DNA of 64,000 nucleotides from assembly GCF_964355755.1 (NCBI RefSeq), contig NC_092672.1, positions 15,370,501-15,434,500 on the forward strand, in the 5' to 3' direction. Under the pieces are notes generated by a model. The model ran no database searches, was not told the origin of the DNA, and worked only from the letters and a program-made list of their open reading frames with translations. Positions 1-64,000 of the stretch are shown here, piece after piece. The translations under genes and the position numbers were made by a program. Positions within the stretch are counted from its first letter, which is position 1. Each line of letters opens with the position of its first letter. The DNA comes from Antedon mediterranea (lineage: Eukaryota > Echinodermata > Crinoidea > Comatulida > Antedonidae).

Positions 1-122
1 GAGGTGTTATATTTCAAAATCGCCTCAACTCGGCCCAAGCAATGTCGAGCTGAGTTGGTGTGGACTATACAGTAAGGCGCCCCCCCCCCCTTCCCTTTTA
101 CAAAATCCTAGATCTGCCCCTG
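1..122. mobile_element. hAT-like transposon terminus (fragment)
   Basis: The segment ends with the reverse complement of a CAGGGGCAGATCTAGGATTTT-like terminus, followed inward by a poly-C tract. Termini of the form CAGGGGCGGATC..AGG are typical of hAT elements, and a related terminus lies at 34905. The other end lies outside the window or is lost. No coding capacity is seen. Confidence 0.45.
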
Positions 123-1034
123 ACAAATGCTTCATCCCGTAACCACTACAGCATCTTGCAAGACCCTGGCCGATTTGGCCATCGTAGTACAATACCGTCA
201 ATAACAACATGCCCACACTAGCCAAAACGCTCTCTGTAGCCATACAATATGACCTGCCATATACTACATCTTGGAGTACACAAGAATGGAACTTCAATCA
301 TGCTTTTTGTATAGATAATTGCTGGTTTTTTTACAGCACCCTAATCTTTATTAGCTCTGAATTATTGTATATTTCAGGTTTTCGAGACAACCACTAACTT
401 GCTTCCATGGGGAAAAGGCATAATATTTACGCATGCACGAAAGAAGGTAGGAATCAACCCAAAGTTTTTGTATTTTCTCAATAATGATGCCATGGTCTAT
501 CAAATCGTACACTTTTAAGTTTATTAAGGGCATCAACAGTTGACACTCTGCAATTACACCAGCATTTTCTTTCAGTATAGAGGAATCCATAGAGGAATCA
601 TGGTCAGCCCAGGGACCTTATTGTATTTTATCTGGTTGAGTTTGTGCTCAATAGATTCTCTATTATCAGATATGGAGGGAGATAATCACTTAGATGACAT
701 ACTTGACATCTATAACTAAAAGACAAACAAGCTGTTAAATCTGGATTTTCATGAAATTTATATTATAGTCACCCTTGGAGGCTAAATTTGTAACCCATTT
801 ATCAGAACCGCCAATATTAAAAAATCTGTTTATAGTCTACTCAATCTAGCATATTAGCGGGACAAAATTGTAGCAAAGGTTTTTCAGTTTTGAATGAATG
901 TATATGTTGTCCTGATCACGTATAACAAATCAACCCTCATTCACCGCCTAAATATGCAAATTAGCTATAAAACCTATATTTTCACTCCTAAACTAATAAT
1001 TTTTGTGGCAAACCCTATGTTTTCATAACACATT
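123..1034. other. Intergenic, no gene seen
   Basis: AT-rich sequence. The short open frames here show no domain, no codon pattern and no family resemblance that I can recognise. A TATGCAAATTAG word near 952 recurs at 4653 and in the foldback element at 52.3-55.3 kb. Confidence 0.6.
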
Positions 1035-1812
1035 GGGTCTGTTTCTGCTGAAAAAATAAAAATCAATTTTTTCTAAGTACCACAAACCACAGAAATGATC
1101 GCGTTGCAACTGAAAATATTCTCTGACGTTAATCGGTTATCTGGTAATTGCTTTTTAAAAATCACATCATCCATACGCACAGAGCAGTTCAAGTTATGGA
1201 AGGCCGAGTTGGTTTGTTTACATCCTATCGCTGCCTAAAACCGTACCACATACAACAGAATAATGTTATATTAATAAGGGCGAGAAAAGTTTGTTTAGCC
1301 GTTCGGCGTTGGTTTTACTTTACTCTAGGGCCTAGCTAGGCTATATATTTCGGCTATATTTCTACCGAAACAACAGGTCTAAAAAAGGACATGCAAAACA
1401 TCGTTAGCCTGGACTGGTGGGATGTAACGGTGTACTTGTAACGCAGAATCTTGGAGTCTCTTGATATAATTCTCCCCCACAAAATAAACATTTGTTGTTG
1501 TTATTCGGTCCACATCGCGGATCGTCGTCGTCGATCACGCAAATAAACAGCATGCTTTGTGAATGAGGGTTGCCATACTCCAGAGGTCAAAGTGTGGTCA
1601 GTAATCGCTATTGGTGTTGCAGCTCAAAACTGCTCCGCAAGAATCGGTTAAAACAAGAAATAATCGATTAAAACACTCAATGGATTGAGTGTTTTTAATC
1701 GGTTATTTTTAATTGGTTATTTTATTTTGCGCCGTTTCTGCTGCCCAAAAATAATCGATTAAAAAAATAAACGGTTAATAATTGATTATTTCTGCTCAGC
1801 AGAAACAGGCCC
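1035..1812. mobile_element. PIF/Harbinger-like MITE with internal hairpin
   Basis: The ends are inverted repeats: the left begins GGGTCTGTTTCTGCTGA and the reverse complement of the right begins GGGCCTGTTTCTGCTGA. Both are flanked by ATT, giving a 3-bp target duplication. Short duplications and GGGYCTGTTTC-like ends fit PIF/Harbinger MITEs. The right half holds AATCGATTAA/TAATCGGTTA words and a perfect 11-bp stem hairpin (AACACTCAAT type) at about 1672-1696. No transposase is present, so the element is non-autonomous. The open frame at 1148-1339 lies inside and is not considered a gene. Confidence 0.65.
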
Positions 1813-1919
1813 ATTGAAAGCATTTTCAGTGGTCAAATACTATATGTATATAATGCAATTTTAATCATGCTTGAGTGATTTTTGTATAAAAAATCACCTT
1901 TTTTGGGAAATTTTCTTTC

Positions 1920-2000
1920 TATATAAATGGCTACCCTTTCTATTGTTTTTATGAACCACGAACAATATTAACAGATCACTAATGACCTTGTGTGTGTGAT
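1920..2000 (+). repeat. Dispersed repeat, copy also at 35870-35947
   Basis: The stretch running from GGCTACCCTTTCTA through AACAGATCACTAATGACC is nearly identical to 35877-35947, where the hAT element at 35948 is inserted at its right edge. This marks an older repeat family. Its ends were not defined. Confidence 0.6.
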
Positions 2001-2251
2001 TTCATTTGAAAATTACATCATATTGACTGAAATTTAAAGGAGTGAGTTAGAGATACAGACTCCGTGTTAGTGACGATGATTCGCTGTTGGATTTAGTAAT
2101 GAAATAAATAAACATAGTACAATACTATGTATACCGTAAAACCTTGAAAAGAAGGCATCCCTCAAAAAGAAGGCCTCTGGAAAAGTAATCTTGAAAAGAA
2201 GCCCATCTTGAAATCAAGGCCACTGGGCTTCTTTTTTATTTATTTGTTTTT

Positions 2252-2500
2252 ATTTCGGCCATACTGCATTGGGCCCGGCTGCGTTCTGGATGGGAGACCG
2301 TCGGGAAATGGTGGTTGCTGCTGTATATACCGAGAGTGATGGTGTAATGATAATATCGGATTAGCATGTGATATGCATGAGTTCGTGCTTATCTGTACCA
2401 TACTAATTGCATCCTTAGGCAAGATGCTTTATTCTCATTCCCTCGTCCTTTGAATGTGATTTAAAGCTGTTGGTCACATGTACTTTATACATCCAACAGC
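2252..2500 (+). mobile_element. 5S-rRNA-derived SINE (partial)
   Basis: The stretch starts with a CGGCCATAC word like the 5' end of 5S rRNA, then jumps to GGGCCCGGCT..TGGATGGGAGACCG..GGGAA. This is the 5S 3' half, including an intact box C of the internal polymerase III promoter. The middle of 5S, including box A, is missing. Downstream the sequence AGGCAAGATGCTTTATTCTC..CCTCGTCCTTTGAATG resembles bodies of marine-animal SINEs. It is read as a SINE3-type (5S-headed) retroposon. It cannot be a functional 5S gene, because most of the 5' half is absent. Confidence 0.6.
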
Positions 2501-2534
2501 GAGTCACTTGCCGAATTGTTGAAAGAGTCATGAG

Positions 2535-2620
2535 TTACAACGCTGGCACTAGGTCAGAATGAATTTGGATTAGAAGGCAAGCACGTTAACCACCAAGCTA
2601 CAGTTCCACTCCAATAGAGT
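2535..2620 (-). mobile_element. tRNA-like SINE fragment
   Basis: On the minus strand the sequence CTGTAGCTTGGTGGTTAACGTG..GCCTTCTAATCC resembles the 5' half of a tRNA (A-box region and D-arm, with an anticodon-stem-like segment). The T-arm half has decayed. The A-box word GCTTGGTGGTT also occurs in the better-preserved tRNA-related SINE at 60779. Confidence 0.4.
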
Positions 2621-2903
2621 TTTCAAAATAGTATGGATATCAAAGAAACAAGATTTATTTTCAGATAAACTTGTGATTCAGATATAATGAATGATCGAGA
2701 AACTTTTATCATACATTTATTTTGTAGTTTAAAATGGTATTTTGATCACAAATAAGTAAAATTGGCAGTTATTAATAATTACAGCATTTTCTTTTTGAAG
2801 AAGCCCCCTTTTAATTCGCAAAAGTAATCTCAAAAAGAAAGCCATCTTGAAAAGAAGCACCCAAGAGTACTAAAAAAAGAAGCCCATTTTGAAGGTTTCA
2901 CGG

Positions 2904-3778
2904 TATTACATACATACATACTTGATTCACCTTAAGTTACTGTAACTGAATCATATGCATTATTTCCACAGCCTACATCTGTATGTGTGTTCTTATTTGT
3001 GTGAAAAAATAATATTTTATTGTAACATAGTTAAGTAGAACTGACTTTTTACCTTCTCAAATATCCCACAGACATATGTATAATGATGTCAACTAAAAAA
3101 ACAAACATTTTTAAGACTTTTTATGCCTGTCTGAATGGTCAATCACAATTTCTACACCGGGGCGGAAAACCCATTAACAGTCACGAAAGTTATTTGAGCG
3201 AATACACCGAATACTGTACTTGGCCTAAAACACTAGCTCAGGTATTTTAATTGAAATATTTGACTTGCGGTTAGAAAAATACAAGTAAACATCATTTTAT
3301 AATATAACTATTATTAGGCTATTAATTGACCTATAAAGATATAAAGATAAACATGTTTTAAGGTAGCTCTCTATTTAAACCTTAGTCTGTACACTTCTCA
3401 CTGCACGCCTCACACTTCTAATGAATACAATAATAGCGTGCGAACTCTAAACAACAAAACCCAACGGTGCAGATCAGTTTTAAATAGTGGGAGGGGGGGG
3501 GGACGTAATAAATGAACGTAAAAAAAATACTTTAAGAGGGAAGCAAGCAACCTTAGGCTGGGGCCGCAAAGAGCTCTCGGACTCTTTGAATAATTTATAG
3601 GTTGTTTCAATCGATTTCTGAGCAAATAAAAATTATGTCCAGAAGAATACAATTATTTTGGGTGACGCACTTTTTAGGCACTGGTCCTGATGCGGTTATA
3701 TTCACGCAAAATCTATTCTTAGATACTGTATTTTCTGAAATTAGATATGATATGTCGATAGAAGTCTTACTTTCTATT
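2904..3778. other. Intergenic, no gene seen
   Basis: AT-rich with short TACA repeats near 2910 and a poly-G tract near 3488. Small open frames here overlap on both strands and have no recognisable features. Confidence 0.55.
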
Positions 3779-4354
3779 TCCTAGCCTGACGTTGTCTCGT
3801 TGCTGAATTAATTTTCTTTCCTTTTTTGGCAGAATCTGTAAATATAAATTGCGGTCTAAGACCTGGTTACAGTTCTTTTATTTGTTTACCCTTTCACGCA
3901 ATTGGTCCAAGTGGGTAGACCTGGTTACAGTTCTTTTATTTGTTTACCCTTTCACGCAATTGGTCCAAGTGGGTAGACCTGGTTACAGTTCTTTTATTTG
4001 TTTACCCTTTCACGCAATTGGTCCAAGTGGGTAGACCTGGTTACAGTTCTTTTATTTGTTTACCCTTTCACGCAATTGGTCCAAGTGGGTAGACCTGGTT
4101 ACAGTTCTTTTATTTGTTTACCCTTTCACGCAATTGGTCCAAGTGGGTAGACCTGGTTACAGTTCTTTTATTTGTTTACCCTTTCACGCAATTGGGTGCA
4201 CAGGGCATTATATTACAATATGAAGATATCAATCTGCACGCAATGCATGTTGGGATTTATAGTGGGCCACTAAAATTATTTGAATTGACTTATTTTTCAC
4301 ATTTTTAATCCTTAAGATGAAAAAAAATATCTCAGAATGTCCATAATAGTGTCT
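3779..4354 (+). mobile_element. TTAA-MITE family, copy A (left-truncated)
   Basis: The piece begins at the internal CTAGCCTGACGTTGT segment shared with copies B, C and E. It continues through the CAATCTGCACGCAATGCAT..GGGATTTATAG segment and ends GTGTCT followed by TTAA (4355-4358), as the other copies end. The left half, including the left inverted repeat, is missing. The interior is replaced by the 58-bp tandem array at 3860-4196. Confidence 0.7.
3860..4196 (+). repeat. 58-bp tandem array (~5.8 copies)
   Basis: Units start at 3860, 3918, 3976, 4034, 4092 and 4150 with GACCTGGTTACAG and run through CACGCAATTGGTCCAAGTGGG. The copies are essentially identical, so the expansion is recent. The unit starts where the undamaged MITE copies have the AACCCGGTATTTTCGCTG region; copy D at 47029 has GACCTGGTATTTTAGCTG. 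The array therefore arose inside a MITE. Open frames over it are by-products of the repeat, because 58 is not a multiple of three. Confidence 0.9.
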
Positions 4355-4378
4355 TTAATGACAGGGAAATGATAATCA

Positions 4379-4490
4379 CGCGAAAATTACTCAGCCAATA
4401 TCATCAATACAAATTATGACCCTCAGCGGTTGTGATACAGTTTTAACCAATCCTGTTCACATATTTACATTACAGGTTATGTAATATTTT
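4379..4490 (+). repeat. Dispersed repeat, copy at 14295-14405
   Basis: This segment, from CGCGAAAATTACTCAGCCAATATCATCA to TTATGTAATATT, aligns with 14303-14403 with scattered substitutions. It contains no coding frame. The element type is unknown. Confidence 0.6.
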
Positions 4491-5155
4491 GTTTAAAGGT
4501 TTGCATGGTGAAATCAAATGATGATATAAAGTTTGCAGTATACCACGTCTACTTTTTTTTTCATCTTCAAAAGACATTTATTTCATGTATTAGTTCTGAA
4601 AAGAACTGTTGAGTTTCTCTGTTGAGTTTCTCTCTATGTAATATTAGCAATATGCAAATTAGACTGTATGCAAATTAGTACAGAATTAGAGTAGCCTAGT
4701 GTAAATCAATTTTCACATACCCTTTTTTTTCTATTTCATTCCAGACCAACAGCAAACCATCGCCACTAAGGCTGGTTGTCATGATCGTGATCAATATCAA
4801 TATCTTGTATATTAAGGACGAATATTGAGTTAAATTTTCATTTGGAAGGTCATTCTATGCTGTTTGTTTTTTCACGTTTCTGCCATTTGAAATTATTTGT
4901 AGATCGTACCTTATTGGATTTATATTCAATGTATATACTTTGATAAGTGGTTTTGGCTGATTGTCGTTTGTATAGGGCCATATTTAGATTTACTTTTTAT
5001 GCAATATCGTATTATTTTGTTATATTGTAACAATAATTATTTAAATCAAGGTTTCTAGAGAAAAGCTCTACAACGAACTGTAAATGATAAGCATTTTTAT
5101 TAATATTTAATATCATCAATCAATAAATCAATTGCTAGGCCTAGACCTGTAGTGT
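4491..5155. other. Intergenic, no gene seen
   Basis: AT-rich sequence with two TATGCAAATTAG words near 4653-4680 like those of the foldback element at 52.3 kb. Nothing else is recognisable. Confidence 0.55.
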
Positions 5156-5676
5156 CAGGCCCGTAATCAGGTTTTTTTATTGTTCAGACGAGCCCCCCTC
5201 CCATTTTACAGCGAACCCTCTAACAACCCCCCCCCCCCCCCACATGACATGTCCAATACCTCACCCTCGTCTCTGAAAATACTCCAACTACGTGGCACAT
5301 GGTACAAAAGGTTATTCATAAATTGACAAATTTGTAAACTCGTTTGTGAATAACTCATACCTTCTACCCTGTATGAGCGTCAAGCGATATGTGTCTGTAA
5401 ATTTCTAAGAGTTGCTAATGAATTGTAAAAATGTTATCGTCCTTCAAATAGTCCATCTGTTTGAGGAGGAGGAAAAAAGTATGATCGCTCATTGGTAGCA
5501 TGCTGCATGAAAGTGTCTTTTCCGGCCAATTAAGTGCCATTTATCATAAATTTTATGTGTGAAAGTACCATTTCCAGCCATCTAGTGTGTCTAGGGTGTC
5601 ATTTAACTAAATTAGGGGGAGGGGGGCAGTGACCCAAATACTTATTGTCCCTTGAGAGATCCTGGCTACGGCCCTG
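5156..5676. mobile_element. Non-autonomous hAT element, 521 bp
   Basis: The left end CAGGCCCGTAATCAGG and the reverse complement of the right end CAGGGCCGTAGCCAGGATC form a typical hAT-like inverted repeat. Flanking 8-mers TGTAGTGT (5148-5155) and TGTATGGT (5677-5684) match at 6 of 8 positions, as expected for an eroded 8-bp duplication. Poly-C lies near 5228 and poly-G near 5618, inside opposite ends. No transposase frame is present. Confidence 0.65.
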
Positions 5677-8224
5677 TGTATGGTAACATTTTTCTACTCC
5701 GTAAATTGGAGAACAAAATGGTTTAAGTTTGGTTTGAATTTTTAAGGATTTCTCTATCACATTATTATTTTTCCAAACTTTTAGTTTTAGTTGTCAATTG
5801 AACAATTGAAACACACAATCTCTCTCTTTTTCAGTCACCTATGCAATTCTTATTTAAAATGATTGACCATATTTATGTGCCAGTTAACTGATTGAAATTA
5901 CCCAAAATACTCTAGAAAGCTACATTTACAGCATCCTAGATCCACCCCTGGAAGCAGTATTTGAATTATTGAACTAATACTTAATAGTGATAATATTTTA
6001 CCAACTTAATGAATTTTTCTTTTGTAGAGTACAAATGGAAAACATGGAAACATATAAATAAAATCATATTTATTTTGTACTTGAAATGCATAAATTGTGT
6101 TCTAGGTGATATTTAAGTGGTACCTTGAAAATAATAAATTACAACTAGTTTTCAATTAAATTGACTTGCTGAAAGATAGTTGTCATGATATTTCTGTAAT
6201 GCATATGTGATGTGCATGAGTAGAAGTAATTCTGGAATTTATAATGGTAACTATGACAATTTGAAACAGGTAAATGATTCATGTTATGGCCACCAGGGCT
6301 TTTACAACATATACTATTGCTAGTTAAAGTTATGTAGGTCTTGTATTATATAGATACATTTCACTTATATTTGTAGCATTTTTATTTAGAGACTATGAAT
6401 ATACATGAATGAAGTTACATTACTTTTTAAAGAATTAGGTATTATCTACGTTACATTACAAATAATGAAAAACATCTAACAAACATCTAATATAAATGAA
6501 AAAATGTGAAAATTTATAATTGAATTTAATTAATAAACTCATTATATTTAATTTATATTTTTTTAATTTATACCATACTTAATACTGTACAATTACAGAG
6601 ATTCCTGTACATTCTAAAAAATTATACTTGAATTTGTGGTTTTAAAGGGGACCTAAATTGATAAATGTTACATACTGTATACAATTAAAGATTACAACTT
6701 GTTTTCGTTACAATATGAGCTTTCATTAATTTAATTAAACAGTTATCAGGTAATTAGCTGACATCTGATTGCACAAAGACTTTATGACGCCACAAAAGGT
6801 TCACACAATCTTAATCGTGACAATACACACGCAGTATCCTGGCATGTAATCGAGAAATAGAATTGTCTATCTTTAGTAAATTGCTTTAATACACATTAAT
6901 AATGCTGTATGACACCAGGGAGCACAAATAAAGGTTACCGTATACAAAGAAAAAAAAGGTTACATTTTTATTCTTTGCCACTACAAAATAAGGAATTTCT
7001 ATGAAAGACTTGAAAGCATAGCTTTTAAAAATAACACCCTGCTGCATTTTAAAAGATGATGCTGTCCCTATATTGTTTGATTTTTAAGCTATAAAAAAGC
7101 AACAATAAATGCTAGACCTACCCTGACAGAGTATCCGACGACATGGAGTGTCAGCGATGGCGTATTACAATTATAAAGGCTAGAGAGAAAAATGCTACAC
7201 TTTAAAGCCTAGTCCCCTATCTGTCTTCGTGTTTTCAAATATTATTAGGTCTATTATCCAGAATAACGATTATCGTGCTACAGAATCCATCTTGCTATTA
7301 TTGTGACCAGACGTAACAGTACAGCATTGGCGTTTGTTATCATTGTTTTTTCTGGCGCCCATCCCTATACACTGTGGTGGTTTTTTTTTTCAATTTTAAG
7401 CGGTGAAAAAATCAATCAATCATACAGTGATGTAGGCCAATCTTTTAAGAACGTTTTACAGAGTAATGTTTTTTCTCATACGACCCTCCATTCAGGACGA
7501 TTTTAAAATTAACATGGTGTCCTGAAATCCCTTGAAAACGCTATATTATTTTTGTTTTTTTACGCTTGGCTGGTTATGACTGTTCGCCAGCTGATTTACT
7601 TGTTGATTTATAAACACTTACTACTACTATTAAAATGACTTGCTGTAAAAACCTTAAAATATTTACCAAAACCAATGAAAAATCATTTGTTTCCAAATAC
7701 AAATAATGTGCCGTAATTAGATTTTTTATTTTTGTTAAAAGAAAAAAATAAACCACTCATATAATTTATAGATCTATTTCATGAACTGTTTTCTAAATAA
7801 ATGTTGTTGTTGAAGTAGGCCTACTGTTTGTTGTGATGTGATATTGTTAATAATTATATTATTTTTTATTATATATATTCATTAAATTGTAAATTAATTA
7901 AAAAAATTGTAATTGTTATTACTAATACTATTAATTAGCAGTAAAACGTCCCAACTTCCAACACACCGTGAAATTTTCAATGCAGCATGCACACTTGATG
8001 TTGTTTGGCATTAGTATAGGAGCAGTTTCCGCATTTACACCATTCACTATCTCCTGTCTTTATCTTCCAAAATCAAACATTATCAATTAGGCTACTATCA
8101 TCGTCAATTTTATCCTCTTAATCACTTAGAAATGTTTGTTAAGGTTCAAATAAGAACCCTAATTATGGCAGGTCTGCAGTCATCATTGCAACCTTCAGCA
8201 TGTAAACCTTGCTGTGGACCTTTG
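5677..8224. other. Intergenic, no gene seen
   Basis: The stretch is about 70 percent A+T. A CATCCTAGATCCACCCCTGG word at about 5932 is another decayed hAT-type terminus. A few open frames of 60-70 codons occur (for example 7303-7506) but show no signal peptide, domain or conserved motif. Confidence 0.5.
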
Positions 8225-9166
8225 GGCGCGTTTATACAACACGCTATTACACGCATATTCTACACGCCTACGAGAAGTGTGTTGTATAACAACAAAGAGA
8301 TTCCGTGTAATGAGATTTTAATTGCAAAAAAGGCTACTTGGCTGAATCCTAAAATTAGGTGGACTCCCGGTCGCCGTTACCGTGTTGGAAGTGTCCTCAG
8401 GGTATATTTTGACCTCTCGTTAAAACAGGTCGTAATATCAATCATGTCATGCGACGTTGCTAACAAGATTGGGCCCATTTATTGCTGCTTCGCTGCCAGC
8501 AATCATCCTCCTACCACATCTTAAGCGTGGTTCCCACTAGCGACGCAACACAAGGACGTAACGCAACGCAAGTGAATTGACCAATCACAATCGATGGCTT
8601 ATTCGCTTGTGATTGCTAACTGGCTATATAACTTCGCTCGTCATTGGTTAAAACGCTTGCGTTGCGTTTACGTCCTTGCTTTACGTTCTAGTGGGAACCA
8701 AGCTTACGCCTAGCCTAGTGGGGCCAACTCGTAGTGGTAGTAGGCCTCTATCGTTTCCCACTCCAAACAGAATAAAAAATAACATCGCAAAAATGGCATC
8801 TTCTTCCATAGTGTATAGATGAAACAATGAAACCCTTAAAATAACTTTTATTAATTTAAATGAACCGAGAACAAAATAAACAACAATGCAAACGTGAACG
8901 AATACAATAATAAAAATGGTAAAAACCGCGCGAATACATCGGACAGCGAGGAGGCGACGATGATTGTTGACAACCCAGCCAATTCAAGCGATCAACAATT
9001 TGACCTTTTATCCTAGCATGCACTGCGTGTTGATGAAACTTCCGGTACAACACGGTATCGTGATTTCTAGTATAACAGCAAACGTTAAGGTGGGTTGACC
9101 TCGGTCCGAACCACACGCTAAAAATTAAAGCCGTGTTCAAATTTAGGGTGTTGTATAAACACGACC
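8225..9166. mobile_element. TIR element with GTTTATACAACAC termini
   Basis: The left end GGCGCGTTTATACAACACGC and the reverse complement of the right end GGTCGTGTTTATACAACACCC are inverted repeats. A shorter copy in opposite orientation lies at 38500-39082. The duplicated target is ambiguous: GACCTTTG (8 bp) or TTTG (4 bp), depending on where the element ends. The open frame at 8132-8524 crosses the left boundary and mirrors a frame in the other copy, so it is not a gene. A palindromic MITE is nested inside at 8524-8703. Confidence 0.65.
8524..8703. mobile_element. Palindromic Harbinger-like MITE (nested)
   Basis: The left arm GCGTGGTTCCCACTAG.GACGC and right arm CTAGTGGGAACCAAGC are inverted repeats. 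Arm homology continues inward through GACGTAACGCAACGCAAG and its complement. TTA flanks both sides (8521-8523, 8704-8706), which fits the 3-bp duplication of PIF/Harbinger MITEs. It sits inside the element at 8225-9166 and is therefore the younger insertion. Confidence 0.65.
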
Positions 9167-9308
9167 TTTGATTATGTCACATGTTGTAGCTAGGTAGTTG
9201 TAGCCTCTATCAGTCAATTTCTTTGTTAACTAGTAAAAATAAAATAAAAATGTTGTCATGTAACGGTAGTCAATCTGTCCAACATGATAAGTAAATATTC
9301 AGATTAGG

Positions 9309-9314
9309 TTTATT
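9309..9314 (-). terminator. Candidate polyadenylation signal AATAAA
   Basis: TTTATT on the plus strand gives AATAAA on the minus strand, about 165 nt downstream of the stop codon of the Ig receptor gene at 9478-10818. This is a plausible but unproven 3' end. Confidence 0.4.
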
Positions 9315-9477
9315 TTCACTTTAGGTCCCCTTTAAACAAAAAATTAATACAGTATGTATAGAAAAGAGAAATGCAAATTCTAAGCTCATGTAGATTTGAG
9401 AAAATTATAAATTATGGACAAAAATTCCAAATTGTGATGTTCTGATTCTTTCCATCTGAAAATATATACACATACCA

Positions 9478-10818
9478 TTAAGCTGAGAGTCTTTGTTTCA
9501 TACGTTCTTCAATCTCTGCATATGTATATGATGATTCGGAGCTGTCACCAGATACTTGTACACCTACTGAGCGCTTCCATGGTGTAGTTTCACCTGCATA
9601 AGGAGAATGAAGACTGTCTTTTGGTTCAAAGTAAACATCTGGCTGTGGAATACGTTGCCCTGTGTAATCTATAGCATGACTGCGTGTGTAAACTTGAAAG
9701 TAGCAAAGTAAAATTGCCATTATTAGTGATAGAAGAAGTAAACTTGCACCAGCAACTGATAGAATTGTTGCAGCCGGAAGCTCTGTGTACTCTGTGTTTA
9801 TGCTTTCACGATCTGGTGGTGGGTCAGGAAAAAGGTTTGGCACAATTACATCTTCACCCTCAAATGTAATGATTGTTTTGTCACTTCCAAACCCAATTTC
9901 ATTATAAACATTACACTGGATAATCATTCCTCCATAGTCCCTGTACACATTTAGCAATCTTAGAACTTGACCCTTGTTTTCAATTTCATATTTTGTAATT
10001 GGTGGAATTATAGTCCAGTTGTATGAAACAGTGGCAGGACTAGCCACACTAAAACAAACAAAGACTACCTCCTCATTAATTTTGTATTTGGGAGAGCTAA
10101 GATTGACAATAGGCTTGTAATCAACTTGAATTGGACCAAGTGAACAGTTTCTTTGGAAATTTAAATTGTCTGGTATCTTCAGTTGACACCAATAAATGGC
10201 ACCATTGTCATTTTTTGTCAGGTTCTTACTAAAGATAATTGTTATCTCATCAGTTGGTTTGCCAGTTAATGTTGTCAGGAGTGTATTTTCTCGATACCAA
10301 GTAAGACGTGGATTTGGTTGTGATCTTTCACTTTTGCATGCTATATTCAGGTTATCTCCTTCTTTGAACTTTTTCTTGGATTTTAAATAGATACATCTTG
10401 GGTAATGTTCTGCTGGTACCTCAGAAACTTTAATTGTAACACGTTCTGATATTATAATTTCCTTCTGGTCATTTCTAGTCACAGCACATTCGTAATTATT
10501 TGAACCATCTCTTCTTTGAATATTTTTAACAATAAGGTTTCTTGTTTGATGGCGGTCATCACTCGTGGCTGTTACATCATATTTATTTTTGTTATCCTCT
10601 TTTATAACATGCGATCCATTGGTGATAAGAATGCCATTAACTTTCCAAGTAACATTTTGATTGTTCGCTACATCAGACACAATACAAACAAGAATTGTTG
10701 ATGAACCTTCTTCACCAGCCACTACTGAAGGTGGTTTTGTTTGGAAAGTTACTTCTAGACTATGTTTAATTTTAAAACAAAACATTACACACATGAACAA
10801 AGTCTGGAGTGCATCCAT
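9478..10818 (-). CDS. Three-Ig-domain type I membrane receptor, intronless, phosphotyrosine-motif tail (paralog 1)
   Basis: The protein has 446 residues. Residues 1-20 form a hydrophobic signal-like leader. Ig domain 1 (about 22-131) has Cys45-Trp58-Cys111. Domain 2 (about 134-235) has Cys161-Trp174-Cys211 plus an extra pair, Cys142 and Cys225. Domain 3 (about 237-320) has Cys255-Trp268-Cys302. N-glycosylation sequons occur at 55, 67, 199, 224 and 267. The transmembrane helix is about 349-373, and the tail of about 70 residues contains IPQPDVYFEP (Tyr396, a YxxP site) and YTYAEIEE (Tyr433). The ATG has A at -3 and G at +4. The paralog at 55967-57340 shares the architecture and tail motifs. 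Ig arrangement and tail suggest a cell-surface recognition or adhesion receptor that signals through SH2 proteins; this is inference, and the ligand is unknown. Ig genes with three domains normally have introns between domains; here the whole frame is one exon. The Tyr433 site has Tyr at -2, so it is only ITIM-like. Confidence 0.88.
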   Translation of the reverse strand: MDALQTLFMCVMFCFKIKHSLEVTFQTKPPSVVAGEEGSSTILVCIVSDVANNQNVTWKVNGILITNGSHVIKEDNKNKYDVTATSDDRHQTRNLIVKNIQRRDGSNNYECAVTRNDQKEIIISERVTIKVSEVPAEHYPRCIYLKSKKKFKEGDNLNIACKSERSQPNPRLTWYRENTLLTTLTGKPTDEITIIFSKNLTKNDNGAIYWCQLKIPDNLNFQRNCSLGPIQVDYKPIVNLSSPKYKINEEVVFVCFSVASPATVSYNWTIIPPITKYEIENKGQVLRLLNVYRDYGGMIIQCNVYNEIGFGSDKTIITFEGEDVIVPNLFPDPPPDRESINTEYTELPAATILSVAGASLLLLSLIMAILLCYFQVYTRSHAIDYTGQRIPQPDVYFEPKDSLHSPYAGETTPWKRSVGVQVSGDSSESSYTYAEIEERMKQRLSA

Positions 10819-12084
10819 GTTCAGGCTTAGTAACGGTATACAATTACAAAAAATAAAAATTAATATCAGTACCTGTATGTTCCTTTGTCAATAAAACACT
10901 GATGATTTATTGAAAACTCTCCTCAGATTCATTGGTTTTAATCATTAAAATATAATTTCCTTCAGTAGCTTCAAAACTCCTTATAGTTGATTATGATCAT
11001 TTCCACAGCTCTTGGTGATAATTTCCTGTACCTTATTAATCTAAATCAATATGAAAGAAAACTGAAGTTTATATTGATTTCCACTTGTTTATTTATTTTA
11101 ACTTGTTTCAAAATAAAGTTGAATTTTTAAGCAACAACTATATGCATATTTTCTTTTGTCAATTGTGTATGCTGTCTTGCTACCTTAGCAAGATTCACAA
11201 CTCTAAGGCAGTGTACACCTTCACGTCTATTCATAATTTGTGCCTCGATCACTGATGTGTGATACTTTATAATAGCTTTTTAATGAACAGAGAAGTTATT
11301 TTATAAAAGCATATTGAGCATAGAGAGCACTTCTGTCTGCTTAGACATGTGACTATACACATTCAAAACTGTGTTTCTCATATAAAATATAATTATTTCT
11401 TATCAGCATTTTGTATTTTGTTCATTTATTGTCTAATCAACATTGAATGTAAAGAGAAAAAATACTAATTACATTTATTATTTACATTAAATGTCAAAAG
11501 TATAGTTTAACAGTTAAAGAAATAATCACTACAGTAATAGTACTTTTATGTCATCTATATTTGACCTAAAATTTGAAAAATGTACTATTGTCTTAATTCA
11601 CCAGAATAAAATACCATGTGGTGCAAAGCATATTGAATATTAAAAATGATATATTAAAATATTTTTATATAATACAGTTACATTCTCTAATGGATATTGT
11701 ATGCAAAAAGCAAAAGTTTCACAACTTAAGTCTCAATTCTCTCATCTTTTCACATACCGTATATAATAAAGCAAAGAATTCTGTCTAAAACTAGAGTTCA
11801 ATTATTGTTTATAATTATCATCTATGACGCTAATCTTCTTGAGGAGACATTGCATTTGCAATGATTCTCATTTGGTGGCTGATGGTCTGTCATTAACTTT
11901 TCAATCAATGTATTTACTTTTTTTTAATTCATACCTATTTATATTTTTTTATAGGATTCAACTTGTTTAGATAACACTCATATATTTATAATATAGAAAC
12001 TATATGTATAGAGCTACCTTTATTATAGAAAAAAATTTGGTAATTGATATATATATCCAATCGAGTTTGAACAATACCATGAAA
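10819..12084. other. Upstream region of the first Ig gene; no other gene seen
   Basis: This AT-rich stretch holds the presumed promoter of the minus-strand Ig gene. At 10862-10874 (AATATCAGTACCT on the plus strand) it shares a word with the same position upstream of the paralog (57380-57393). No clear TATA box stands out at a convincing distance. No open frame of interest lies here. Confidence 0.45.
10862..10874 (-). promoter_or_regulatory. Conserved leader word AGGTACTGATATT
   Basis: It lies 44 nt upstream of the ATG. The paralogous gene has AGGTACTTCATATT 40 nt upstream of its ATG. The word could be part of an initiator, a 5' UTR element or a 5' splice site (AG|GTACT) of a small leader intron. 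Sequence alone does not decide. Confidence 0.3.
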
Positions 12085-12156
12085 GCCCCAGTGGTCTAAT
12101 GGTTAGGACAACTGCATATCAAGCAGACGGTCCGAGTTCGAGTCTCGGTTGGGGCG
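12085..12156 (+). tRNA. tRNA-like gene with anticodon ATC (nominal Asp)
   Basis: The 72-nt cloverleaf has acceptor GCCCCAG/TTGGGGC, discriminator G, D-arm GTCT..GGAC, anticodon stem CTGC/GCAG with loop ATATCAA, and a perfect T-arm CCGAG-TTCGAGT-CTCGG. The A box TGGTCTAATGG and B box GTTCGAGTC fit the polymerase III consensus, and a T5 run follows. The anticodon reads ATC, which would pair with GAU (Asp), but eukaryotic tRNA-Asp has GTC. The D-arm GGTCTAATGGTTAGGA looks more like tRNA-Glu. Position 27-43 is A-A, a mismatch. It may be a tRNA gene with a changed anticodon, a pseudogene or a SINE head. Confidence 0.7.
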
Positions 12157-12158
12157 AC

Positions 12159-12163
12159 TTTTT
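12159..12163 (+). terminator. Polymerase III T-run terminator
   Basis: TTTTT begins 3 nt after the tRNA discriminator base, as expected for a polymerase III transcript end. Confidence 0.6.
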
Positions 12164-13740
12164 CTCATTCTCACAGATTTCCTCATCTTTATCGTTTCAA
12201 ATTAATTAATTAAATTTCAGTATATCACCGGGCGGTTTAGAATTACTGTTCTTTGCCTGATTTGTTTATATATATATATATATGAAATTTTCTGTGATTG
12301 TGTGCACTTTATATTTTTGTTAGTACCATGATTTTATTTTGAATAGGCCAAATCTATTAGCAAACTTGAGCAACAAATCGTGTAGATCAATAGACTGTTA
12401 ACAGCACTGAAATACATTGAATCTCCGACTCACATGTGCTAATTTTCACAAGATAAATTGCAATTGTAAAACATGCCTTAGAGCAGATGAAGCCTAGGGT
12501 GATGTTCAAAATGATGTAAACTGTGTGACTGTAGCACGTAGTGGCTTTAGTAATCAATTACATTTAGTACATTACACACAAATTAAAAGGGGCCGCTAAG
12601 TCACTGCTTCTTAATACTCTATACATGGCACCTAGAGCAAGTTGATAAGAAAGTAGTCATTAATTACCTTTTTATATGTTTTTCAATACACTTTTTGGCA
12701 TTGATTCATTTTATAAAGACAATTATTCAAAATTTTGCTGTAACATTTATAATTTAGTTGGATGTTAGGCGTGCAAATAAAATGCTTTGTATACTCACCA
12801 ATTGAAAGCCATTTCTTTGTCAATGTAAAATAAAGAAGAAAAATAGTCAATTCTTTTAATGTTAAAATGGTAGTGAAAATACTAGAGTACTGTAAGTAAA
12901 CCAATCCTGATAACAGCATTTTTATTTACAGGCTAGGCCATAGCCAGCCTACGATGTCCGTACGTTACTGCTCTTCGCCAGCTAGGCCTACAAAACTAAG
13001 CATAGCTAAGCTACTAAGACCGTCTACAACATTCAACGGGTAGTTGCTACTATATTTATCGAAATGAATTATTTGAAATTCAATACTTACCTACCAATAC
13101 TACTGTTTGAATCTGTGCTTCTGAGACCGGACAGGACAACAAACAAACACAGATCATTGGATGGAAATGTCATTTATTATAATGATGAATATTTAAACGT
13201 GTATATTGGTAAAACATAAATGACATATATTAACACAAATCACTTATAAAACTTAATTATATTACATAATAAAAAATGGGTTACGCCCTATACGTTATGT
13301 CATCTGAAACCATAAATAAAATACTGCATGGATATTAGTAATCAGAATATTTAAACAAAGTATAAATCAAAGTATTAAACTCTAATTACTAAACATACTT
13401 AATATTAAGTTAACAAATTTGACTTAAGCATCAAATCTATACATCTATAAATCTACTTGAGTTATAATTAAAATACAATAAACTATGAAATTGGCTGTAG
13501 ATAAGATATGAGTCTGGTGTCATACCAAATCAAAACGGGACATTGAGTTTGACGTAGGACGTAGGTTTAGTCTTAATTAAAACAAAGGGAAGGATTAAAC
13601 CACATGCACCTCCGCTTATAAAGCCCCTCCAGCGATATGTTATGCATGACTTGGCAAATAAAGCACCCCCTATCTGGTTCTATCACCCAATCATACTTGT
13701 CTGCTAAATAACACAAAACAGATATTGACTGCCCAGAGGT
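12164..13740. other. Intergenic with a MITE fragment
   Basis: A (TA)n microsatellite lies near 12270. At about 12935-13035 a piece in minus orientation (CCAGCTAGGCCTACAAAACTAAGC..) matches the centre of the TTAA-MITE family (compare 44700-44800). The remainder is AT-rich with no recognisable gene. Confidence 0.5.
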
Positions 13741-13855
13741 TAAATATAAGATTTGACATCCCCGAGGGAATGATATTTTGTTTGAGGGAATATATTTCCA
13801 TCGAACAATGTATCATTCCCAAGGGGTTGTCAAATCTTATATTTTACTGATATAA
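13741..13855. repeat. Long near-perfect hairpin (~110 nt)
   Basis: The arms AAATATAAGATTTGACA..CCCC..GGGAATGATA and their complement (TATCATTCCC..GGGG..TGTCAAATCTTATATTT) enclose TTGTTTGA/TCGAACAA and a GGGAA-TATA-TTTCC core. The whole segment can therefore fold into one rod. It could be a palindromic MITE or a small-RNA precursor-like hairpin. No target duplication was clear. Confidence 0.65.
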
Positions 13856-16439
13856 AAGGCGATATCTGTTATATTACATAGCCAACAACAAGTTGAATAT
13901 CTACTGCTGGGTCGGGTGTAGCTAGGCCTCTTTTGTAATAAGTCTGCCTAGTTAGTCGTTGCATTCACCTTACCTTGCAAAGAATAATATACAGATAATT
14001 AATACTAATTAATGATTCCTTGGCAATAAAATATTCACTTAGGTCTAGGTCGTTTAAATTAACAGAAGAATTTCCATCAATAAGCCTACATTAATAATAA
14101 TAATTATAATCGGGTAGGCCGAATAGTTGTTCTTCTTTGAGGAGTCGAATCACCGGATGTTCGCCGCATCGCACGTAACAGGTTACTACTGTGAGTATTA
14201 ACCAATCACAAACGGTCTTGTAATGGTGTGACAATTTATCGCGAGTTCAGGTCCCAGTAGATGACTTTTGTTTATTTATCGCCAAACGCGAGTGTTGCCA
14301 CACGAAAATTACTCCAGTCAATATCATCATCCCCTCGCAGCGGTAGTCATGTGATGCAGTTTCAACCTATCATGTTCACGTATTTACATAGACTATGTAA
14401 TATTGCTTACTATCAAATGACTGGATAACAATCGCTGTCGAATGAGATAGGTGGTAATCCCCTGACACAGGGACTATTTTGTGAACCAGTTTACCAGAGT
14501 GACCCCCTACTTGTCTTGAATGATGAACTGCACAATAGGAAAACTGTCTACTATAGCCAAGAAGACTTGTTTCTACCACCAGACCCATGATGATATTGTT
14601 GTCACTTTTGGTATGCCTTAACCGCTGGGCAATTTGACTCGCTAAAGTGAACAATGTACAGACATTGAATACAATGTATGCTACACAGGCAACAAACCAT
14701 GTGCTCCTGTCACCCGAGTTGTAACAATTAACAGGAGCATGTGTTTAATTATTTTTCAATTACCATAACTAATTTGTTTACTTTAAAAATAAATATCATT
14801 GTACAGTGTATTTGTGTTTTATCATCCAACCATAGAGCAACAAAATATAGTTTAATCCACTAGAATTAAACATACATAATCTGATCCCAATGCGTTTTGC
14901 ATAAACCCAGGCTGGGTAGATGAATATAGGGTTCAATATCATATGTGTTTTAATACAAATGTAAAAACTGCATTCTCATAATAATTTCTTTTCATGTCCA
15001 TTATTGATTAAAAATTGTAGTGCCAACTTTAATTGCAACAGCTAAAGACAATTATGAGAGAACTATTAGAAAGAAAATTACATATGCATCTTACTGATTG
15101 CTATTTTGTCATGCATGCTAATTGACTGCAAATAAATGCATGCTTTGATATATGTTTTCAGTATAATACTGTATGCAACAGCTTATAACATTTTTTTCAC
15201 ATTCTTAGCAGAAAATTCTTTTTGTATGGTTTTTGATGTGTGCAGTGGAGAAAGATTTTAGAATTTTAAAAATAGTTTTTGTCTAAAAAATGTGTGCAGA
15301 AAATTATATATGAAATCAAATTTTACTGGTTTTCAATTTATTGCCATTTCAAATAGACAGATACAATATATATGAATAATTTGAAGTTACAAAATTGATG
15401 TCATTGGATAGATATAGTTATAATTTTATTTATTCTACTTTTTATATGCAGAGTGCCACTAGTATCCTTTTGTATATTTGTTTACCCTATATTCAATTAC
15501 ACTTTTAAGTAAGTGTTTGCAAAAAATGATATGAGTTAATGTGTATGTAATTTAAATATTATTATATGTGTGTACTCATTTTTAGAGCTCATTTTCATTT
15601 TTTATTTCAGATCTCTTATTAAAGAAAACAATTCAATTATGATTTAAGAGAGGAAATGTAATTATTGAAGCACAAATAAAGAACTATCACAAAATATCAT
15701 TTAGGTTGTTTTTCTAGAGCCCAGGTTTATTGTAGATGTAATTACTTAATGTGAATACTTGTGCTTTGTGCATTTATTAAAGTTTAATGCATACATAATT
15801 TGTTTGACTATTCAAAATTGTCTTCTTTAATGCTATGGTAATTTTAATTAAGGATTCTTAAGAGAAATCATAAAATCAATATTTAGAAATACTAATAATC
15901 ATTCATTCAAACTCTTCTTTTTCATCTACATATTCTTTGAAAGATAAATGATTAAAGCCTGTGTTCCTGTCGACATAACGTTACGACAAGTTGCGTTGAA
16001 TTTTCAAATCATTACACTGTTGAAAATGAATAATGATAACGATGATCGAGCAGGACCGCTAATCTTTACACATTTGAACGCGATCGTTGGGTTTCTCTTT
16101 TTTGTTTATCATGTGAGGTTTGAATTGAGCAAAATTTTTTCTTAAATAAAAGGAGCGAGATACCTAATACCTTACCTGCTGTATACTGAAACCACAGATT
16201 TTTTTAAGGTTTGATTTAAATTTGTGAAAATTTGGTAATGATTTAAAGGATAATTGATTTAAAAATATTTATTGAAATCCAAGCTAACCCTTTCACTGTG
16301 GTAATACCGAGTACAATCAAATGTCATTGAACCGCAAATACACGGTAAAACCGAGTTATTTAATCATATTTTCCTATAATATACAGCACAGTATTTACAT
16401 ACAGTAAACAATATGTTTACGATAAACTTGAATATATTT
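13856..16439. other. Intergenic, no gene seen
   Basis: It contains the second copy of the 4379 repeat (14303-14403) and otherwise AT-rich unique-looking sequence. Open frames at 14376-14654 and 15948-16145 have no domain, leader or conserved motif and are not called. Confidence 0.5.
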
Positions 16440-16494
16440 GCAGTGCATTAAAAATAGTTTCAATAACAACATGCGCCCTCTATAGTTTTCAATT

Positions 16495-16845
16495 TCATCT
16501 TGAAATTTTGATTTCAATTTGCATCCTTTATAGTAAGTTATCTATCACAATAAAATGTTGTTATTTCTACGATTTTGCTTAAAAAACTTGATTTGTGTGT
16601 ACTTTTTTAAACCGTTGATATTTTATTTATTTTATCATCATTATACAGTGGTAAAAAATCATTCCGTAAGGAAATTTTGATTTCAATTTGTGCCCTCTAT
16701 ATAGTTTTCTCAAAGTAAAATGCTGTTATTTGTATGATTTTGCCTAAAAAACTTGATTTGTGTGTACTTTTTTATAAACTGATGATATTTTCATTTATTA
16801 AACGTACTGCATCATTATACAGTGGTGAAAAATCATTCTGTAATG
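16495..16845 (+). repeat. Tandem duplication, ~175-bp unit
   Basis: GAAATTTTGATTTCAATTTG..ATTTTGC.TAAAAAACTTG..ATTATACAGTGGT.AAAAATCATTC occurs at 16502-16670 and again at 16671-16845 with about 10 percent differences. A weaker third copy follows at about 16980-17130. No coding frame is involved. Confidence 0.65.
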
Positions 16846-18664
16846 AATTTCTTTCATAAAAGCAGTTTTTATCCTTGATTTGGTATAAAATGAGATTCAA
16901 TATGCCTCCCATGCTGTCACATAATATGCTAATTACCAAATTTTACCCACCGCCTTAGGGCAACATCGTGTTTATCCCAACATGCAAAATAATTTTTTGG
17001 AAAAATTATTCTACGATTTTGCCCTTTAATTTTTTATAAAACGATAATAATTCAAATTTGTTGATATTATTTGTTATACATATCTTCATCCATATCAAGT
17101 GGAAAAACTTTATTCTACAAGAATTTCTTACAGAAAAAAATAGTTGTTATCATTGATAGGTAATCAAAATAACTTTAATGACGTCATTATATGCAAATTA
17201 TTATTTTTTTTACTCCCAACCTTTTACCCACCACACACCACAAAAATAATAATAATAACAACATTATCTCATTTAGTTTTTTTTTTGCAATATATTAAAA
17301 AACCACCCATTTTTCATAAATAAATGTTACGTACAGAGGTGGGACTAACACTCCCCAGTGAAATGGTTAATGTTCATGAATCTGTTTAGATAAAATGTTA
17401 TTCTTGAAACAATTTCATACAAGTAACATTTTTAATTTTGTTGTCATTATATTACTCTAGCAAAACAGAGTGATAATTCATTTTAACCTAAGAAGATGCG
17501 TTGATAATAATAAATATATATTCATGGTTACAAAGTCTGATTACTACACACATACCATCAATGTTCGCAATTATTTCAAAAGTGCACTGTCGTAATATAA
17601 TGTTCCATCAGTAACAGTAGTGGTATAAATTATAAATATTGATTATTTGAGCACGCATTTTAATGTAAATTCTTTGGTGGTATAATAAAGTGACATTAAA
17701 TAAAACTTTGCACTATTATTTCTCAATTACCTAGTGATGGCTATTAGGATATACACCTCCTAATGCCCAAACAAACATTTCACCATATTGGTAATTCCAC
17801 TGTATACTATTGTATTAAAACAGTTTTTTACAAAACTTTTTGTTTTTAAGGTGTTTTTTTTTCAATTTCTTTTTAGAATCATTCTAATATCAAAATAATA
17901 TTATATCAACAACTAGTTTGTGAACATTATATTTGTAACCCTCCTAATATAATTCAGTTTTGATTATCCTATTGAGATCTGTTTGATCAATTGTAGTTAT
18001 TTAAATAAGCATTTCTGCTAGACCAGCTCTTTTATCATTGAACCATGGAAACAGTAATGTATACGGTTCCCCAGTGGCTGTACTGTACATCTCATTTGCA
18101 GCGTCTTAGAGCTAATTATTTCAGAGTAATCTATCTAATATTCCTAACAGCATTTTAAAGACCAAGTCTTTGTTCAATTTTCTGACATTATTCAAGCAGT
18201 GTTTCAATGTTTTTTCAGTATGAGTTTAGAGGAGTCTTGTTAAAAACAAGGACAAACACTGTTCTTTAATATATTTTATTACATTATAAAAGGTAATTTT
18301 TAATCAAGACACTATTAATGCTAAAATCTCATTAAAGATATAAGAAAATGGTATCGATGTATAACGTTTTTTGGCTAAATTGGGTCTTAATATGTTGATT
18401 TTATTAGTACGTTTTGGTAAAATAAATTCTATAAAGCGTATATTATGATTTTTCTGATGACTTTCATGCAACTGAATTTTTCTCTGAAGTCGAAATTTGG
18501 AAGCCAAAAATCCAAGGGCGATAAATCGTGACGTCATAAGATGAACACACTTGATCACGACACAAGCGCTGTTAATAAAATACAGTACATACTATCGGCA
18601 AGATGTCAAAGAGGAAACAATCTATTGTGAATTTCGAATTGTTGAAGATGAAGGAGGAGATGTT
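16846..18664. other. Intergenic, presumed 5' flank of the P2X7-like gene
   Basis: AT-rich; no promoter element stands out. An in-frame run of acidic codons extends upstream of the chosen ATG at 18665 (about 18551-18664) but contains no other in-frame ATG. An upstream coding exon is therefore possible. Confidence 0.4.
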
Positions 18665-19242
18665 ATGGATACGCAAGAAAGTGTTACAATTCAACCGTAT
18701 ATGTATGACCCAGATTGCATCGATTCTGAAGGTGAGGACGGCCAATGCAAAGGCGAAGAAGAAATTGACCAGGCCAACATAGTCCTCCTAGGTCAAAATT
18801 TTCAATTACGGACCCAAATTTTAGAATGGTTAGTTCCGTCAGTTATACACATACATTCATAAGGCTAAGCCTATTGACTTTTTCAGCCAACGTGTATTTT
18901 TATTGAAGTATCAATGTTCGTAATTAATGCCTAAAATAAACATCATAGAATTTTGCAATCTTTATATGAGTTATTATGACTTGAATCAATTGAATAAAAG
19001 ATAAGACTACCACAACTGCTGTACCTACCAGCCATCTCTAGCCTAGGCCTAGCCATTTTCAGATTTTACCCACTACAAGAAGTATATTATTTATTTATTA
19101 TATACTTATTTAATTAACTGTCAACTTTTTTAGGTGTAAATGTGGCCATCACTGCCAAATTCTAGCAAGCAACCGAGAATGCAGATGTTGCCAAGAAATA
19201 TCAGCAGTGGAACTGCAGCAGGGAGAAGTCAATGTACAATAG
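18665..19242 (+). CDS. Two-exon P2X7 intracellular-domain-like zinc-binding protein
   Basis: Exon 1 is 18665-18828 and exon 2 is 19134-19242. The donor is G|GTTAGT; the acceptor is a T-rich tract ending TTTTTTAG. Joining at Trp (TG|G) keeps the frame and makes a protein of 90 residues. Exon 1 encodes an acidic segment with IQPYMYDPD. Exon 2 encodes CKCGHHC..ECRCCQEI, so the junction creates WCKCGHHC, close to the WCxCGxC..ECxCCxE zinc-binding motif of the P2X7 C-terminal domain, a family that occurs as orphan proteins in many invertebrates. The splice restoring the motif is strong evidence that the intron is real. The ATG has G at -3 and +4. The protein stops about 12 residues after the CC motif, while the family usually continues for another 50 or more residues. 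It may be truncated, or a further exon may be missed. No ion-channel part is present. Confidence 0.7.
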
Positions 19243-20978
19243 AGGGATTATAAATGTCCTTTAAAATGCATGGCTCCAATATTGTCAACAGTATGACCAG
19301 GCATTTGAAGGCCCAGAACACAGCATTTTAGGCATGTGGCCTACAGTATAGACAGTTGGCGAGTCAAATTTGTCAGTGCCAGTTTAAAATTTGGCAAGTT
19401 TAACTTATTCATTATTTGTTTTATCATGGAGTAAGCTTTACTCCATGGTTTTATATAACATCTAAATAGATTCCTCGCATTTGAATCAAATAAAAGGTAG
19501 GCTCTATTTGATTATGATTCACATTGAGTAAAACAGTAATTAACATTTGGTTTTTAATAATTATATTAGATATTATTATTTATATGGATTTTATAAATGC
19601 ACCTGTCAGTGTTAATTATGTCAACAAACGACCAACACTAGGCTGAAAGACAGCAATACCAAACTTTGACAGGCAACTAAAACTCATCTAGACTAATTAT
19701 ATTTTTTCCAACGATTCCACGTCTTGTAGAAATGTTCCATTAATTAATCAAAATCCTAATAACGATCTAAAGTTAATTTAAATGCCTTTTTGAATGAAAT
19801 TAGTACATATATCTCTCCAAATCGTACACAAAAATGTGCTGCTGGTGTTTACAAAGAAAACAGAGGCAAGACAACAGGTGGCGCAGAAATAATAACACAG
19901 AAACTACGGGAAATTACTTAACATGGACCTGATTCTTTTAATTAAGAAGAGTGGGCCAGAGCTAGCAGTATAGTTGTGTAAATAGGCCTACATAGTGAAA
20001 GAGCTAGGAGTTTAATGACTACAGTATTACAGATTAAAAATCTTCGGAAAATACCCACAATTGAGTTATTTTCAAAACACACACACTCCTACTACCAGCA
20101 TCACATTGTCTAGCTCGCTCCTCGTGTAATACACCATTTTCCATTTCAGTTAATTACCACCCTGGTCCATGTGTGCAAGCATTAGCGTGGTACATTTACA
20201 CCCTTGAATGTAATATCGTAATTTTTTTCTCGCATATGAAGGTTTTTTAAATAATAATGGTATGCAGTATAAACATTAAAAATAAACAAGAAACATGAAA
20301 TGTCTTTTATGAACACGGCCGAAAAAAAGTGTGTGGCGTATTTGGCGTTTTATTGATTTGTGTTATAGACATGGCGATTACTGCAATCAATGTATACTAA
20401 ATTACATTGAGTTATTCACCCGGCTGTAGGATATATATATCTAAGGTAAACAGACCACCAAATGTAGTACCACATTACCAAATGTTCATTTTTTTTCGAT
20501 CAAAGTTTATTATTAGTTTGTCGAAAAAGATTTATTTAAATTTACATTATGTAACATTTGTTATTAAATGTGATGGAAACAGTTGCTCTAACCCCTTCCC
20601 AAATCCACAGAAATTGACTTTTCGCAAAGTGAACTTTTAAATGCGCGTGCGCGCGTAACTTTCTGTGAAACATGCCATTTTTAATCCATAGAAAGTTTGC
20701 CCTTGATATGACTTAAATTTTCACCAAGTGTCAATATATAATGACTTTTGGTTTTTAATCTATGATCCATCATTGAAATTCATAAAATTGCGCGTAACTT
20801 ACGCTGCGCGACTCTAAAATCATAAAACGAAGTTTCCTGCACTTCTACATATAGAGGTCAATCTTCTGACAAAGTTTTACGATGTAATGTTGATGAGAAT
20901 TTGAGATACACGTGACACAAAATTCTGGGAAAGAAAGAAGAATATAGAAGAAAAAAAAAAAGATTGTGACAATAACAA
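19243..20978. other. Intergenic; dispersed repeat at 20641-20815
   Basis: Mostly AT-rich with no gene. The segment 20650-20815 (GCGCGTAACTT..CATGCCATTTTTAATCCATAG) has an inverted copy at about 46125-46260. Confidence 0.5.
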
Positions 20979-21005
20979 GGGGTTATCCGCCAAGTGCGGA
21001 TAACC
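20979..21005. repeat. Perfect 10-bp stem hairpin
   Basis: GGTTATCCGC-CAAGT-GCGGATAACC is a perfect stem with a 5-nt loop. It lies at the downstream end of the gag-like fragment on the minus strand. The function is unknown. Confidence 0.5.
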
Positions 21006-21091
21006 AATAAATTCTGTCGCCAGTTTTCAAAGGAGTTAACTGTTTCATTTTCGGTAAGTTGCCATTGTTTTGGGGCTCTCGCAGTAGCCAT
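21005..21091 (-). pseudogene. Retrotransposon gag-like N-terminal fragment
   Basis: The minus-strand frame reads [10 protein letters not shown] followed by [17 protein letters not shown]. The pattern W.L...ET..SFE.WRQNL is the start of gag-like proteins of invertebrate LTR retrotransposons. The similarity stops abruptly at the hairpin, and no protease or reverse transcriptase follows. It is a scrap of an LTR element, not a gene of its own. Confidence 0.5.
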
Positions 21092-21145
21092 GTTGTAAGC
21101 AGTAGATGCTGACGGTAACATAACAAGGCTAGCCTTTACTCACAT

Positions 21146-21210
21146 GTCGGCTGAGAGGGCGTTCGATTTATCTATGCGAGCTAGACTTCAGGATCGAGTC
21201 CGGTAGCCTA
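21146..21210 (+). other. Weak tRNA-like segment
   Basis: GGCTGAGAGGGCG..GGATCGAGTCCGG has a B-box-like GGATCGAGTCC and a degenerate A box at tRNA spacing. No good acceptor stem could be built. It could be a SINE head or chance. Confidence 0.25.
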
Positions 21211-21519
21211 GAAAAAATGTTCAGTGATTTGTAAAGTATGAAAAGTCTCTATCTTCTGTTTATTGAAGCGATTTCGCAGTAGTGGGTAATGCGCTGCCAC
21301 CACGGCAATATAGACTAATCAACTTCACGAAGATATGCTTTTAATAAATAAACGAAAGTACTATCAATCGACACTAGGCCTAGGCCTACTAGAACCAATG
21401 CACTGCAACAACAACACACGAGGACGTGCAAGTGTGGCGTAAACTATATTTGGAATGAAAAAACCATTATGAACCATGCCAAAATAGTGATAAGACAGCT
21501 AAAACTTATAATGCGCCAT

Positions 21520-21715
21520 TACAACCATGATTGCGTTACCAGAACATGCATGGCAAAAACTTGTTATCGATACAATTAGGCCCATTTGAAAAGGGACCTA
21601 GAAAGTGTAGTAATGCTATTGTGCTCGTTGACTATTTCAGTAAATGGCCAGAAGTTTCTTTTACCAATGATATTACATCTACATTTTCTCGACCAGATGG
21701 ACAAATCTGGAATGC
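21520..21715 (+). pseudogene. Ty3/Gypsy-type integrase core fragment
   Basis: Two adjacent frames together show WQKLVIDTI followed by LGPFEKGP and IVLVDYFSKWPEV, the region around the first catalytic Asp of a retroviral-type integrase core and the VDYFSKWPE hallmark of Ty3/Gypsy elements. A frameshift separates the two parts. The sequence stops before the remaining catalytic residues. No LTRs were found nearby. Confidence 0.65.
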
Positions 21716-21868
21716 TAAATACCTAACAAATCTAATCACACAGAAACAGAAAGATGGTGCGAGGCACACGAGGCAAGTCAGACATTTATGCAAGGCATCG
21801 TTTTATTATTATTTTCCTAAAATTGTGAGGCAGGAAATCAAAGGAAATTAAAGTAGCCTAGGCCCACT

Positions 21869-22773
21869 GGGTGTCACGAAACCTAAGACCACGAAAGCTA
21901 AGACCCCCTAAGACCTAAGACCACGAAAGCTAAGACCCCCTAAGACCTAAGATTACAAATTCTAAGATATACTACAGCTTAAAAACAATACTTGTTTATC
22001 CATACATAATTTTAAACACAGTAGGTTTCATTTATTACCATAAATATAATTTAAACTACCGCAAAACATAGATAAACTCACATTATTTTCGCCCGTTGAG
22101 TAAATGTATATTTTTTCTTTACAACAAACAAACTTGACGGGTTGTTTGTTGGTATATATTTACTCCAATGTGTTGGTTCAGAGGATGTTTTTCTTACGCA
22201 CCTGCCTTTCTTGTATTTTGACTCCAAATTTGTTGACTAACTAAAGTATAAAAACAGAAAGAAAACGAAACAAAAAAACTTATCATGATTTTTAAGTTAA
22301 AATTTATTTGCCAGTATTTATTTCTTCGTACTTGCATGATTATACTATTATCATTACAATTTTAATTTTACATTGTTCCATCCACACTGTAGATGGACTC
22401 CAACAGAGTTTTCAGCCCTCTATATAATTTTTGCTCTTTTGACGTTCCATAGAAACAAAAACATTGAGCATGGGGAGCTCGAGGAGTTACATTACAGTAT
22501 ACTGCTACTAGTGTACTGTAGGCTAGTCATTTTGTGTGCGAGAAAAACGTCTGTAAAATCATCAATTTAAAAATGTATTTGTTACTTTTAATGTGATTCT
22601 TTTTCATGAAAGTGTCAATTCTAAGGTGTGGTATTCAGAATAAATGTTGGGAGTTAAAATACAAGGCAGGTGCGAAAGATAAATATTTGTAATCTTAGGT
22701 CTTGGGTCTTACCTTTCGTGATCTTAGGTCTTAGGGGGTCTTAGCTTTCATGGTCTTAGGTTTCGTGACACCC
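21869..22773. mobile_element. Mutator-like non-autonomous element, 905 bp, 10-bp target duplication
   Basis: The ends GGGTGTCACGAAACCTAAG are near-perfect inverted repeats extending about 45 bp or more. Inside each end a CTAAGACCACGAAAG / CTAAGACCCC motif is tandemly repeated. The flanks TAGGCCCACT (21859-21868 and 22774-22783) are identical, a 10-bp target duplication. Long duplications and minisatellite-like TIRs are features of Mutator/Rehavkus-type elements. No transposase is encoded. Confidence 0.75.
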
Positions 22774-22784
22774 TAGGCCCACTA

Positions 22785-23625
22785 GTTCCTTTTTGCACCT
22801 GCCTTGTATTTTAACTTGAAATTTGTTAACCAACTTTATCCTGAATACCACACCTTAGAATTGGTAGGCCTACTTTAATGAACAAAATTCACACAAAAGT
22901 AACAATAAATCTGTTAAATTTGTGATTTTACAGACGTTTTCCTCGCATACAATTTCGCACACTCAATGTTCAATATTTTGGTTTCTATGGAACGCCAAAA
23001 GAGCAAAATTAATTAGAGGGCTAAAAACTCTGTGGAATCCATATATTTAACACATTATTTGGTGAAAATCATGTACAATTTCAATAGATTTACTTGTCAG
23101 TAAGGAAAAATGTTACTGTTGATACTATATACGGTTTAGTTAACCTTTTAAAGACTAAAATAGAAAAATTAATCATAATATCCTTAGTAGGATGTCCTAG
23201 GTCTACTAAGCTTGGTAGTGATGTTGATTTAGAATCGATTATTATTCTTTGAAAATAGAACAGTATCAGCAGTAACATATATTACAGCATTTTTATTAAA
23301 CAAACAAATTAATAAATATGTTTAAATTGAACGTGTTTTTCACCAATAAATGCATGAGAAATTGACGCATTCCACTGAGTTTTAGTCCTCTATTACCGTT
23401 ACTCCTTAGGCGCTTCATAGAACAAAAAATATTGAACATTGAATAAGCGAAATTCGCGAACAGTGTGTGAGAAACACGCTTGTAAAATCATTAATTTAAG
23501 GATTTATTTGTTACTTTTTATGGGATTCTTCTTCATTAAAGTACTTATGAGGTATACTTCTAAGGTGTGGTATTCACACAATAAAGTTAATTATCAAATT
23601 TGGAGTCAAAATACAATAAATAAAA
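22785..23625. repeat. Inverted copies of the interior of the adjacent element
   Basis: The segment 22795-23045 is the reverse complement of 22370-22680 inside the element at 21869. The segment 23360-23625 is a third copy in direct orientation, and a short piece at 22190-22250 is a fourth. Shared words include CTAAGGTGTGGTATTC and GTTCCATAGAAACAAAAA. The result is an alternating inverted series. Confidence 0.65.
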
Positions 23626-23755
23626 ATCGTTCTTAATACCTAGCCTACTAAAACAGGAATAGTGTATCATTATTAATATTACACCAATTATTATTATATC
23701 AAAATTTATTAAATTATTTTCTACATAGGCCTCTAGGTTAGGGCTAAGCATATTA

Positions 23756-24260
23756 CAGTAGAACCTTCATTTTACGTACGGTACGGGACCGAAAGGCGTA
23801 CATAAAACAAGGGATTCGTAAAATCAAGGTTGACCTTAAATTGACCCCAAATACGTAGAGATCGTAGCTAGCCGTATTTGCCTACTCCTGTACAGTATGC
23901 AGGCTGAGGTGGTCACTAGCTAGGCCTAGACTATTCAGGCTAGGCTAGCAGGCCTAGCAAGATGTGAGGCCTAACTAGAAAAGTACAGTATATACAGGCT
24001 GTGCGATGTTTAAATAAAGTGTAAAATATAATTGTTTTCTATCAATAAAAACAGTCGCTGCTTTAGGGAGAATGCACGTGCGTAGCTTGTCCACCCACAG
24101 CAGAATTCCTCATCACACAGCCATGATTGTGGCTTTGTGTGCTTTGTTGTTGTTAAATTGCGCCCTCAATGTAAGAAAATGATGACGTCATAGATTATTT
24201 TAAGCGTACGTAAAATCGAGGGAACGTAAAATCAGGGTACGTAAAACACAGGCTCTACTG
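23756..24260. mobile_element. pogo/Tc1-mariner-like MITE, 505 bp
   Basis: The left end CAGTAGAACCTTCATTTTACG and right end complement CAGTAGAGCCTGTGTTTTACG are inverted repeats flanked by TA on both sides. CAGTAGAACCT termini with a TA target are typical of pogo/Tigger-derived MITEs. Internal GTAAAATC.AGG words repeat near both ends. No coding frame is present. Confidence 0.7.
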
Positions 24261-25223
24261 TATTAGCTAAAGTTAAATTTTAGGCCAAGTATTACGATTT
24301 TCGGAAGCAAGTCTTTTTCACATGTGCTTCTCTCGCAATTTTTTTTCTTTGCGGCATGTTATTTGAATGGCATATCAGTTACCTTTTATTCACCGCCAGT
24401 TATTGAACTTGTCCTGGTCATCGCTGTTCACTTTATTTGCGAGAGAGGTACACATGTTGATTTCCTAGAGAATGGAATGTCAAAAACAGCGTTGCTGCTG
24501 AAACCACATGCTATAGGAGGGGAATCGCCACAAGGCCGAATCATTCCGCTACCTGCTAAATAGTAAAGAGGGATTTTCCATCTCTCGGTTCTACCAGATC
24601 CAAGCGCAGGGTGTGCCAAAATATTATTTTCACTCTGCTATGTTCGAGAGACATGTTAAATTAATTGTAAAGTGAACATGCTCGAAATGCCAATAAACAT
24701 GGCCGCCATTTGATGGGTGTCGCTATAACAATTATTGTTTATCGAATGTCGTTCAGATTTTAAAAATATGGCGCATACGGATGGTACTGGGGGTATATAA
24801 CAGTGTTCATATTTAATTTCGGGCAATAAATGTTTCAAAATGTTCTGTATGTCAGTACAGACCCCACTAATTTTGTGATCGCATGAAAATAGCATTTAAA
24901 TAAAATTTGAGTTATTAATGTATAGCTTTTGAAGAAATTAGCACCTTTGAGACTTGAATAATTTGCGAATATTAAATATAGGATAACCAATTTTCATTTA
25001 AACCCATGAGACTGTGATTCAAAATTAAGATATTTTGTAAAGGAGGCTGAAAGTTGAGTGCTCTCTAGAGAATGGCTGGGCTTAACTACAGTCAAGATAA
25101 GTTTTTGCAAAGCAATCTAAATAATAATTATCAGCTACCTGTGTTTGAATTAAATTGCTTTTGCATAGGCTACCAAGAGAGGGCAGTATTGTCAATTATA
25201 AACATCAAGAGATTTTTATTTAA
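24261..25223. other. Intergenic; imperfect inverted repeat at 24318-24456
   Basis: ACATGTGCTTCTCTCGCAA and TTGCGAGAGAGGTACACATG form arms about 95 nt apart. The overlapping opposite-strand open frames at 24324-24619 are symmetric products of this structure and are not called. Confidence 0.4.
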
Positions 25224-25837
25224 AGATACCTTCCCTACAATTTGTGACGTTTTGTAAAAATAATATATTACTTTAAAAACATTAAACCAGGTCATTCCTT
25301 GTCTTAAATGTACGTTTTATGGTAAATTATGATAAAAAGTGAGAAACAATGCACTACCTAAGTAGGTCGCAGCGAATGACCTCTCGTAGACAGTCTTAAG
25401 GCCTAGCCTAGCTAGGCTTAGTTTTGTAGGCCTAGCTGGTAAACATCGATAACGTACGAACATCGTACGCTAGCTATATACCTAGCCTGACGTTGTATAG
25501 TTGCTGCATTAATTGTCTTTCTATTTTTTCCAGACTCCGTTGATACAAATTGGGGAAAACCCGGTATTTTCGCTGAAAAGTTAGGAGTCTTCCTCACGAT
25601 CGATCGAAAAGTGGGTGAATTACAGAAGAAAAACAAAAAATATCAATCCGCGCGCAATGCATTTTGGGATTTATAGCGGGCTGCTTTAAATATTAGAATC
25701 AACTTATATTTCACATTTTTAACCATTTAAAGACGAACAAATTTATCGCAAAAGGACCATATAGTATTAATTTTTACATTACGGTAAATATAGTTTGTGA
25801 TCTTAAGTTAGATCTAAAAAACGTAGGGAAGGTGTCT
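25224..25837 (+). mobile_element. TTAA-MITE family, copy B (full length, 614 bp)
   Basis: It is flanked by TTAA at 25220-25223 and 25838-25841. The left end AGATACCTTCCCTAC and the right-end complement AGACACCTTCCCTACG are inverted repeats. The body carries the family landmarks: AAACATTAAACCAGGTCATTCC, the AGGCCTAGC-rich block, CTAGCCTGACGTTGT, CGATCGATCG and GCGCGCAATGCATTTTGG. Confidence 0.8.
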
Positions 25838-26560
25838 TTAAAATGCTGTCAAACTCTAATTTATCAAGTAATTTTTAAACATGTTCATGTATAAACAAGC
25901 ACATCTAAATAATTTGCTTTTAACTGCTCTAAACAAGCATAATTATTTGTTTAAACAGGATTTAAACTGAACTAAATAGTATCTTTTATTATCAATGATA
26001 TACAACCACCATTGCCTCACTATACACGTCTTTATGTATTTTCTGTAATTAGCAAACTCTTGAGCTATCCAGCATAGTAGATTTGATCGATTCAAGTTGT
26101 TTTGAGATGTTATAAAGTTTGAAATAACATTTTGTATAATTGTAACTAAATTTAAGTTTGCATGGCCCAAAAAGGGAAGTTTTCACTGTCTAATGGTTAT
26201 CGATGCTGAAACATATCCAAACACAATAAGTGGCTCATTATGCGTGAGTGAGGTTTTCAACTATTAGTGGAATGACTGATGAGTGTGATTATTGTGTTTT
26301 ATGGACGGTTTCAAGGACTATCCTACCATTCACTGGCAAATTGATTAACACTTTGTAACTGGAGCTGTGACTACCTTGCAAGAAGACTAGGCCAGAATTT
26401 TTAATTGAAAAGTGCCTTGGTATTTACAAATAGAAAAAAAGGGTCTACAGTAAAAATAAATGGTCTGTTTTTATTTATTTATTTTTTTTTATTTATTCAA
26501 ATTCTCACAAAAATGTACATACAAAGCAAGAAAGAGACATAACATATAAAAAGAACAGAG
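25838..26560. other. Intergenic; repeat shared with 39200-39415
   Basis: The segment 25970-26160 (GTATCTTTTATTATCAATGAT..TTGATTCAAGTTGTTTTG..AATTGTAACTAAATTTA) matches 39205-39415. A T-rich tract lies at 26465-26500. No gene is seen. Confidence 0.5.
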
Positions 26561-27788
26561 TACATTGAGTGAAGGATGGGACCAACAGGTGGTAACACCT
26601 CTAGAACGGTCCAATCCCAAGTACATTGAGTGAAGGATGGGACCAACAGGTGGTAACACCTCTAGAACGGTCCAATCACAAGTACATTGAGTGAAGGATG
26701 GGACCAACAGGTGGTAACACCTCTAGAACGGTCCAATCCCAAGTACATTGAGTGAAGGATGGGACCAACAGGTGGTAAACACCTCTAGGACGGTCCAATC
26801 CCAAGTACATTGAGTGAAGGATGGGACCAACAGGTGGTAAACACCTCTAGAACGGTCCAATCCCAAGTACATTGAGTGAAGGATGGGACCAACAGGTGGT
26901 AACACCTCTAGAACGGTCCAATCACAAGTACATTGAGTGAAGGATGGGACCAACAGGTGGTAAACAACTCTAGAACGGTCCAATCCCAAGTACATTGAGT
27001 GAAAGATGGGACCAACAGGTGGTAACACCTCTAGAACGGTCCAATCACAAGTACATTGAGTGAAGGATGGGACCAACAGGTGGTAACACCTCTAGAACGG
27101 TCCAATCCCAAGTACATTGAGTGAAGGATGGGACCAACAGGTGGTAACACCTCTAGAACGGTCCAATCCCAAGTACATTGAGTGAAGGATGGGACCAACA
27201 GGTGGTAAACACCTCTAGGACGGTCCAATCCCCAAGTACATTGAGTGAAGGATGGGACCAACAGGTGGTAAACAACTCTAGAACGGTCCAATCCCAAGTA
27301 CATTGAGTGAAGGATGGGACCAACAGGTGGTAACACCTCTAGAACGGTCCAATCCCAAGTACATTGAGTGAAGGATGGGACCAACAGGTGGTAACACCTC
27401 TAGAACGGTCCAATCCCAAGTACATTGAGTGAAGGATGGGACCAACAGGTGGTAAACACCTCTAGGACGGTCCAATCCCAAGTACATTGAGTGAAGGATG
27501 GGACCAACAGGTGGTAACACCTCTAGAACGGTCCAATCCCAAGTACATTGAGTGAAGGATGGGACCAACAGGTGGTAACACCTCTAGAACGGTCCAATCC
27601 CAAGTACATTGAGTGAAGGATGGGACCAACAGGTGGTAAACACCTCTAGGACGGTCCAATCACAAGTACATTGAGTGAAGGATGGGACCAACAGGTGGTA
27701 AACACCTCTAGAACGGTCCAATCACAAGTACATTGAGTGAAGGATGGGACCAACAGGTGGTAACACCTCTAGAACGGTCCAATCCCAA
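26561..27788 (+). repeat. 61/62-bp minisatellite, 20 copies
   Basis: The unit starts TACATTGAGTGAAGGATGGG and contains AGGTGGTAACACCT, a short hairpin, and a TCTAGAACGGTCCAATC segment. Units differ by A insertion (taaacacc), ggacgg for gaacgg, and cacaag for cccaag. Open frames crossing it on the minus strand reflect the repeat and are not proteins. The flanks (TTTATTTATT.. left, AAATTGCACAGTGATAAATG right) resemble LINE 3' regions, so the array may have grown in a LINE tail. Confidence 0.92.
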
Positions 27789-28140
27789 ATTGCACAGTGA
27801 TAAATGAAAAAGTTAATAACATTATAATAAATATTTAAATATAGTAAATAGTAATTTATAAATTTGTATAATTTAAGATAAAACTAAGTTGGTCGACATT
27901 TACAGCAGCGACAACAGGACACCCATGTGCACATATTGCCAGTTTCATACGTATTGGTAACTTTTTTTAAGGCCATTCTTGTTCTTCATTGAAAGTCCGA
28001 GCCTGGAATTTATTTTTTTATTATGCCATGGAAATATTTAAAAGTTATGAATGAATATTTTGTGTTTTCATGTTGTTTTTTTTTTTGCATTTAAACATTT
28101 ATTTACTTTCAATGTCATGGTAACAAAATAAAAGGTGATA
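27789..28140. other. Intergenic, no gene seen
   Basis: AT-rich flank between the minisatellite and the next MITE. Nothing is recognised apart from poly-T runs. Confidence 0.5.
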
Positions 28141-29060
28141 CCGTATTTTCCGGAGTATAGGTCGACCCCAAGTATAAGTCGACCCCCAACTTTGACCTAG
28201 AATATCGTTGATTTTGGTATGACCTGAATATAAGTCGACCCCCCAAAATCGGCTAATAACACAACTTTAAAGTTCAAAGAAGGCTAGAAACGTATGAAAT
28301 GTTGTTGTTTGTTTATACAATTATTAAAGTGTAGGCCTAATCAATATCGGACGGACGTAATCACAACGGCTTCGCCGCCGTCTTCGCCAGCCTATAATAA
28401 ATGACAGCGATGTAGCGTTACAGTACTTGCCATCAGCGATGTTTTTTCGCGTCACTCAAATAAATTAAAACGAGTTTTTCGTTAGGAGGCTTATTAAATT
28501 GTACAGGCGAGTAGTTGTAAATCGCGTTATCTGTAAATGTACACGCGCCGGACTGAGGAGAATTTATTTTATGAATAGACATGCGCAGTAATTGTAATTA
28601 CGAACAAACAAACAAACTGCGCATGTGTATAGAAGAAAATATCGCGCAATAACAAACATGCTGCATGGACATTCCAACATCGTGTAGTTCGTTTGTGGTG
28701 TGTGTTCCGATGTTTTCGCGAGTGAATACGAAGCATATGAAACACAAACGAAAACTATTTATTCTTAATTATTTTAATAAAAGCGTAATATAAACATCAA
28801 AATTAATCATTGTTACTTGTACCAGTACTTGTTGGAGTTGTATTATTTTGTACAATGTAGGTATTATTAAATTGAAAACTCCTGTGAGTGATTGATGATA
28901 GGCCACTGACCTTGCTAGGCCTTGACAGCTGACGGCTTTTGAACGAATTTTTTCGGCTTGATTTTTTTCAAAAATCGCATGGTCGGAGTATAAGTCGACC
29001 CCCCGATTTTGCAATTAAAATTTTCCCACAAAGTCTCGACCTATACTCCGGAAAATACGG
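28141..29060. mobile_element. TA-flanked MITE with CCGTATTTTCCGGAGTATA termini
   Basis: The left CCGTATTTTCCGGAGTATAG and right CTATACTCCGGAAAATACGG are perfectly complementary over more than 24 bp, with TA on each side. Sub-terminal AGTATAAGTCGACCCCC words occur in both arms (28171, 28228 and 28987). This TIR type is common among TA-targeting MITEs of aquatic animals. No transposase is present. The small minus-strand open frame at 28769-29014 is not a gene. Confidence 0.8.
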
Positions 29061-29796
29061 TACATAAAATGACAAAGTAACATTGAAAGAAGGCTTGATC
29101 CCAATGAAGAAGAACTTGTGTTGGGCAAGCCTGAAACATAACATAAAGTGACATAGTAACAAGTTTATGAAACAACCACGAATGTGCAATACTCGGGGTA
29201 CAGCAAAAGAAGCTGTAATAACGTCGTAAGACACACATACACATCAATAACCTCGCTACCAAATACCATCTTCGAGCCGTGATATGGCTGCATCCGGTTT
29301 GAAATTAAAAAATCTATAGATTTGAGGAAATGCCCCTGTAGTATATTCATGCCAAATCCCAGCTCAATACTACAACGAATAAGGGAGGAGTAGTACTTTA
29401 TAAGTCGCACTTTTTACTCAGTAGTGTCCGGATGGAAGAAGAAGAGGAAAAGATGAGAGAGTCCTAGACTCAGGTACCCCAAGTAGGCCTACAGTGTTTA
29501 AAATGGATTATAGTACATTTATTTTTTTTCATTTTATTGCACAAACATAACATAAAACGTGAAAGTGGAGCAGTGAGGAGAGACAAAAGCTGTCAAAGAC
29601 TACTATCGCTAAAGGGCGTGCCTCTCCAACTCCAACATTCATACAGATATGCACTAAAAACTAATTATTGTATTATATAAAATTGCACTATAAAAAAAAA
29701 AATAATATATATATATATATGTATAAAGATGAATACAGGATTAAGATTATAATATACAGCATTTAAAATTACCCACTATTAATTAATCAAATCACT
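29061..29796. other. LINE 3' region and flank
   Basis: Minus-strand 3' untranslated-like sequence follows the LINE at 29797: A-rich and T-rich runs, TATA microsatellite at 29705-29720. No independent gene was found; overlapping open frames at 29041-29410 lack features. Confidence 0.4.
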
Positions 29797-32057
29797 TTAG
29801 ATTAAGTTACTACAATCATGAATTTGATTAAGGTGATTACTAAGCTTTCTCTTAAAATAGGTCCAAGAGATACAGACAAATGTATCTTTGACATCAAAAG
29901 GCAAGGAATTCCAGATCCTCACAAATCTAGCAGTAATGCTAAATTTACCCGAATCCGTACTTGTTCTTAAAGAAATAAAGAACATTTTTTCAACACGGCG
30001 AGAGCTCTGTTGAATATTGTCAAGTATAATTGAACTATTGGAACACATGGAAAATAATAAACGACAAACATATAAAGTAGTAAAATAATCCCGCTTTGCA
30101 GCAGTAGTACACATTTTAAGGACGATGAGCCTGTTCTCATACGAGTCTTCTTGCCTTTTCTGATTTAAAAGGAAATGGGTGGCACGACGTTGGATTAATT
30201 CAATTTGTTTTATATTTTCTTTACGGTATGGATGCCAGATGTTACAGAAATATTGAATATGTGGCAAAATAAGAGATGAATACAATTTTAAAAGAACTTT
30301 AGATGAACAGTTATTAGCTACAGAATGAATAAACCCAATCATTTTATATGATTTAGAGGTCACTTTCTCGACGTGATTGCTCCATGACAAGTTGTGGGAA
30401 ATCATGACACCAAGGATATTCATATGTTTGACATTATTAAGATGTTGACCATTCAATACATATTAAGGGACCTTTGGTTTATGTTGTTGAGTAATTGACA
30501 AAACCTGACATTTATTAAGTGACAATAAGTTTAGTTCTGACCATCTCTGGATACAGTAGTAGTCTTGTAAAATTTGTATATCATTTTCAAAGTCGATGCA
30601 TCTTGAAATAAAGGTGTCATCTGCATATTGAAATGGCCTTGTTGTCAATTTAGATGTAAGTAAGTAAGATAAAACATTAGTCCAAGAAGAGCAGTTACCT
30701 TGATAGACAACACGTTGTTGCCTACCACAAACAAAAGATTCCAACCAACTGAGAAGCTTGCCACCGATACTATACGTTCGCTCCAGCTTGGTTGTAAGGA
30801 TGTTATGGGATATCGAATCAAATGCACGGGAATAATCAAAAGAGACCACATTGATACGCACAGCATCTCTATCAAGACCAAGGGTCCACGAAGTAGTTGA
30901 TTCGTCAAGTAGCGTATCGCAAGATTTCCTTTATGTAAACCTGTGTTGCCAGTAGTACATAAGGCCGAATTCATTAAGGTGTTCAGTTAGATCCTCATCA
31001 CAAGATTTTCAAGGGTTTTACAAAACAGTGACGTCAATGTGACCGGTCTGTAATTTTTCAATTGCGACTTATCGTCCTTTTTATAAATAGGAACAATGTT
31101 GGTCTGCTTCCATGCTATTGGAAGCTCGCCAGACTATAATTATAAAAATCAGCAAGTACAGGACAGATCGTATACGCACACAGTCGCAGCATCATACATG
31201 TTACACCGTCGGGACCTGCGGCCTTTTGAGTCGTTTTCATAATTATTTTCAGGATCCGATCAGGATGAATATACATGTTGGTCAATTTTGGAACCTTGCA
31301 AAAAGGTCATCTGTATCAGCAGTGAAATATGATGAGAATAGATTATTAAATGATTGAGCAATTTTAGATGGGTCGTTGCACAGTGATATATTTACATTAA
31401 AACAGCCAGTATCTACTGTTTTTTTCTTTGATTTAATATGGGACGTTGTCATGTTCGCTGATCAGATTGTTCAAAACACAACTATACGAGCGTTGAATTG
31501 AATATTTCACATGGTTTCTAACTTTCTTAAATTTATTCCAATCATCAACGTTGCCTGATTGTTTGAACCGCTTAAACAATCTGCGTTTAATGTGAATGAG
31601 TTTCTTATCCTCAATGGATATCCACGGTTTTGACCACTTGCGTTTTGTTTTATGCGGTATACAATCATTAATACACGTCATGAACGTTGTTAAAAACTTA
31701 TTCCACGTGTCATTAACGGTACCTGAAAAATAGATTCCATTGATATTTATTTATGGTATAAACTTTAGGAGGTAACGCTGCAACTCTAGGTTTTTTGCAG
31801 TGGTCAGAGGTTGAAAATGGCTCAGAAACCCGAATATCACATAATCGATCTGTTTTTTTGGAAAAAATGAAGTCGATAGTAGATCTACAATCCTTAGATA
31901 TTCTAGTAGATTCATGCACATGCATTGGAACCCCAAGCGACATGGTCCAATTATTTAACATCCGATAATTTCTAGAGTTCACATTATCATTGGACTTCAT
32001 TTCACTCTTCTTTTGTTTCCGAAATAGGCGTAACTGTTTTTGGTTTGTTCTTTTCAT
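29797..32057 (-). pseudogene. CR1/Jockey-group LINE, 5'-truncated and disrupted (LINE-1)
   Basis: Read on the minus strand from 32057 down, the pieces are as follows. There is the end of an AP endonuclease domain (STRISKDCRSTIDFIFS, TSDHC). Then comes a basic linker (KRKWSKPWIS, RRLFKRFKQSG). The reverse transcriptase starts with AAGPDGV and KNYRPVTLTSLFCKTLENL, followed by palm motif A (FDYSRAFDSISH), QRVVY and catalytic YADD. The thumb has LGVMISHNLSW, LPHIQYFCNIWHPY and ATHFLLN. Frames change at several points. The GxPQGS block (motif B) normally between QRVVY..W and YADD is missing, so the enzyme is dead. Such elements copy their RNA by target-primed reverse transcription. The order and motifs fit the CR1/L2/Jockey group; the exact clade is not decided. 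Confidence 0.8.
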
Positions 32058-32855
32058 GTTTGTTACTTGGCAATACAGAGATATATTGGAAAGATGTGGG
32101 ATGGTTGGCCATTGGGAAGACCGGGTACCTCATATCTTAGGGACGTGATTGAACTAATTAGAAATTCCTTTCACTGCACAAAGTGTAGGGGCAGAAATCA
32201 AGACGATTCTGGCAGGCTGTTTGCATTGTCGCTTAACCCCCGAAACTTGTTCAACTGAGGATTTGTTTCATTTTTGTAGGCCCAACAGTAAACATCATCG
32301 TTTACGGCTGCCAATAGAATTTTTATTATGCAATAATAAAAAGATTATGCAATTTATGACCTGAAGAAAATAAAATGTTGTTAGTCTGCTCTCTATTTTG
32401 TTTCTAAGTATATGATTATACAGTACACACTATAGAGTATCACGGTGCTGACGTCACGTCGGTAGATGGCGTTGCGTGGTTGCTAGCGCAACCAAAAATG
32501 CGTTCAACCTGTCCGAGTGACTCCAAGGTCACCAATGGTTTGAAATAGGCTTATTGAATTAGTCATTTTAAAATTTAATAATATATATTATATTTAATAA
32601 TATAACTAATGAAACAATGTTTAGAAAATGATATCTTAAGTAATGTGTGATGTTTTACGTATAAAGTTAAATTTTTTCATTCTTCACACATTCAATTATT
32701 TTAATTATTTCTTGTTTAATGTATAATACCATATCAAGTAGTAGTAGTAGAAAGGATTAGAAATTATTGTAGGGTTTTCTTAATTAAGTCAATCCAGTGT
32801 TCTATACAGAAAAGAGTAACCAGTGACCTTAACATCAATGAATTGTTTAATTTTC
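32058..32855. other. Intergenic, no gene seen
   Basis: The plus-strand open frame at 32040-32258 contains one CxxC (HCTKCRGR) but no family pattern and partly overlaps the LINE end. It is not called. The rest is AT-rich. Confidence 0.45.
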
Positions 32856-34785
32856 ACCAACCCAGCAAATACAGAATGTTTGTAATTTTGTTTTTTTAAG
32901 GTTTGGTTTTTCTAAAACGTATTAAACACGTTTTTTCAACGTTTCTGTGTAGAAATAAATTTTATAATCGAACAATGTTTGCATCAAAACGTTAATATAA
33001 GAACATTGTAATAACGAATGCAAAAGACTAAAAAAGGTCTGTCAAACAGAAGAACGAAATCAAAACATTTTAAAAACGATTTTAAAACATTGTTTTTTTA
33101 ACATTGCAGTTTATGGGAAATTACGTTACACGAAGACATAGAAAAAACTTTATAATAACTAATGCAAAACACTAAAAAAGTCTGTCAAACAGAAAAATGA
33201 AATCAAAACGTTTACAGAACGTTATAATATAATGAAATAATTACCAATTTTCAGAACAATTGTGATCGTCTTTTCGAAAAGTTTTAAAAACAATTTTAAA
33301 CGTTTTAACATTGCAGTTTATAGGAAATTACGTTACACAAAGACATAGAAAAAATGTTATAGAAACGTATGTAAAAAAACTAAACACAAGGGTATTGATA
33401 AAGCGAAATCAAAACCTTGAAAAAACATTATTTGAAAACTAAATTTTTACTAATCTTTAGATAAAATGTAAGCGTTTTTAAAATGACTTTATTAACATTG
33501 CATTTTTATTTGCAGCAAAACGTAACAAAAACGTTATAAAAATGTATGTACAAAACTAAACACAAGGTATGCATAAAGCGAAATCAAATAATATGATAAT
33601 GATAATATTAATATGAAACGTATCAAAAATAATTTTTTAACGTTATAATGTGAATGCAGTGCCCATGTGACGATGACGTTTTGATGACGTCAACATTTTT
33701 AAAAGTGTTCGTTAACTAAAAATCATCAGAGACTGTCAAATATACCATGCTCTACAACATTTGTTATACTGAGATCACTTATGTATTTTAACATTTGCAA
33801 AGGAGAGGTAAGTTATATCTTTTCATACTGTACTGTATTGCATTCAACTATATCTGACAAGGTCAAGACAAGAAACCATGGTTTAGTAGGCTCTACATTT
33901 TATTTGTATCAAAGATAATATGTGTATTTAAAATCAAATATCTTGTTTGTTTTTGTTTTTGTTTTATAGATCATGACTATTTTTGTTAAATTGTATTTTT
34001 CTTTTAGTTTTGTTTAGTTGAGGCGAGGAACTCGCCATCTGGTCGCTCTTAATAAAGAGAAAACCGCCTATATTTCGAGTATAAAAAGCAAGTTTAGACT
34101 ACATCATTATCACGGTAATTCTAAAAATGCCTGGGTAGTACAAATTAAACACGTTATTGGTTACACTAATTATTTGAATAATATTATTGTTTATTCAAAT
34201 TACAGTGGAACAAAATCATGACCTGAGCCACACATCAATAGAATTGACCCTTGAGACAAATGATGTACATTCATTAAATGTTGTGATTACGTTTGTTCCG
34301 AACTTGATCTGGATGATGACTTTCCCATTACTCTGTTAATTACTCGTTCATATTTGTCAGAAACCTGTTCAAGTTCATGTAGGAGATATAGGTGACAACA
34401 TTACACTGTATATCTAGTCTTCTAAAACTGCTTATATAACATTTTTAAAACTCCAGAAATAACGTTTTTAATACAAAAATAGCGTTTTTAAAACTCCAGA
34501 AATAACGTTTTTAATACAAAAATAGCGTTTTTAAAACCAAAACAATACGTCAAAACAAAACTCCACAAAAAGCAAAATATGTTTTTAAAACTGACATTTT
34601 AGGTTATATTTACGTGTAAAATCTGCGTTTGAAAGTTGCAATAAAACGCTTGTATAACGTTTTTAATACAAAAAATGGCGTTTTTAAAACCAAAACAATA
34701 CGTCAAAAAACATTACTTTAACTTCATTTAAATATCATTATTTCATTATATATACTGTAACGAAATTGCGTTCTTCTGGGTTGGT
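32856..34785. mobile_element. TIR element packed with AACGTTTTT words
   Basis: The left end ACCAACCCAGCAAATACAG and right-end complement ACCAACCCAGAAGAACGC share 10 terminal bases. Inside, AACGTTTTTAAAAC-like words repeat dozens of times at 32910-33660 and 34430-34740, including a tandem ~42-bp duplication at 34447-34530. No target duplication was clear. The open frame at 34018-34221 has no recognisable domain. It is probably a non-autonomous DNA element; the superfamily is not assigned. Confidence 0.5.
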
Positions 34786-34904
34786 CCCCTGCAGGGAAGT
34801 CTGCTGCTTGTACCAATCCTCACTCTCACCAAAATAAACAAATACAAGGAACTTATTTTGAGGTGTTCTCATTTTATTGTTTCCCCAGATTAATGATCAA
34901 CAGC

Positions 34905-35000
34905 CAGGGGCGGATCTAGGATTTTGATAAAGAGGGGGCCGATATGGGAAAAATAATCATCTAGGGGGTCTAGATGCCCGGAGATAGCATCTGAGGCGTT
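34905..35000 (+). mobile_element. hAT-like terminus (fragment)
   Basis: CAGGGGCGGATCTAGGATTTT followed by a G-rich stretch is a classic hAT-type left terminus. No matching right end was found before 35948, so this is a solo or truncated end. Confidence 0.5.
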
Positions 35001-35939
35001 TTGACCAGTCGATTCTTGTCATATAATTATCTGAATATAGTGGGTTTTATAGACCATATTTTTAAATATATTAAAATATACAGAACTGGTTTTTTTGCGC
35101 CTAGAGCCTGTTTTCCCGTCACGAATTTTTACACATTTTTTACGCGATCGTTTATGGTTTCTTGGTTCTTTCGACGTTGCTGGGACACATGGAATTGAAG
35201 TTTTGCAAAGCCAAGGCCGGTCACGCGCAGCAGCCGGGCCCGTGTGAAAATTGAAAAAGTTACGGGTTGATGCTTCAACCCAGCCGGCCTAGGACATGTT
35301 TTCGCGGATATCTTAATCTAGTCTTTACACTAAAGACAAACATTACATTTTTTAACTATTTGATTGGTCAGTTTTACCGATCGTGTAACGTTGAAGTTGA
35401 ACTTGGTTCAACTTTTTAAAAAAATTGAAGATTTTAACGATTTTTAATGTTGATTATTTTATCTAGAAATATTATTTTATAAATCCTTTCAAAAAACATT
35501 TTTAAAACGTTACAAAAATATGTTATTTCAATGTTCGCAAAACTCCACAAATTCACGTTTTGAAAACATTTATTCAAAACCAAACCAGTATGTTTTTTTA
35601 GCATAAAATTGTTAGCTGACCAAGGTCGAAGAAACTCGGGTCCAGTTACATTGGTGTTTATTGGTCAATGGGAATTGAACAGACACACTTATGGGTGGTG
35701 ACAAAGTTTAGTTATTCATAAATTGTCTTTGGAAAAAAACATTAGTTGGTTAACGACTTCGTAACGGTAACCGGGGCTTCTGCGTCTAATGTACTGAATC
35801 TAGCTTAAAAATATGGTGAACTGGGACAAAATTGTAGGTTTTTGTTGTTTTTTCTGTAAATTTTTGTTCAGATTACCGGCTACCCTTTCTAATGTTTTTA
35901 TGAATTACGATCAATATTAACAGATCACTAATGACCTTG
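35001..35939. other. Intergenic; older repeat at 35870-35939
   Basis: More AACGTTTTTAAAAC-like words occur at 35500-35600, resembling a second decayed copy of the 32856 element. The dispersed repeat shared with 1920-2000 abuts the hAT insertion. No gene is seen. Confidence 0.45.
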
Positions 35940-35947
35940 TGTATGTG

Positions 35948-38312
35948 CAGTGGCATATCCAGGATTTTGAAGTTTGCCGACAAAATTAGTGTCATTAGGC
36001 CTACCTGTACATCTGATCAATATATGTTCTAGGATTGCATAGTCATATTGTCTTATATGGGATAACGATGCAAAATTAAAACCAAATTAAACATTATCTG
36101 TTAGTATGTTGTATTAATATTACAATATAGAAAGATTTACGAAAATCTGTATTGTAGTTTTCGAAATATAGGGTCAAAAACATCGACGAAAATGATCATT
36201 TTTAGCCACGAAAGAAGTAAAACAAATTGCGGCTTTAACTACGCCATTTTTGGTTAAAATAATTACATATTACATTTTTTAGTAATTTGTTTTATATACC
36301 ACCATTGGAAATATCAATAAAACATGTTATTAAATGCTTGTTGTTTACTTACGAAATTCGGACAAATTCATTGCTCTAACTTTGTGTAGTAACGACCATA
36401 GAGACCATATGACTTCATGGTACACGCGCGAGAGAAAACATTCCGCTGCGAGTGATTCGCATCCACCAATCAAATCAGCCAGAATCCAAAATCATTCAAC
36501 CGTGAGCAATGCCAATCACGAGAAAGCTCAGCTTTAATTGGCTTACGATGACATCATATCACAAAATGGTGGTTTTGTAGTTGAGCCTCACAGAATATTC
36601 TGTTCCAAAAATGTGTGCTTTTTCTTTAAAAAATTTTAATAATAAAGGCCTCATATCGAGGGGAAAAAACCGAGTTTTTGGCACTTATAATAAATATATC
36701 TTAGAGAAAAAAGGAGTAAAGCGCAGGATTGGTCATTTTGGAGTTTTCAGAGCTTATACTTGTGTTGTAGCATACAGGTGCTATTTGTTTACTATTATTT
36801 GCTATTATTGCTGTATCAAGTATAGCAATTACACAGCTATTTGTTTGCTATTAATTGCTATTATTGCTGTATCAGGTATAGCAATTACACAGCTATTTGT
36901 TTGCTATTAATTGCTATTACTGCTGTATCAAGTATAGCAATTACACAGGTATTTGTTTGCTATTAATTGCTATTACTGCTGTATCAGGTATAGCAATTAC
37001 ACAGCTATTTGTTTGCTATTAATTGCTATTACTGCTGTATCAGGTATAGCAATTACACAGCTATTTGTTTGCTATTAATTGCTATTACTGCTGTATCAGG
37101 TATAGCAATTACACAGCTATTTGTTTGCTATTAATTGCTATTACTGCTGTATCAGGTATAGCAATTACACAGCTATTTGTTTGCTATTAATTGCTATTAC
37201 TGCTGTATCAGGTATAGCAATTACACAGCTATTTGTTTGCTATTAATTGCTATTACTGCTGTATCAGGTATAGCAATTACACAGCTATTTGTTTGCTATT
37301 AATTGCTATTACTGCTGTATCAGGTATAGCAATTACACAGGTATTTGTTTGCTATTAATTGCTATTACTGCTGTATCAGGTATAGCAATTACACAGGTAT
37401 TTGTTTGCTATTAATTGCTATTACTGCTGTATCAGGTATAGCAATTACACAGCTATTTGTTTGCTATTAATTGCTATTACTGCTGTATCAGGTATAGCAA
37501 TTACACAGCTATTTGTTTGCTATTAATTGCTATTACTGCTGTATCAGGTATAGCAATTACACAGCTATTTGTTTGCTATTAATTGCTATTACTGCTGTAT
37601 CAGGTATAGCAATTACACAGGTATTTGTTTGCTATTAATTGCTATTACTGCTGTATCAGGTATAGCAATTACACAGGTATTTGTTTGCTATTAATTGCTA
37701 TTACTGCTGTATCAGGTATAGCAATTACACAGCTATTTGTTTGCTATTAATTGCTATTACTGCTGTATCAGGTATAGCAATTACACAGGTATTTGTTTGC
37801 TATTAATTGCTATTACTGCTGTATCAAGTATAGCATTTACACACCTTTTTGTTTGCTATTTATTGCTATGACCAATCTTGCTCCTTAGTGGAAAAAAGCA
37901 CATGGCATGTGGAACTATATTTAAATCTTAGCATAGGAAGACATACAAATCCCAGGTCATGAGAGGCTCAACTGCAAAAACAAGGTTGATCACCGGACTG
38001 TTCAAAGACTTATGAGTAAACAATCTAGCGTGTACGGCCGTACGTGCTAGATGATAAGATATTTTAACCACATTTTTTACGTGTATTAGATGTAATGAAA
38101 ATAACAAATAGTTGATCTGAAGGGAATGATATGATATGTAAATAAACAAACACTCAAAAGAATTAAGTTTACAGTTCAATTATTGTCAGAATAATAGTTT
38201 ATTCTTATTTGCCTTACTTTATTTTTTTTTCCGGCACCTTTGTTTGCCGACGGACACCAAATCAGGCAGGGCCTGGCCCCCCCCCCCCGGCCCCCCACTG
38301 GATACGCCACTG
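35948..38312. mobile_element. hAT-type element, 2365 bp, with internal minisatellite
   Basis: The left end CAGTGGCATATCCAGG and right-end complement CAGTGGCGTATCCAGTGGGG are inverted repeats. The flanks are a perfect 8-bp duplication TGTATGTG (35940-35947 and 38313-38320), the hallmark of hAT insertions. Almost half of the element is the 56-bp array at 36775-37870. No DDE transposase or dimerisation domain is visible, so it is non-autonomous. The identical duplication indicates a fairly recent insertion. Confidence 0.85.
36775..37870 (+). repeat. 56-bp minisatellite, ~19.5 copies
   Basis: The unit is GCAATTACACAG[C/G]TATTTG followed by TTTGCTATTAATTGCTATTAC and TGCTGTATCAGGTATA. Internal GCTATT words repeat within it. 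The copies are very homogeneous except for the C/G site after ACACAG and a few edge variants. It lies wholly inside the hAT element. Confidence 0.93.
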
Positions 38313-38329
38313 TGTATGTGTTTTTATTG

Positions 38330-39645
38330 GTAAATTGCATTATTTAGATTGTTAGAGAGGCTACTACAGTACTATACATTATACTCTACTGTACTATTCT
38401 ATTCACCTTCAATCTGTAACCTGAGTCCTCTACATTATTCCCACAGGTAACGGTACATTTTAATTGTACTTGTAACATCCATTACTTGTAGTAGACTTAG
38501 GCTGTGTTTATACAACACCCTAAATTTGAACACGTCTTTAATTTTTAGCGTGTTGCACGGGCCGAGGTCAGTTATACATGAAATCGTAATACCGTGTTTA
38601 CCGTAGTTCATAATCCTAAGTTGTATATATACTTGCATGCATTATGAATTAATATGAGTTTATATTAAGGATTTTAATAAAGGATGATTTCGTTTAAAAT
38701 TTAGTTTATTCAATTATTGATTTTTTAAATCTGCTTTTGAAATTAGAAAAAAAAATGTTTTAGAATTAGAATAAAACTATGCTACATTTTGCCAAATTAT
38801 GCCAACATTTGATTAGCGTTAATGTTAAGTGCTAAATCGATTAAAATATGCAAAAAAAGCACAATTATCTACTAGATTTGGTCAACATTTTATATTTTTA
38901 TTTAACGAGAGGTCAAAGCAATACCCTGAGGACACTTCCAACATGCCAACAGCAACCGGGAATCCAAAAAATTTTAGGATTCAGCCAAGTAGCCTTTTTT
39001 GCAATTAAAATCTCATTACACGAAATCTCTTCGATGTTATACAACACACTTCTCGTAGGCGTGTTGAATATGCGTGTAATAGTATACCCTTGTCCACAAT
39101 TACACCTATGTGTTTATTATTTTTCTAGAAGAAATAGTATTAAATTTTCATTGTAATTAATTGTAAAAAGAGGAAACAGAACTTTTGAAAAAATAAACAC
39201 TAAATAGTATCTTTTATCAATGATCCACAATCACCATTGCCTCACTGCACATGTCTTGCCTGTAATTGCAGTAGTTTATGCTACTTTTCTAAATAGCGCC
39301 CTCTGGGATGTTAGCAAACTCTCTATCCATCATTGTAGATTTGATTGATTCAAGTTGTTTTGATATGTTGTAAAGTTTGAAATACCAATTTCTATAATTG
39401 TAACTAAATTTACTCATATCGATTGAAATGTATGTGTAATGTTAGAGATACAGACGAGGCTACTACACAGTACTATACATATTGTACTATACTTCATTCT
39501 AGTCACCTTCCTGTAACCGAGTCCTCTCAGTAACAGTACATTCTAATTGTACTTGTAACATTCATTACATGCAGTAGACTTATACACTTGTTCACAATTA
39601 CACCTATACCTATTTTTTTATAGAAGAGATAGTATTTCATCTATA
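38330..39645 (+). repeat. Duplicated repeat, first copy split by an insertion
   Basis: 38345-38499 plus 39083-39160 together match 39450-39645 (GAGGCTACTAC..AGTACTATACAT through GTAACATTCATTAC to ACAATTACACCTAT). The first copy is split by 38500-39082. The segment 39205-39415 is a further dispersed repeat shared with 25970-26160. Confidence 0.65.
38500..39082. mobile_element. Second copy of the GTTTATACAACAC element (583 bp, one end short)
   Basis: The left end GGCTGTGTTTATACAACACCC corresponds to the complement of the right end of 8225-9166. The other side reads ATATGCGTGTAATAG and lacks the last ~17 bases of the terminus. The homologous empty site at about 39590 reads GTAGACTTATACACTTG. 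The open frame at 38848-39156 is the mirror of one in the other copy and is not a gene. Confidence 0.65.
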
Positions 39646-42119
39646 TATAAATTTACGTAAGGGCAAAATTCGGTAAATCGCGCCTTACTTCTAGAATTTT
39701 CACTCGATGGTATGTAAAGTTGATTCGTACTTTCGGTACTGATTTTAACCGCCTGATGTAACCCTGTTTACTAATTAAATTGAGTTAGATAATTAGTTAT
39801 TGACGATTAAAACGAATTTAGGTTCAAAGATTTGCCCCAAATAGGGGTGTTTTCCGATCGTGGTATACACTGTCTAATGGATGTCCATCTTGAAAAATAC
39901 CCGCCAAAAAAATGCGAGGAGGCTTCGCATTTTTCTATCTCCTCCTACGATAATTGTTTTTAATAGCTGAAAACCGGTTGAACAGCTAGAGTACACCATC
40001 ATAATGTTGAAGACAGGCCGATTTTCTTTAAAAAATACTATTTTGATAGATTTAATATACGATTATACAAATGTATTGATTTGCGATGAATGGAACATCC
40101 CAATCTCTCAGTCTGCCAGAGTTTGGTTTAACACAAGTACTGTAGGTAAATTTATGAGCCCTTGGTTTAACACATACAGTAGGTAAATATATGGGCCCTT
40201 TGAGAATAAACTTGCAATACTTTGACAATACTGTAAATACCTATTAACTATTTTTCATTTGAATCGAACATTTCTTACTGTGAATGTTCGTACTGTTAGA
40301 TTTAATATAAAAATATATACAAATAAACTTTATTACTGAGACTGTGGATAGGCTCTACTGTTAGATATACAAATAAACTTTATACTGACAGTTCCTTCTC
40401 AACGTTTGTATTAATTAATAATTACCAAAAATATAAACGTCATAGTGGTGTATCGTGACATGTACTTTAATATTTCAATCGATTATGACAGTGACAGTTT
40501 TAACAAAGTATTAAATCGCAAATGTTTTAGGCCTACTGTATTTAGAGGTATATTATTTATAGGCCTATAAAACATGAACAAAATATTTCGTTACTCAGTG
40601 GATAAAGAATATATTTAAAAATTGTTCCTCTTTGTACCTATCCGCTTTCCCATCCCTCAACCCTAATGTTACATAGCGAGGAGGCTTCGCATTTTCCTAT
40701 CTCCTCCTACGATAATTGTTTTTAATAGCTGAAAACCGGTTGAACAGCTAGAGTACACCATCATAATGTTGAAGACAGGCCGATTTTCTTTAAAAAATAC
40801 TATTTTGATAGATTTAATATACGATTATACAAATGTATTGATTTGCGATGAATGGAACATCCAGTTTGGTTTAACACAAGTACTGTAGGTAAATTTATGA
40901 GCCCTTGGTTTAACACAAACGGTAGGTAAATATATGGGCCCTTTGAGAATAAACTTGCAATAGGTTCGGAAAATGTTAAAAACCAATTTCTATTATTTGA
41001 ATCGGTAAACAGTTTCCATTTATTATACATTGATAATGAAACATGAAATATTCCTATTTATGTCCCTCGAGGTTCATTACAATTTATATTTAGTAGTCCC
41101 ACGGACTTCATCTTTTAGCCACTCCCCCGAGTGCTAAGGCCAAATTTATGATACCCTACTTTCTATGTAAGTTTAGTTACAGTTAGTTCTTGACGATAAT
41201 ACAACGAATTTAGGTTACACCCTTCGGCCGCGAAAACGTTTCTGTACAAATATGATACCGATTGGCTTTATTTCATTCAACAGCGACCATAATCTCGCCA
41301 ATTACAGGATAGATAAACTATTTTATTATTGATGTGCTTATAAATTAAGACTCATGTAAACAGCTTGATTACATCATTTTACAGACAAACGAAAGTTTTT
41401 TAAACCTACTGTTTCAATAACTGAGTATAATACTGTATACGTTTTCATAAGTAAGTGCATATACATTTTCGTGTTTTCATTGACGAGATTGTAATAGTAA
41501 CTTCAGTAACTATTACAGTACTTATTTATTATACGACACAAGACAATTGTATCTGACAGGTACGTACATTATTCTAAAAAATAAGTCTAGATAGATCCCT
41601 AGGCGTCATAAATCACAGGCCAACAAATCAGTACTCATGACAGAAATTCGACCCAGTTTGGTTCACACAAATGTTTACAGGAAGTTCAACACCACAACCG
41701 ATGATTTGCCCTAAATATTTAGGTAGACTACAGTTTAATTTTTCACTGAATAGGAGCTTGAATTTCCGATTTCCATTTCGCAGAATGTCTAGGTCTATTT
41801 ATTTAGTTTGGTTCTTATAATATATAAATACAATCAACTTTATTACTGCGGTTCCATCACCACCACCACGTGCCGCCGCCCAATTCCCGTACATACATTT
41901 CCATTTCTCCCTAATTTCTTTAATCCACATAAATTAATTGTCCTTTATGGAATCCAGTATTGGTTTTGTTGTCTCTATTTCTGAATACCCCAATTAGGGG
42001 GACACTTCCGTTTTTGTTTAGTGTCCCAAAAAAGTCCCCGTCCGTGGATTCTACTGTATTCGAGAACCATCTGTGAGCACCCCTAGATGGTACGCGAGCG
42101 AAGCGAGCGTGCCATCTAG
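39640..42119 (+). mobile_element. Helitron/Helentron-like element
   Basis: The segment starts A|TCTATATATAAATTTACG and ends with a 13-bp palindrome, CTAGATGGTACGC-loop-GCGTGCCATCTAG, followed by T. TC at the start, a hairpin at the end, CTAG-3' and insertion between A and T suit a Helitron-like rolling-circle element. The palindrome directly reaches the end, so Helentron-type is possible. A ~290-bp internal block occurs twice almost identically (39913-40215 and 40677-40960). No Rep/helicase frame is visible, so it is non-autonomous. Confidence 0.5.
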
Positions 42120-44271
42120 TTGTAAATAGAGAGGAGATATGTATGACTTTAAAAAAACATAACCACCCTCATGTAAAATGCCTGACGTGTATAGGCTTAA
42201 AAAAAAACATTACTCCAGATGTAAACCACTAAGATATTGTTGCTACAGTCAAGTTAGTACTGTATTGTTAAACACCATGCAGTGTTTTTGGCTTAGTCAG
42301 CCGTAAAGTTGTTAATTTGCATAACAAATGTGTCCGCTTATAAAAGGAAACGAAGATACAGAATCTATGTTAGTAAGTTACTGTTTACAAGTGTTACAGT
42401 GTATAAAAACAGTGTTAACGTAGATAGATAGAAGGTTATAACCGGTACAAGCAGTGGTGTTGTTAAGCCAGCTCGCCGGTAAGCAGTGGTATTGTGTTAA
42501 GACAGCTAAAATAAAAGGAATATACCGATGTTTGTACTGTTGAATTGTTGTTTGTCTACTGCGTTTTAGAAACAGCAACTACTACCAAATTTATTGCGTA
42601 ACAGCAATAAAATATAACTAACCACCTTAATGTAAATCGCCTGACCTGTAAACTTAAAAAAACTTGAGATGTCAACTGCCTGACGTAAATAACCTTACCT
42701 AAAAAAAATATAAAAAAACATCACACAGGATGTACACGACCCAAATCTTTATGTAAATCACTTGGCGTGTATAACCTTACCTAAAAAGACAAGTATACAA
42801 CTTTTAAAATTTCAGGTCTAATATACTAACTAAATGGTTTGATTAAAATTTGGGGTAAAATCAATTAAAAGTTTATTCCAAATGTTCCAAATTATTGCAT
42901 TGTTTAAACACTGCATTGTTGGTGGCCAACTAACATCAACTGTTTGTATGTAGTTTGCAATGCCATACTGGATGTTTAAGCACAACATGGATTTTTTTGC
43001 TCCATGTTCCCACAGTAATGTAGTATGTAATGTGATACCTAGACGCAATGTTTCCGGAACCACCGGTAGGTGGCGTTGTACACAACTAAAGCTTTTACGG
43101 AACACACTTCATTACTTTCGTAGTGGAAAATCAGGTAAACCCAGATATGTATGTTGTAGCCAACATTTTGACATTGTATTGCATGGAATACCTTAGAATG
43201 GTTTCAAGAGGGTTGGAAACGCTGAAAAAGATACGAAACAGTATATATCTGAGCCAAAAAGTGAATTTTATGATTTTATTTAAAAGACCTGTGACATCAT
43301 AAAGAACGTCATCTTCGGCATTATTTCAGAAGCAACGTCTTCGGAAGCATTGGGATGCTCTGAAATGCTACCAATCAAAGTTCAAAGTTCAAGAAAAGAT
43401 ATGTCAACCTTGTTGTGATTGGTCGGTTAAAATGCCTACATAATGGCCTCCTACTAAAATGTATTTCATAATATAGAGCAAATTTTGACATGATAAAAAT
43501 GGCTTGCATACCTCATACAAAGCGTAGAAAAATATTTTTTGCAATTGACTTTTGTTTTTCATACGTTCTGTAGTAGATTTCATTCACTTTGATGATCATT
43601 TATTTCAAATTAACGATGCACGTGCACATTAAACTTTAGAAATTGTGTGTTAAAGAATAGGTAATATAATGCAAATTTGTAAAAAAATATACCTATTTTT
43701 ATTCAGTTATAGCTTATCAGGATGGCTGGTTACCCCATTTTGAAAAATTTATTATGGAAGCTGATGAGTTGTAGATATCAATTCATGTAAAATTTGTACC
43801 TACCGGTTGTTTTGACGTCATCATGGCCACTTAAATTTTTAGAATAGAATTTTTTTCACTTTTGTACTAGTTAATACAACTTAATAGAGCGCATTTTCTC
43901 CTAGATTTTAATACGTTTTTTCTCAATCAATTCTCTTTCACATGAATTACAAAGATTTAATTTTTGTTACGTCATCATATAAAAATATTAGAATAAAGTG
44001 AGTTACTTAATTTCATCCTTACAGTATATTTTATATTTTTGTTATAGCTCATTGGAATGAAAAGTGACCCACATGATTAAAACTTATTATGGAAGTTGCT
44101 GAATTGTAGATATGAATTCATATACAAATTTTGTCTATCTGATGTCATGATGTTATCATTTGGCCAGTTGACTTAAAAAAGTCAGATTTTCATCTCTTTC
44201 GTAAAAGGTCATCACGTTTAAAAGAACGCATCTCACTTTTACGTGCCCAAATTTCTTCAAATTTTCATTAA
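42120..44271. other. Intergenic; degenerate repeats
   Basis: Degenerate CCTGACGTGTATA..TTACCTAAAAAA units occur at 42160-42800. The segment 43490-43760 (GCAATTGACTTTTGTTTTTCATACGTTCTGTAGTAG..) is homologous to 46330-46570. The frame at 42960-43196 is discussed among rejected items. No gene is called. Confidence 0.5.
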
Positions 44272-45120
44272 TGTAAGATAAGATAAGATAAATCTTTATT
44301 GTCATGAATACAACAAGGCGAACATGAAATTGGTTTTCCTTGATGCTTAAAGCCCCATTCCCTACGTTTTTTAGATCTAATTTAAGATCACAAACTATAT
44401 TTAATGTAAAAATAATACTATATGGTCCTATTGCGATAACTTTTTCCGTCTTTAAATGGTTAAAAATGTGAAAAATAAATCGATTTAAATAATTATAGCG
44501 GCCCGCTATAAATCCCAAAATGCATTGCGCGCGGATTGATAGTTTTGTTTTTGACCTGTAATTCGCCCACTTTTCGATCGATCGTGAAGCCAAAACAAAT
44601 GGAAGACTCCTAACTTTTCAGCGAAAATACCGGGTTTTCCCCAATTTGTATCAACGGAGTCTGGCAAAAATAGAAAGACAATTAATGCAGCAACTATACA
44701 ACGTCAGGCTAGGTATATAGCTAGCGTACGATGTTCGTACGTTATCGATGTTTACCAGCTAGGCCTACAAAACTAAGCCTAGCTAGGCTAGGCCTAAGAC
44801 CGTCCACGAGAGGTCGATCGCCGCGAGCTACTTAGGTAGTGCATTGTTTCTCACTTTTTATCATAATTTACCATAAAACGTACATTTAAGACAAGGAATG
44901 ACATGGTTTAATGTTTTTAAAGTGATATATATGTATTATTTTCCAAAAAACGTCCAAAATTGCAGGGAAGGGGTCTTTAAAAACACATACAATATATAAA
45001 ACATTACAAAATATCAATACAATACATTAAAACTGTATTAGTAAACAAGTTATATTTACAGAAGGAATAAAAAAACAAACTATCTTTGAAATGTTGAGTT
45101 GGAATAGAGTTGTGGACAAA
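44272..45120 (-). mobile_element. LINE-like 3' tail with (TTATC)n end, interrupted by MITE C
   Basis: ATAAGATAAGATAAGATAAATC at 44277 reads on the minus strand as a TTATC repeat tail, and the adjoining CTTTATTGTCATGAATACAAC is typical of antisense LINE/SINE 3' ends. The TTAA MITE at 44351-44976 splits this tail. Reverse transcriptase remains of the same orientation lie at 45851-46085. Confidence 0.45.
44351..44976 (-). mobile_element. TTAA-MITE family, copy C (full length, 626 bp)
   Basis: The flanks are TTAA at 44347-44350 and 44977-44980. The ends AGCCCCATTCCCTACG and complement AGACCCCTTCCCTGC match copy E. It has exactly the length of copy E but the opposite orientation. Family landmarks CGATCGATCG, AGGCCTAGC and GTACGATGTTCGTACG are present. 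The open frame at 44156-44593 crosses its boundary and is not a gene. Confidence 0.85.
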
Positions 45121-45850
45121 AAATGATTTCCTACATCGAGTGGTATTGCACATTAAAGGACGGTTTAACAACATATGTATCATTCAATTGGTGTGAGTTA
45201 TCTTCCATTATTTACCATATTGTTCCTAATAAACGCCCCTGGGGCGTTGCATTTTTTAAAAAGTGGGGGGGGGGGGGGCGTTTGTTAGGGGTGAAATGTA
45301 AAAATCATAAATAGAGCCTAGGCCTATATGAGGCCTGCCTAGGCCTACCCTAAACAAGTTGCTTCAGACGGTCAATCAATGTTTTTTTGGGTGTGCAACA
45401 AATAAGTTCACAGGGTACCTCCAAACCCTGCGTTCAGCTGTAATTTTTACTTTTATTCGCCTTTATGTTTAAAAAAAAAATTAAAAATCTTGGATTGCTC
45501 TTGTGGCAAATGGCCGACGATGCAGCGTTCTTCGTTGTCCTTCACAACAGAAACAGCGTGTTTATCGTTGTTTATTGACATCCTCCCTCAACTTGATGAA
45601 CAGTTCTAACAACTCGAAAGGTCTTCATGAACCAGACGCCTTGTATCAATTCCGTGTTGTGTGAATAAACATGCGATTGTCTGATCCCTGTTGGGATCGT
45701 GCCTGTAAACTGCGTCAATAACATTGACATTCCTTCCTATTATTTTACTACTACTTTTTATCATTAGCACTCAGACTATTGTACCAAACAACACAGTTGA
45801 AAGTTACAACACTAAGAATAACAATCTGGTGAAACAAAAAAAGTATGTCA
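45121..45850. other. Intergenic; short inverted repeat with poly-G
   Basis: CCTAATAAACGCCCC and GGGGCGTTTGTTAGG at 45225-45288 form an inverted repeat around a poly-G run, probably a small MITE remnant. AGGCCTA words are dense at 45316-45350. No gene is seen. Confidence 0.4.
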
Positions 45851-46085
45851 TTATTTATTTTCAGCTTTCTGAGAAGGTACAGCCGTTGATTAGATTTTTT
45901 AACAATATTTACAGTATTTGAATTCCAGTTTAATTCACAATCTACCGTTGTTCCTAAATATTTATGTTCTTTTTTAGTTTCTATCTTTTAGAACATTATC
46001 AATAACACTTTTCTTCTTTCTGAAATCAAAAATTAATTCTTTGGTCTTATCCACATTTAATATAAGAAAATTTTGTCAACATTCG
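45851..46085 (-). pseudogene. LINE reverse-transcriptase thumb fragment (LINE-5)
   Basis: Minus-strand frames read LNVDKTKELIFDFRKKK and then KYLGTTVDCELNW followed by KKSNQRLYLLRKLK. This is the segment after the catalytic YADD of CR1/L2-like reverse transcriptases (NxxKTKEL..DFR, YLG..D..L.W). A frameshift and stop codons separate the parts. Confidence 0.6.
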
Positions 46086-46734
46086 ACATTCACGTGAAGT
46101 TGTGCGCCTCCTATTTTTGAATGACGTCAGAGTTGCGCATCATGACTTGCGCGCGATTTTATGAATTTTAATGATTGATCATAGATTAAAAACAAAATGT
46201 TTATATCAAGAGTCAACTTTCTATGGATTAAAAATGGCATGTTTCCCACAAAGTTACGTACACAAAATTAATTTCTAATCAATTTTCTATATATTTCAGG
46301 ACATTTTTAGCATTTCAAAATTTGCCATGCGCACATCTCGTACATAGCATTGTATTTGCAATAGATTTTTGTTCTTCATACCTTCTGTGATAGATTTCAT
46401 TAATTTTTATTTGCAATTTTAATTGCATACTACTGATGCATGTGCACGATAAACGTTGAAAACTGTGTGCTTAAAAATTGCAAATTCAATGCAAATTTAT
46501 GAAAAAATCTGCCTATTTTAAATCTACTATAGCGCTTCAGGAAGACCATTGACCCACCATTTTGTCAACTTATTTTGAAATCTAATGAGCTCATCGAATT
46601 TAATAGAATGCATCTAGCTTATTCGTATACCATTTTCCCACAGTTTTTAATATTGTCTAGGTTAATCCCATGGGGTTTTTCTGACAAAAATAGCTAATTT
46701 ATAAAGACAGTCCAGACTTGCAATATTTGTTATT
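46086..46734. other. Intergenic; dispersed repeats
   Basis: 46125-46260 is an inverted copy of 20650-20815, and 46330-46570 is homologous to 43490-43760. No gene is seen. Confidence 0.5.
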
Positions 46735-47075
46735 CTGTAAAAAGAATGCATATAATAAATTTAACTTTAAAAACATTAAACTAGGTCATTATTTGTCTTA
46801 AATGTGCGTTCTACGGTTAATTATGATAAAATGAGTAGCTCGCATAAAAAGTTATCCCGTAGACGTTTCTAGGCCTAGCTTAGTTAGGCTTAGTTTAGGC
46901 CTAGCTGGTAAAGAGCGGTAACATACAAACATTGTACGTTAGCTCTAGGTCTAGCCTGTCGTTGTCGCTTTGCTAAATTAATTGTCTTTCCTTTTTTTGG
47001 CAGAATCTGTTAATAGAAATTAGGGAAGACCTGGTATTTTAGCTGAAAATTGACTGTTCTTTTATTTTTTTTACC
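46735..47075 (+). mobile_element. TTAA-MITE family, copy D (diverged, right-truncated)
   Basis: AAAACATTAAACTAGGTCATT, the AGGCCTAGC block, GTCTAGCCTGTCGTTGT and GACCTGGTATTTTAGCTG follow the family order. The right half beyond about 47075 is missing. It shares GACCTGGT with the 58-bp unit of copy A. Confidence 0.65.
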
Positions 47076-47140
47076 CCGAGTAATAAAACGAGATATACTC
47101 TAATCATATTACGTATACAGTATATTTAATAAAGTTTAAG

Positions 47141-47145
47141 AAAAA
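47141..47145 (-). terminator. Polymerase III T-run terminator of tRNA-Val
   Basis: AAAAA on the plus strand gives TTTTT on the minus strand, 2 nt after the tRNA 3' end. Confidence 0.6.
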
Positions 47146-47147
47146 TA

Positions 47148-47219
47148 GGTTTCGCCAGGGCTCGAACCGGGGACCTTCTGCGTGTTAAGCAGACATGATA
47201 AACCACTACACTACGAAAC
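47148..47219 (-). tRNA. tRNA-Val(AAC), possibly decaying
   Basis: The minus strand reads GTTTCGTAGTGTAGTGGTTT..CTGCTTAACACGCAG..GGTCCCCGGTTCGAGCC. The loop TTAACAC gives anticodon AAC (Val). The acceptor GTTTCGT/GCGAAAC pairs with one G-T. The D-arm GTAGTGTAGTGGTT and AGGTCCCCGGTTCGA T-arm are those of animal tRNA-Val. Oddities: an extra T in the D loop, a C-T mismatch in the T stem (CCCGG against CCTGG) and discriminator C instead of A. It may be a functional divergent copy or an early pseudogene. Confidence 0.8.
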
Positions 47220-47873
47220 CTCTTACACCAAAAATGTGGGTTACACAAAGTTTTTTAAATCCATTTAAATAAATATGGTAATAAGCACAAAGCAAAATAA
47301 ACATGTGTAAAAGTGATAATTACCGATTACACAAAATGAGTATTTAAAAAAATAATAAAAATAAGATATACTGTATATCATATTGCGTATGTTCAAACTG
47401 TCACATAATTGGTGAAACAAATGATCAATATATACGTAATCACCCCTGTTATGAGGAGTCAATTCTCAGTACTGTATCTATTTCCAACATAGAAATATTT
47501 GGTATACAACATCACATGTGTTTCACATGTATCTAGAGTAACCTAACCCTTAACTTAACCTTACAGGCACCGCATGTGATACTGTATTACCAAATATTCC
47601 TATGATATTTCAGAAATAGATAGTATGTGGAGATATCGGCTTTAATAATTCTATTTTCGTCGCTCCTTTGATCGTATCAGGCCACTGTAGTATTTCTTTC
47701 ATTCTGTCCATTATTACCAGATGGATTATATGCAGTAGTGATGCATTTAATTATTCCGAATTAATCACAGCTTCTAAAACAAACTACCTTGATTACTTCT
47801 TCCCTAACCACCTGGTCTAGGGCATTTATATACACAGTACATAGGCCAGCAGCCCGAAGTACATATATATTAA
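47220..47873. other. Intergenic, no gene seen
   Basis: AT-rich sequence between tRNA-Val and MITE copy E. Small minus-strand frames here have no features. Confidence 0.5.
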
Positions 47874-48499
47874 AGACCCCTTCCCTGCAAATTTGGACGT
47901 TTTTTGGAAAATAAAACATATATATCACTTTAAAAACATTAAACCATGTCATTCCTTGTCTTAAATATACGTTTTATGGTAAATTATGATAAAAAGTGAG
48001 AAACAATGCACTACCTAAGTAGCTTGCGGCCATCGACCTCTTGTGGACGGTCTTAGGCCTAGCCTAGCTAGGCTTAGTTTTGTAGGCCTAGCTGGTAAAC
48101 ATCGGTAACGTACGAACATCGTACGCTAGCTATATACCTAGCCTGACGTTGTATAGTTGCTGCATTAATTGTCTTTCTATTTTTGCCAGACTCTGTTGAT
48201 ACAAATTGGGGAAAACCCGGTATTTTCGCTGAAAAGTTAGGAGTTTTCCATTTGTTTTGGCCTCACGATCGATCGAAAAGTGGGCGAATTACAGGTGAAA
48301 AACAAAAATATCAATCCGCGCGCAATGCATTTTGGGATTTATAGCGGGCCGCTATAATTATTAGAATCGACTTATTTTTCACATTTTTAACCGTTTAAAG
48401 ACGAAAAAAGTTATCGCAATAGGACCATATAATATTATTTTTACATTAAATATAGTTTGTGATCTTAAATTAGATCTAAAAAACGTAGGGAAGGGGGCT
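47874..48499 (+). mobile_element. TTAA-MITE family, copy E (full length, 626 bp)
   Basis: It is flanked by TTAA at 47870-47873 and 48500-48503. The left end AGACCCCTTCCCTGC and right-end complement AGCCCCCTTCCCTACG are inverted repeats. It is nearly identical to copy C over the whole length. TTAA targets are used by piggyBac and Kolobok transposases. The autonomous partner is not in this window. Confidence 0.85.
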
Positions 48500-49100
48500 T
48501 TAAATACAAAAATGATCCATGAATCCATAGTGCACAAACCTACAACAGGTTATGATGAACTGTTGCTTGAAACATGACAGTGTAAAAACATATTGTTACT
48601 AAACTTTGCAACAAAGCAAAAAAAGATTACTAAAGAACTAACCAATGATCGTAAACTAATGTTACGTGGTCTTAAAGATCTCTTAAATACAAAGGTTTTA
48701 CCTTCATCAATCAAAGTCAAGGATAGCATATTAACTAACAGGAAATAAGCAATGCTTTTAGGGTATGTTCAGACCTACGGAGTTATGCTTTCGTATCACA
48801 ACCAAGGTCATATTTTTATATGTGTCGTAAGAGCAAAGTGTTCAGATTCATTTCAATAAAGTTGCGTTACAAACGGATATAATGTCACTCAATGGCGATT
48901 AACCAAACTAACGCATGCGCGCGGTCGCTATGTGTGACCTTTTTGTTATTGCATGCTTTTTCCGCTACACGCTGTAATTTTTTCAACAATGTTGCCATTA
49001 AATTTATTTGCTATTTTACTTCAATTAATTGATGATGATAGTAATAACCAATTTACAGCTGATATGGACAAAGAATGTGTAATATGTGTGTATGTTTTTG

Positions 49101-50160
49101 ATAAACTTTATTCGAGCAAAACGACGACGTCAGCTTTGTTGCGAAGAATTGAGGAGAAGGCTTCTCTGGATAATGCTAGATGAACAAGCCGGTTTAGAGT
49201 CCATCTTTTCATCTCATTTTCAAGTGGAAAATGAACCGATTTATCGTAGATGGTGGGTAAAGCCAGGCATAGAAGTATGTTCTGGTGGGAAAATCATATA
49301 ATGACCTTGTAAAACTGTAAATATATTGTCGTATTATTGACCTATCTAGGATTAGGCCCTAGCAGGAGGCCCTATCTATCTAGATAGCAGTAGTAGGCCT
49401 ACCGCCAGCTCTATCCTATCTGAACGCTAAAAAAGCAGAGAATCCTGAAAATACATACAGACAGGCATAGTTACTGTTACTATTTATTATGCTTTATTAT
49501 TATTATTATGTAATATTGTCTATACTGTAGTATAAGCCTATATAATTGATGCAGGTTATTTTAAATAATGCAGTACTAAATAAGTAAGTAATACTAATAC
49601 AGTACCGACTACAGTAATACTAATACTTTAGGCATATTAATATTAATTTTTTTTTCAGAATGAACAAGGCTCTGTAGAAATTCGGTTAGCCCAACCTGGA
49701 GGTTTCTTTTGGGTGCGTTTTTAATCAGTTGGTGTCGCGAGGTCCACTTCGTGTGAGATTTTTCATGAAGTATGTCGGCAAATTGAAAGGGTGTTGATGC
49801 CAAAGTTTGTACGTGTTCAGGAAGGACAAGAGTTACTGGTAAGTATATAAAGTAATTGGTGATGATGTTACAATTTTGGATTATACAGTATAAAATAAAT
49901 TAATTATGTTTTATTACAGGACATGGTTGAAAAATTCAGGATGAAGCAAGGATTCTGCAGGTCGCTGTGGCTATTGATGGCACACACATCAAAATAACTG
50001 CACCAACTGAAAATGCCCAAGACTACTTTAATCATAAATGGTCATATTCAGTGCTGTTGCAGGGACTATTTGATGCAGATGGCAAATTTATGAACACTTT
50101 TTTTTGGCTTGCCAGAAAGCGTACACGATGCTCGTATGTTAAAAAAAAATGTGTTATTGT
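49101..50160 (+). pseudogene. Harbinger (HARBI1-like) transposase pseudogene
   Basis: Exons can be read as basic N-terminal KRRRQLCCEELRRR (about 49101-49270), then after the acceptor TTTTTTTTCAG near 49656 GVARSTSCEIFHEVCRQIE to EGQELL. A GTAAGT donor at 49839 and TTATTACAG acceptor at 49919 join LL to DMVEKF. The nuclease core has AIDGTHIKI (first catalytic Asp), FDADGKF (second Asp) and, in another frame, GLPESVHDARML. Damage: a TAA before GVARST, a one-base loss before QVAVAIDG, a frameshift in the T-run near 50100, and loss of the last third with the catalytic Glu. The intron shows that the element was transcribed in a eukaryotic, spliced form. Not functional. Confidence 0.75.
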
Positions 50161-50444
50161 AACTCGGATTAAAACAATCAACATGCATGTAGTTTATAAA
50201 CAAAACACTTCTAAAATCTAAAAAATATATACCGGTACGTAAAAACAGTAAAAATACATAAATGTTTTTGGCAAGGTTAAATAAGTTATATATATATATA
50301 TAAAGTTGTAATAATATAGTGTTTATTATTAATAGTAGGACTAGTAGTAGCGTATGAGAAATATATACCCCGAAAAATGTATAAATAAAACATAGACCTA
50401 CCTTTGTTGTTATTAACAGTGTGGTTGGTTTAGGAGTTACAGGC

Positions 50445-50847
50445 CTAGACCGAACACTTGGGCTCGGCATTACCGATTGGTTGCCGGGCATGCCAACCAG
50501 CACTGACCGTGAATGAATCGCCGATCATTTTGGGGTTTGGGTTTATATTTGGTCTATGACCTAAAATATCATTTATGGCAGAAAAATGTTCGAATCCTGT
50601 ACTTTCACTGGCTCCAGATTTATTTACTTGGTCTTTTCCCGCTTTATACGACGACCGCAACCCCTTCAATTTTGTTTGGATATGAAATCCTTCTTTATGA
50701 GGATGGCTCATCTCTGTTAACTTGTCCGCCATCTCGTTGAACACATCCATCTTGTTGCCGGTGCTTGTACGCAAGTTTTTAGCATCCCCACAATGAAATA
50801 AGGTCTTTTACCTTGGTTTCTTGCCAATGCGCACACTTCGATGACAT
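50445..50847 (-). pseudogene. Harbinger Myb/SANT-like DNA-binding partner, frameshifted
   Basis: The minus-strand frame starts MSSKCAHWQETKVKDLISLWG, shifts by one base, and continues NKMDVFNEMADKLTEM..F.IQTKLKGLRSSYKAGKD..NKSGAS..EHFSAINDILGHRP. W..ET..L..LW, the FNEMA helix, K.KGLRS.YK and ILGHRP are hallmarks of the Myb/SANT-like trihelix protein that accompanies Harbinger transposase and helps import it and bind its ends. The shift near 50800 breaks it. Confidence 0.75.
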
Positions 50848-51229
50848 TTTTAATTAATATAATAATAATACTGTATATAACAATAAAAGGTTTGATTTTT
50901 TCGCGCTTTCACTGATCACAACAAATGGATCAGCTTGGCTATACGATGAGGAGCAAATGTCACAATGTGACATAGCGAATATTGTAATTTGATTGGCTAG
51001 ATATCTAACCTAGGTCATATTCAACGATGTGTGACTTTCGTATTGTAAGCGACGTCCACTAAACTCATACCTTGAGCTTTCGTAGCGTACAAAATATCAG
51101 TTTCGTACAAGGTGGCTTCCACTAATCTTTTCCTGGTTCAGACCTATAGAGTTGTATGCCGCGTACGATACGAAAGCATAACTCTGTAGGTCTGTAGGCC
51201 CTTTTGAAATTAGACATGCACTTGATTCT

Positions 51230-51440
51230 ATTAGTTTTAACCCTTGTTCTCAGTTTGACTCACCTACATCCTCTTTTTCTTTTCATGCTGTTACAAATGA
51301 GTTAATTCTTGATCAGCTTCAGACCAGAGAATGGAGCCTAGAATTTTAACTGGCATTAACTCAAACTGCCATCCTATTAATCTTTTGAAACTATCGGCTC
51401 CTCATATCTTGCTTTATTTGATAAATAATTTCATTTAGTT
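51230..51440 (+). pseudogene. LINE reverse-transcriptase N-terminal fragment
   Basis: SFSFHAVTNELILDQLQT in one frame and INLLKLSAPHILLYLINNF in the next match the FxFxxVT..V...L......LLK.SAP.I..L...N pattern that precedes LINE reverse transcriptase motif 1. It is frameshifted and truncated. Confidence 0.5.
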
Positions 51441-52282
51441 AAAGACGAATTATTCTTTCATTCGTGTGGGGTTTTGCGATTGTCATTAAAAAATATATTC
51501 ACAGATATAGCAAATTATGAATATTAATAAATAATAGAAAATATATAAACAGTTTTAAATTCTTTTTTGCTACCCTATAGTTTACATGAATGCAATGACA
51601 TCCCTTGCTTGTAATTTATTTATACTTGTTTGTGTGAAATTTGATATTTTGCTGGGAAATGCTGATGAGAAACCTGGCCTTCCTTCAAGTATTAATCTAT
51701 CATCTTGTCATGCAAGTGCCCAAAGCATTGTCTAATATACAAACAGACAAAAACATGTAAAACTATACCATTCTCTAATTTATACATTTATTAGCATAAA
51801 TCCCATGAGCCCATAGCTGAATGCTAATTTTTGGGGGAAAAAAAGAAACTTTCAACATTCAAGCATATGCCATCAGTAGCATCAAATGGTCATGATTATC
51901 GATCACTTTTGTGACAAAATTTGAAATTACCAGTTTAAAGGAATCATTTCAATACTGAAAATTTACAATGCAAATATTATTAGTGGAAGTAATAGAAATA
52001 ATAAATTCACAAATCCATTCATCTCTTTAATGAAGAATCAAATTCAACATTTTTCACAAAAATTATACAACTTCCGAAATAAATCATAACCCTAAAAATT
52101 GTTTCATTAAATTTTCTGTCTGGATTTTATCTGTACATGTATTTTAACCTATGTGGACTTTTAACATTTAGCATTGGATTATGTTATACATGCTTTTATA
52201 AAAATTTGGAAGAAATAAAAATCAGAAAAAAAAAACACCACCCACCAGCCCCTGTAAACATGTATTAGAGTGCAGAAATCGA
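51441..52282. other. Intergenic, no gene seen
   Basis: AT-rich, without recognisable features, up to the foldback element. Confidence 0.5.
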
Positions 52283-55200
52283 GTAAATCTAGCATTTTGA
52301 GTGAAACAAATTGCAAACAGAGATTTTTTTTTGTTAAATGGTTACATATGATAAGGTGATTATTTTTTTAGCATCACACCTCTGACACTCATCCCGAAGG
52401 TATGCAAATTAGCTTAAATATGCAAATTAGGGTGAAATTACAGAGTTACCATATCTTAAAAACTACTAATCGTAGAGAGTTCATTTTTGCACAGTCTGGT
52501 TCAGAATATATATATTTATATTTGCTCTAATGAGACATTTTACATAAAAATGTCCGGAAGTACCAAATTTTGACCCTTGACCCCATTTCTCAATATTTAC
52601 ATAAATATGTGATTAAAATGTCTGTAGAGACTTTATTTTGGACTCAATGACTTGGATATTGCTTTTCAATACCTACCATAGAACTGTATTATAATTCCTA
52701 AAATCACAACTTCGTCACGCACCTCGAAAGTATGCAAATTAGTAGTACAAGTAATATTAAATATGCAAATTAGGGAGTGAAATTACAGCATTGCCATATC
52801 TCGAAAACCGCTAATGCTAGAGTGTTGATTTTTTCACTAAAATATTTAAAATGTATATATTTATATTTGCTGTAATGAGACATTTTACAAAAAAATGCCC
52901 GGAACTATGACATTTGACCCTCAACCCCATTTCTCAATATTGCATATATAATGAAAACCAAAATGTCTGTAGAGACTTTGTTTTGCCCTCAAATGACTCG
53001 GATACAGGTTTCCAATAGCCAACATAGGAATGTTTAGTAAATCTCAAAATCACACCTGTATCACTCACCTTCAAAGTATGCAAATTATTAGTACATGAAA
53101 TATGCAAATTAGTGGGTGAAATTACAGGTTCCTATATGTATCGAAAACCGCTAAGGTAGAGAGTTGATTTTTTCAAAAACTTGTTCAGAATGTACATATT
53201 TATATTTGCTCTAATGAAACATTTTACGAAAAAAGGACCGGAAATACAACAATTGACCCTTGACCCTATTTATCAATGTTTGCATACATAATGCGACTAA
53301 AATGTCTGTAGATAATTTTTTTGGACTCAAATGACTCGGATACAGTTTTCCTATCGTCAGCATATGACCTCTTTGTAATTCCCAAAATCACATCTTTGTC
53401 ACATACCTTGAAAGTACCGGTATGCAAATTATTAGTACAAGTTACATGAAATATGCAAATTAGGGGTGAAATTACAGTCTTCCCATATCTCGAAAACCAT
53501 TAATGCTAGAGAGTTGATTTGAATTCAGAGTTGATTCAGAATGTACTTATTTATATTCGCTTTAATGAAACATTTTACGCAAAAATTGTCTTGATTGAAT
53601 TATGACATTTGACCCTTGACCCTATTTCTCAATATTTTCATATAATTCAACTAAAATATCTGTACAGACTGTTTTGGCCTCAAATGACTCAGATACAGGT
53701 TTTCTATAGCCAGCATAGAACTGTTAGTAATTCTCAAAATCACACCTTTGTTACTTCCCTAGAAAATATGCAAATTAATAGTACGGTACAAGAGGTGAAA
53801 GTTGCCATATCTCTATCGGTCATTAGCGTTTTTCGAGATACATAAGGCTGTAATTTGCATATTTCATATAACTTGTACTAATAATTTGCATACTTTCGAG
53901 TTGCTTGACTTTTGGAATTACTAAACGATCCTATACTGGCTATATAAAACCTGTATCCAAGTCATTTGAGGCCAAAACAAAGTCTGTACATACATTTTAG
54001 TTGCATTATATGCAAATATTGAGAAATAGGTTCGAGGGTCAAATGTCATACTTTTGATAATTTTTTTTTTTATAATGACCCAGATACAGGTTTTCTATAG
54101 CCAGTATAGAACTGTTTAGTAATTCTCAAAATCACACCTCTGTTACTTCGCTTGAAAGTATGCAAATCAGTAGTACAAGAAAGTTGCCATATCTCTCTCT
54201 CGGTCATTAGCGTTTTCGAGATACATAAGGCAATTCACTGTAATTTTCATATTTCATATAGCTTGTACTACTAATTTGCATACTTTCAAGGTGCTTGACT
54301 TATACTGGCTATATAAAACCTGTATCCGAGTCATTTGAGGCCAAAACAAAGTCTGTACATACATTTTAGTTGCATTATATGCAAATATTGAGAAATAATA
54401 ATAATAATATCCTGGATTTATATAGCGCCTAATGTTGTGAAACCTCTAAGCGCTGTACATAAACTAATACGAAAAAAGGGAATTCCAACCATGCCAAAAC
54501 GAAGGTGTGATTTTGGGAATTACAAAGCGGTCCTATGCTGACTATAGGAAACATGTATATGAGTTATTTGAGTCCAAAACAAAGTCTCTACAGAAATTTT
54601 AGTCGCATTATGTATGCAAACATTGATAAATGGGATCGAGGGTCAATTGTTGTATTTCCGGTCATTTTTTCATAAAATGTTTCATTAGAATAAATATGAA
54701 TATGTACATTCTGAACAAGTTATTGAAAAAATCAACTCTCTAACCTTAGTGGTTTTCGATATATAGGAACCATTAATTTCACCCTCTAATTTGCATATTT
54801 CATGTAACTTGTACTAATAATTTGCATACTTTGGAGGTGAGTGATACAGGTGTGATTTTGAGATCTACTAAACAGTCCTATGTTGGCTATTAGAAACCTG
54901 TATCGGAGTCATTTGAGGGCAAAACAAAGTCTCTACAGACATTTTAGTTTCATTTATATATGCAATATTGAGAAATGGGGTCGAGGGTCAAATGTTGTAC
55001 TTCCTGTCATTTTTTCGTAAAATGTTTCATTAGAGTAAATATAAATATATACATTTTGAATAGATCAGTGAAAAAAATCAACTCTCTCGGACTAGTAGTT
55101 TTTGAGATATGGTAACCCTGTAATTTCACCCTAATTTGCATATTTAAGCTAATTTGCATATCATCGGGATGAGTGACAGAGGTGTGATGCTCAAATTTTG

Positions 55201-55288
55201 ATCTCCTCATCATATATGACCATTTAAAAAAGAAAAATCTCTGTTTGCAATTTGTTTCACTTTGGGCTGTTTTTTTTGCTAGATTGAC
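52283..55288. mobile_element. Foldback-type element with ~345-bp subrepeats, 3.0 kb
   Basis: The outer ends GTAAATCTAGCA and GTCAATCTAGCA are inverted, followed by GTGAAACAAATTGCAAACAGAG in both arms. The left arm has units starting near 52401, 52731, 53076, 53421 and 53768, each with two ATGCAAAT words, GTGAAATTACAG, CATATCTCGAAAACC, TTTGACCCTTGACCC and AAAATGTCTGTAGAGAC. The right arm carries the same units inverted (53850-55190), partly reshuffled with a short forward piece at 54055-54180. Long arms made of tandem subrepeats are characteristic of foldback elements. No transposase is seen; small open frames are artefacts. Confidence 0.8.
54396..54475 (+). repeat. SINE/LINE tail-like insertion in the right arm
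   Basis: ATAATAATAATATCCTGG followed by TTTATATAGCGCC and AAGCGCTGTACAT interrupts a right-arm unit. A trinucleotide run next to GATTTATATAGCGC is typical of retroposon 3' tails in marine animals. Confidence 0.5.
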
Positions 55289-55966
55289 TAAAAACCTTTG
55301 TTGCCCAAAACATACGATTTATCAATGTAACTTCCTGATGAAAAACATGTTCTACTTTTTACTAGAAACAATCATCAGTATTTGTCTACATAACCTAAGA
55401 CAACATGATTAATGAAATGAAAGCGCCTGTATATATACATTTGAATAAAAAGACTTCAGTGCATACTGATGATATAATTTTGACATTAATAATACATTAG
55501 TTTTTAACATTTGAATTTCTAAACTGAGAATAATTCCATGATGATGATGAATTTTCTTATAAATTAAACATTTATTAATTGATTTCTATTCATTTTTGTT
55601 GTATTTTGTAATGCCATGAATAATTCAATATAATTTCTTATCAAAATTAATTCATCCGTGAACGTAAACACAAATAATTTATAAAATTGTGTAATTCTTT
55701 TTTCTTTTTGTATTCAAATTCAAAACTATAATAGTTTCTAATTTGTCTTTGCTATTGATTTGACAATTTCTAACATGCAAATGTGATTATTACTTTATAG
55801 GGTGTGTCTAACAGTTATTCAATGATTTAAATCTAGTTATATCCAACTTAGTTTATGAGTTATATAGAAGAAATACTTCTACCCATATTAAATCTTATTT
55901 CAAATTCAAATAACCCAGTCTAAAACAGATTTAATTATGTTATGATGTATGCTATATTTTAGTAAT
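55289..55966. other. 3' flank of the second Ig gene
   Basis: AT-rich. TTTATT at 55571-55576 is an AATAAA on the minus strand about 390 nt after the stop of the Ig gene and a possible polyadenylation signal. Confidence 0.4.
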
Positions 55967-57340
55967 CTACTTGGAATCCTCTTTTAAATTAGTACTTTTG
56001 AGAGTGCGATAGCTGTTGATTAACTTCTTGCCCTCTTCAATTTCAGCATATGTTATCGATTCTAGTTCCAAATCATTGGGCACCTGTGTAGCAATAGATC
56101 GTTTCCATTTTCCTGTTTGATACGTACTACCAGAAGTTGTATCAATACTATCTTTAGGCACATAATACACATCAGGCTGTGGTATTTGATTACTAGTGTA
56201 AAGGCTAGCCTGTCGCCTTGTGTACAATATGATACTACACAATAAAAATGCCATTATTGATGCTAGAAAAAGCAAACAGCCACCAACAACTGAAAGCATC
56301 GCTGCTGTGGAATTGCTAGTTTTTTTGTCAAGATTAAAACTGTTTGATCCAGTTGGCTGATTCAGATTATTAGTAATCAATTCGTGTCCACTTACTTGTA
56401 CCATAAATTTTCCAATTCCTGTCCCTTGTGAATTTTTTGCATGACATTCAATATTTGTACCGTTATCATTTTTTGTAAGTTTGATTAATCTTAGGACTTG
56501 CATATTATTTTCATAACCATATTTTTCAGGTGGCAGGGTATCTGGTAAGATCCAAGTATAGTCTTTCACCTCAGGACTTGCATCTGAGTAGCATACATAA
56601 ACACCATCGCTTCCTTCATATATAACTTCCTGGCCTTGAATGTCAATTGATGGTTGGTAAAGAACATGAATTGGTCCAACAGTACAATTTTCATTTATTT
56701 CCACATTAGCATCTGTTGTTAGAGAACAAACAAAAAATGCTTCCTTGTGTTGCTTATTTATTGTTACTATTGTTTCTGCCTTCACTATGTCATTGTTTTG
56801 TTCATTGCGTGTTTTAAGAGCTTGCCCGTTATAGTACCATTTTAATTTCACAGTTGGATAACCCTTTTCTGAAGTACACATCAAATGAGCCTTGGTGTTT
56901 TCTTCAAATTCCTTTTCACTCTGTTTGCAACTTGGATTATATTCAGGACTGGGTATTTCAGTTACCAGTAGAAGTGCTGCATCTGAAGTTGCTCTTTGAA
57001 CATTTCCATCATAAACAGAACAATGGTACTTTGTACCATTATCCCCCTTTTTGACAGCTTCTATAACAAGGTTATAATGACCAAGTTCATCATCTATATC
57101 AATTTTAATTGATGATGGCAATCCTTGGACAACATTGGTTCCTTCAGTAATGATTCTATCGTTACGGAACCATTTTACCTTTTGATTGTCTGTTAGACCC
57201 TTAACAACACACATGAATTGTGCTCTTGAACCTTTGAGACATGTGGTGTCCTGAGGTCTTACATCAATTTCCACAGAACTACAAAAGGTTATCATTTCAA
57301 ATAATATTAATGTTTGAAGAATATTTATATTTTTTATCAT
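55967..57340 (-). CDS. Three-Ig-domain type I membrane receptor, intronless, ITIM tail (paralog 2)
   Basis: The protein has 457 residues. The leader is 1-20. Ig domain 1 (about 22-127) has Cys44-Trp57-Cys107 with an additional Cys34. Domain 2 (about 130-230) has Cys155-Trp168-Cys205 and the extra pair Cys138/Cys219, as in the paralog. Domain 3 (about 231-317) has Cys250-Trp263-Cys299. The transmembrane helix is about 346-371. The tail has IPQPDVYYVP (Tyr392, YxxP) and ESITYAEIEE. ITYAEI (Tyr431) is a full ITIM (I-x-Y-x-x-I), a motif that recruits SHP-type phosphatases in vertebrate inhibitory receptors. Conserved tail blocks with paralog 1 are IPQPDVY, PKDS, WKRS, QV and TYAEIEE; the ectodomains are far more divergent. 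The likely role is inhibitory or modulatory signalling at the cell surface (inference). The whole frame is one exon, unusual for such a receptor. The nectin/CADM or Kirre-type adhesion families are alternatives on domain count. Confidence 0.88.
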   Translation of the reverse strand: MIKNINILQTLILFEMITFCSSVEIDVRPQDTTCLKGSRAQFMCVVKGLTDNQKVKWFRNDRIITEGTNVVQGLPSSIKIDIDDELGHYNLVIEAVKKGDNGTKYHCSVYDGNVQRATSDAALLLVTEIPSPEYNPSCKQSEKEFEENTKAHLMCTSEKGYPTVKLKWYYNGQALKTRNEQNNDIVKAETIVTINKQHKEAFFVCSLTTDANVEINENCTVGPIHVLYQPSIDIQGQEVIYEGSDGVYVCYSDASPEVKDYTWILPDTLPPEKYGYENNMQVLRLIKLTKNDNGTNIECHAKNSQGTGIGKFMVQVSGHELITNNLNQPTGSNSFNLDKKTSNSTAAMLSVVGGCLLFLASIMAFLLCSIILYTRRQASLYTSNQIPQPDVYYVPKDSIDTTSGSTYQTGKWKRSIATQVPNDLELESITYAEIEEGKKLINSYRTLKSTNLKEDSK

Positions 57341-58439
57341 CTTTATATTTTTTGTTATTGTTGCTCAAATATAAGTTTGAATATGAAGTACCTTTTTTTA
57401 AAATGTAAGTAGTGTACTTATAAACCACTACTAATGTTTTTTGTTATTTTACCCATGAATTAATCACAATCAATTCACTGATCCCTTTTTTGAGATTGAC
57501 TTGTTGACAGGTCAGGCTATAACTTGCACATTTTACGTGTTTAAGAATATGAATAGTTTTTATGATTTTCAAAATCAAATTCAGCTGATTGTGTTCCTTG
57601 CCTTGGGCAGATTATTGTAAAAAATGCAGCTGTAAAGAGAAAAAAAAGAAAGCATAAGTTTCAACATTTAATATTTATCACATAAAGATAAGAAACAATA
57701 ATTTGTACAGATTTTGTTTACATTCTCTGAATTTTATTAGTTATTTATGAATGTTTATTATTCAAGTTATTTTTTGCAAAAAAAAGAATTTTAATTATAT
57801 TATTGACCATAGTGCTATCACACAATGTTTAAATACTATGAATTGCTCCTTTTTTAAAGAAAAAGCATTTGTACACTTTATCATACGTATAATTGGTAAA
57901 TTCATATAAAGTTACTTATTTAGACTACGCCTTTAATATGCCCATAGATAGGAGTGGACATTAACTTAAAAAATGAATATTGTAGACCAAAATAAACAAT
58001 AATTGATCTGGACTCTCAAGTAATTAAGAAGAATTTAAAATTGAATGTTAGGAATTGTTGGGGGTTGTGATGGAAATGCAGTAATAAAGTTTGTATTTTT
58101 AATTACCTACAGTCTACCTCTTATTTTGCTGAATGAAATGTCCATAAAAACTAATAGACTAAAGTTAATGAACTAAAACAATTTTTGTCATGAGTACCGG
58201 TTATGTTATTATGCCACCTGAAGTAATTGACACTTGGAAGGAGATTAGAATGTTCCATTTTGTACAATCAAATTTGGATAAAACCAATAAAGAAAATAGG
58301 TAAGTTTGAACTATGTTTTTTTCAATTTTAGTTTGGCATTTAATTGTATTCAAATGCATTTCCTCATAGATAAGCTGAAGGCTTTCAATTTTAACCCTAC
58401 TTTCATCCTTTTGATCATTCTTAATCATAGTATGGCTAT
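57341..58439. other. 5' flank of the second Ig gene; no other gene
   Basis: AAGTACCT at 57386-57393 is the counterpart of the conserved leader word near the first gene. A CTTATAAAC near 57416 could be a weak TATA-like site (TTTATAAG on the minus strand). The rest is AT-rich and empty. Confidence 0.4.
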
Positions 58440-61316
58440 CCAATACACATATAGCTTTTCCTTTTTACTCGAGGTAACAAAGGCGTGAATCTCAGTTGAT
58501 CTTGAATCCAGGTACTTCCGAATGCTTCCAATTTTACGAATAGCGTGAAGCCCAGCTTTGCAGATGTTATGTACCTGATTGGACATACTAAGCGTTGAAT
58601 CCATAACAACTCCAAGGTTTCTACAGGATGACAAAGGTTGAATGAAAGAATTACCAAACAGATACAGTCCAATAGGCAGGCTTAAAACGAGAAGAAAAAT
58701 GAATATAAAGTTCTGTTTTAGCATCATTCATGACCAGGTTTTTAGATTGACACCATGCTCAGACTTTGGCAATACAGGATTCAAGTTTACTGACAGCAGA
58801 ATCACGCTGATTAGGGTTAAAAGTGACATAAAGCTGAGTGTCATCAGCATACGCCAATCACTTCACATTGTGAGATTCAATGAGGTCAAGTAGTGGGGTG
58901 GTAAATAAAATAAACAGAAGAGGACCAACCACAGACCCTTGTGGAACACCAACTGTAAGCAGAGTCGGGTTCGGCAAAACATCCTTGATGACAATTGACT
59001 GGGACCTATCATTTAGACATGATGCAAACCAATTATGACCGATTCCAGAGATACCGTAACGTGATGATATACGATTTAATAACTGCTTATGGTTGATGGT
59101 GTCAAAAGCAGTACTGACGTCCAAAAGGACCATAAGAACCTCATTATGGTTGTCAAGTGCAATGCTAATACCATTATGCATAAGAAGAAGTGCAGATTCT
59201 GCACTATGGTTTGGACAATAGGCGGATTGTCTAGTGGCAAATAAGCCATTTCTATTCAGATATGATTGCAGCTGACTGGACACAACCCTTTCAATAATTT
59301 TTCCAAGACATGGAAGATTGGAAATGGGTCTGTAACTTGCAAATTCCTCAGTATCCAGAGATGGCTTCTTTAACAATGGTGTTATGCTGGCATGTTTGAG
59401 TGAAGATGGAAAGATACCTGAGCTCAGTGAGGTGTTGACAACTTTGGTAAAGAAGGGAAGAAGAGTAAGGAAGACAAGTCTTAAATAATTTAAGAGGAAG
59501 CGGATCCAGGGAGCAAGAAGTAATGGAGGCTGGCCTAATGACATTAAGTAAATCATCAGCAGAGACGGGGTCAAAGGTATTGAAATTACTTTTACATGAA
59601 TGAGGGGAGGTTGATGAAATATTGATGCAATATTTCTCAATCTTGTTCTTAAAAGTCAGAGAATAGATTTGGAAGAGTTTTAGCATCATCATGAGCGGGA
59701 AGAGGACGGCAGTAGATGTTAACTTGTCAACAATCCGGAATAACTTGCGTTGATCACATCCTAATACCTCATCTTTGTGATACTCCGTCTTGGCCTTGAA
59801 AAAATGTTCATTGTAGTTAGTGCACTGATTATAGTACAGTTGTTTGCCTACCATAAGACAAGATATCAGCCACTTGCGCGCCAGACGTCGACGCTCCTGC
59901 TTCATTGAATGATGTTCACCTGTATACCAGGGTGCATGGCATGAGGGCGATGCACAGGTGGAGAATGAGAATCCAATATTTTTCGACACATTATATCCCT
60001 TCACCATAGAATCGATGTCAGAAGCCAGGGAACATTGGGAGAGAGAATCACGGAATTTGACGATGTCTATGTTTTTGACATTTCGTGAAACTACTTGTGT
60101 TCTTCTGGGCCCAGGACGATTTACGTCAACCTGACACTTAATGGCATGGTGGTCCAAAAGGCATACATGTTGGATGGATATTTTGCTAAGCAGGTCAGAT
60201 TCTTTGCGGGAGATAAGTAAATCTAATGTATGGTTGGCAATGTGAGTTGGGTCATGGATGTGCTGATATAATCAAATGTCTCAAGAGTGTTGAGAAACAA
60301 TGCAGCATCCCTGTTGTTAGAATTATCAATATGAAAGTTAAAATCGCCTAAAATAACTAACTTGGAGGAGTTCACACTAATAATGATTCTAGTAAAGAAG
60401 AAAATTCATTAATGAACATAGATGAGGTTAATTTGTTTTGGGCATTTGGAGGAACCCTATAGACAACCACAAGCTGAAAAGAGGAAGAAAAAGAAGCCAA
60501 AGTAATCTTTGAACATTCCATAGATTTCGCAACAATGTATCTGAATACCATCACAATGACTGCAATGCCACCACCCCAGCCATGAGTCCGAGGGGTATAA
60601 CAACATTATAGTTAGGCAGTGTTGTTTTTATCAGCAATGGTATGATCATCTCTACCGTCAGCCATGTCTCTACAACAGCCAGTATATCAAGATGATTATC
60701 AATGATAAAATCACAGAACGCAGTTGATTTGTTCTTGGCCCCAATAGATCTGGCATTCCAAGTGGTTAAGTTAATCTTAGTGGAGTTGTGGCTTGGTGGT
60801 TTTGATGCTTGGCTACCACTCCAAGGGTCCTGGGTTCAAGTCCCGTCACATGTCAGGATTTTTTCTAAGGACCAAATTACTCCACTCCCAAAGACTTGTA
60901 ATAAGACTTTGTTTATGTAGAGCATCTTGTGTATATGTTGTCTTGTGTAGGTAGTAGGGTAAGTTGGTAAAGTTGACACCACGACCTACTTTAGGTAAAG
61001 ATTGCTGGGTGGAAAGAACAGGTATAGGTTTCCGAATAGTAACTCTTTTACCAGCCCTACAACCACGGTATGATCTGAGAATACTGCATTCATTCAAGAC
61101 CTGATATGTAGAGGGAGAAATCCATTGTCTACGACAGTTCCAAAGGTGTAGTAGCGTACCCCTACTATACACATGCAAGTCAAAGGTAGATACAGGGCTA
61201 GGCCCAGTATAGAGAGACAGACAGACACCAAAGGAACTAATGGGGCTAGCTAGGCCAGCATAGCACAGGGCTAGACCTAATGTTCCAGCAGAAGTTTCCT
61301 TGACACCATCAACCAT
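58440..61316 (-). pseudogene. L2/CR1-group LINE, disrupted (LINE-2)
   Basis: Read from 61316 down on the minus strand, the pieces are as follows. The N-terminal region has YRGCRAGKRV. The endonuclease has TWNARSIGAKNKS, LDILAVVETWLT and VVVYRVPPNAQ. The linker has PWYTGEHHSMKQERRRLARKW. The reverse transcriptase has LKHASITPLLKKPSLD, YRPISNLPCLGKIIERVV, LDVSTAFDTINH, GVPQGSVVGPLLF and, after a frameshift, AYADDTQLY near 58845. The thumb has LGVVMDSTLSM. All catalytic motifs are recognisable, but several frameshifts separate them and the C-terminal end is lost near 58440. A SINE at 60779-60925 interrupts the N-terminal part in the opposite orientation. Confidence 0.82.
60779..60925 (+). mobile_element. 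tRNA-derived SINE nested in LINE-2
   Basis: GTTGTGGCTTGGTGGTTTTGA..CTTGGCTACCACTCC..GGGTCCTGGGTTCAAGTCCC is a tRNA-like head with B box GGGTTCAAGTCCC and a degenerate A box. It is followed by a CATGTCAGGATTTTTTC body and an AAAGACTTGTAATAAGAC tail. It separates the YRGCRAGK part of the LINE from its endonuclease start (TWNARSIG). No clear target duplication was found. Confidence 0.65.
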
Positions 61317-61337
61317 CTATATTTAATTCAACACGTT

Positions 61338-63113
61338 ATGGAACCTACTAGATACAGAGAAGGCGAAACACCCAATGTTTTAGATCTGGTTTTTACTGAC
61401 AAAGAGAATACTATAAATGGCGTTATGCGGTCTCCACCACTGGCTAAAAGCGACCATATGATGTTACAATTTTCATTGGATCTTGTAAGGGATGACAGAA
61501 TTGAACCAAATATTCGAAGTTACAGGCATGGTAATTATGATTTGTTGCGTGAAAAAATTGGTTTGGTAGATTGGGATGTGGTTTTCAATGATAAATCAGG
61601 TATTCAATCATGGGACGAGTTCGAGCATATACTTGTGAAGAATATTGATGAGTGTATCCCAATGAGGAAGGTTTGTCATGAAAGAAAACCCCTTTGGATG
61701 AAAAAAAAAATTTAAAAACAGATTGCAAAAAAAAATAAATGTTGGAAACAGTATGTAAAGGCCAAGAGAAAACAAAAAGTATGTGTTTCAGCAAAATTGT
61801 CGAAGTTTGTCCAAGTAAGAAATCAAACAGTAGATCTGATTTGATGTAATAAATCTGACTTCGAAAATAAAATAGCAAATGAGATCAAATCTAATGAAAA
61901 GTCTTTTTGGAGGTATCTCAGTTCTCAGATCAACATAAAGTCTGGTATACCCAACTTAACCGATAGCAATGGAAGGCATGTGTCTGATGACAAAGATAAG
62001 GCTGATTTGCTAAACACGTTTTTTAGTAGTGTATTTGTTGATGAAAGTTTTTCTAATGTACCGGCTGTTGATGACTTTTCAGAGGATTTTTTTAAGGATA
62101 GTGTACCACATCATAGACTCCTTCTGAAAATGAGTGCATTGGGTATTAGAGGTCAACTTCTAAACTGGTTTCAACAATTTCTTAACGATAGACAACAACG
62201 GGTTAGTGTCAACGGATGTGTTTCAGATTGGGCTGATGTTCGTAGTGGTATCCCGCAAGGAAGAGTTGTTGGACCTGTTCTTTTCATTATGTTTATCAAT
62301 GATTTACCTTCTGTTATTTCTTCTTCTGTACGCATGTTTGCAGATGATATTGTATAGAGTAGTTAACACTGTGAATGATGCTCAAGTTTTACAAGAAGAT
62401 TTAGAGAGAGCATGTGACTGGTCTGACAAATGGCAATTACCTTTTAACAAGGGTAAGTGCAAAGTAATGCACTTTGGGAAGAAAAACAACAAGCATTTGT
62501 ATGCCATGCGTGGTTTCTTACTGAATGAAGTTGATCATGAAAAAGACCTCGGTGTTACTATTGACTCTAAACTTGTTATTAATGTACATGTGGCAGATGC
62601 AGCAATGAGAGCAAATCGGAAATTGGCCATGGTATATCGAGCTTTCAAGTTTTTAAATATGAATGGTTTTCTTCGTTTATATAAAGCTATTATTCGTCCG
62701 AACCTGGAATACTGCAACGTTGTTTTTAACTCACTTCATTGTAAGGAGGAAGACCTACTGAAAAAAGTCCAAGAACGTGCCACCAAGCTTATTTTTTCCA
62801 TTCGTCATTTACCTTCAGAAAGGCTGAAAATTCTCAACCTACCTACTCTCGCATACAGAAGGCAAAGAGCTCATTTGATACAGATTTTTTTTTTTACATG
62901 GAGTGAATAGTATTTCAGCTTGATGAAGATGTCAGAACACGTGGTCATTCTTTTAATTTAAAATTTAAGTTCTCACGCACAAATTGGATGAGGGACTCGT
63001 TTAGTCGAAAAGCTATTATACTATGGAATTTGTTATTGGAGGTAGTATCTGCAAGATCAACCAATCAATTTAAGTCAGGTCTTGAATGGGCATGGTCCAT
63101 TGCCACCCTCTAA
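61338..63113 (+). pseudogene. CR1/Jockey-group LINE with internal deletion (LINE-3)
   Basis: The first part shows the endonuclease end (NVLDLVFTD, LAKSDHMML) and linker (RKPLWMKKK). The second part has DKADLLNTFFSSVF, then jumps at about 62095 to SVPHHRLLLKM, so the reverse-transcriptase start and motif A are deleted. It continues QRVSVNG, GIPQGRVVGPVLF and catalytic FADD. After a frameshift the thumb has DKWQLPFNKGKCKVMHFG, LGVTIDSKL and YCNVVFN..ATKLIF. A last frame ends FSRKAIILWN..QFKSGLEW and a TAA at 63111-63113. It is opposite in orientation to LINE-2 and begins within 25 bp of it. Confidence 0.82.
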
Positions 63114-63170
63114 AATTTGCGCCATATTCAAGAGTTGATGTAATTATCAAGAGGGGCTTATAGGCATAGC

Positions 63171-63540
63171 CTAGCCTCGACCCTGGACCCAGCACTGCTG
63201 AGCTCCGGATACAAGTAAGTAAACAAGTAAAATTAGGTTGAGAGGGCCAAGAGGGCTTACCAACAGTGAACCATTCAGACCAAGTAGGCTGTACTCCACC
63301 AGTTTGAAGCCTAAAAAAATTATTCCATTGTGGTTGGGAAATTCAGTTTGATTAGTAATTATATTGTCCAACAATGAGGCAGTAGGAGCAGTAATTCTAG
63401 TGGGGTGGTGAATAAGGGGAAGATAAAAGTTGCTAAACATGGTATTTATAAAATTGAAAGAATGATTACTTGATTCGTATTTTAAAATATCAATGTTAAA
63501 ATCACCTAGTAAGAAAACAGTTTGAGTTCTATTTTATCTA
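63171..63540 (-). pseudogene. LINE endonuclease fragment (LINE-4)
   Basis: On the minus strand LLGDFNIDILKYES followed by NFYLPLIHHPTRI and LLDNIITN is the conserved endonuclease segment GDFN..L.........PLI..PTR.......LDNI.TN. Similarity fades after residue ~35 of the downstream frame. It is only a fragment. Confidence 0.7.
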
Positions 63541-64000
63541 GGAATGCATTCATATCCAGTGATATCAGATGGAAAAAACAAACATTGTTAATAGAATATT
63601 AGATGTTAAGTTGGATGGATTTATGGAAAATAAAATGTTTTAATAGAAAAATAAATTGTAAAACTACTGAGAAAACGGAAATGTAATATATATTATATGA
63701 AGTGAGAGTATATACAACAATTTTAATACATTTATGACAGATTTAATGATGAATAAAGGTGGTGGTTAACCACGAAAGATAAAAAAAAGTATCATCTATG
63801 GTGTCTTCAATGAACTTTTGTTTGTTTGAACAAATTATTATCAATATTTTGTTGTAGTCCTAAACCAAAACTAAACTCAAAATTAAAATGTTTAATCTGA
63901 CAAACTAAAACTGAAATATCCAGTCCTCATGTGTGCCCTTTCTCTGCACAAGACAGTCAAAGTCAGACTCAAGAGTCAACCATCAACCAGATTTTTTACA
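63541..64000. other. Window end, no gene seen
   Basis: AT-rich sequence with no recognisable coding or repeat structure. Confidence 0.5.

Follow-up and report, generated by a model that had tools for sequence, protein, structure and literature searches.

Results

Gene A and its surroundings

The window, a stretch of 64,000 nucleotides of the crinoid Antedon mediterranea, contains two members of one receptor family. Gene A (55967..57340, minus strand) is a single uninterrupted ORF of 457 aa from ATG to stop, and its paralog, gene B (9478..10818, minus strand), encodes 446 aa that are 33% identical to gene A over its length. An NCBIfam scan of both genes was without match. Pfam and an AlphaFold2 model agree on three Ig domains and one transmembrane (TM) helix in gene A. 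Ig_3 was matched at three stretches, with I-set and C2-set_2 also above cut-off, and the strands of the model fit three Ig domains, with helices at residues 2-18 and 344-383; the model was built on an alignment of four sequences and its pLDDT is below 50 in the tail.

A predicted signal peptide occupies approximately residues 1-22 (57275..57340, minus strand), as judged by a hydrophobic N-terminus and the first model helix. The Ig domains delimited by Pfam follow on the same strand at approximately residues 24-125 (56966..57271; C44 and C107), 130-228 (56657..56953, matched by C2-set_2; C155 and C205, plus C138 and C219) and 229-318 (56387..56656; C250 and C299), and all of these cysteines are invariant in an alignment of four sequences. 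The TM helix, approximately residues 347-373 (56222..56302, minus strand), lies within the second model helix and is identical at 25 of 25 positions in the crinoid Anneissia. An earlier note, made from the letters of this DNA, had placed such an ORF with three Ig domains, a helix, a YxxP site and the motif ITYAEI at 55967-57340, and ORF, Pfam matches and model bear this out exactly.

Repeats are found elsewhere in the window. RVT_1 scored above cut-off at 58858-59640 and 61980-62357 and below cut-off at 30463-30861. The larger pieces at 58858-60157 (minus strand), 61980-62910 (plus strand) and 29797-30861 (minus strand) resemble broken non-LTR retrotransposons and are without Pfam match outside the RVT_1 stretches. 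Tandem repeats lie at 36670-37977, 26533-27815 and 3801-4253, their units being about 56, 61 and 58 bases long, respectively, and nested direct repeats about 345 bases apart, together with inverted repeats, occur within 52300-55261 just downstream of gene A. An inverted repeat at 44347-48503 has 634-base arms that are 97% complementary and spaced by 2889 bases; pieces akin to it also occur near 25.3-25.8 kb.

A multigene family with intronless coding frames

Searching the animal's own genome (354 Mb in 18 contigs) gave 103 matches with gene A (93 of 329 candidates scored) and 106 with member L034 (90 of 312 candidates scored). Merging by position yields no fewer than 96 loci, of which contig C3 carries 94 and contig C10 two. 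On contig C3, 52 loci lie within 18.70-18.91 Mb and 22 within 11.73-11.90 Mb, and in 200 kb of the former cluster 49 of the 51 ORFs of at least 250 aa belong to the family. Internal stops were seen in eight of the 103 gene A matches; in seven the stop is the regular end of a complete ORF, and one (18877474) is truncated.

For comparison of members, 83 ORFs of at least 300 aa were taken, of which one was non-family and two were cut by the end of a stretch; setting aside one truncated ORF (315 aa) from the remaining 80 leaves 79 complete members, namely arrays C (10), D (15), E (9), F (12) and G (10) and 23 dispersed genes. This set lacks 17 of the 96 loci and, through its length cut, is biased towards intact genes. 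The coding frame runs uninterrupted from Met through the TM to the tail in all 79, so that the family is intronless in its coding frame, while the UTRs may have introns. A hydrophobic segment close to the N-terminus was recognised in 78 of the 79 by a simple threshold. Seven further members scanned with Pfam gave Ig domains, the only other entry being a match to an unrelated viral family that fell below threshold. No charged residue occurs in the TM core of any of the 79 members, a single flag having fallen on the truncated ORF that was set aside; there is hence no sign of adaptor partners, and activation through partners of charged TM residues was rejected.

Five dispersed members (L005, L029, L030, L039 and L043) have PDZ-ligand-like C-termini of the form S/T-x-V/I. 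At C3:18773773 (L016/L017) and C3:18830887 (L022) the N-terminal part is far more unlike the array neighbours than the rest of the gene, a hint of possible domain swaps among array genes.

Among approximately 5.8 billion database sequences, the only relatives of gene A found besides itself were two proteins of the feather star Anneissia japonica, LOC117115264 (P0003, 66% identical) and LOC117115262 (P0004, 31% identical), each recorded on a contig of length 587308. Searches with the P0003 tail and with an alignment of four members returned no further relatives. The protein search depends on shared five-residue words: the P0003-tail query missed P0004, gene B was listed by none of the three queries, and the four-member alignment was scored against the 7994 candidates with the most words in common. 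Since known relatives were missed in this way, the apparent absence of the family from other animals is tentative. In a tree of the ectodomains of the 79 members and the two Anneissia proteins, gene A pairs with P0003 and gene B with P0004, each with support of 100/100, and with a warning from the program that the bootstrap was unsettled and that long branches meet. Identity between A and P0003 and between B and P0004 is 182/310 and 178/309 in the ectodomains (approximately 58%), 25/25 and 25/25 in the TM, and 72/82 (88%) and 71/73 (97%) in the tails. Gene A is a real, conserved gene, and a dispersed member of a large crinoid family of three-Ig receptors.

Variable ectodomains and homogenised tails

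Within arrays, amino acid identity is 45-67% in the first Ig third and 93-98% in the TM and tail, and pooled pS is 0.49-0.59 and 0.08-0.21, respectively. The change-over from divergent to homogenised sequence lies near the border of Ig1 and Ig2 in array C, near Ig3 in E and just before the TM in D and F, and is gradual in G. Between arrays, the TM and tail differ at pS 0.51-0.68. Beyond the stop codon, identity of the 3′ flanks is mostly 0.4-0.6 (arrays C, D, E and F, read without a shuffled baseline), but the windows nearest the stop are higher in E (0.61-0.69) and, over few pairs, in F (0.99 and 0.75); upstream, identity rises to as much as 0.75 in C and 0.67 in E. The divergence of tails between arrays and the low identity of the 3′ flanks argue against both codon constraint and recent duplication of whole genes. 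Codon or RNA constraint is an unlikely cause of the tail identity, because synonymous sites have strongly diverged between the tails of different arrays.

In D, F and E, subclades whose ectodomains lie pS 0.47-0.68 apart have tails that differ at pS 0.06-0.15. When four-fold sites were permuted, the observed contrast was reached in 0 of 20000 permutations for D, E and F, in 216 for C and in 93 for G. Tail dN/dS is 0.10-0.15. The simplest account of these patterns would be repeated gene conversion of the tail within each array under purifying selection. Against this account, the tail has the higher GC3 in 10/10 genes of C, 9/15 of D, 2/9 of E, 0/12 of F, 9/10 of G and 12/23 of the dispersed members; tail GC3 is thus not generally raised in D, E and F, where the customary signature of biased gene conversion is missing, and GC-biased conversion is unsupported by these counts for the three arrays. 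The ectodomain has dN/dS of 0.28-0.69 by thirds. Most segments of the closest pairs are below 1 and few above, the largest finite value of 2.17 resting on 7 versus 1 changes, and gene-wide positive selection on the ectodomain was not found in the pairwise counts.

The tyrosine code of the tails

The tail of gene A, approximately 85 residues, carries two tyrosine sites. The membrane-proximal block QPDVYYVP (56156..56179, minus strand), within IPQPDVYYVP, contains Y392-x-x-P395, and the distal site ITYAEI (56039..56056, minus strand), within ESITYAEIEE, contains I429-x-Y431-x-x-I434 and matches the strict ITIM pattern [IVLS]xYxx[IVL]. Between them lies KWKRSIATQVP (residues 411-421; 56078..56110, minus strand), in which no known motif was recognised and which recurs as a loose pattern in 78 of the 79 members. 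The family tails are marked by three blocks, QPxVYxxP/T, W-x-R-S-x-x-x-Q-V and the distal tyrosine; in a MAFFT alignment of the complete members the residue at Y392 is Tyr in 79/79 and that at Y431 in 78/79. The tail of gene B reads ...IPQPDVYFEPKDS...WKRSVGVQV...YTYAEIEE, and its distal site has the core YxxI with Tyr at -2, hence is not a strict ITIM.

Shuffling the gene A tail 10000 times produces a strict ITIM in 2426 cases, so the motif match alone proves little. What places the site beyond chance is the retention of both tyrosines across the family and in Anneissia, where the Y392 and Y431 sites are unchanged in the ortholog P0003.

Across the family, the strict pattern is present in 12 of 79 members and absent from 67, a count that excludes the first ten residues after the TM window and becomes 32/80 when matches at the membrane boundary are included. 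The carriers are 11 of the 23 dispersed members and one of the 56 array genes. In dispersed members the distal site is often S-[VI]-Y-A-E-[IV] or near to it, and shuffled tails give an expectation of 4.7 strict ITIMs (11 observed) and of 13.4 members with the core YxxI/L/V (20 observed). The single strict ITIM of the array genes is below the approximately 11 expected from shuffling. It is found in array E as SMYLEI, the distal site being otherwise AMYLEI in C and E; it is GYTYIED or close in D, SYTYIDT or close in F, and ATYNTQV or VTYNTQV in G. The GYTYI of array D, standing behind acidic residues, bears only a loose resemblance to a hemITAM. The distal consensus Y-x-E-I/V would presumably suit Src-type SH2 domains, and the YxxP block is one that we take to suit SH2 domains of the Crk type.

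Gene A carries a further pattern match, YAEI-x9-YRTL (Y431 to L447; 56000..56050, minus strand), in which Y431 and Y444 fit a wide ITAM, Yxx[IL]-x(6-12)-Yxx[IL]. Among the 79 members this is unique to gene A, is shared with the ortholog P0003, and arises 285 times among 10000 shuffled gene A tails; a pattern scan of the tails found the classic spacing of 6-8 in 0/79 members. The pair could also act as an ITAM, which makes the sign of signalling the weakest step in the reading of gene A.

A candidate phosphatase partner

On the plus strand of C3:14097618-14104506, exon-wise family searches located three SH2 pieces, making up two domains, followed by two phosphatase pieces. For the first piece of each SH2 domain the top-scoring PDB entry is SHP-2 (PTPN11), at E 1.1e-37 and 1.4e-30, and a phosphatase piece at this locus matches PTPRS, SHP-1 and SHP-2 about equally. 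On these exon matches, a SHP-2-type gene exists in the genome. Many clustered PTP exon matches were also observed at C5:7.65-8.08 Mb and C6:26.29-26.39 Mb, suggestive of tandem expansions of PTP genes.

Discussion

The earlier note had described a three-Ig receptor with a canonical ITIM and a textbook inhibitory layout in a genome that looked non-vertebrate, possibly from a lineage-specific family and with a presumed phosphatase partner. The relatives found are indeed crinoid, and the family, of at least 96 loci, has so far been seen in crinoids only by a word-limited search. The gene itself stands, but it is one dispersed member of a large family, in which tails have been homogenised separately in each array. 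The ITIM is canonical in gene A and conserved in the one ortholog available, but not in the family at large, where array members mostly carry other motifs. The architecture is as described, but inhibition is at most plausible, given that Y431/Y444 also fits a wide ITAM, and a SHP-type phosphatase is available, its SH2-SH2-PTP exon pieces standing in the proper order.

The reading that we favour, at a probability of roughly 0.46, is that of a crinoid family of recognition receptors with SH2-docking tails, for which inhibition, ligand and tissue are inferred. Divergent outer parts joined to near-constant signalling tails suggest a recognition system employing a tyrosine switch of the type used in vertebrate immunity. 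An immune role, or one in recognition of self and non-self, would be the likeliest, and inhibition by gene A is plausible from its motifs.

The family could instead descend from an intronless Kirrel-like retrogene of echinoderms and serve cell adhesion or fusion, skeletal or neural, its arrays being adhesion codes of the protocadherin kind. The kirrelL gene is intronless in all echinoderms that its authors examined, the crinoid Anneissia gene being among those studied, and KirrelL is an Ig transmembrane protein required for fusion of skeletogenic cells (PMC8903837, in extract); regional homogenisation, moreover, is known from fugu protocadherins (PMC1852091, in extract). The best three-domain structural matches of gene A include the adhesion proteins Necl-4, nectins, SYG and DIP. 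Kirrels end in THV, and the dispersed member L005 ends in STHV. On the other hand, a lone fusogen would have no need of some hundred copies, the family tails centre on tyrosine sites, and KirrelL is said to be well conserved across the phylum (PMC8903837, in extract), yet gene A and the four-member profile matched crinoid proteins only, a weak point in so far as the search was word-limited. We regard an adhesion family of this kind as less likely, but as the main rival. Far less credible is a fortuitous ITIM in an otherwise ordinary Ig adhesion protein: the ease with which shuffled tails produce the pattern speaks for it, but 78 of 79 relatives have the tyrosine at the aligned position and a second crinoid retains the motif in full, which makes coincidence highly improbable.

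Recognition receptors might also use these tyrosines to bind SH2 proteins with an activating or scaffolding role, of the Src family, the Crk type or, in gene A, the Syk type, and not for inhibition. The wide ITAM shared by gene A and its Anneissia ortholog and infrequent in shuffled tails, the prevalence of the core YxxI/L/V over the strict ITIM in dispersed members, and the location of the most conserved tyrosine in the YxxP block are consistent with such an output. Against it, the ITAM pattern is confined to one of 79 members and lies outside the classic spacing, the strict ITIM of gene A is unchanged in Anneissia, and a gene of the SHP-2 type is present; an activating role for the family seems rather improbable.

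Under the favoured reading of recognition receptors, the outer Ig domains would recognise a range of surface ligands, self or foreign, and binding would lead a Src-type kinase to phosphorylate the conserved tail tyrosines. In members with an ITIM, the distal phosphotyrosine might then recruit SHP-2 and dampen signalling, and the array tails with AMYLEI, GYTYI, YTYID or YNTQ may feed other outputs. Gene conversion and purifying selection would maintain one tail per array; each array would thus wire different binders to a common output. One may speculate that about a hundred germline receptors form a variable/constant-like system of diverse Ig ectodomains and array-wise near-identical tails with differing tyrosine codes and outputs, an extension that we consider doubtful but tenable. 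The homogenisation of tails provides a testable rule, namely that selection keeps one output per array as the binding ends diverge.

Comparison with known systems

The structure search reveals a common Ig arrangement only, since Fabs score close to adhesion proteins. Nectins, Necls and PVR are at 18% identity and match in fold only, and the CADM4 match (E 8.9e-6) ranks below titin chains; nectins and Necls bear PDZ-binding motifs, whereas gene A ends in EDSK and its family forms large arrays. The ITIM receptors of vertebrates (KIR, LILRB and Siglec) have the same layout and tail motif as gene A. CD22 is among the structural matches of gene A, but the searches made gave no sequence kinship with KIR, LILRB or Siglec, and the likeness would reflect either convergence or distant Ig kinship.

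Within the echinoderms, KirrelL resembles the family in being an intronless Ig transmembrane gene, crinoids included (PMC8903837, in extract); the coding frame of gene A is likewise uninterrupted. It is described there as a single gene with skeletogenic expression, in contrast to the approximately one hundred loci of the crinoid family, for which it may be the stem. In the open-licence literature on crinoids and the immunoglobulin superfamily this paper on KirrelL was the only one found, which is weak as evidence of absence.

In mode of evolution, the nearest system is that of the clustered protocadherins of fugu, tandem arrays whose 5′ parts diverge and whose 3′ regions are more than 99% alike among paralogs, the likeness arising within each subcluster by regional gene conversion (PMC1852091, in extract). 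Membership fails, since nine members scanned with Pfam gave Ig matches and no cadherin; further, the converted regions of the fugu genes have raised GC3 (PMC1852091, in extract), whereas the GC rise is not general in the crinoid family.

Nearest in plan are the FcoR genes of Botryllus, invertebrate multigene Ig receptors with 53 loci so far and tails bearing an ITIM, a hemITAM or the core YxxI/L/V (PMC12065747, in extract). The FcoR ectodomain consists of V-Ig, sushi and two C2-Ig domains and its genes use alternative splicing, whereas crinoid family genes have an uninterrupted coding frame and no sushi domain was found by Pfam in genes A and B and seven array or dispersed members, so that membership fails on domains. 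The Alr genes of Hydractinia, which the same source cites, are likewise invertebrate recognition genes with ITIM/ITAM motifs, in this case cnidarian (PMC12065747, in extract). Recognition systems with ITIM-type receptors are on record from vertebrates as well as from a tunicate and a cnidarian (PMC12065747, in extract). If true, a variable/constant-like crinoid repertoire would be an independently evolved counterpart of KIR/LILR or of fester/FcoR for immunity or allorecognition. Coming from the other deuterostome branch, an echinoderm case would inform whether tyrosine-switch repertoires arise repeatedly on the same signalling core.
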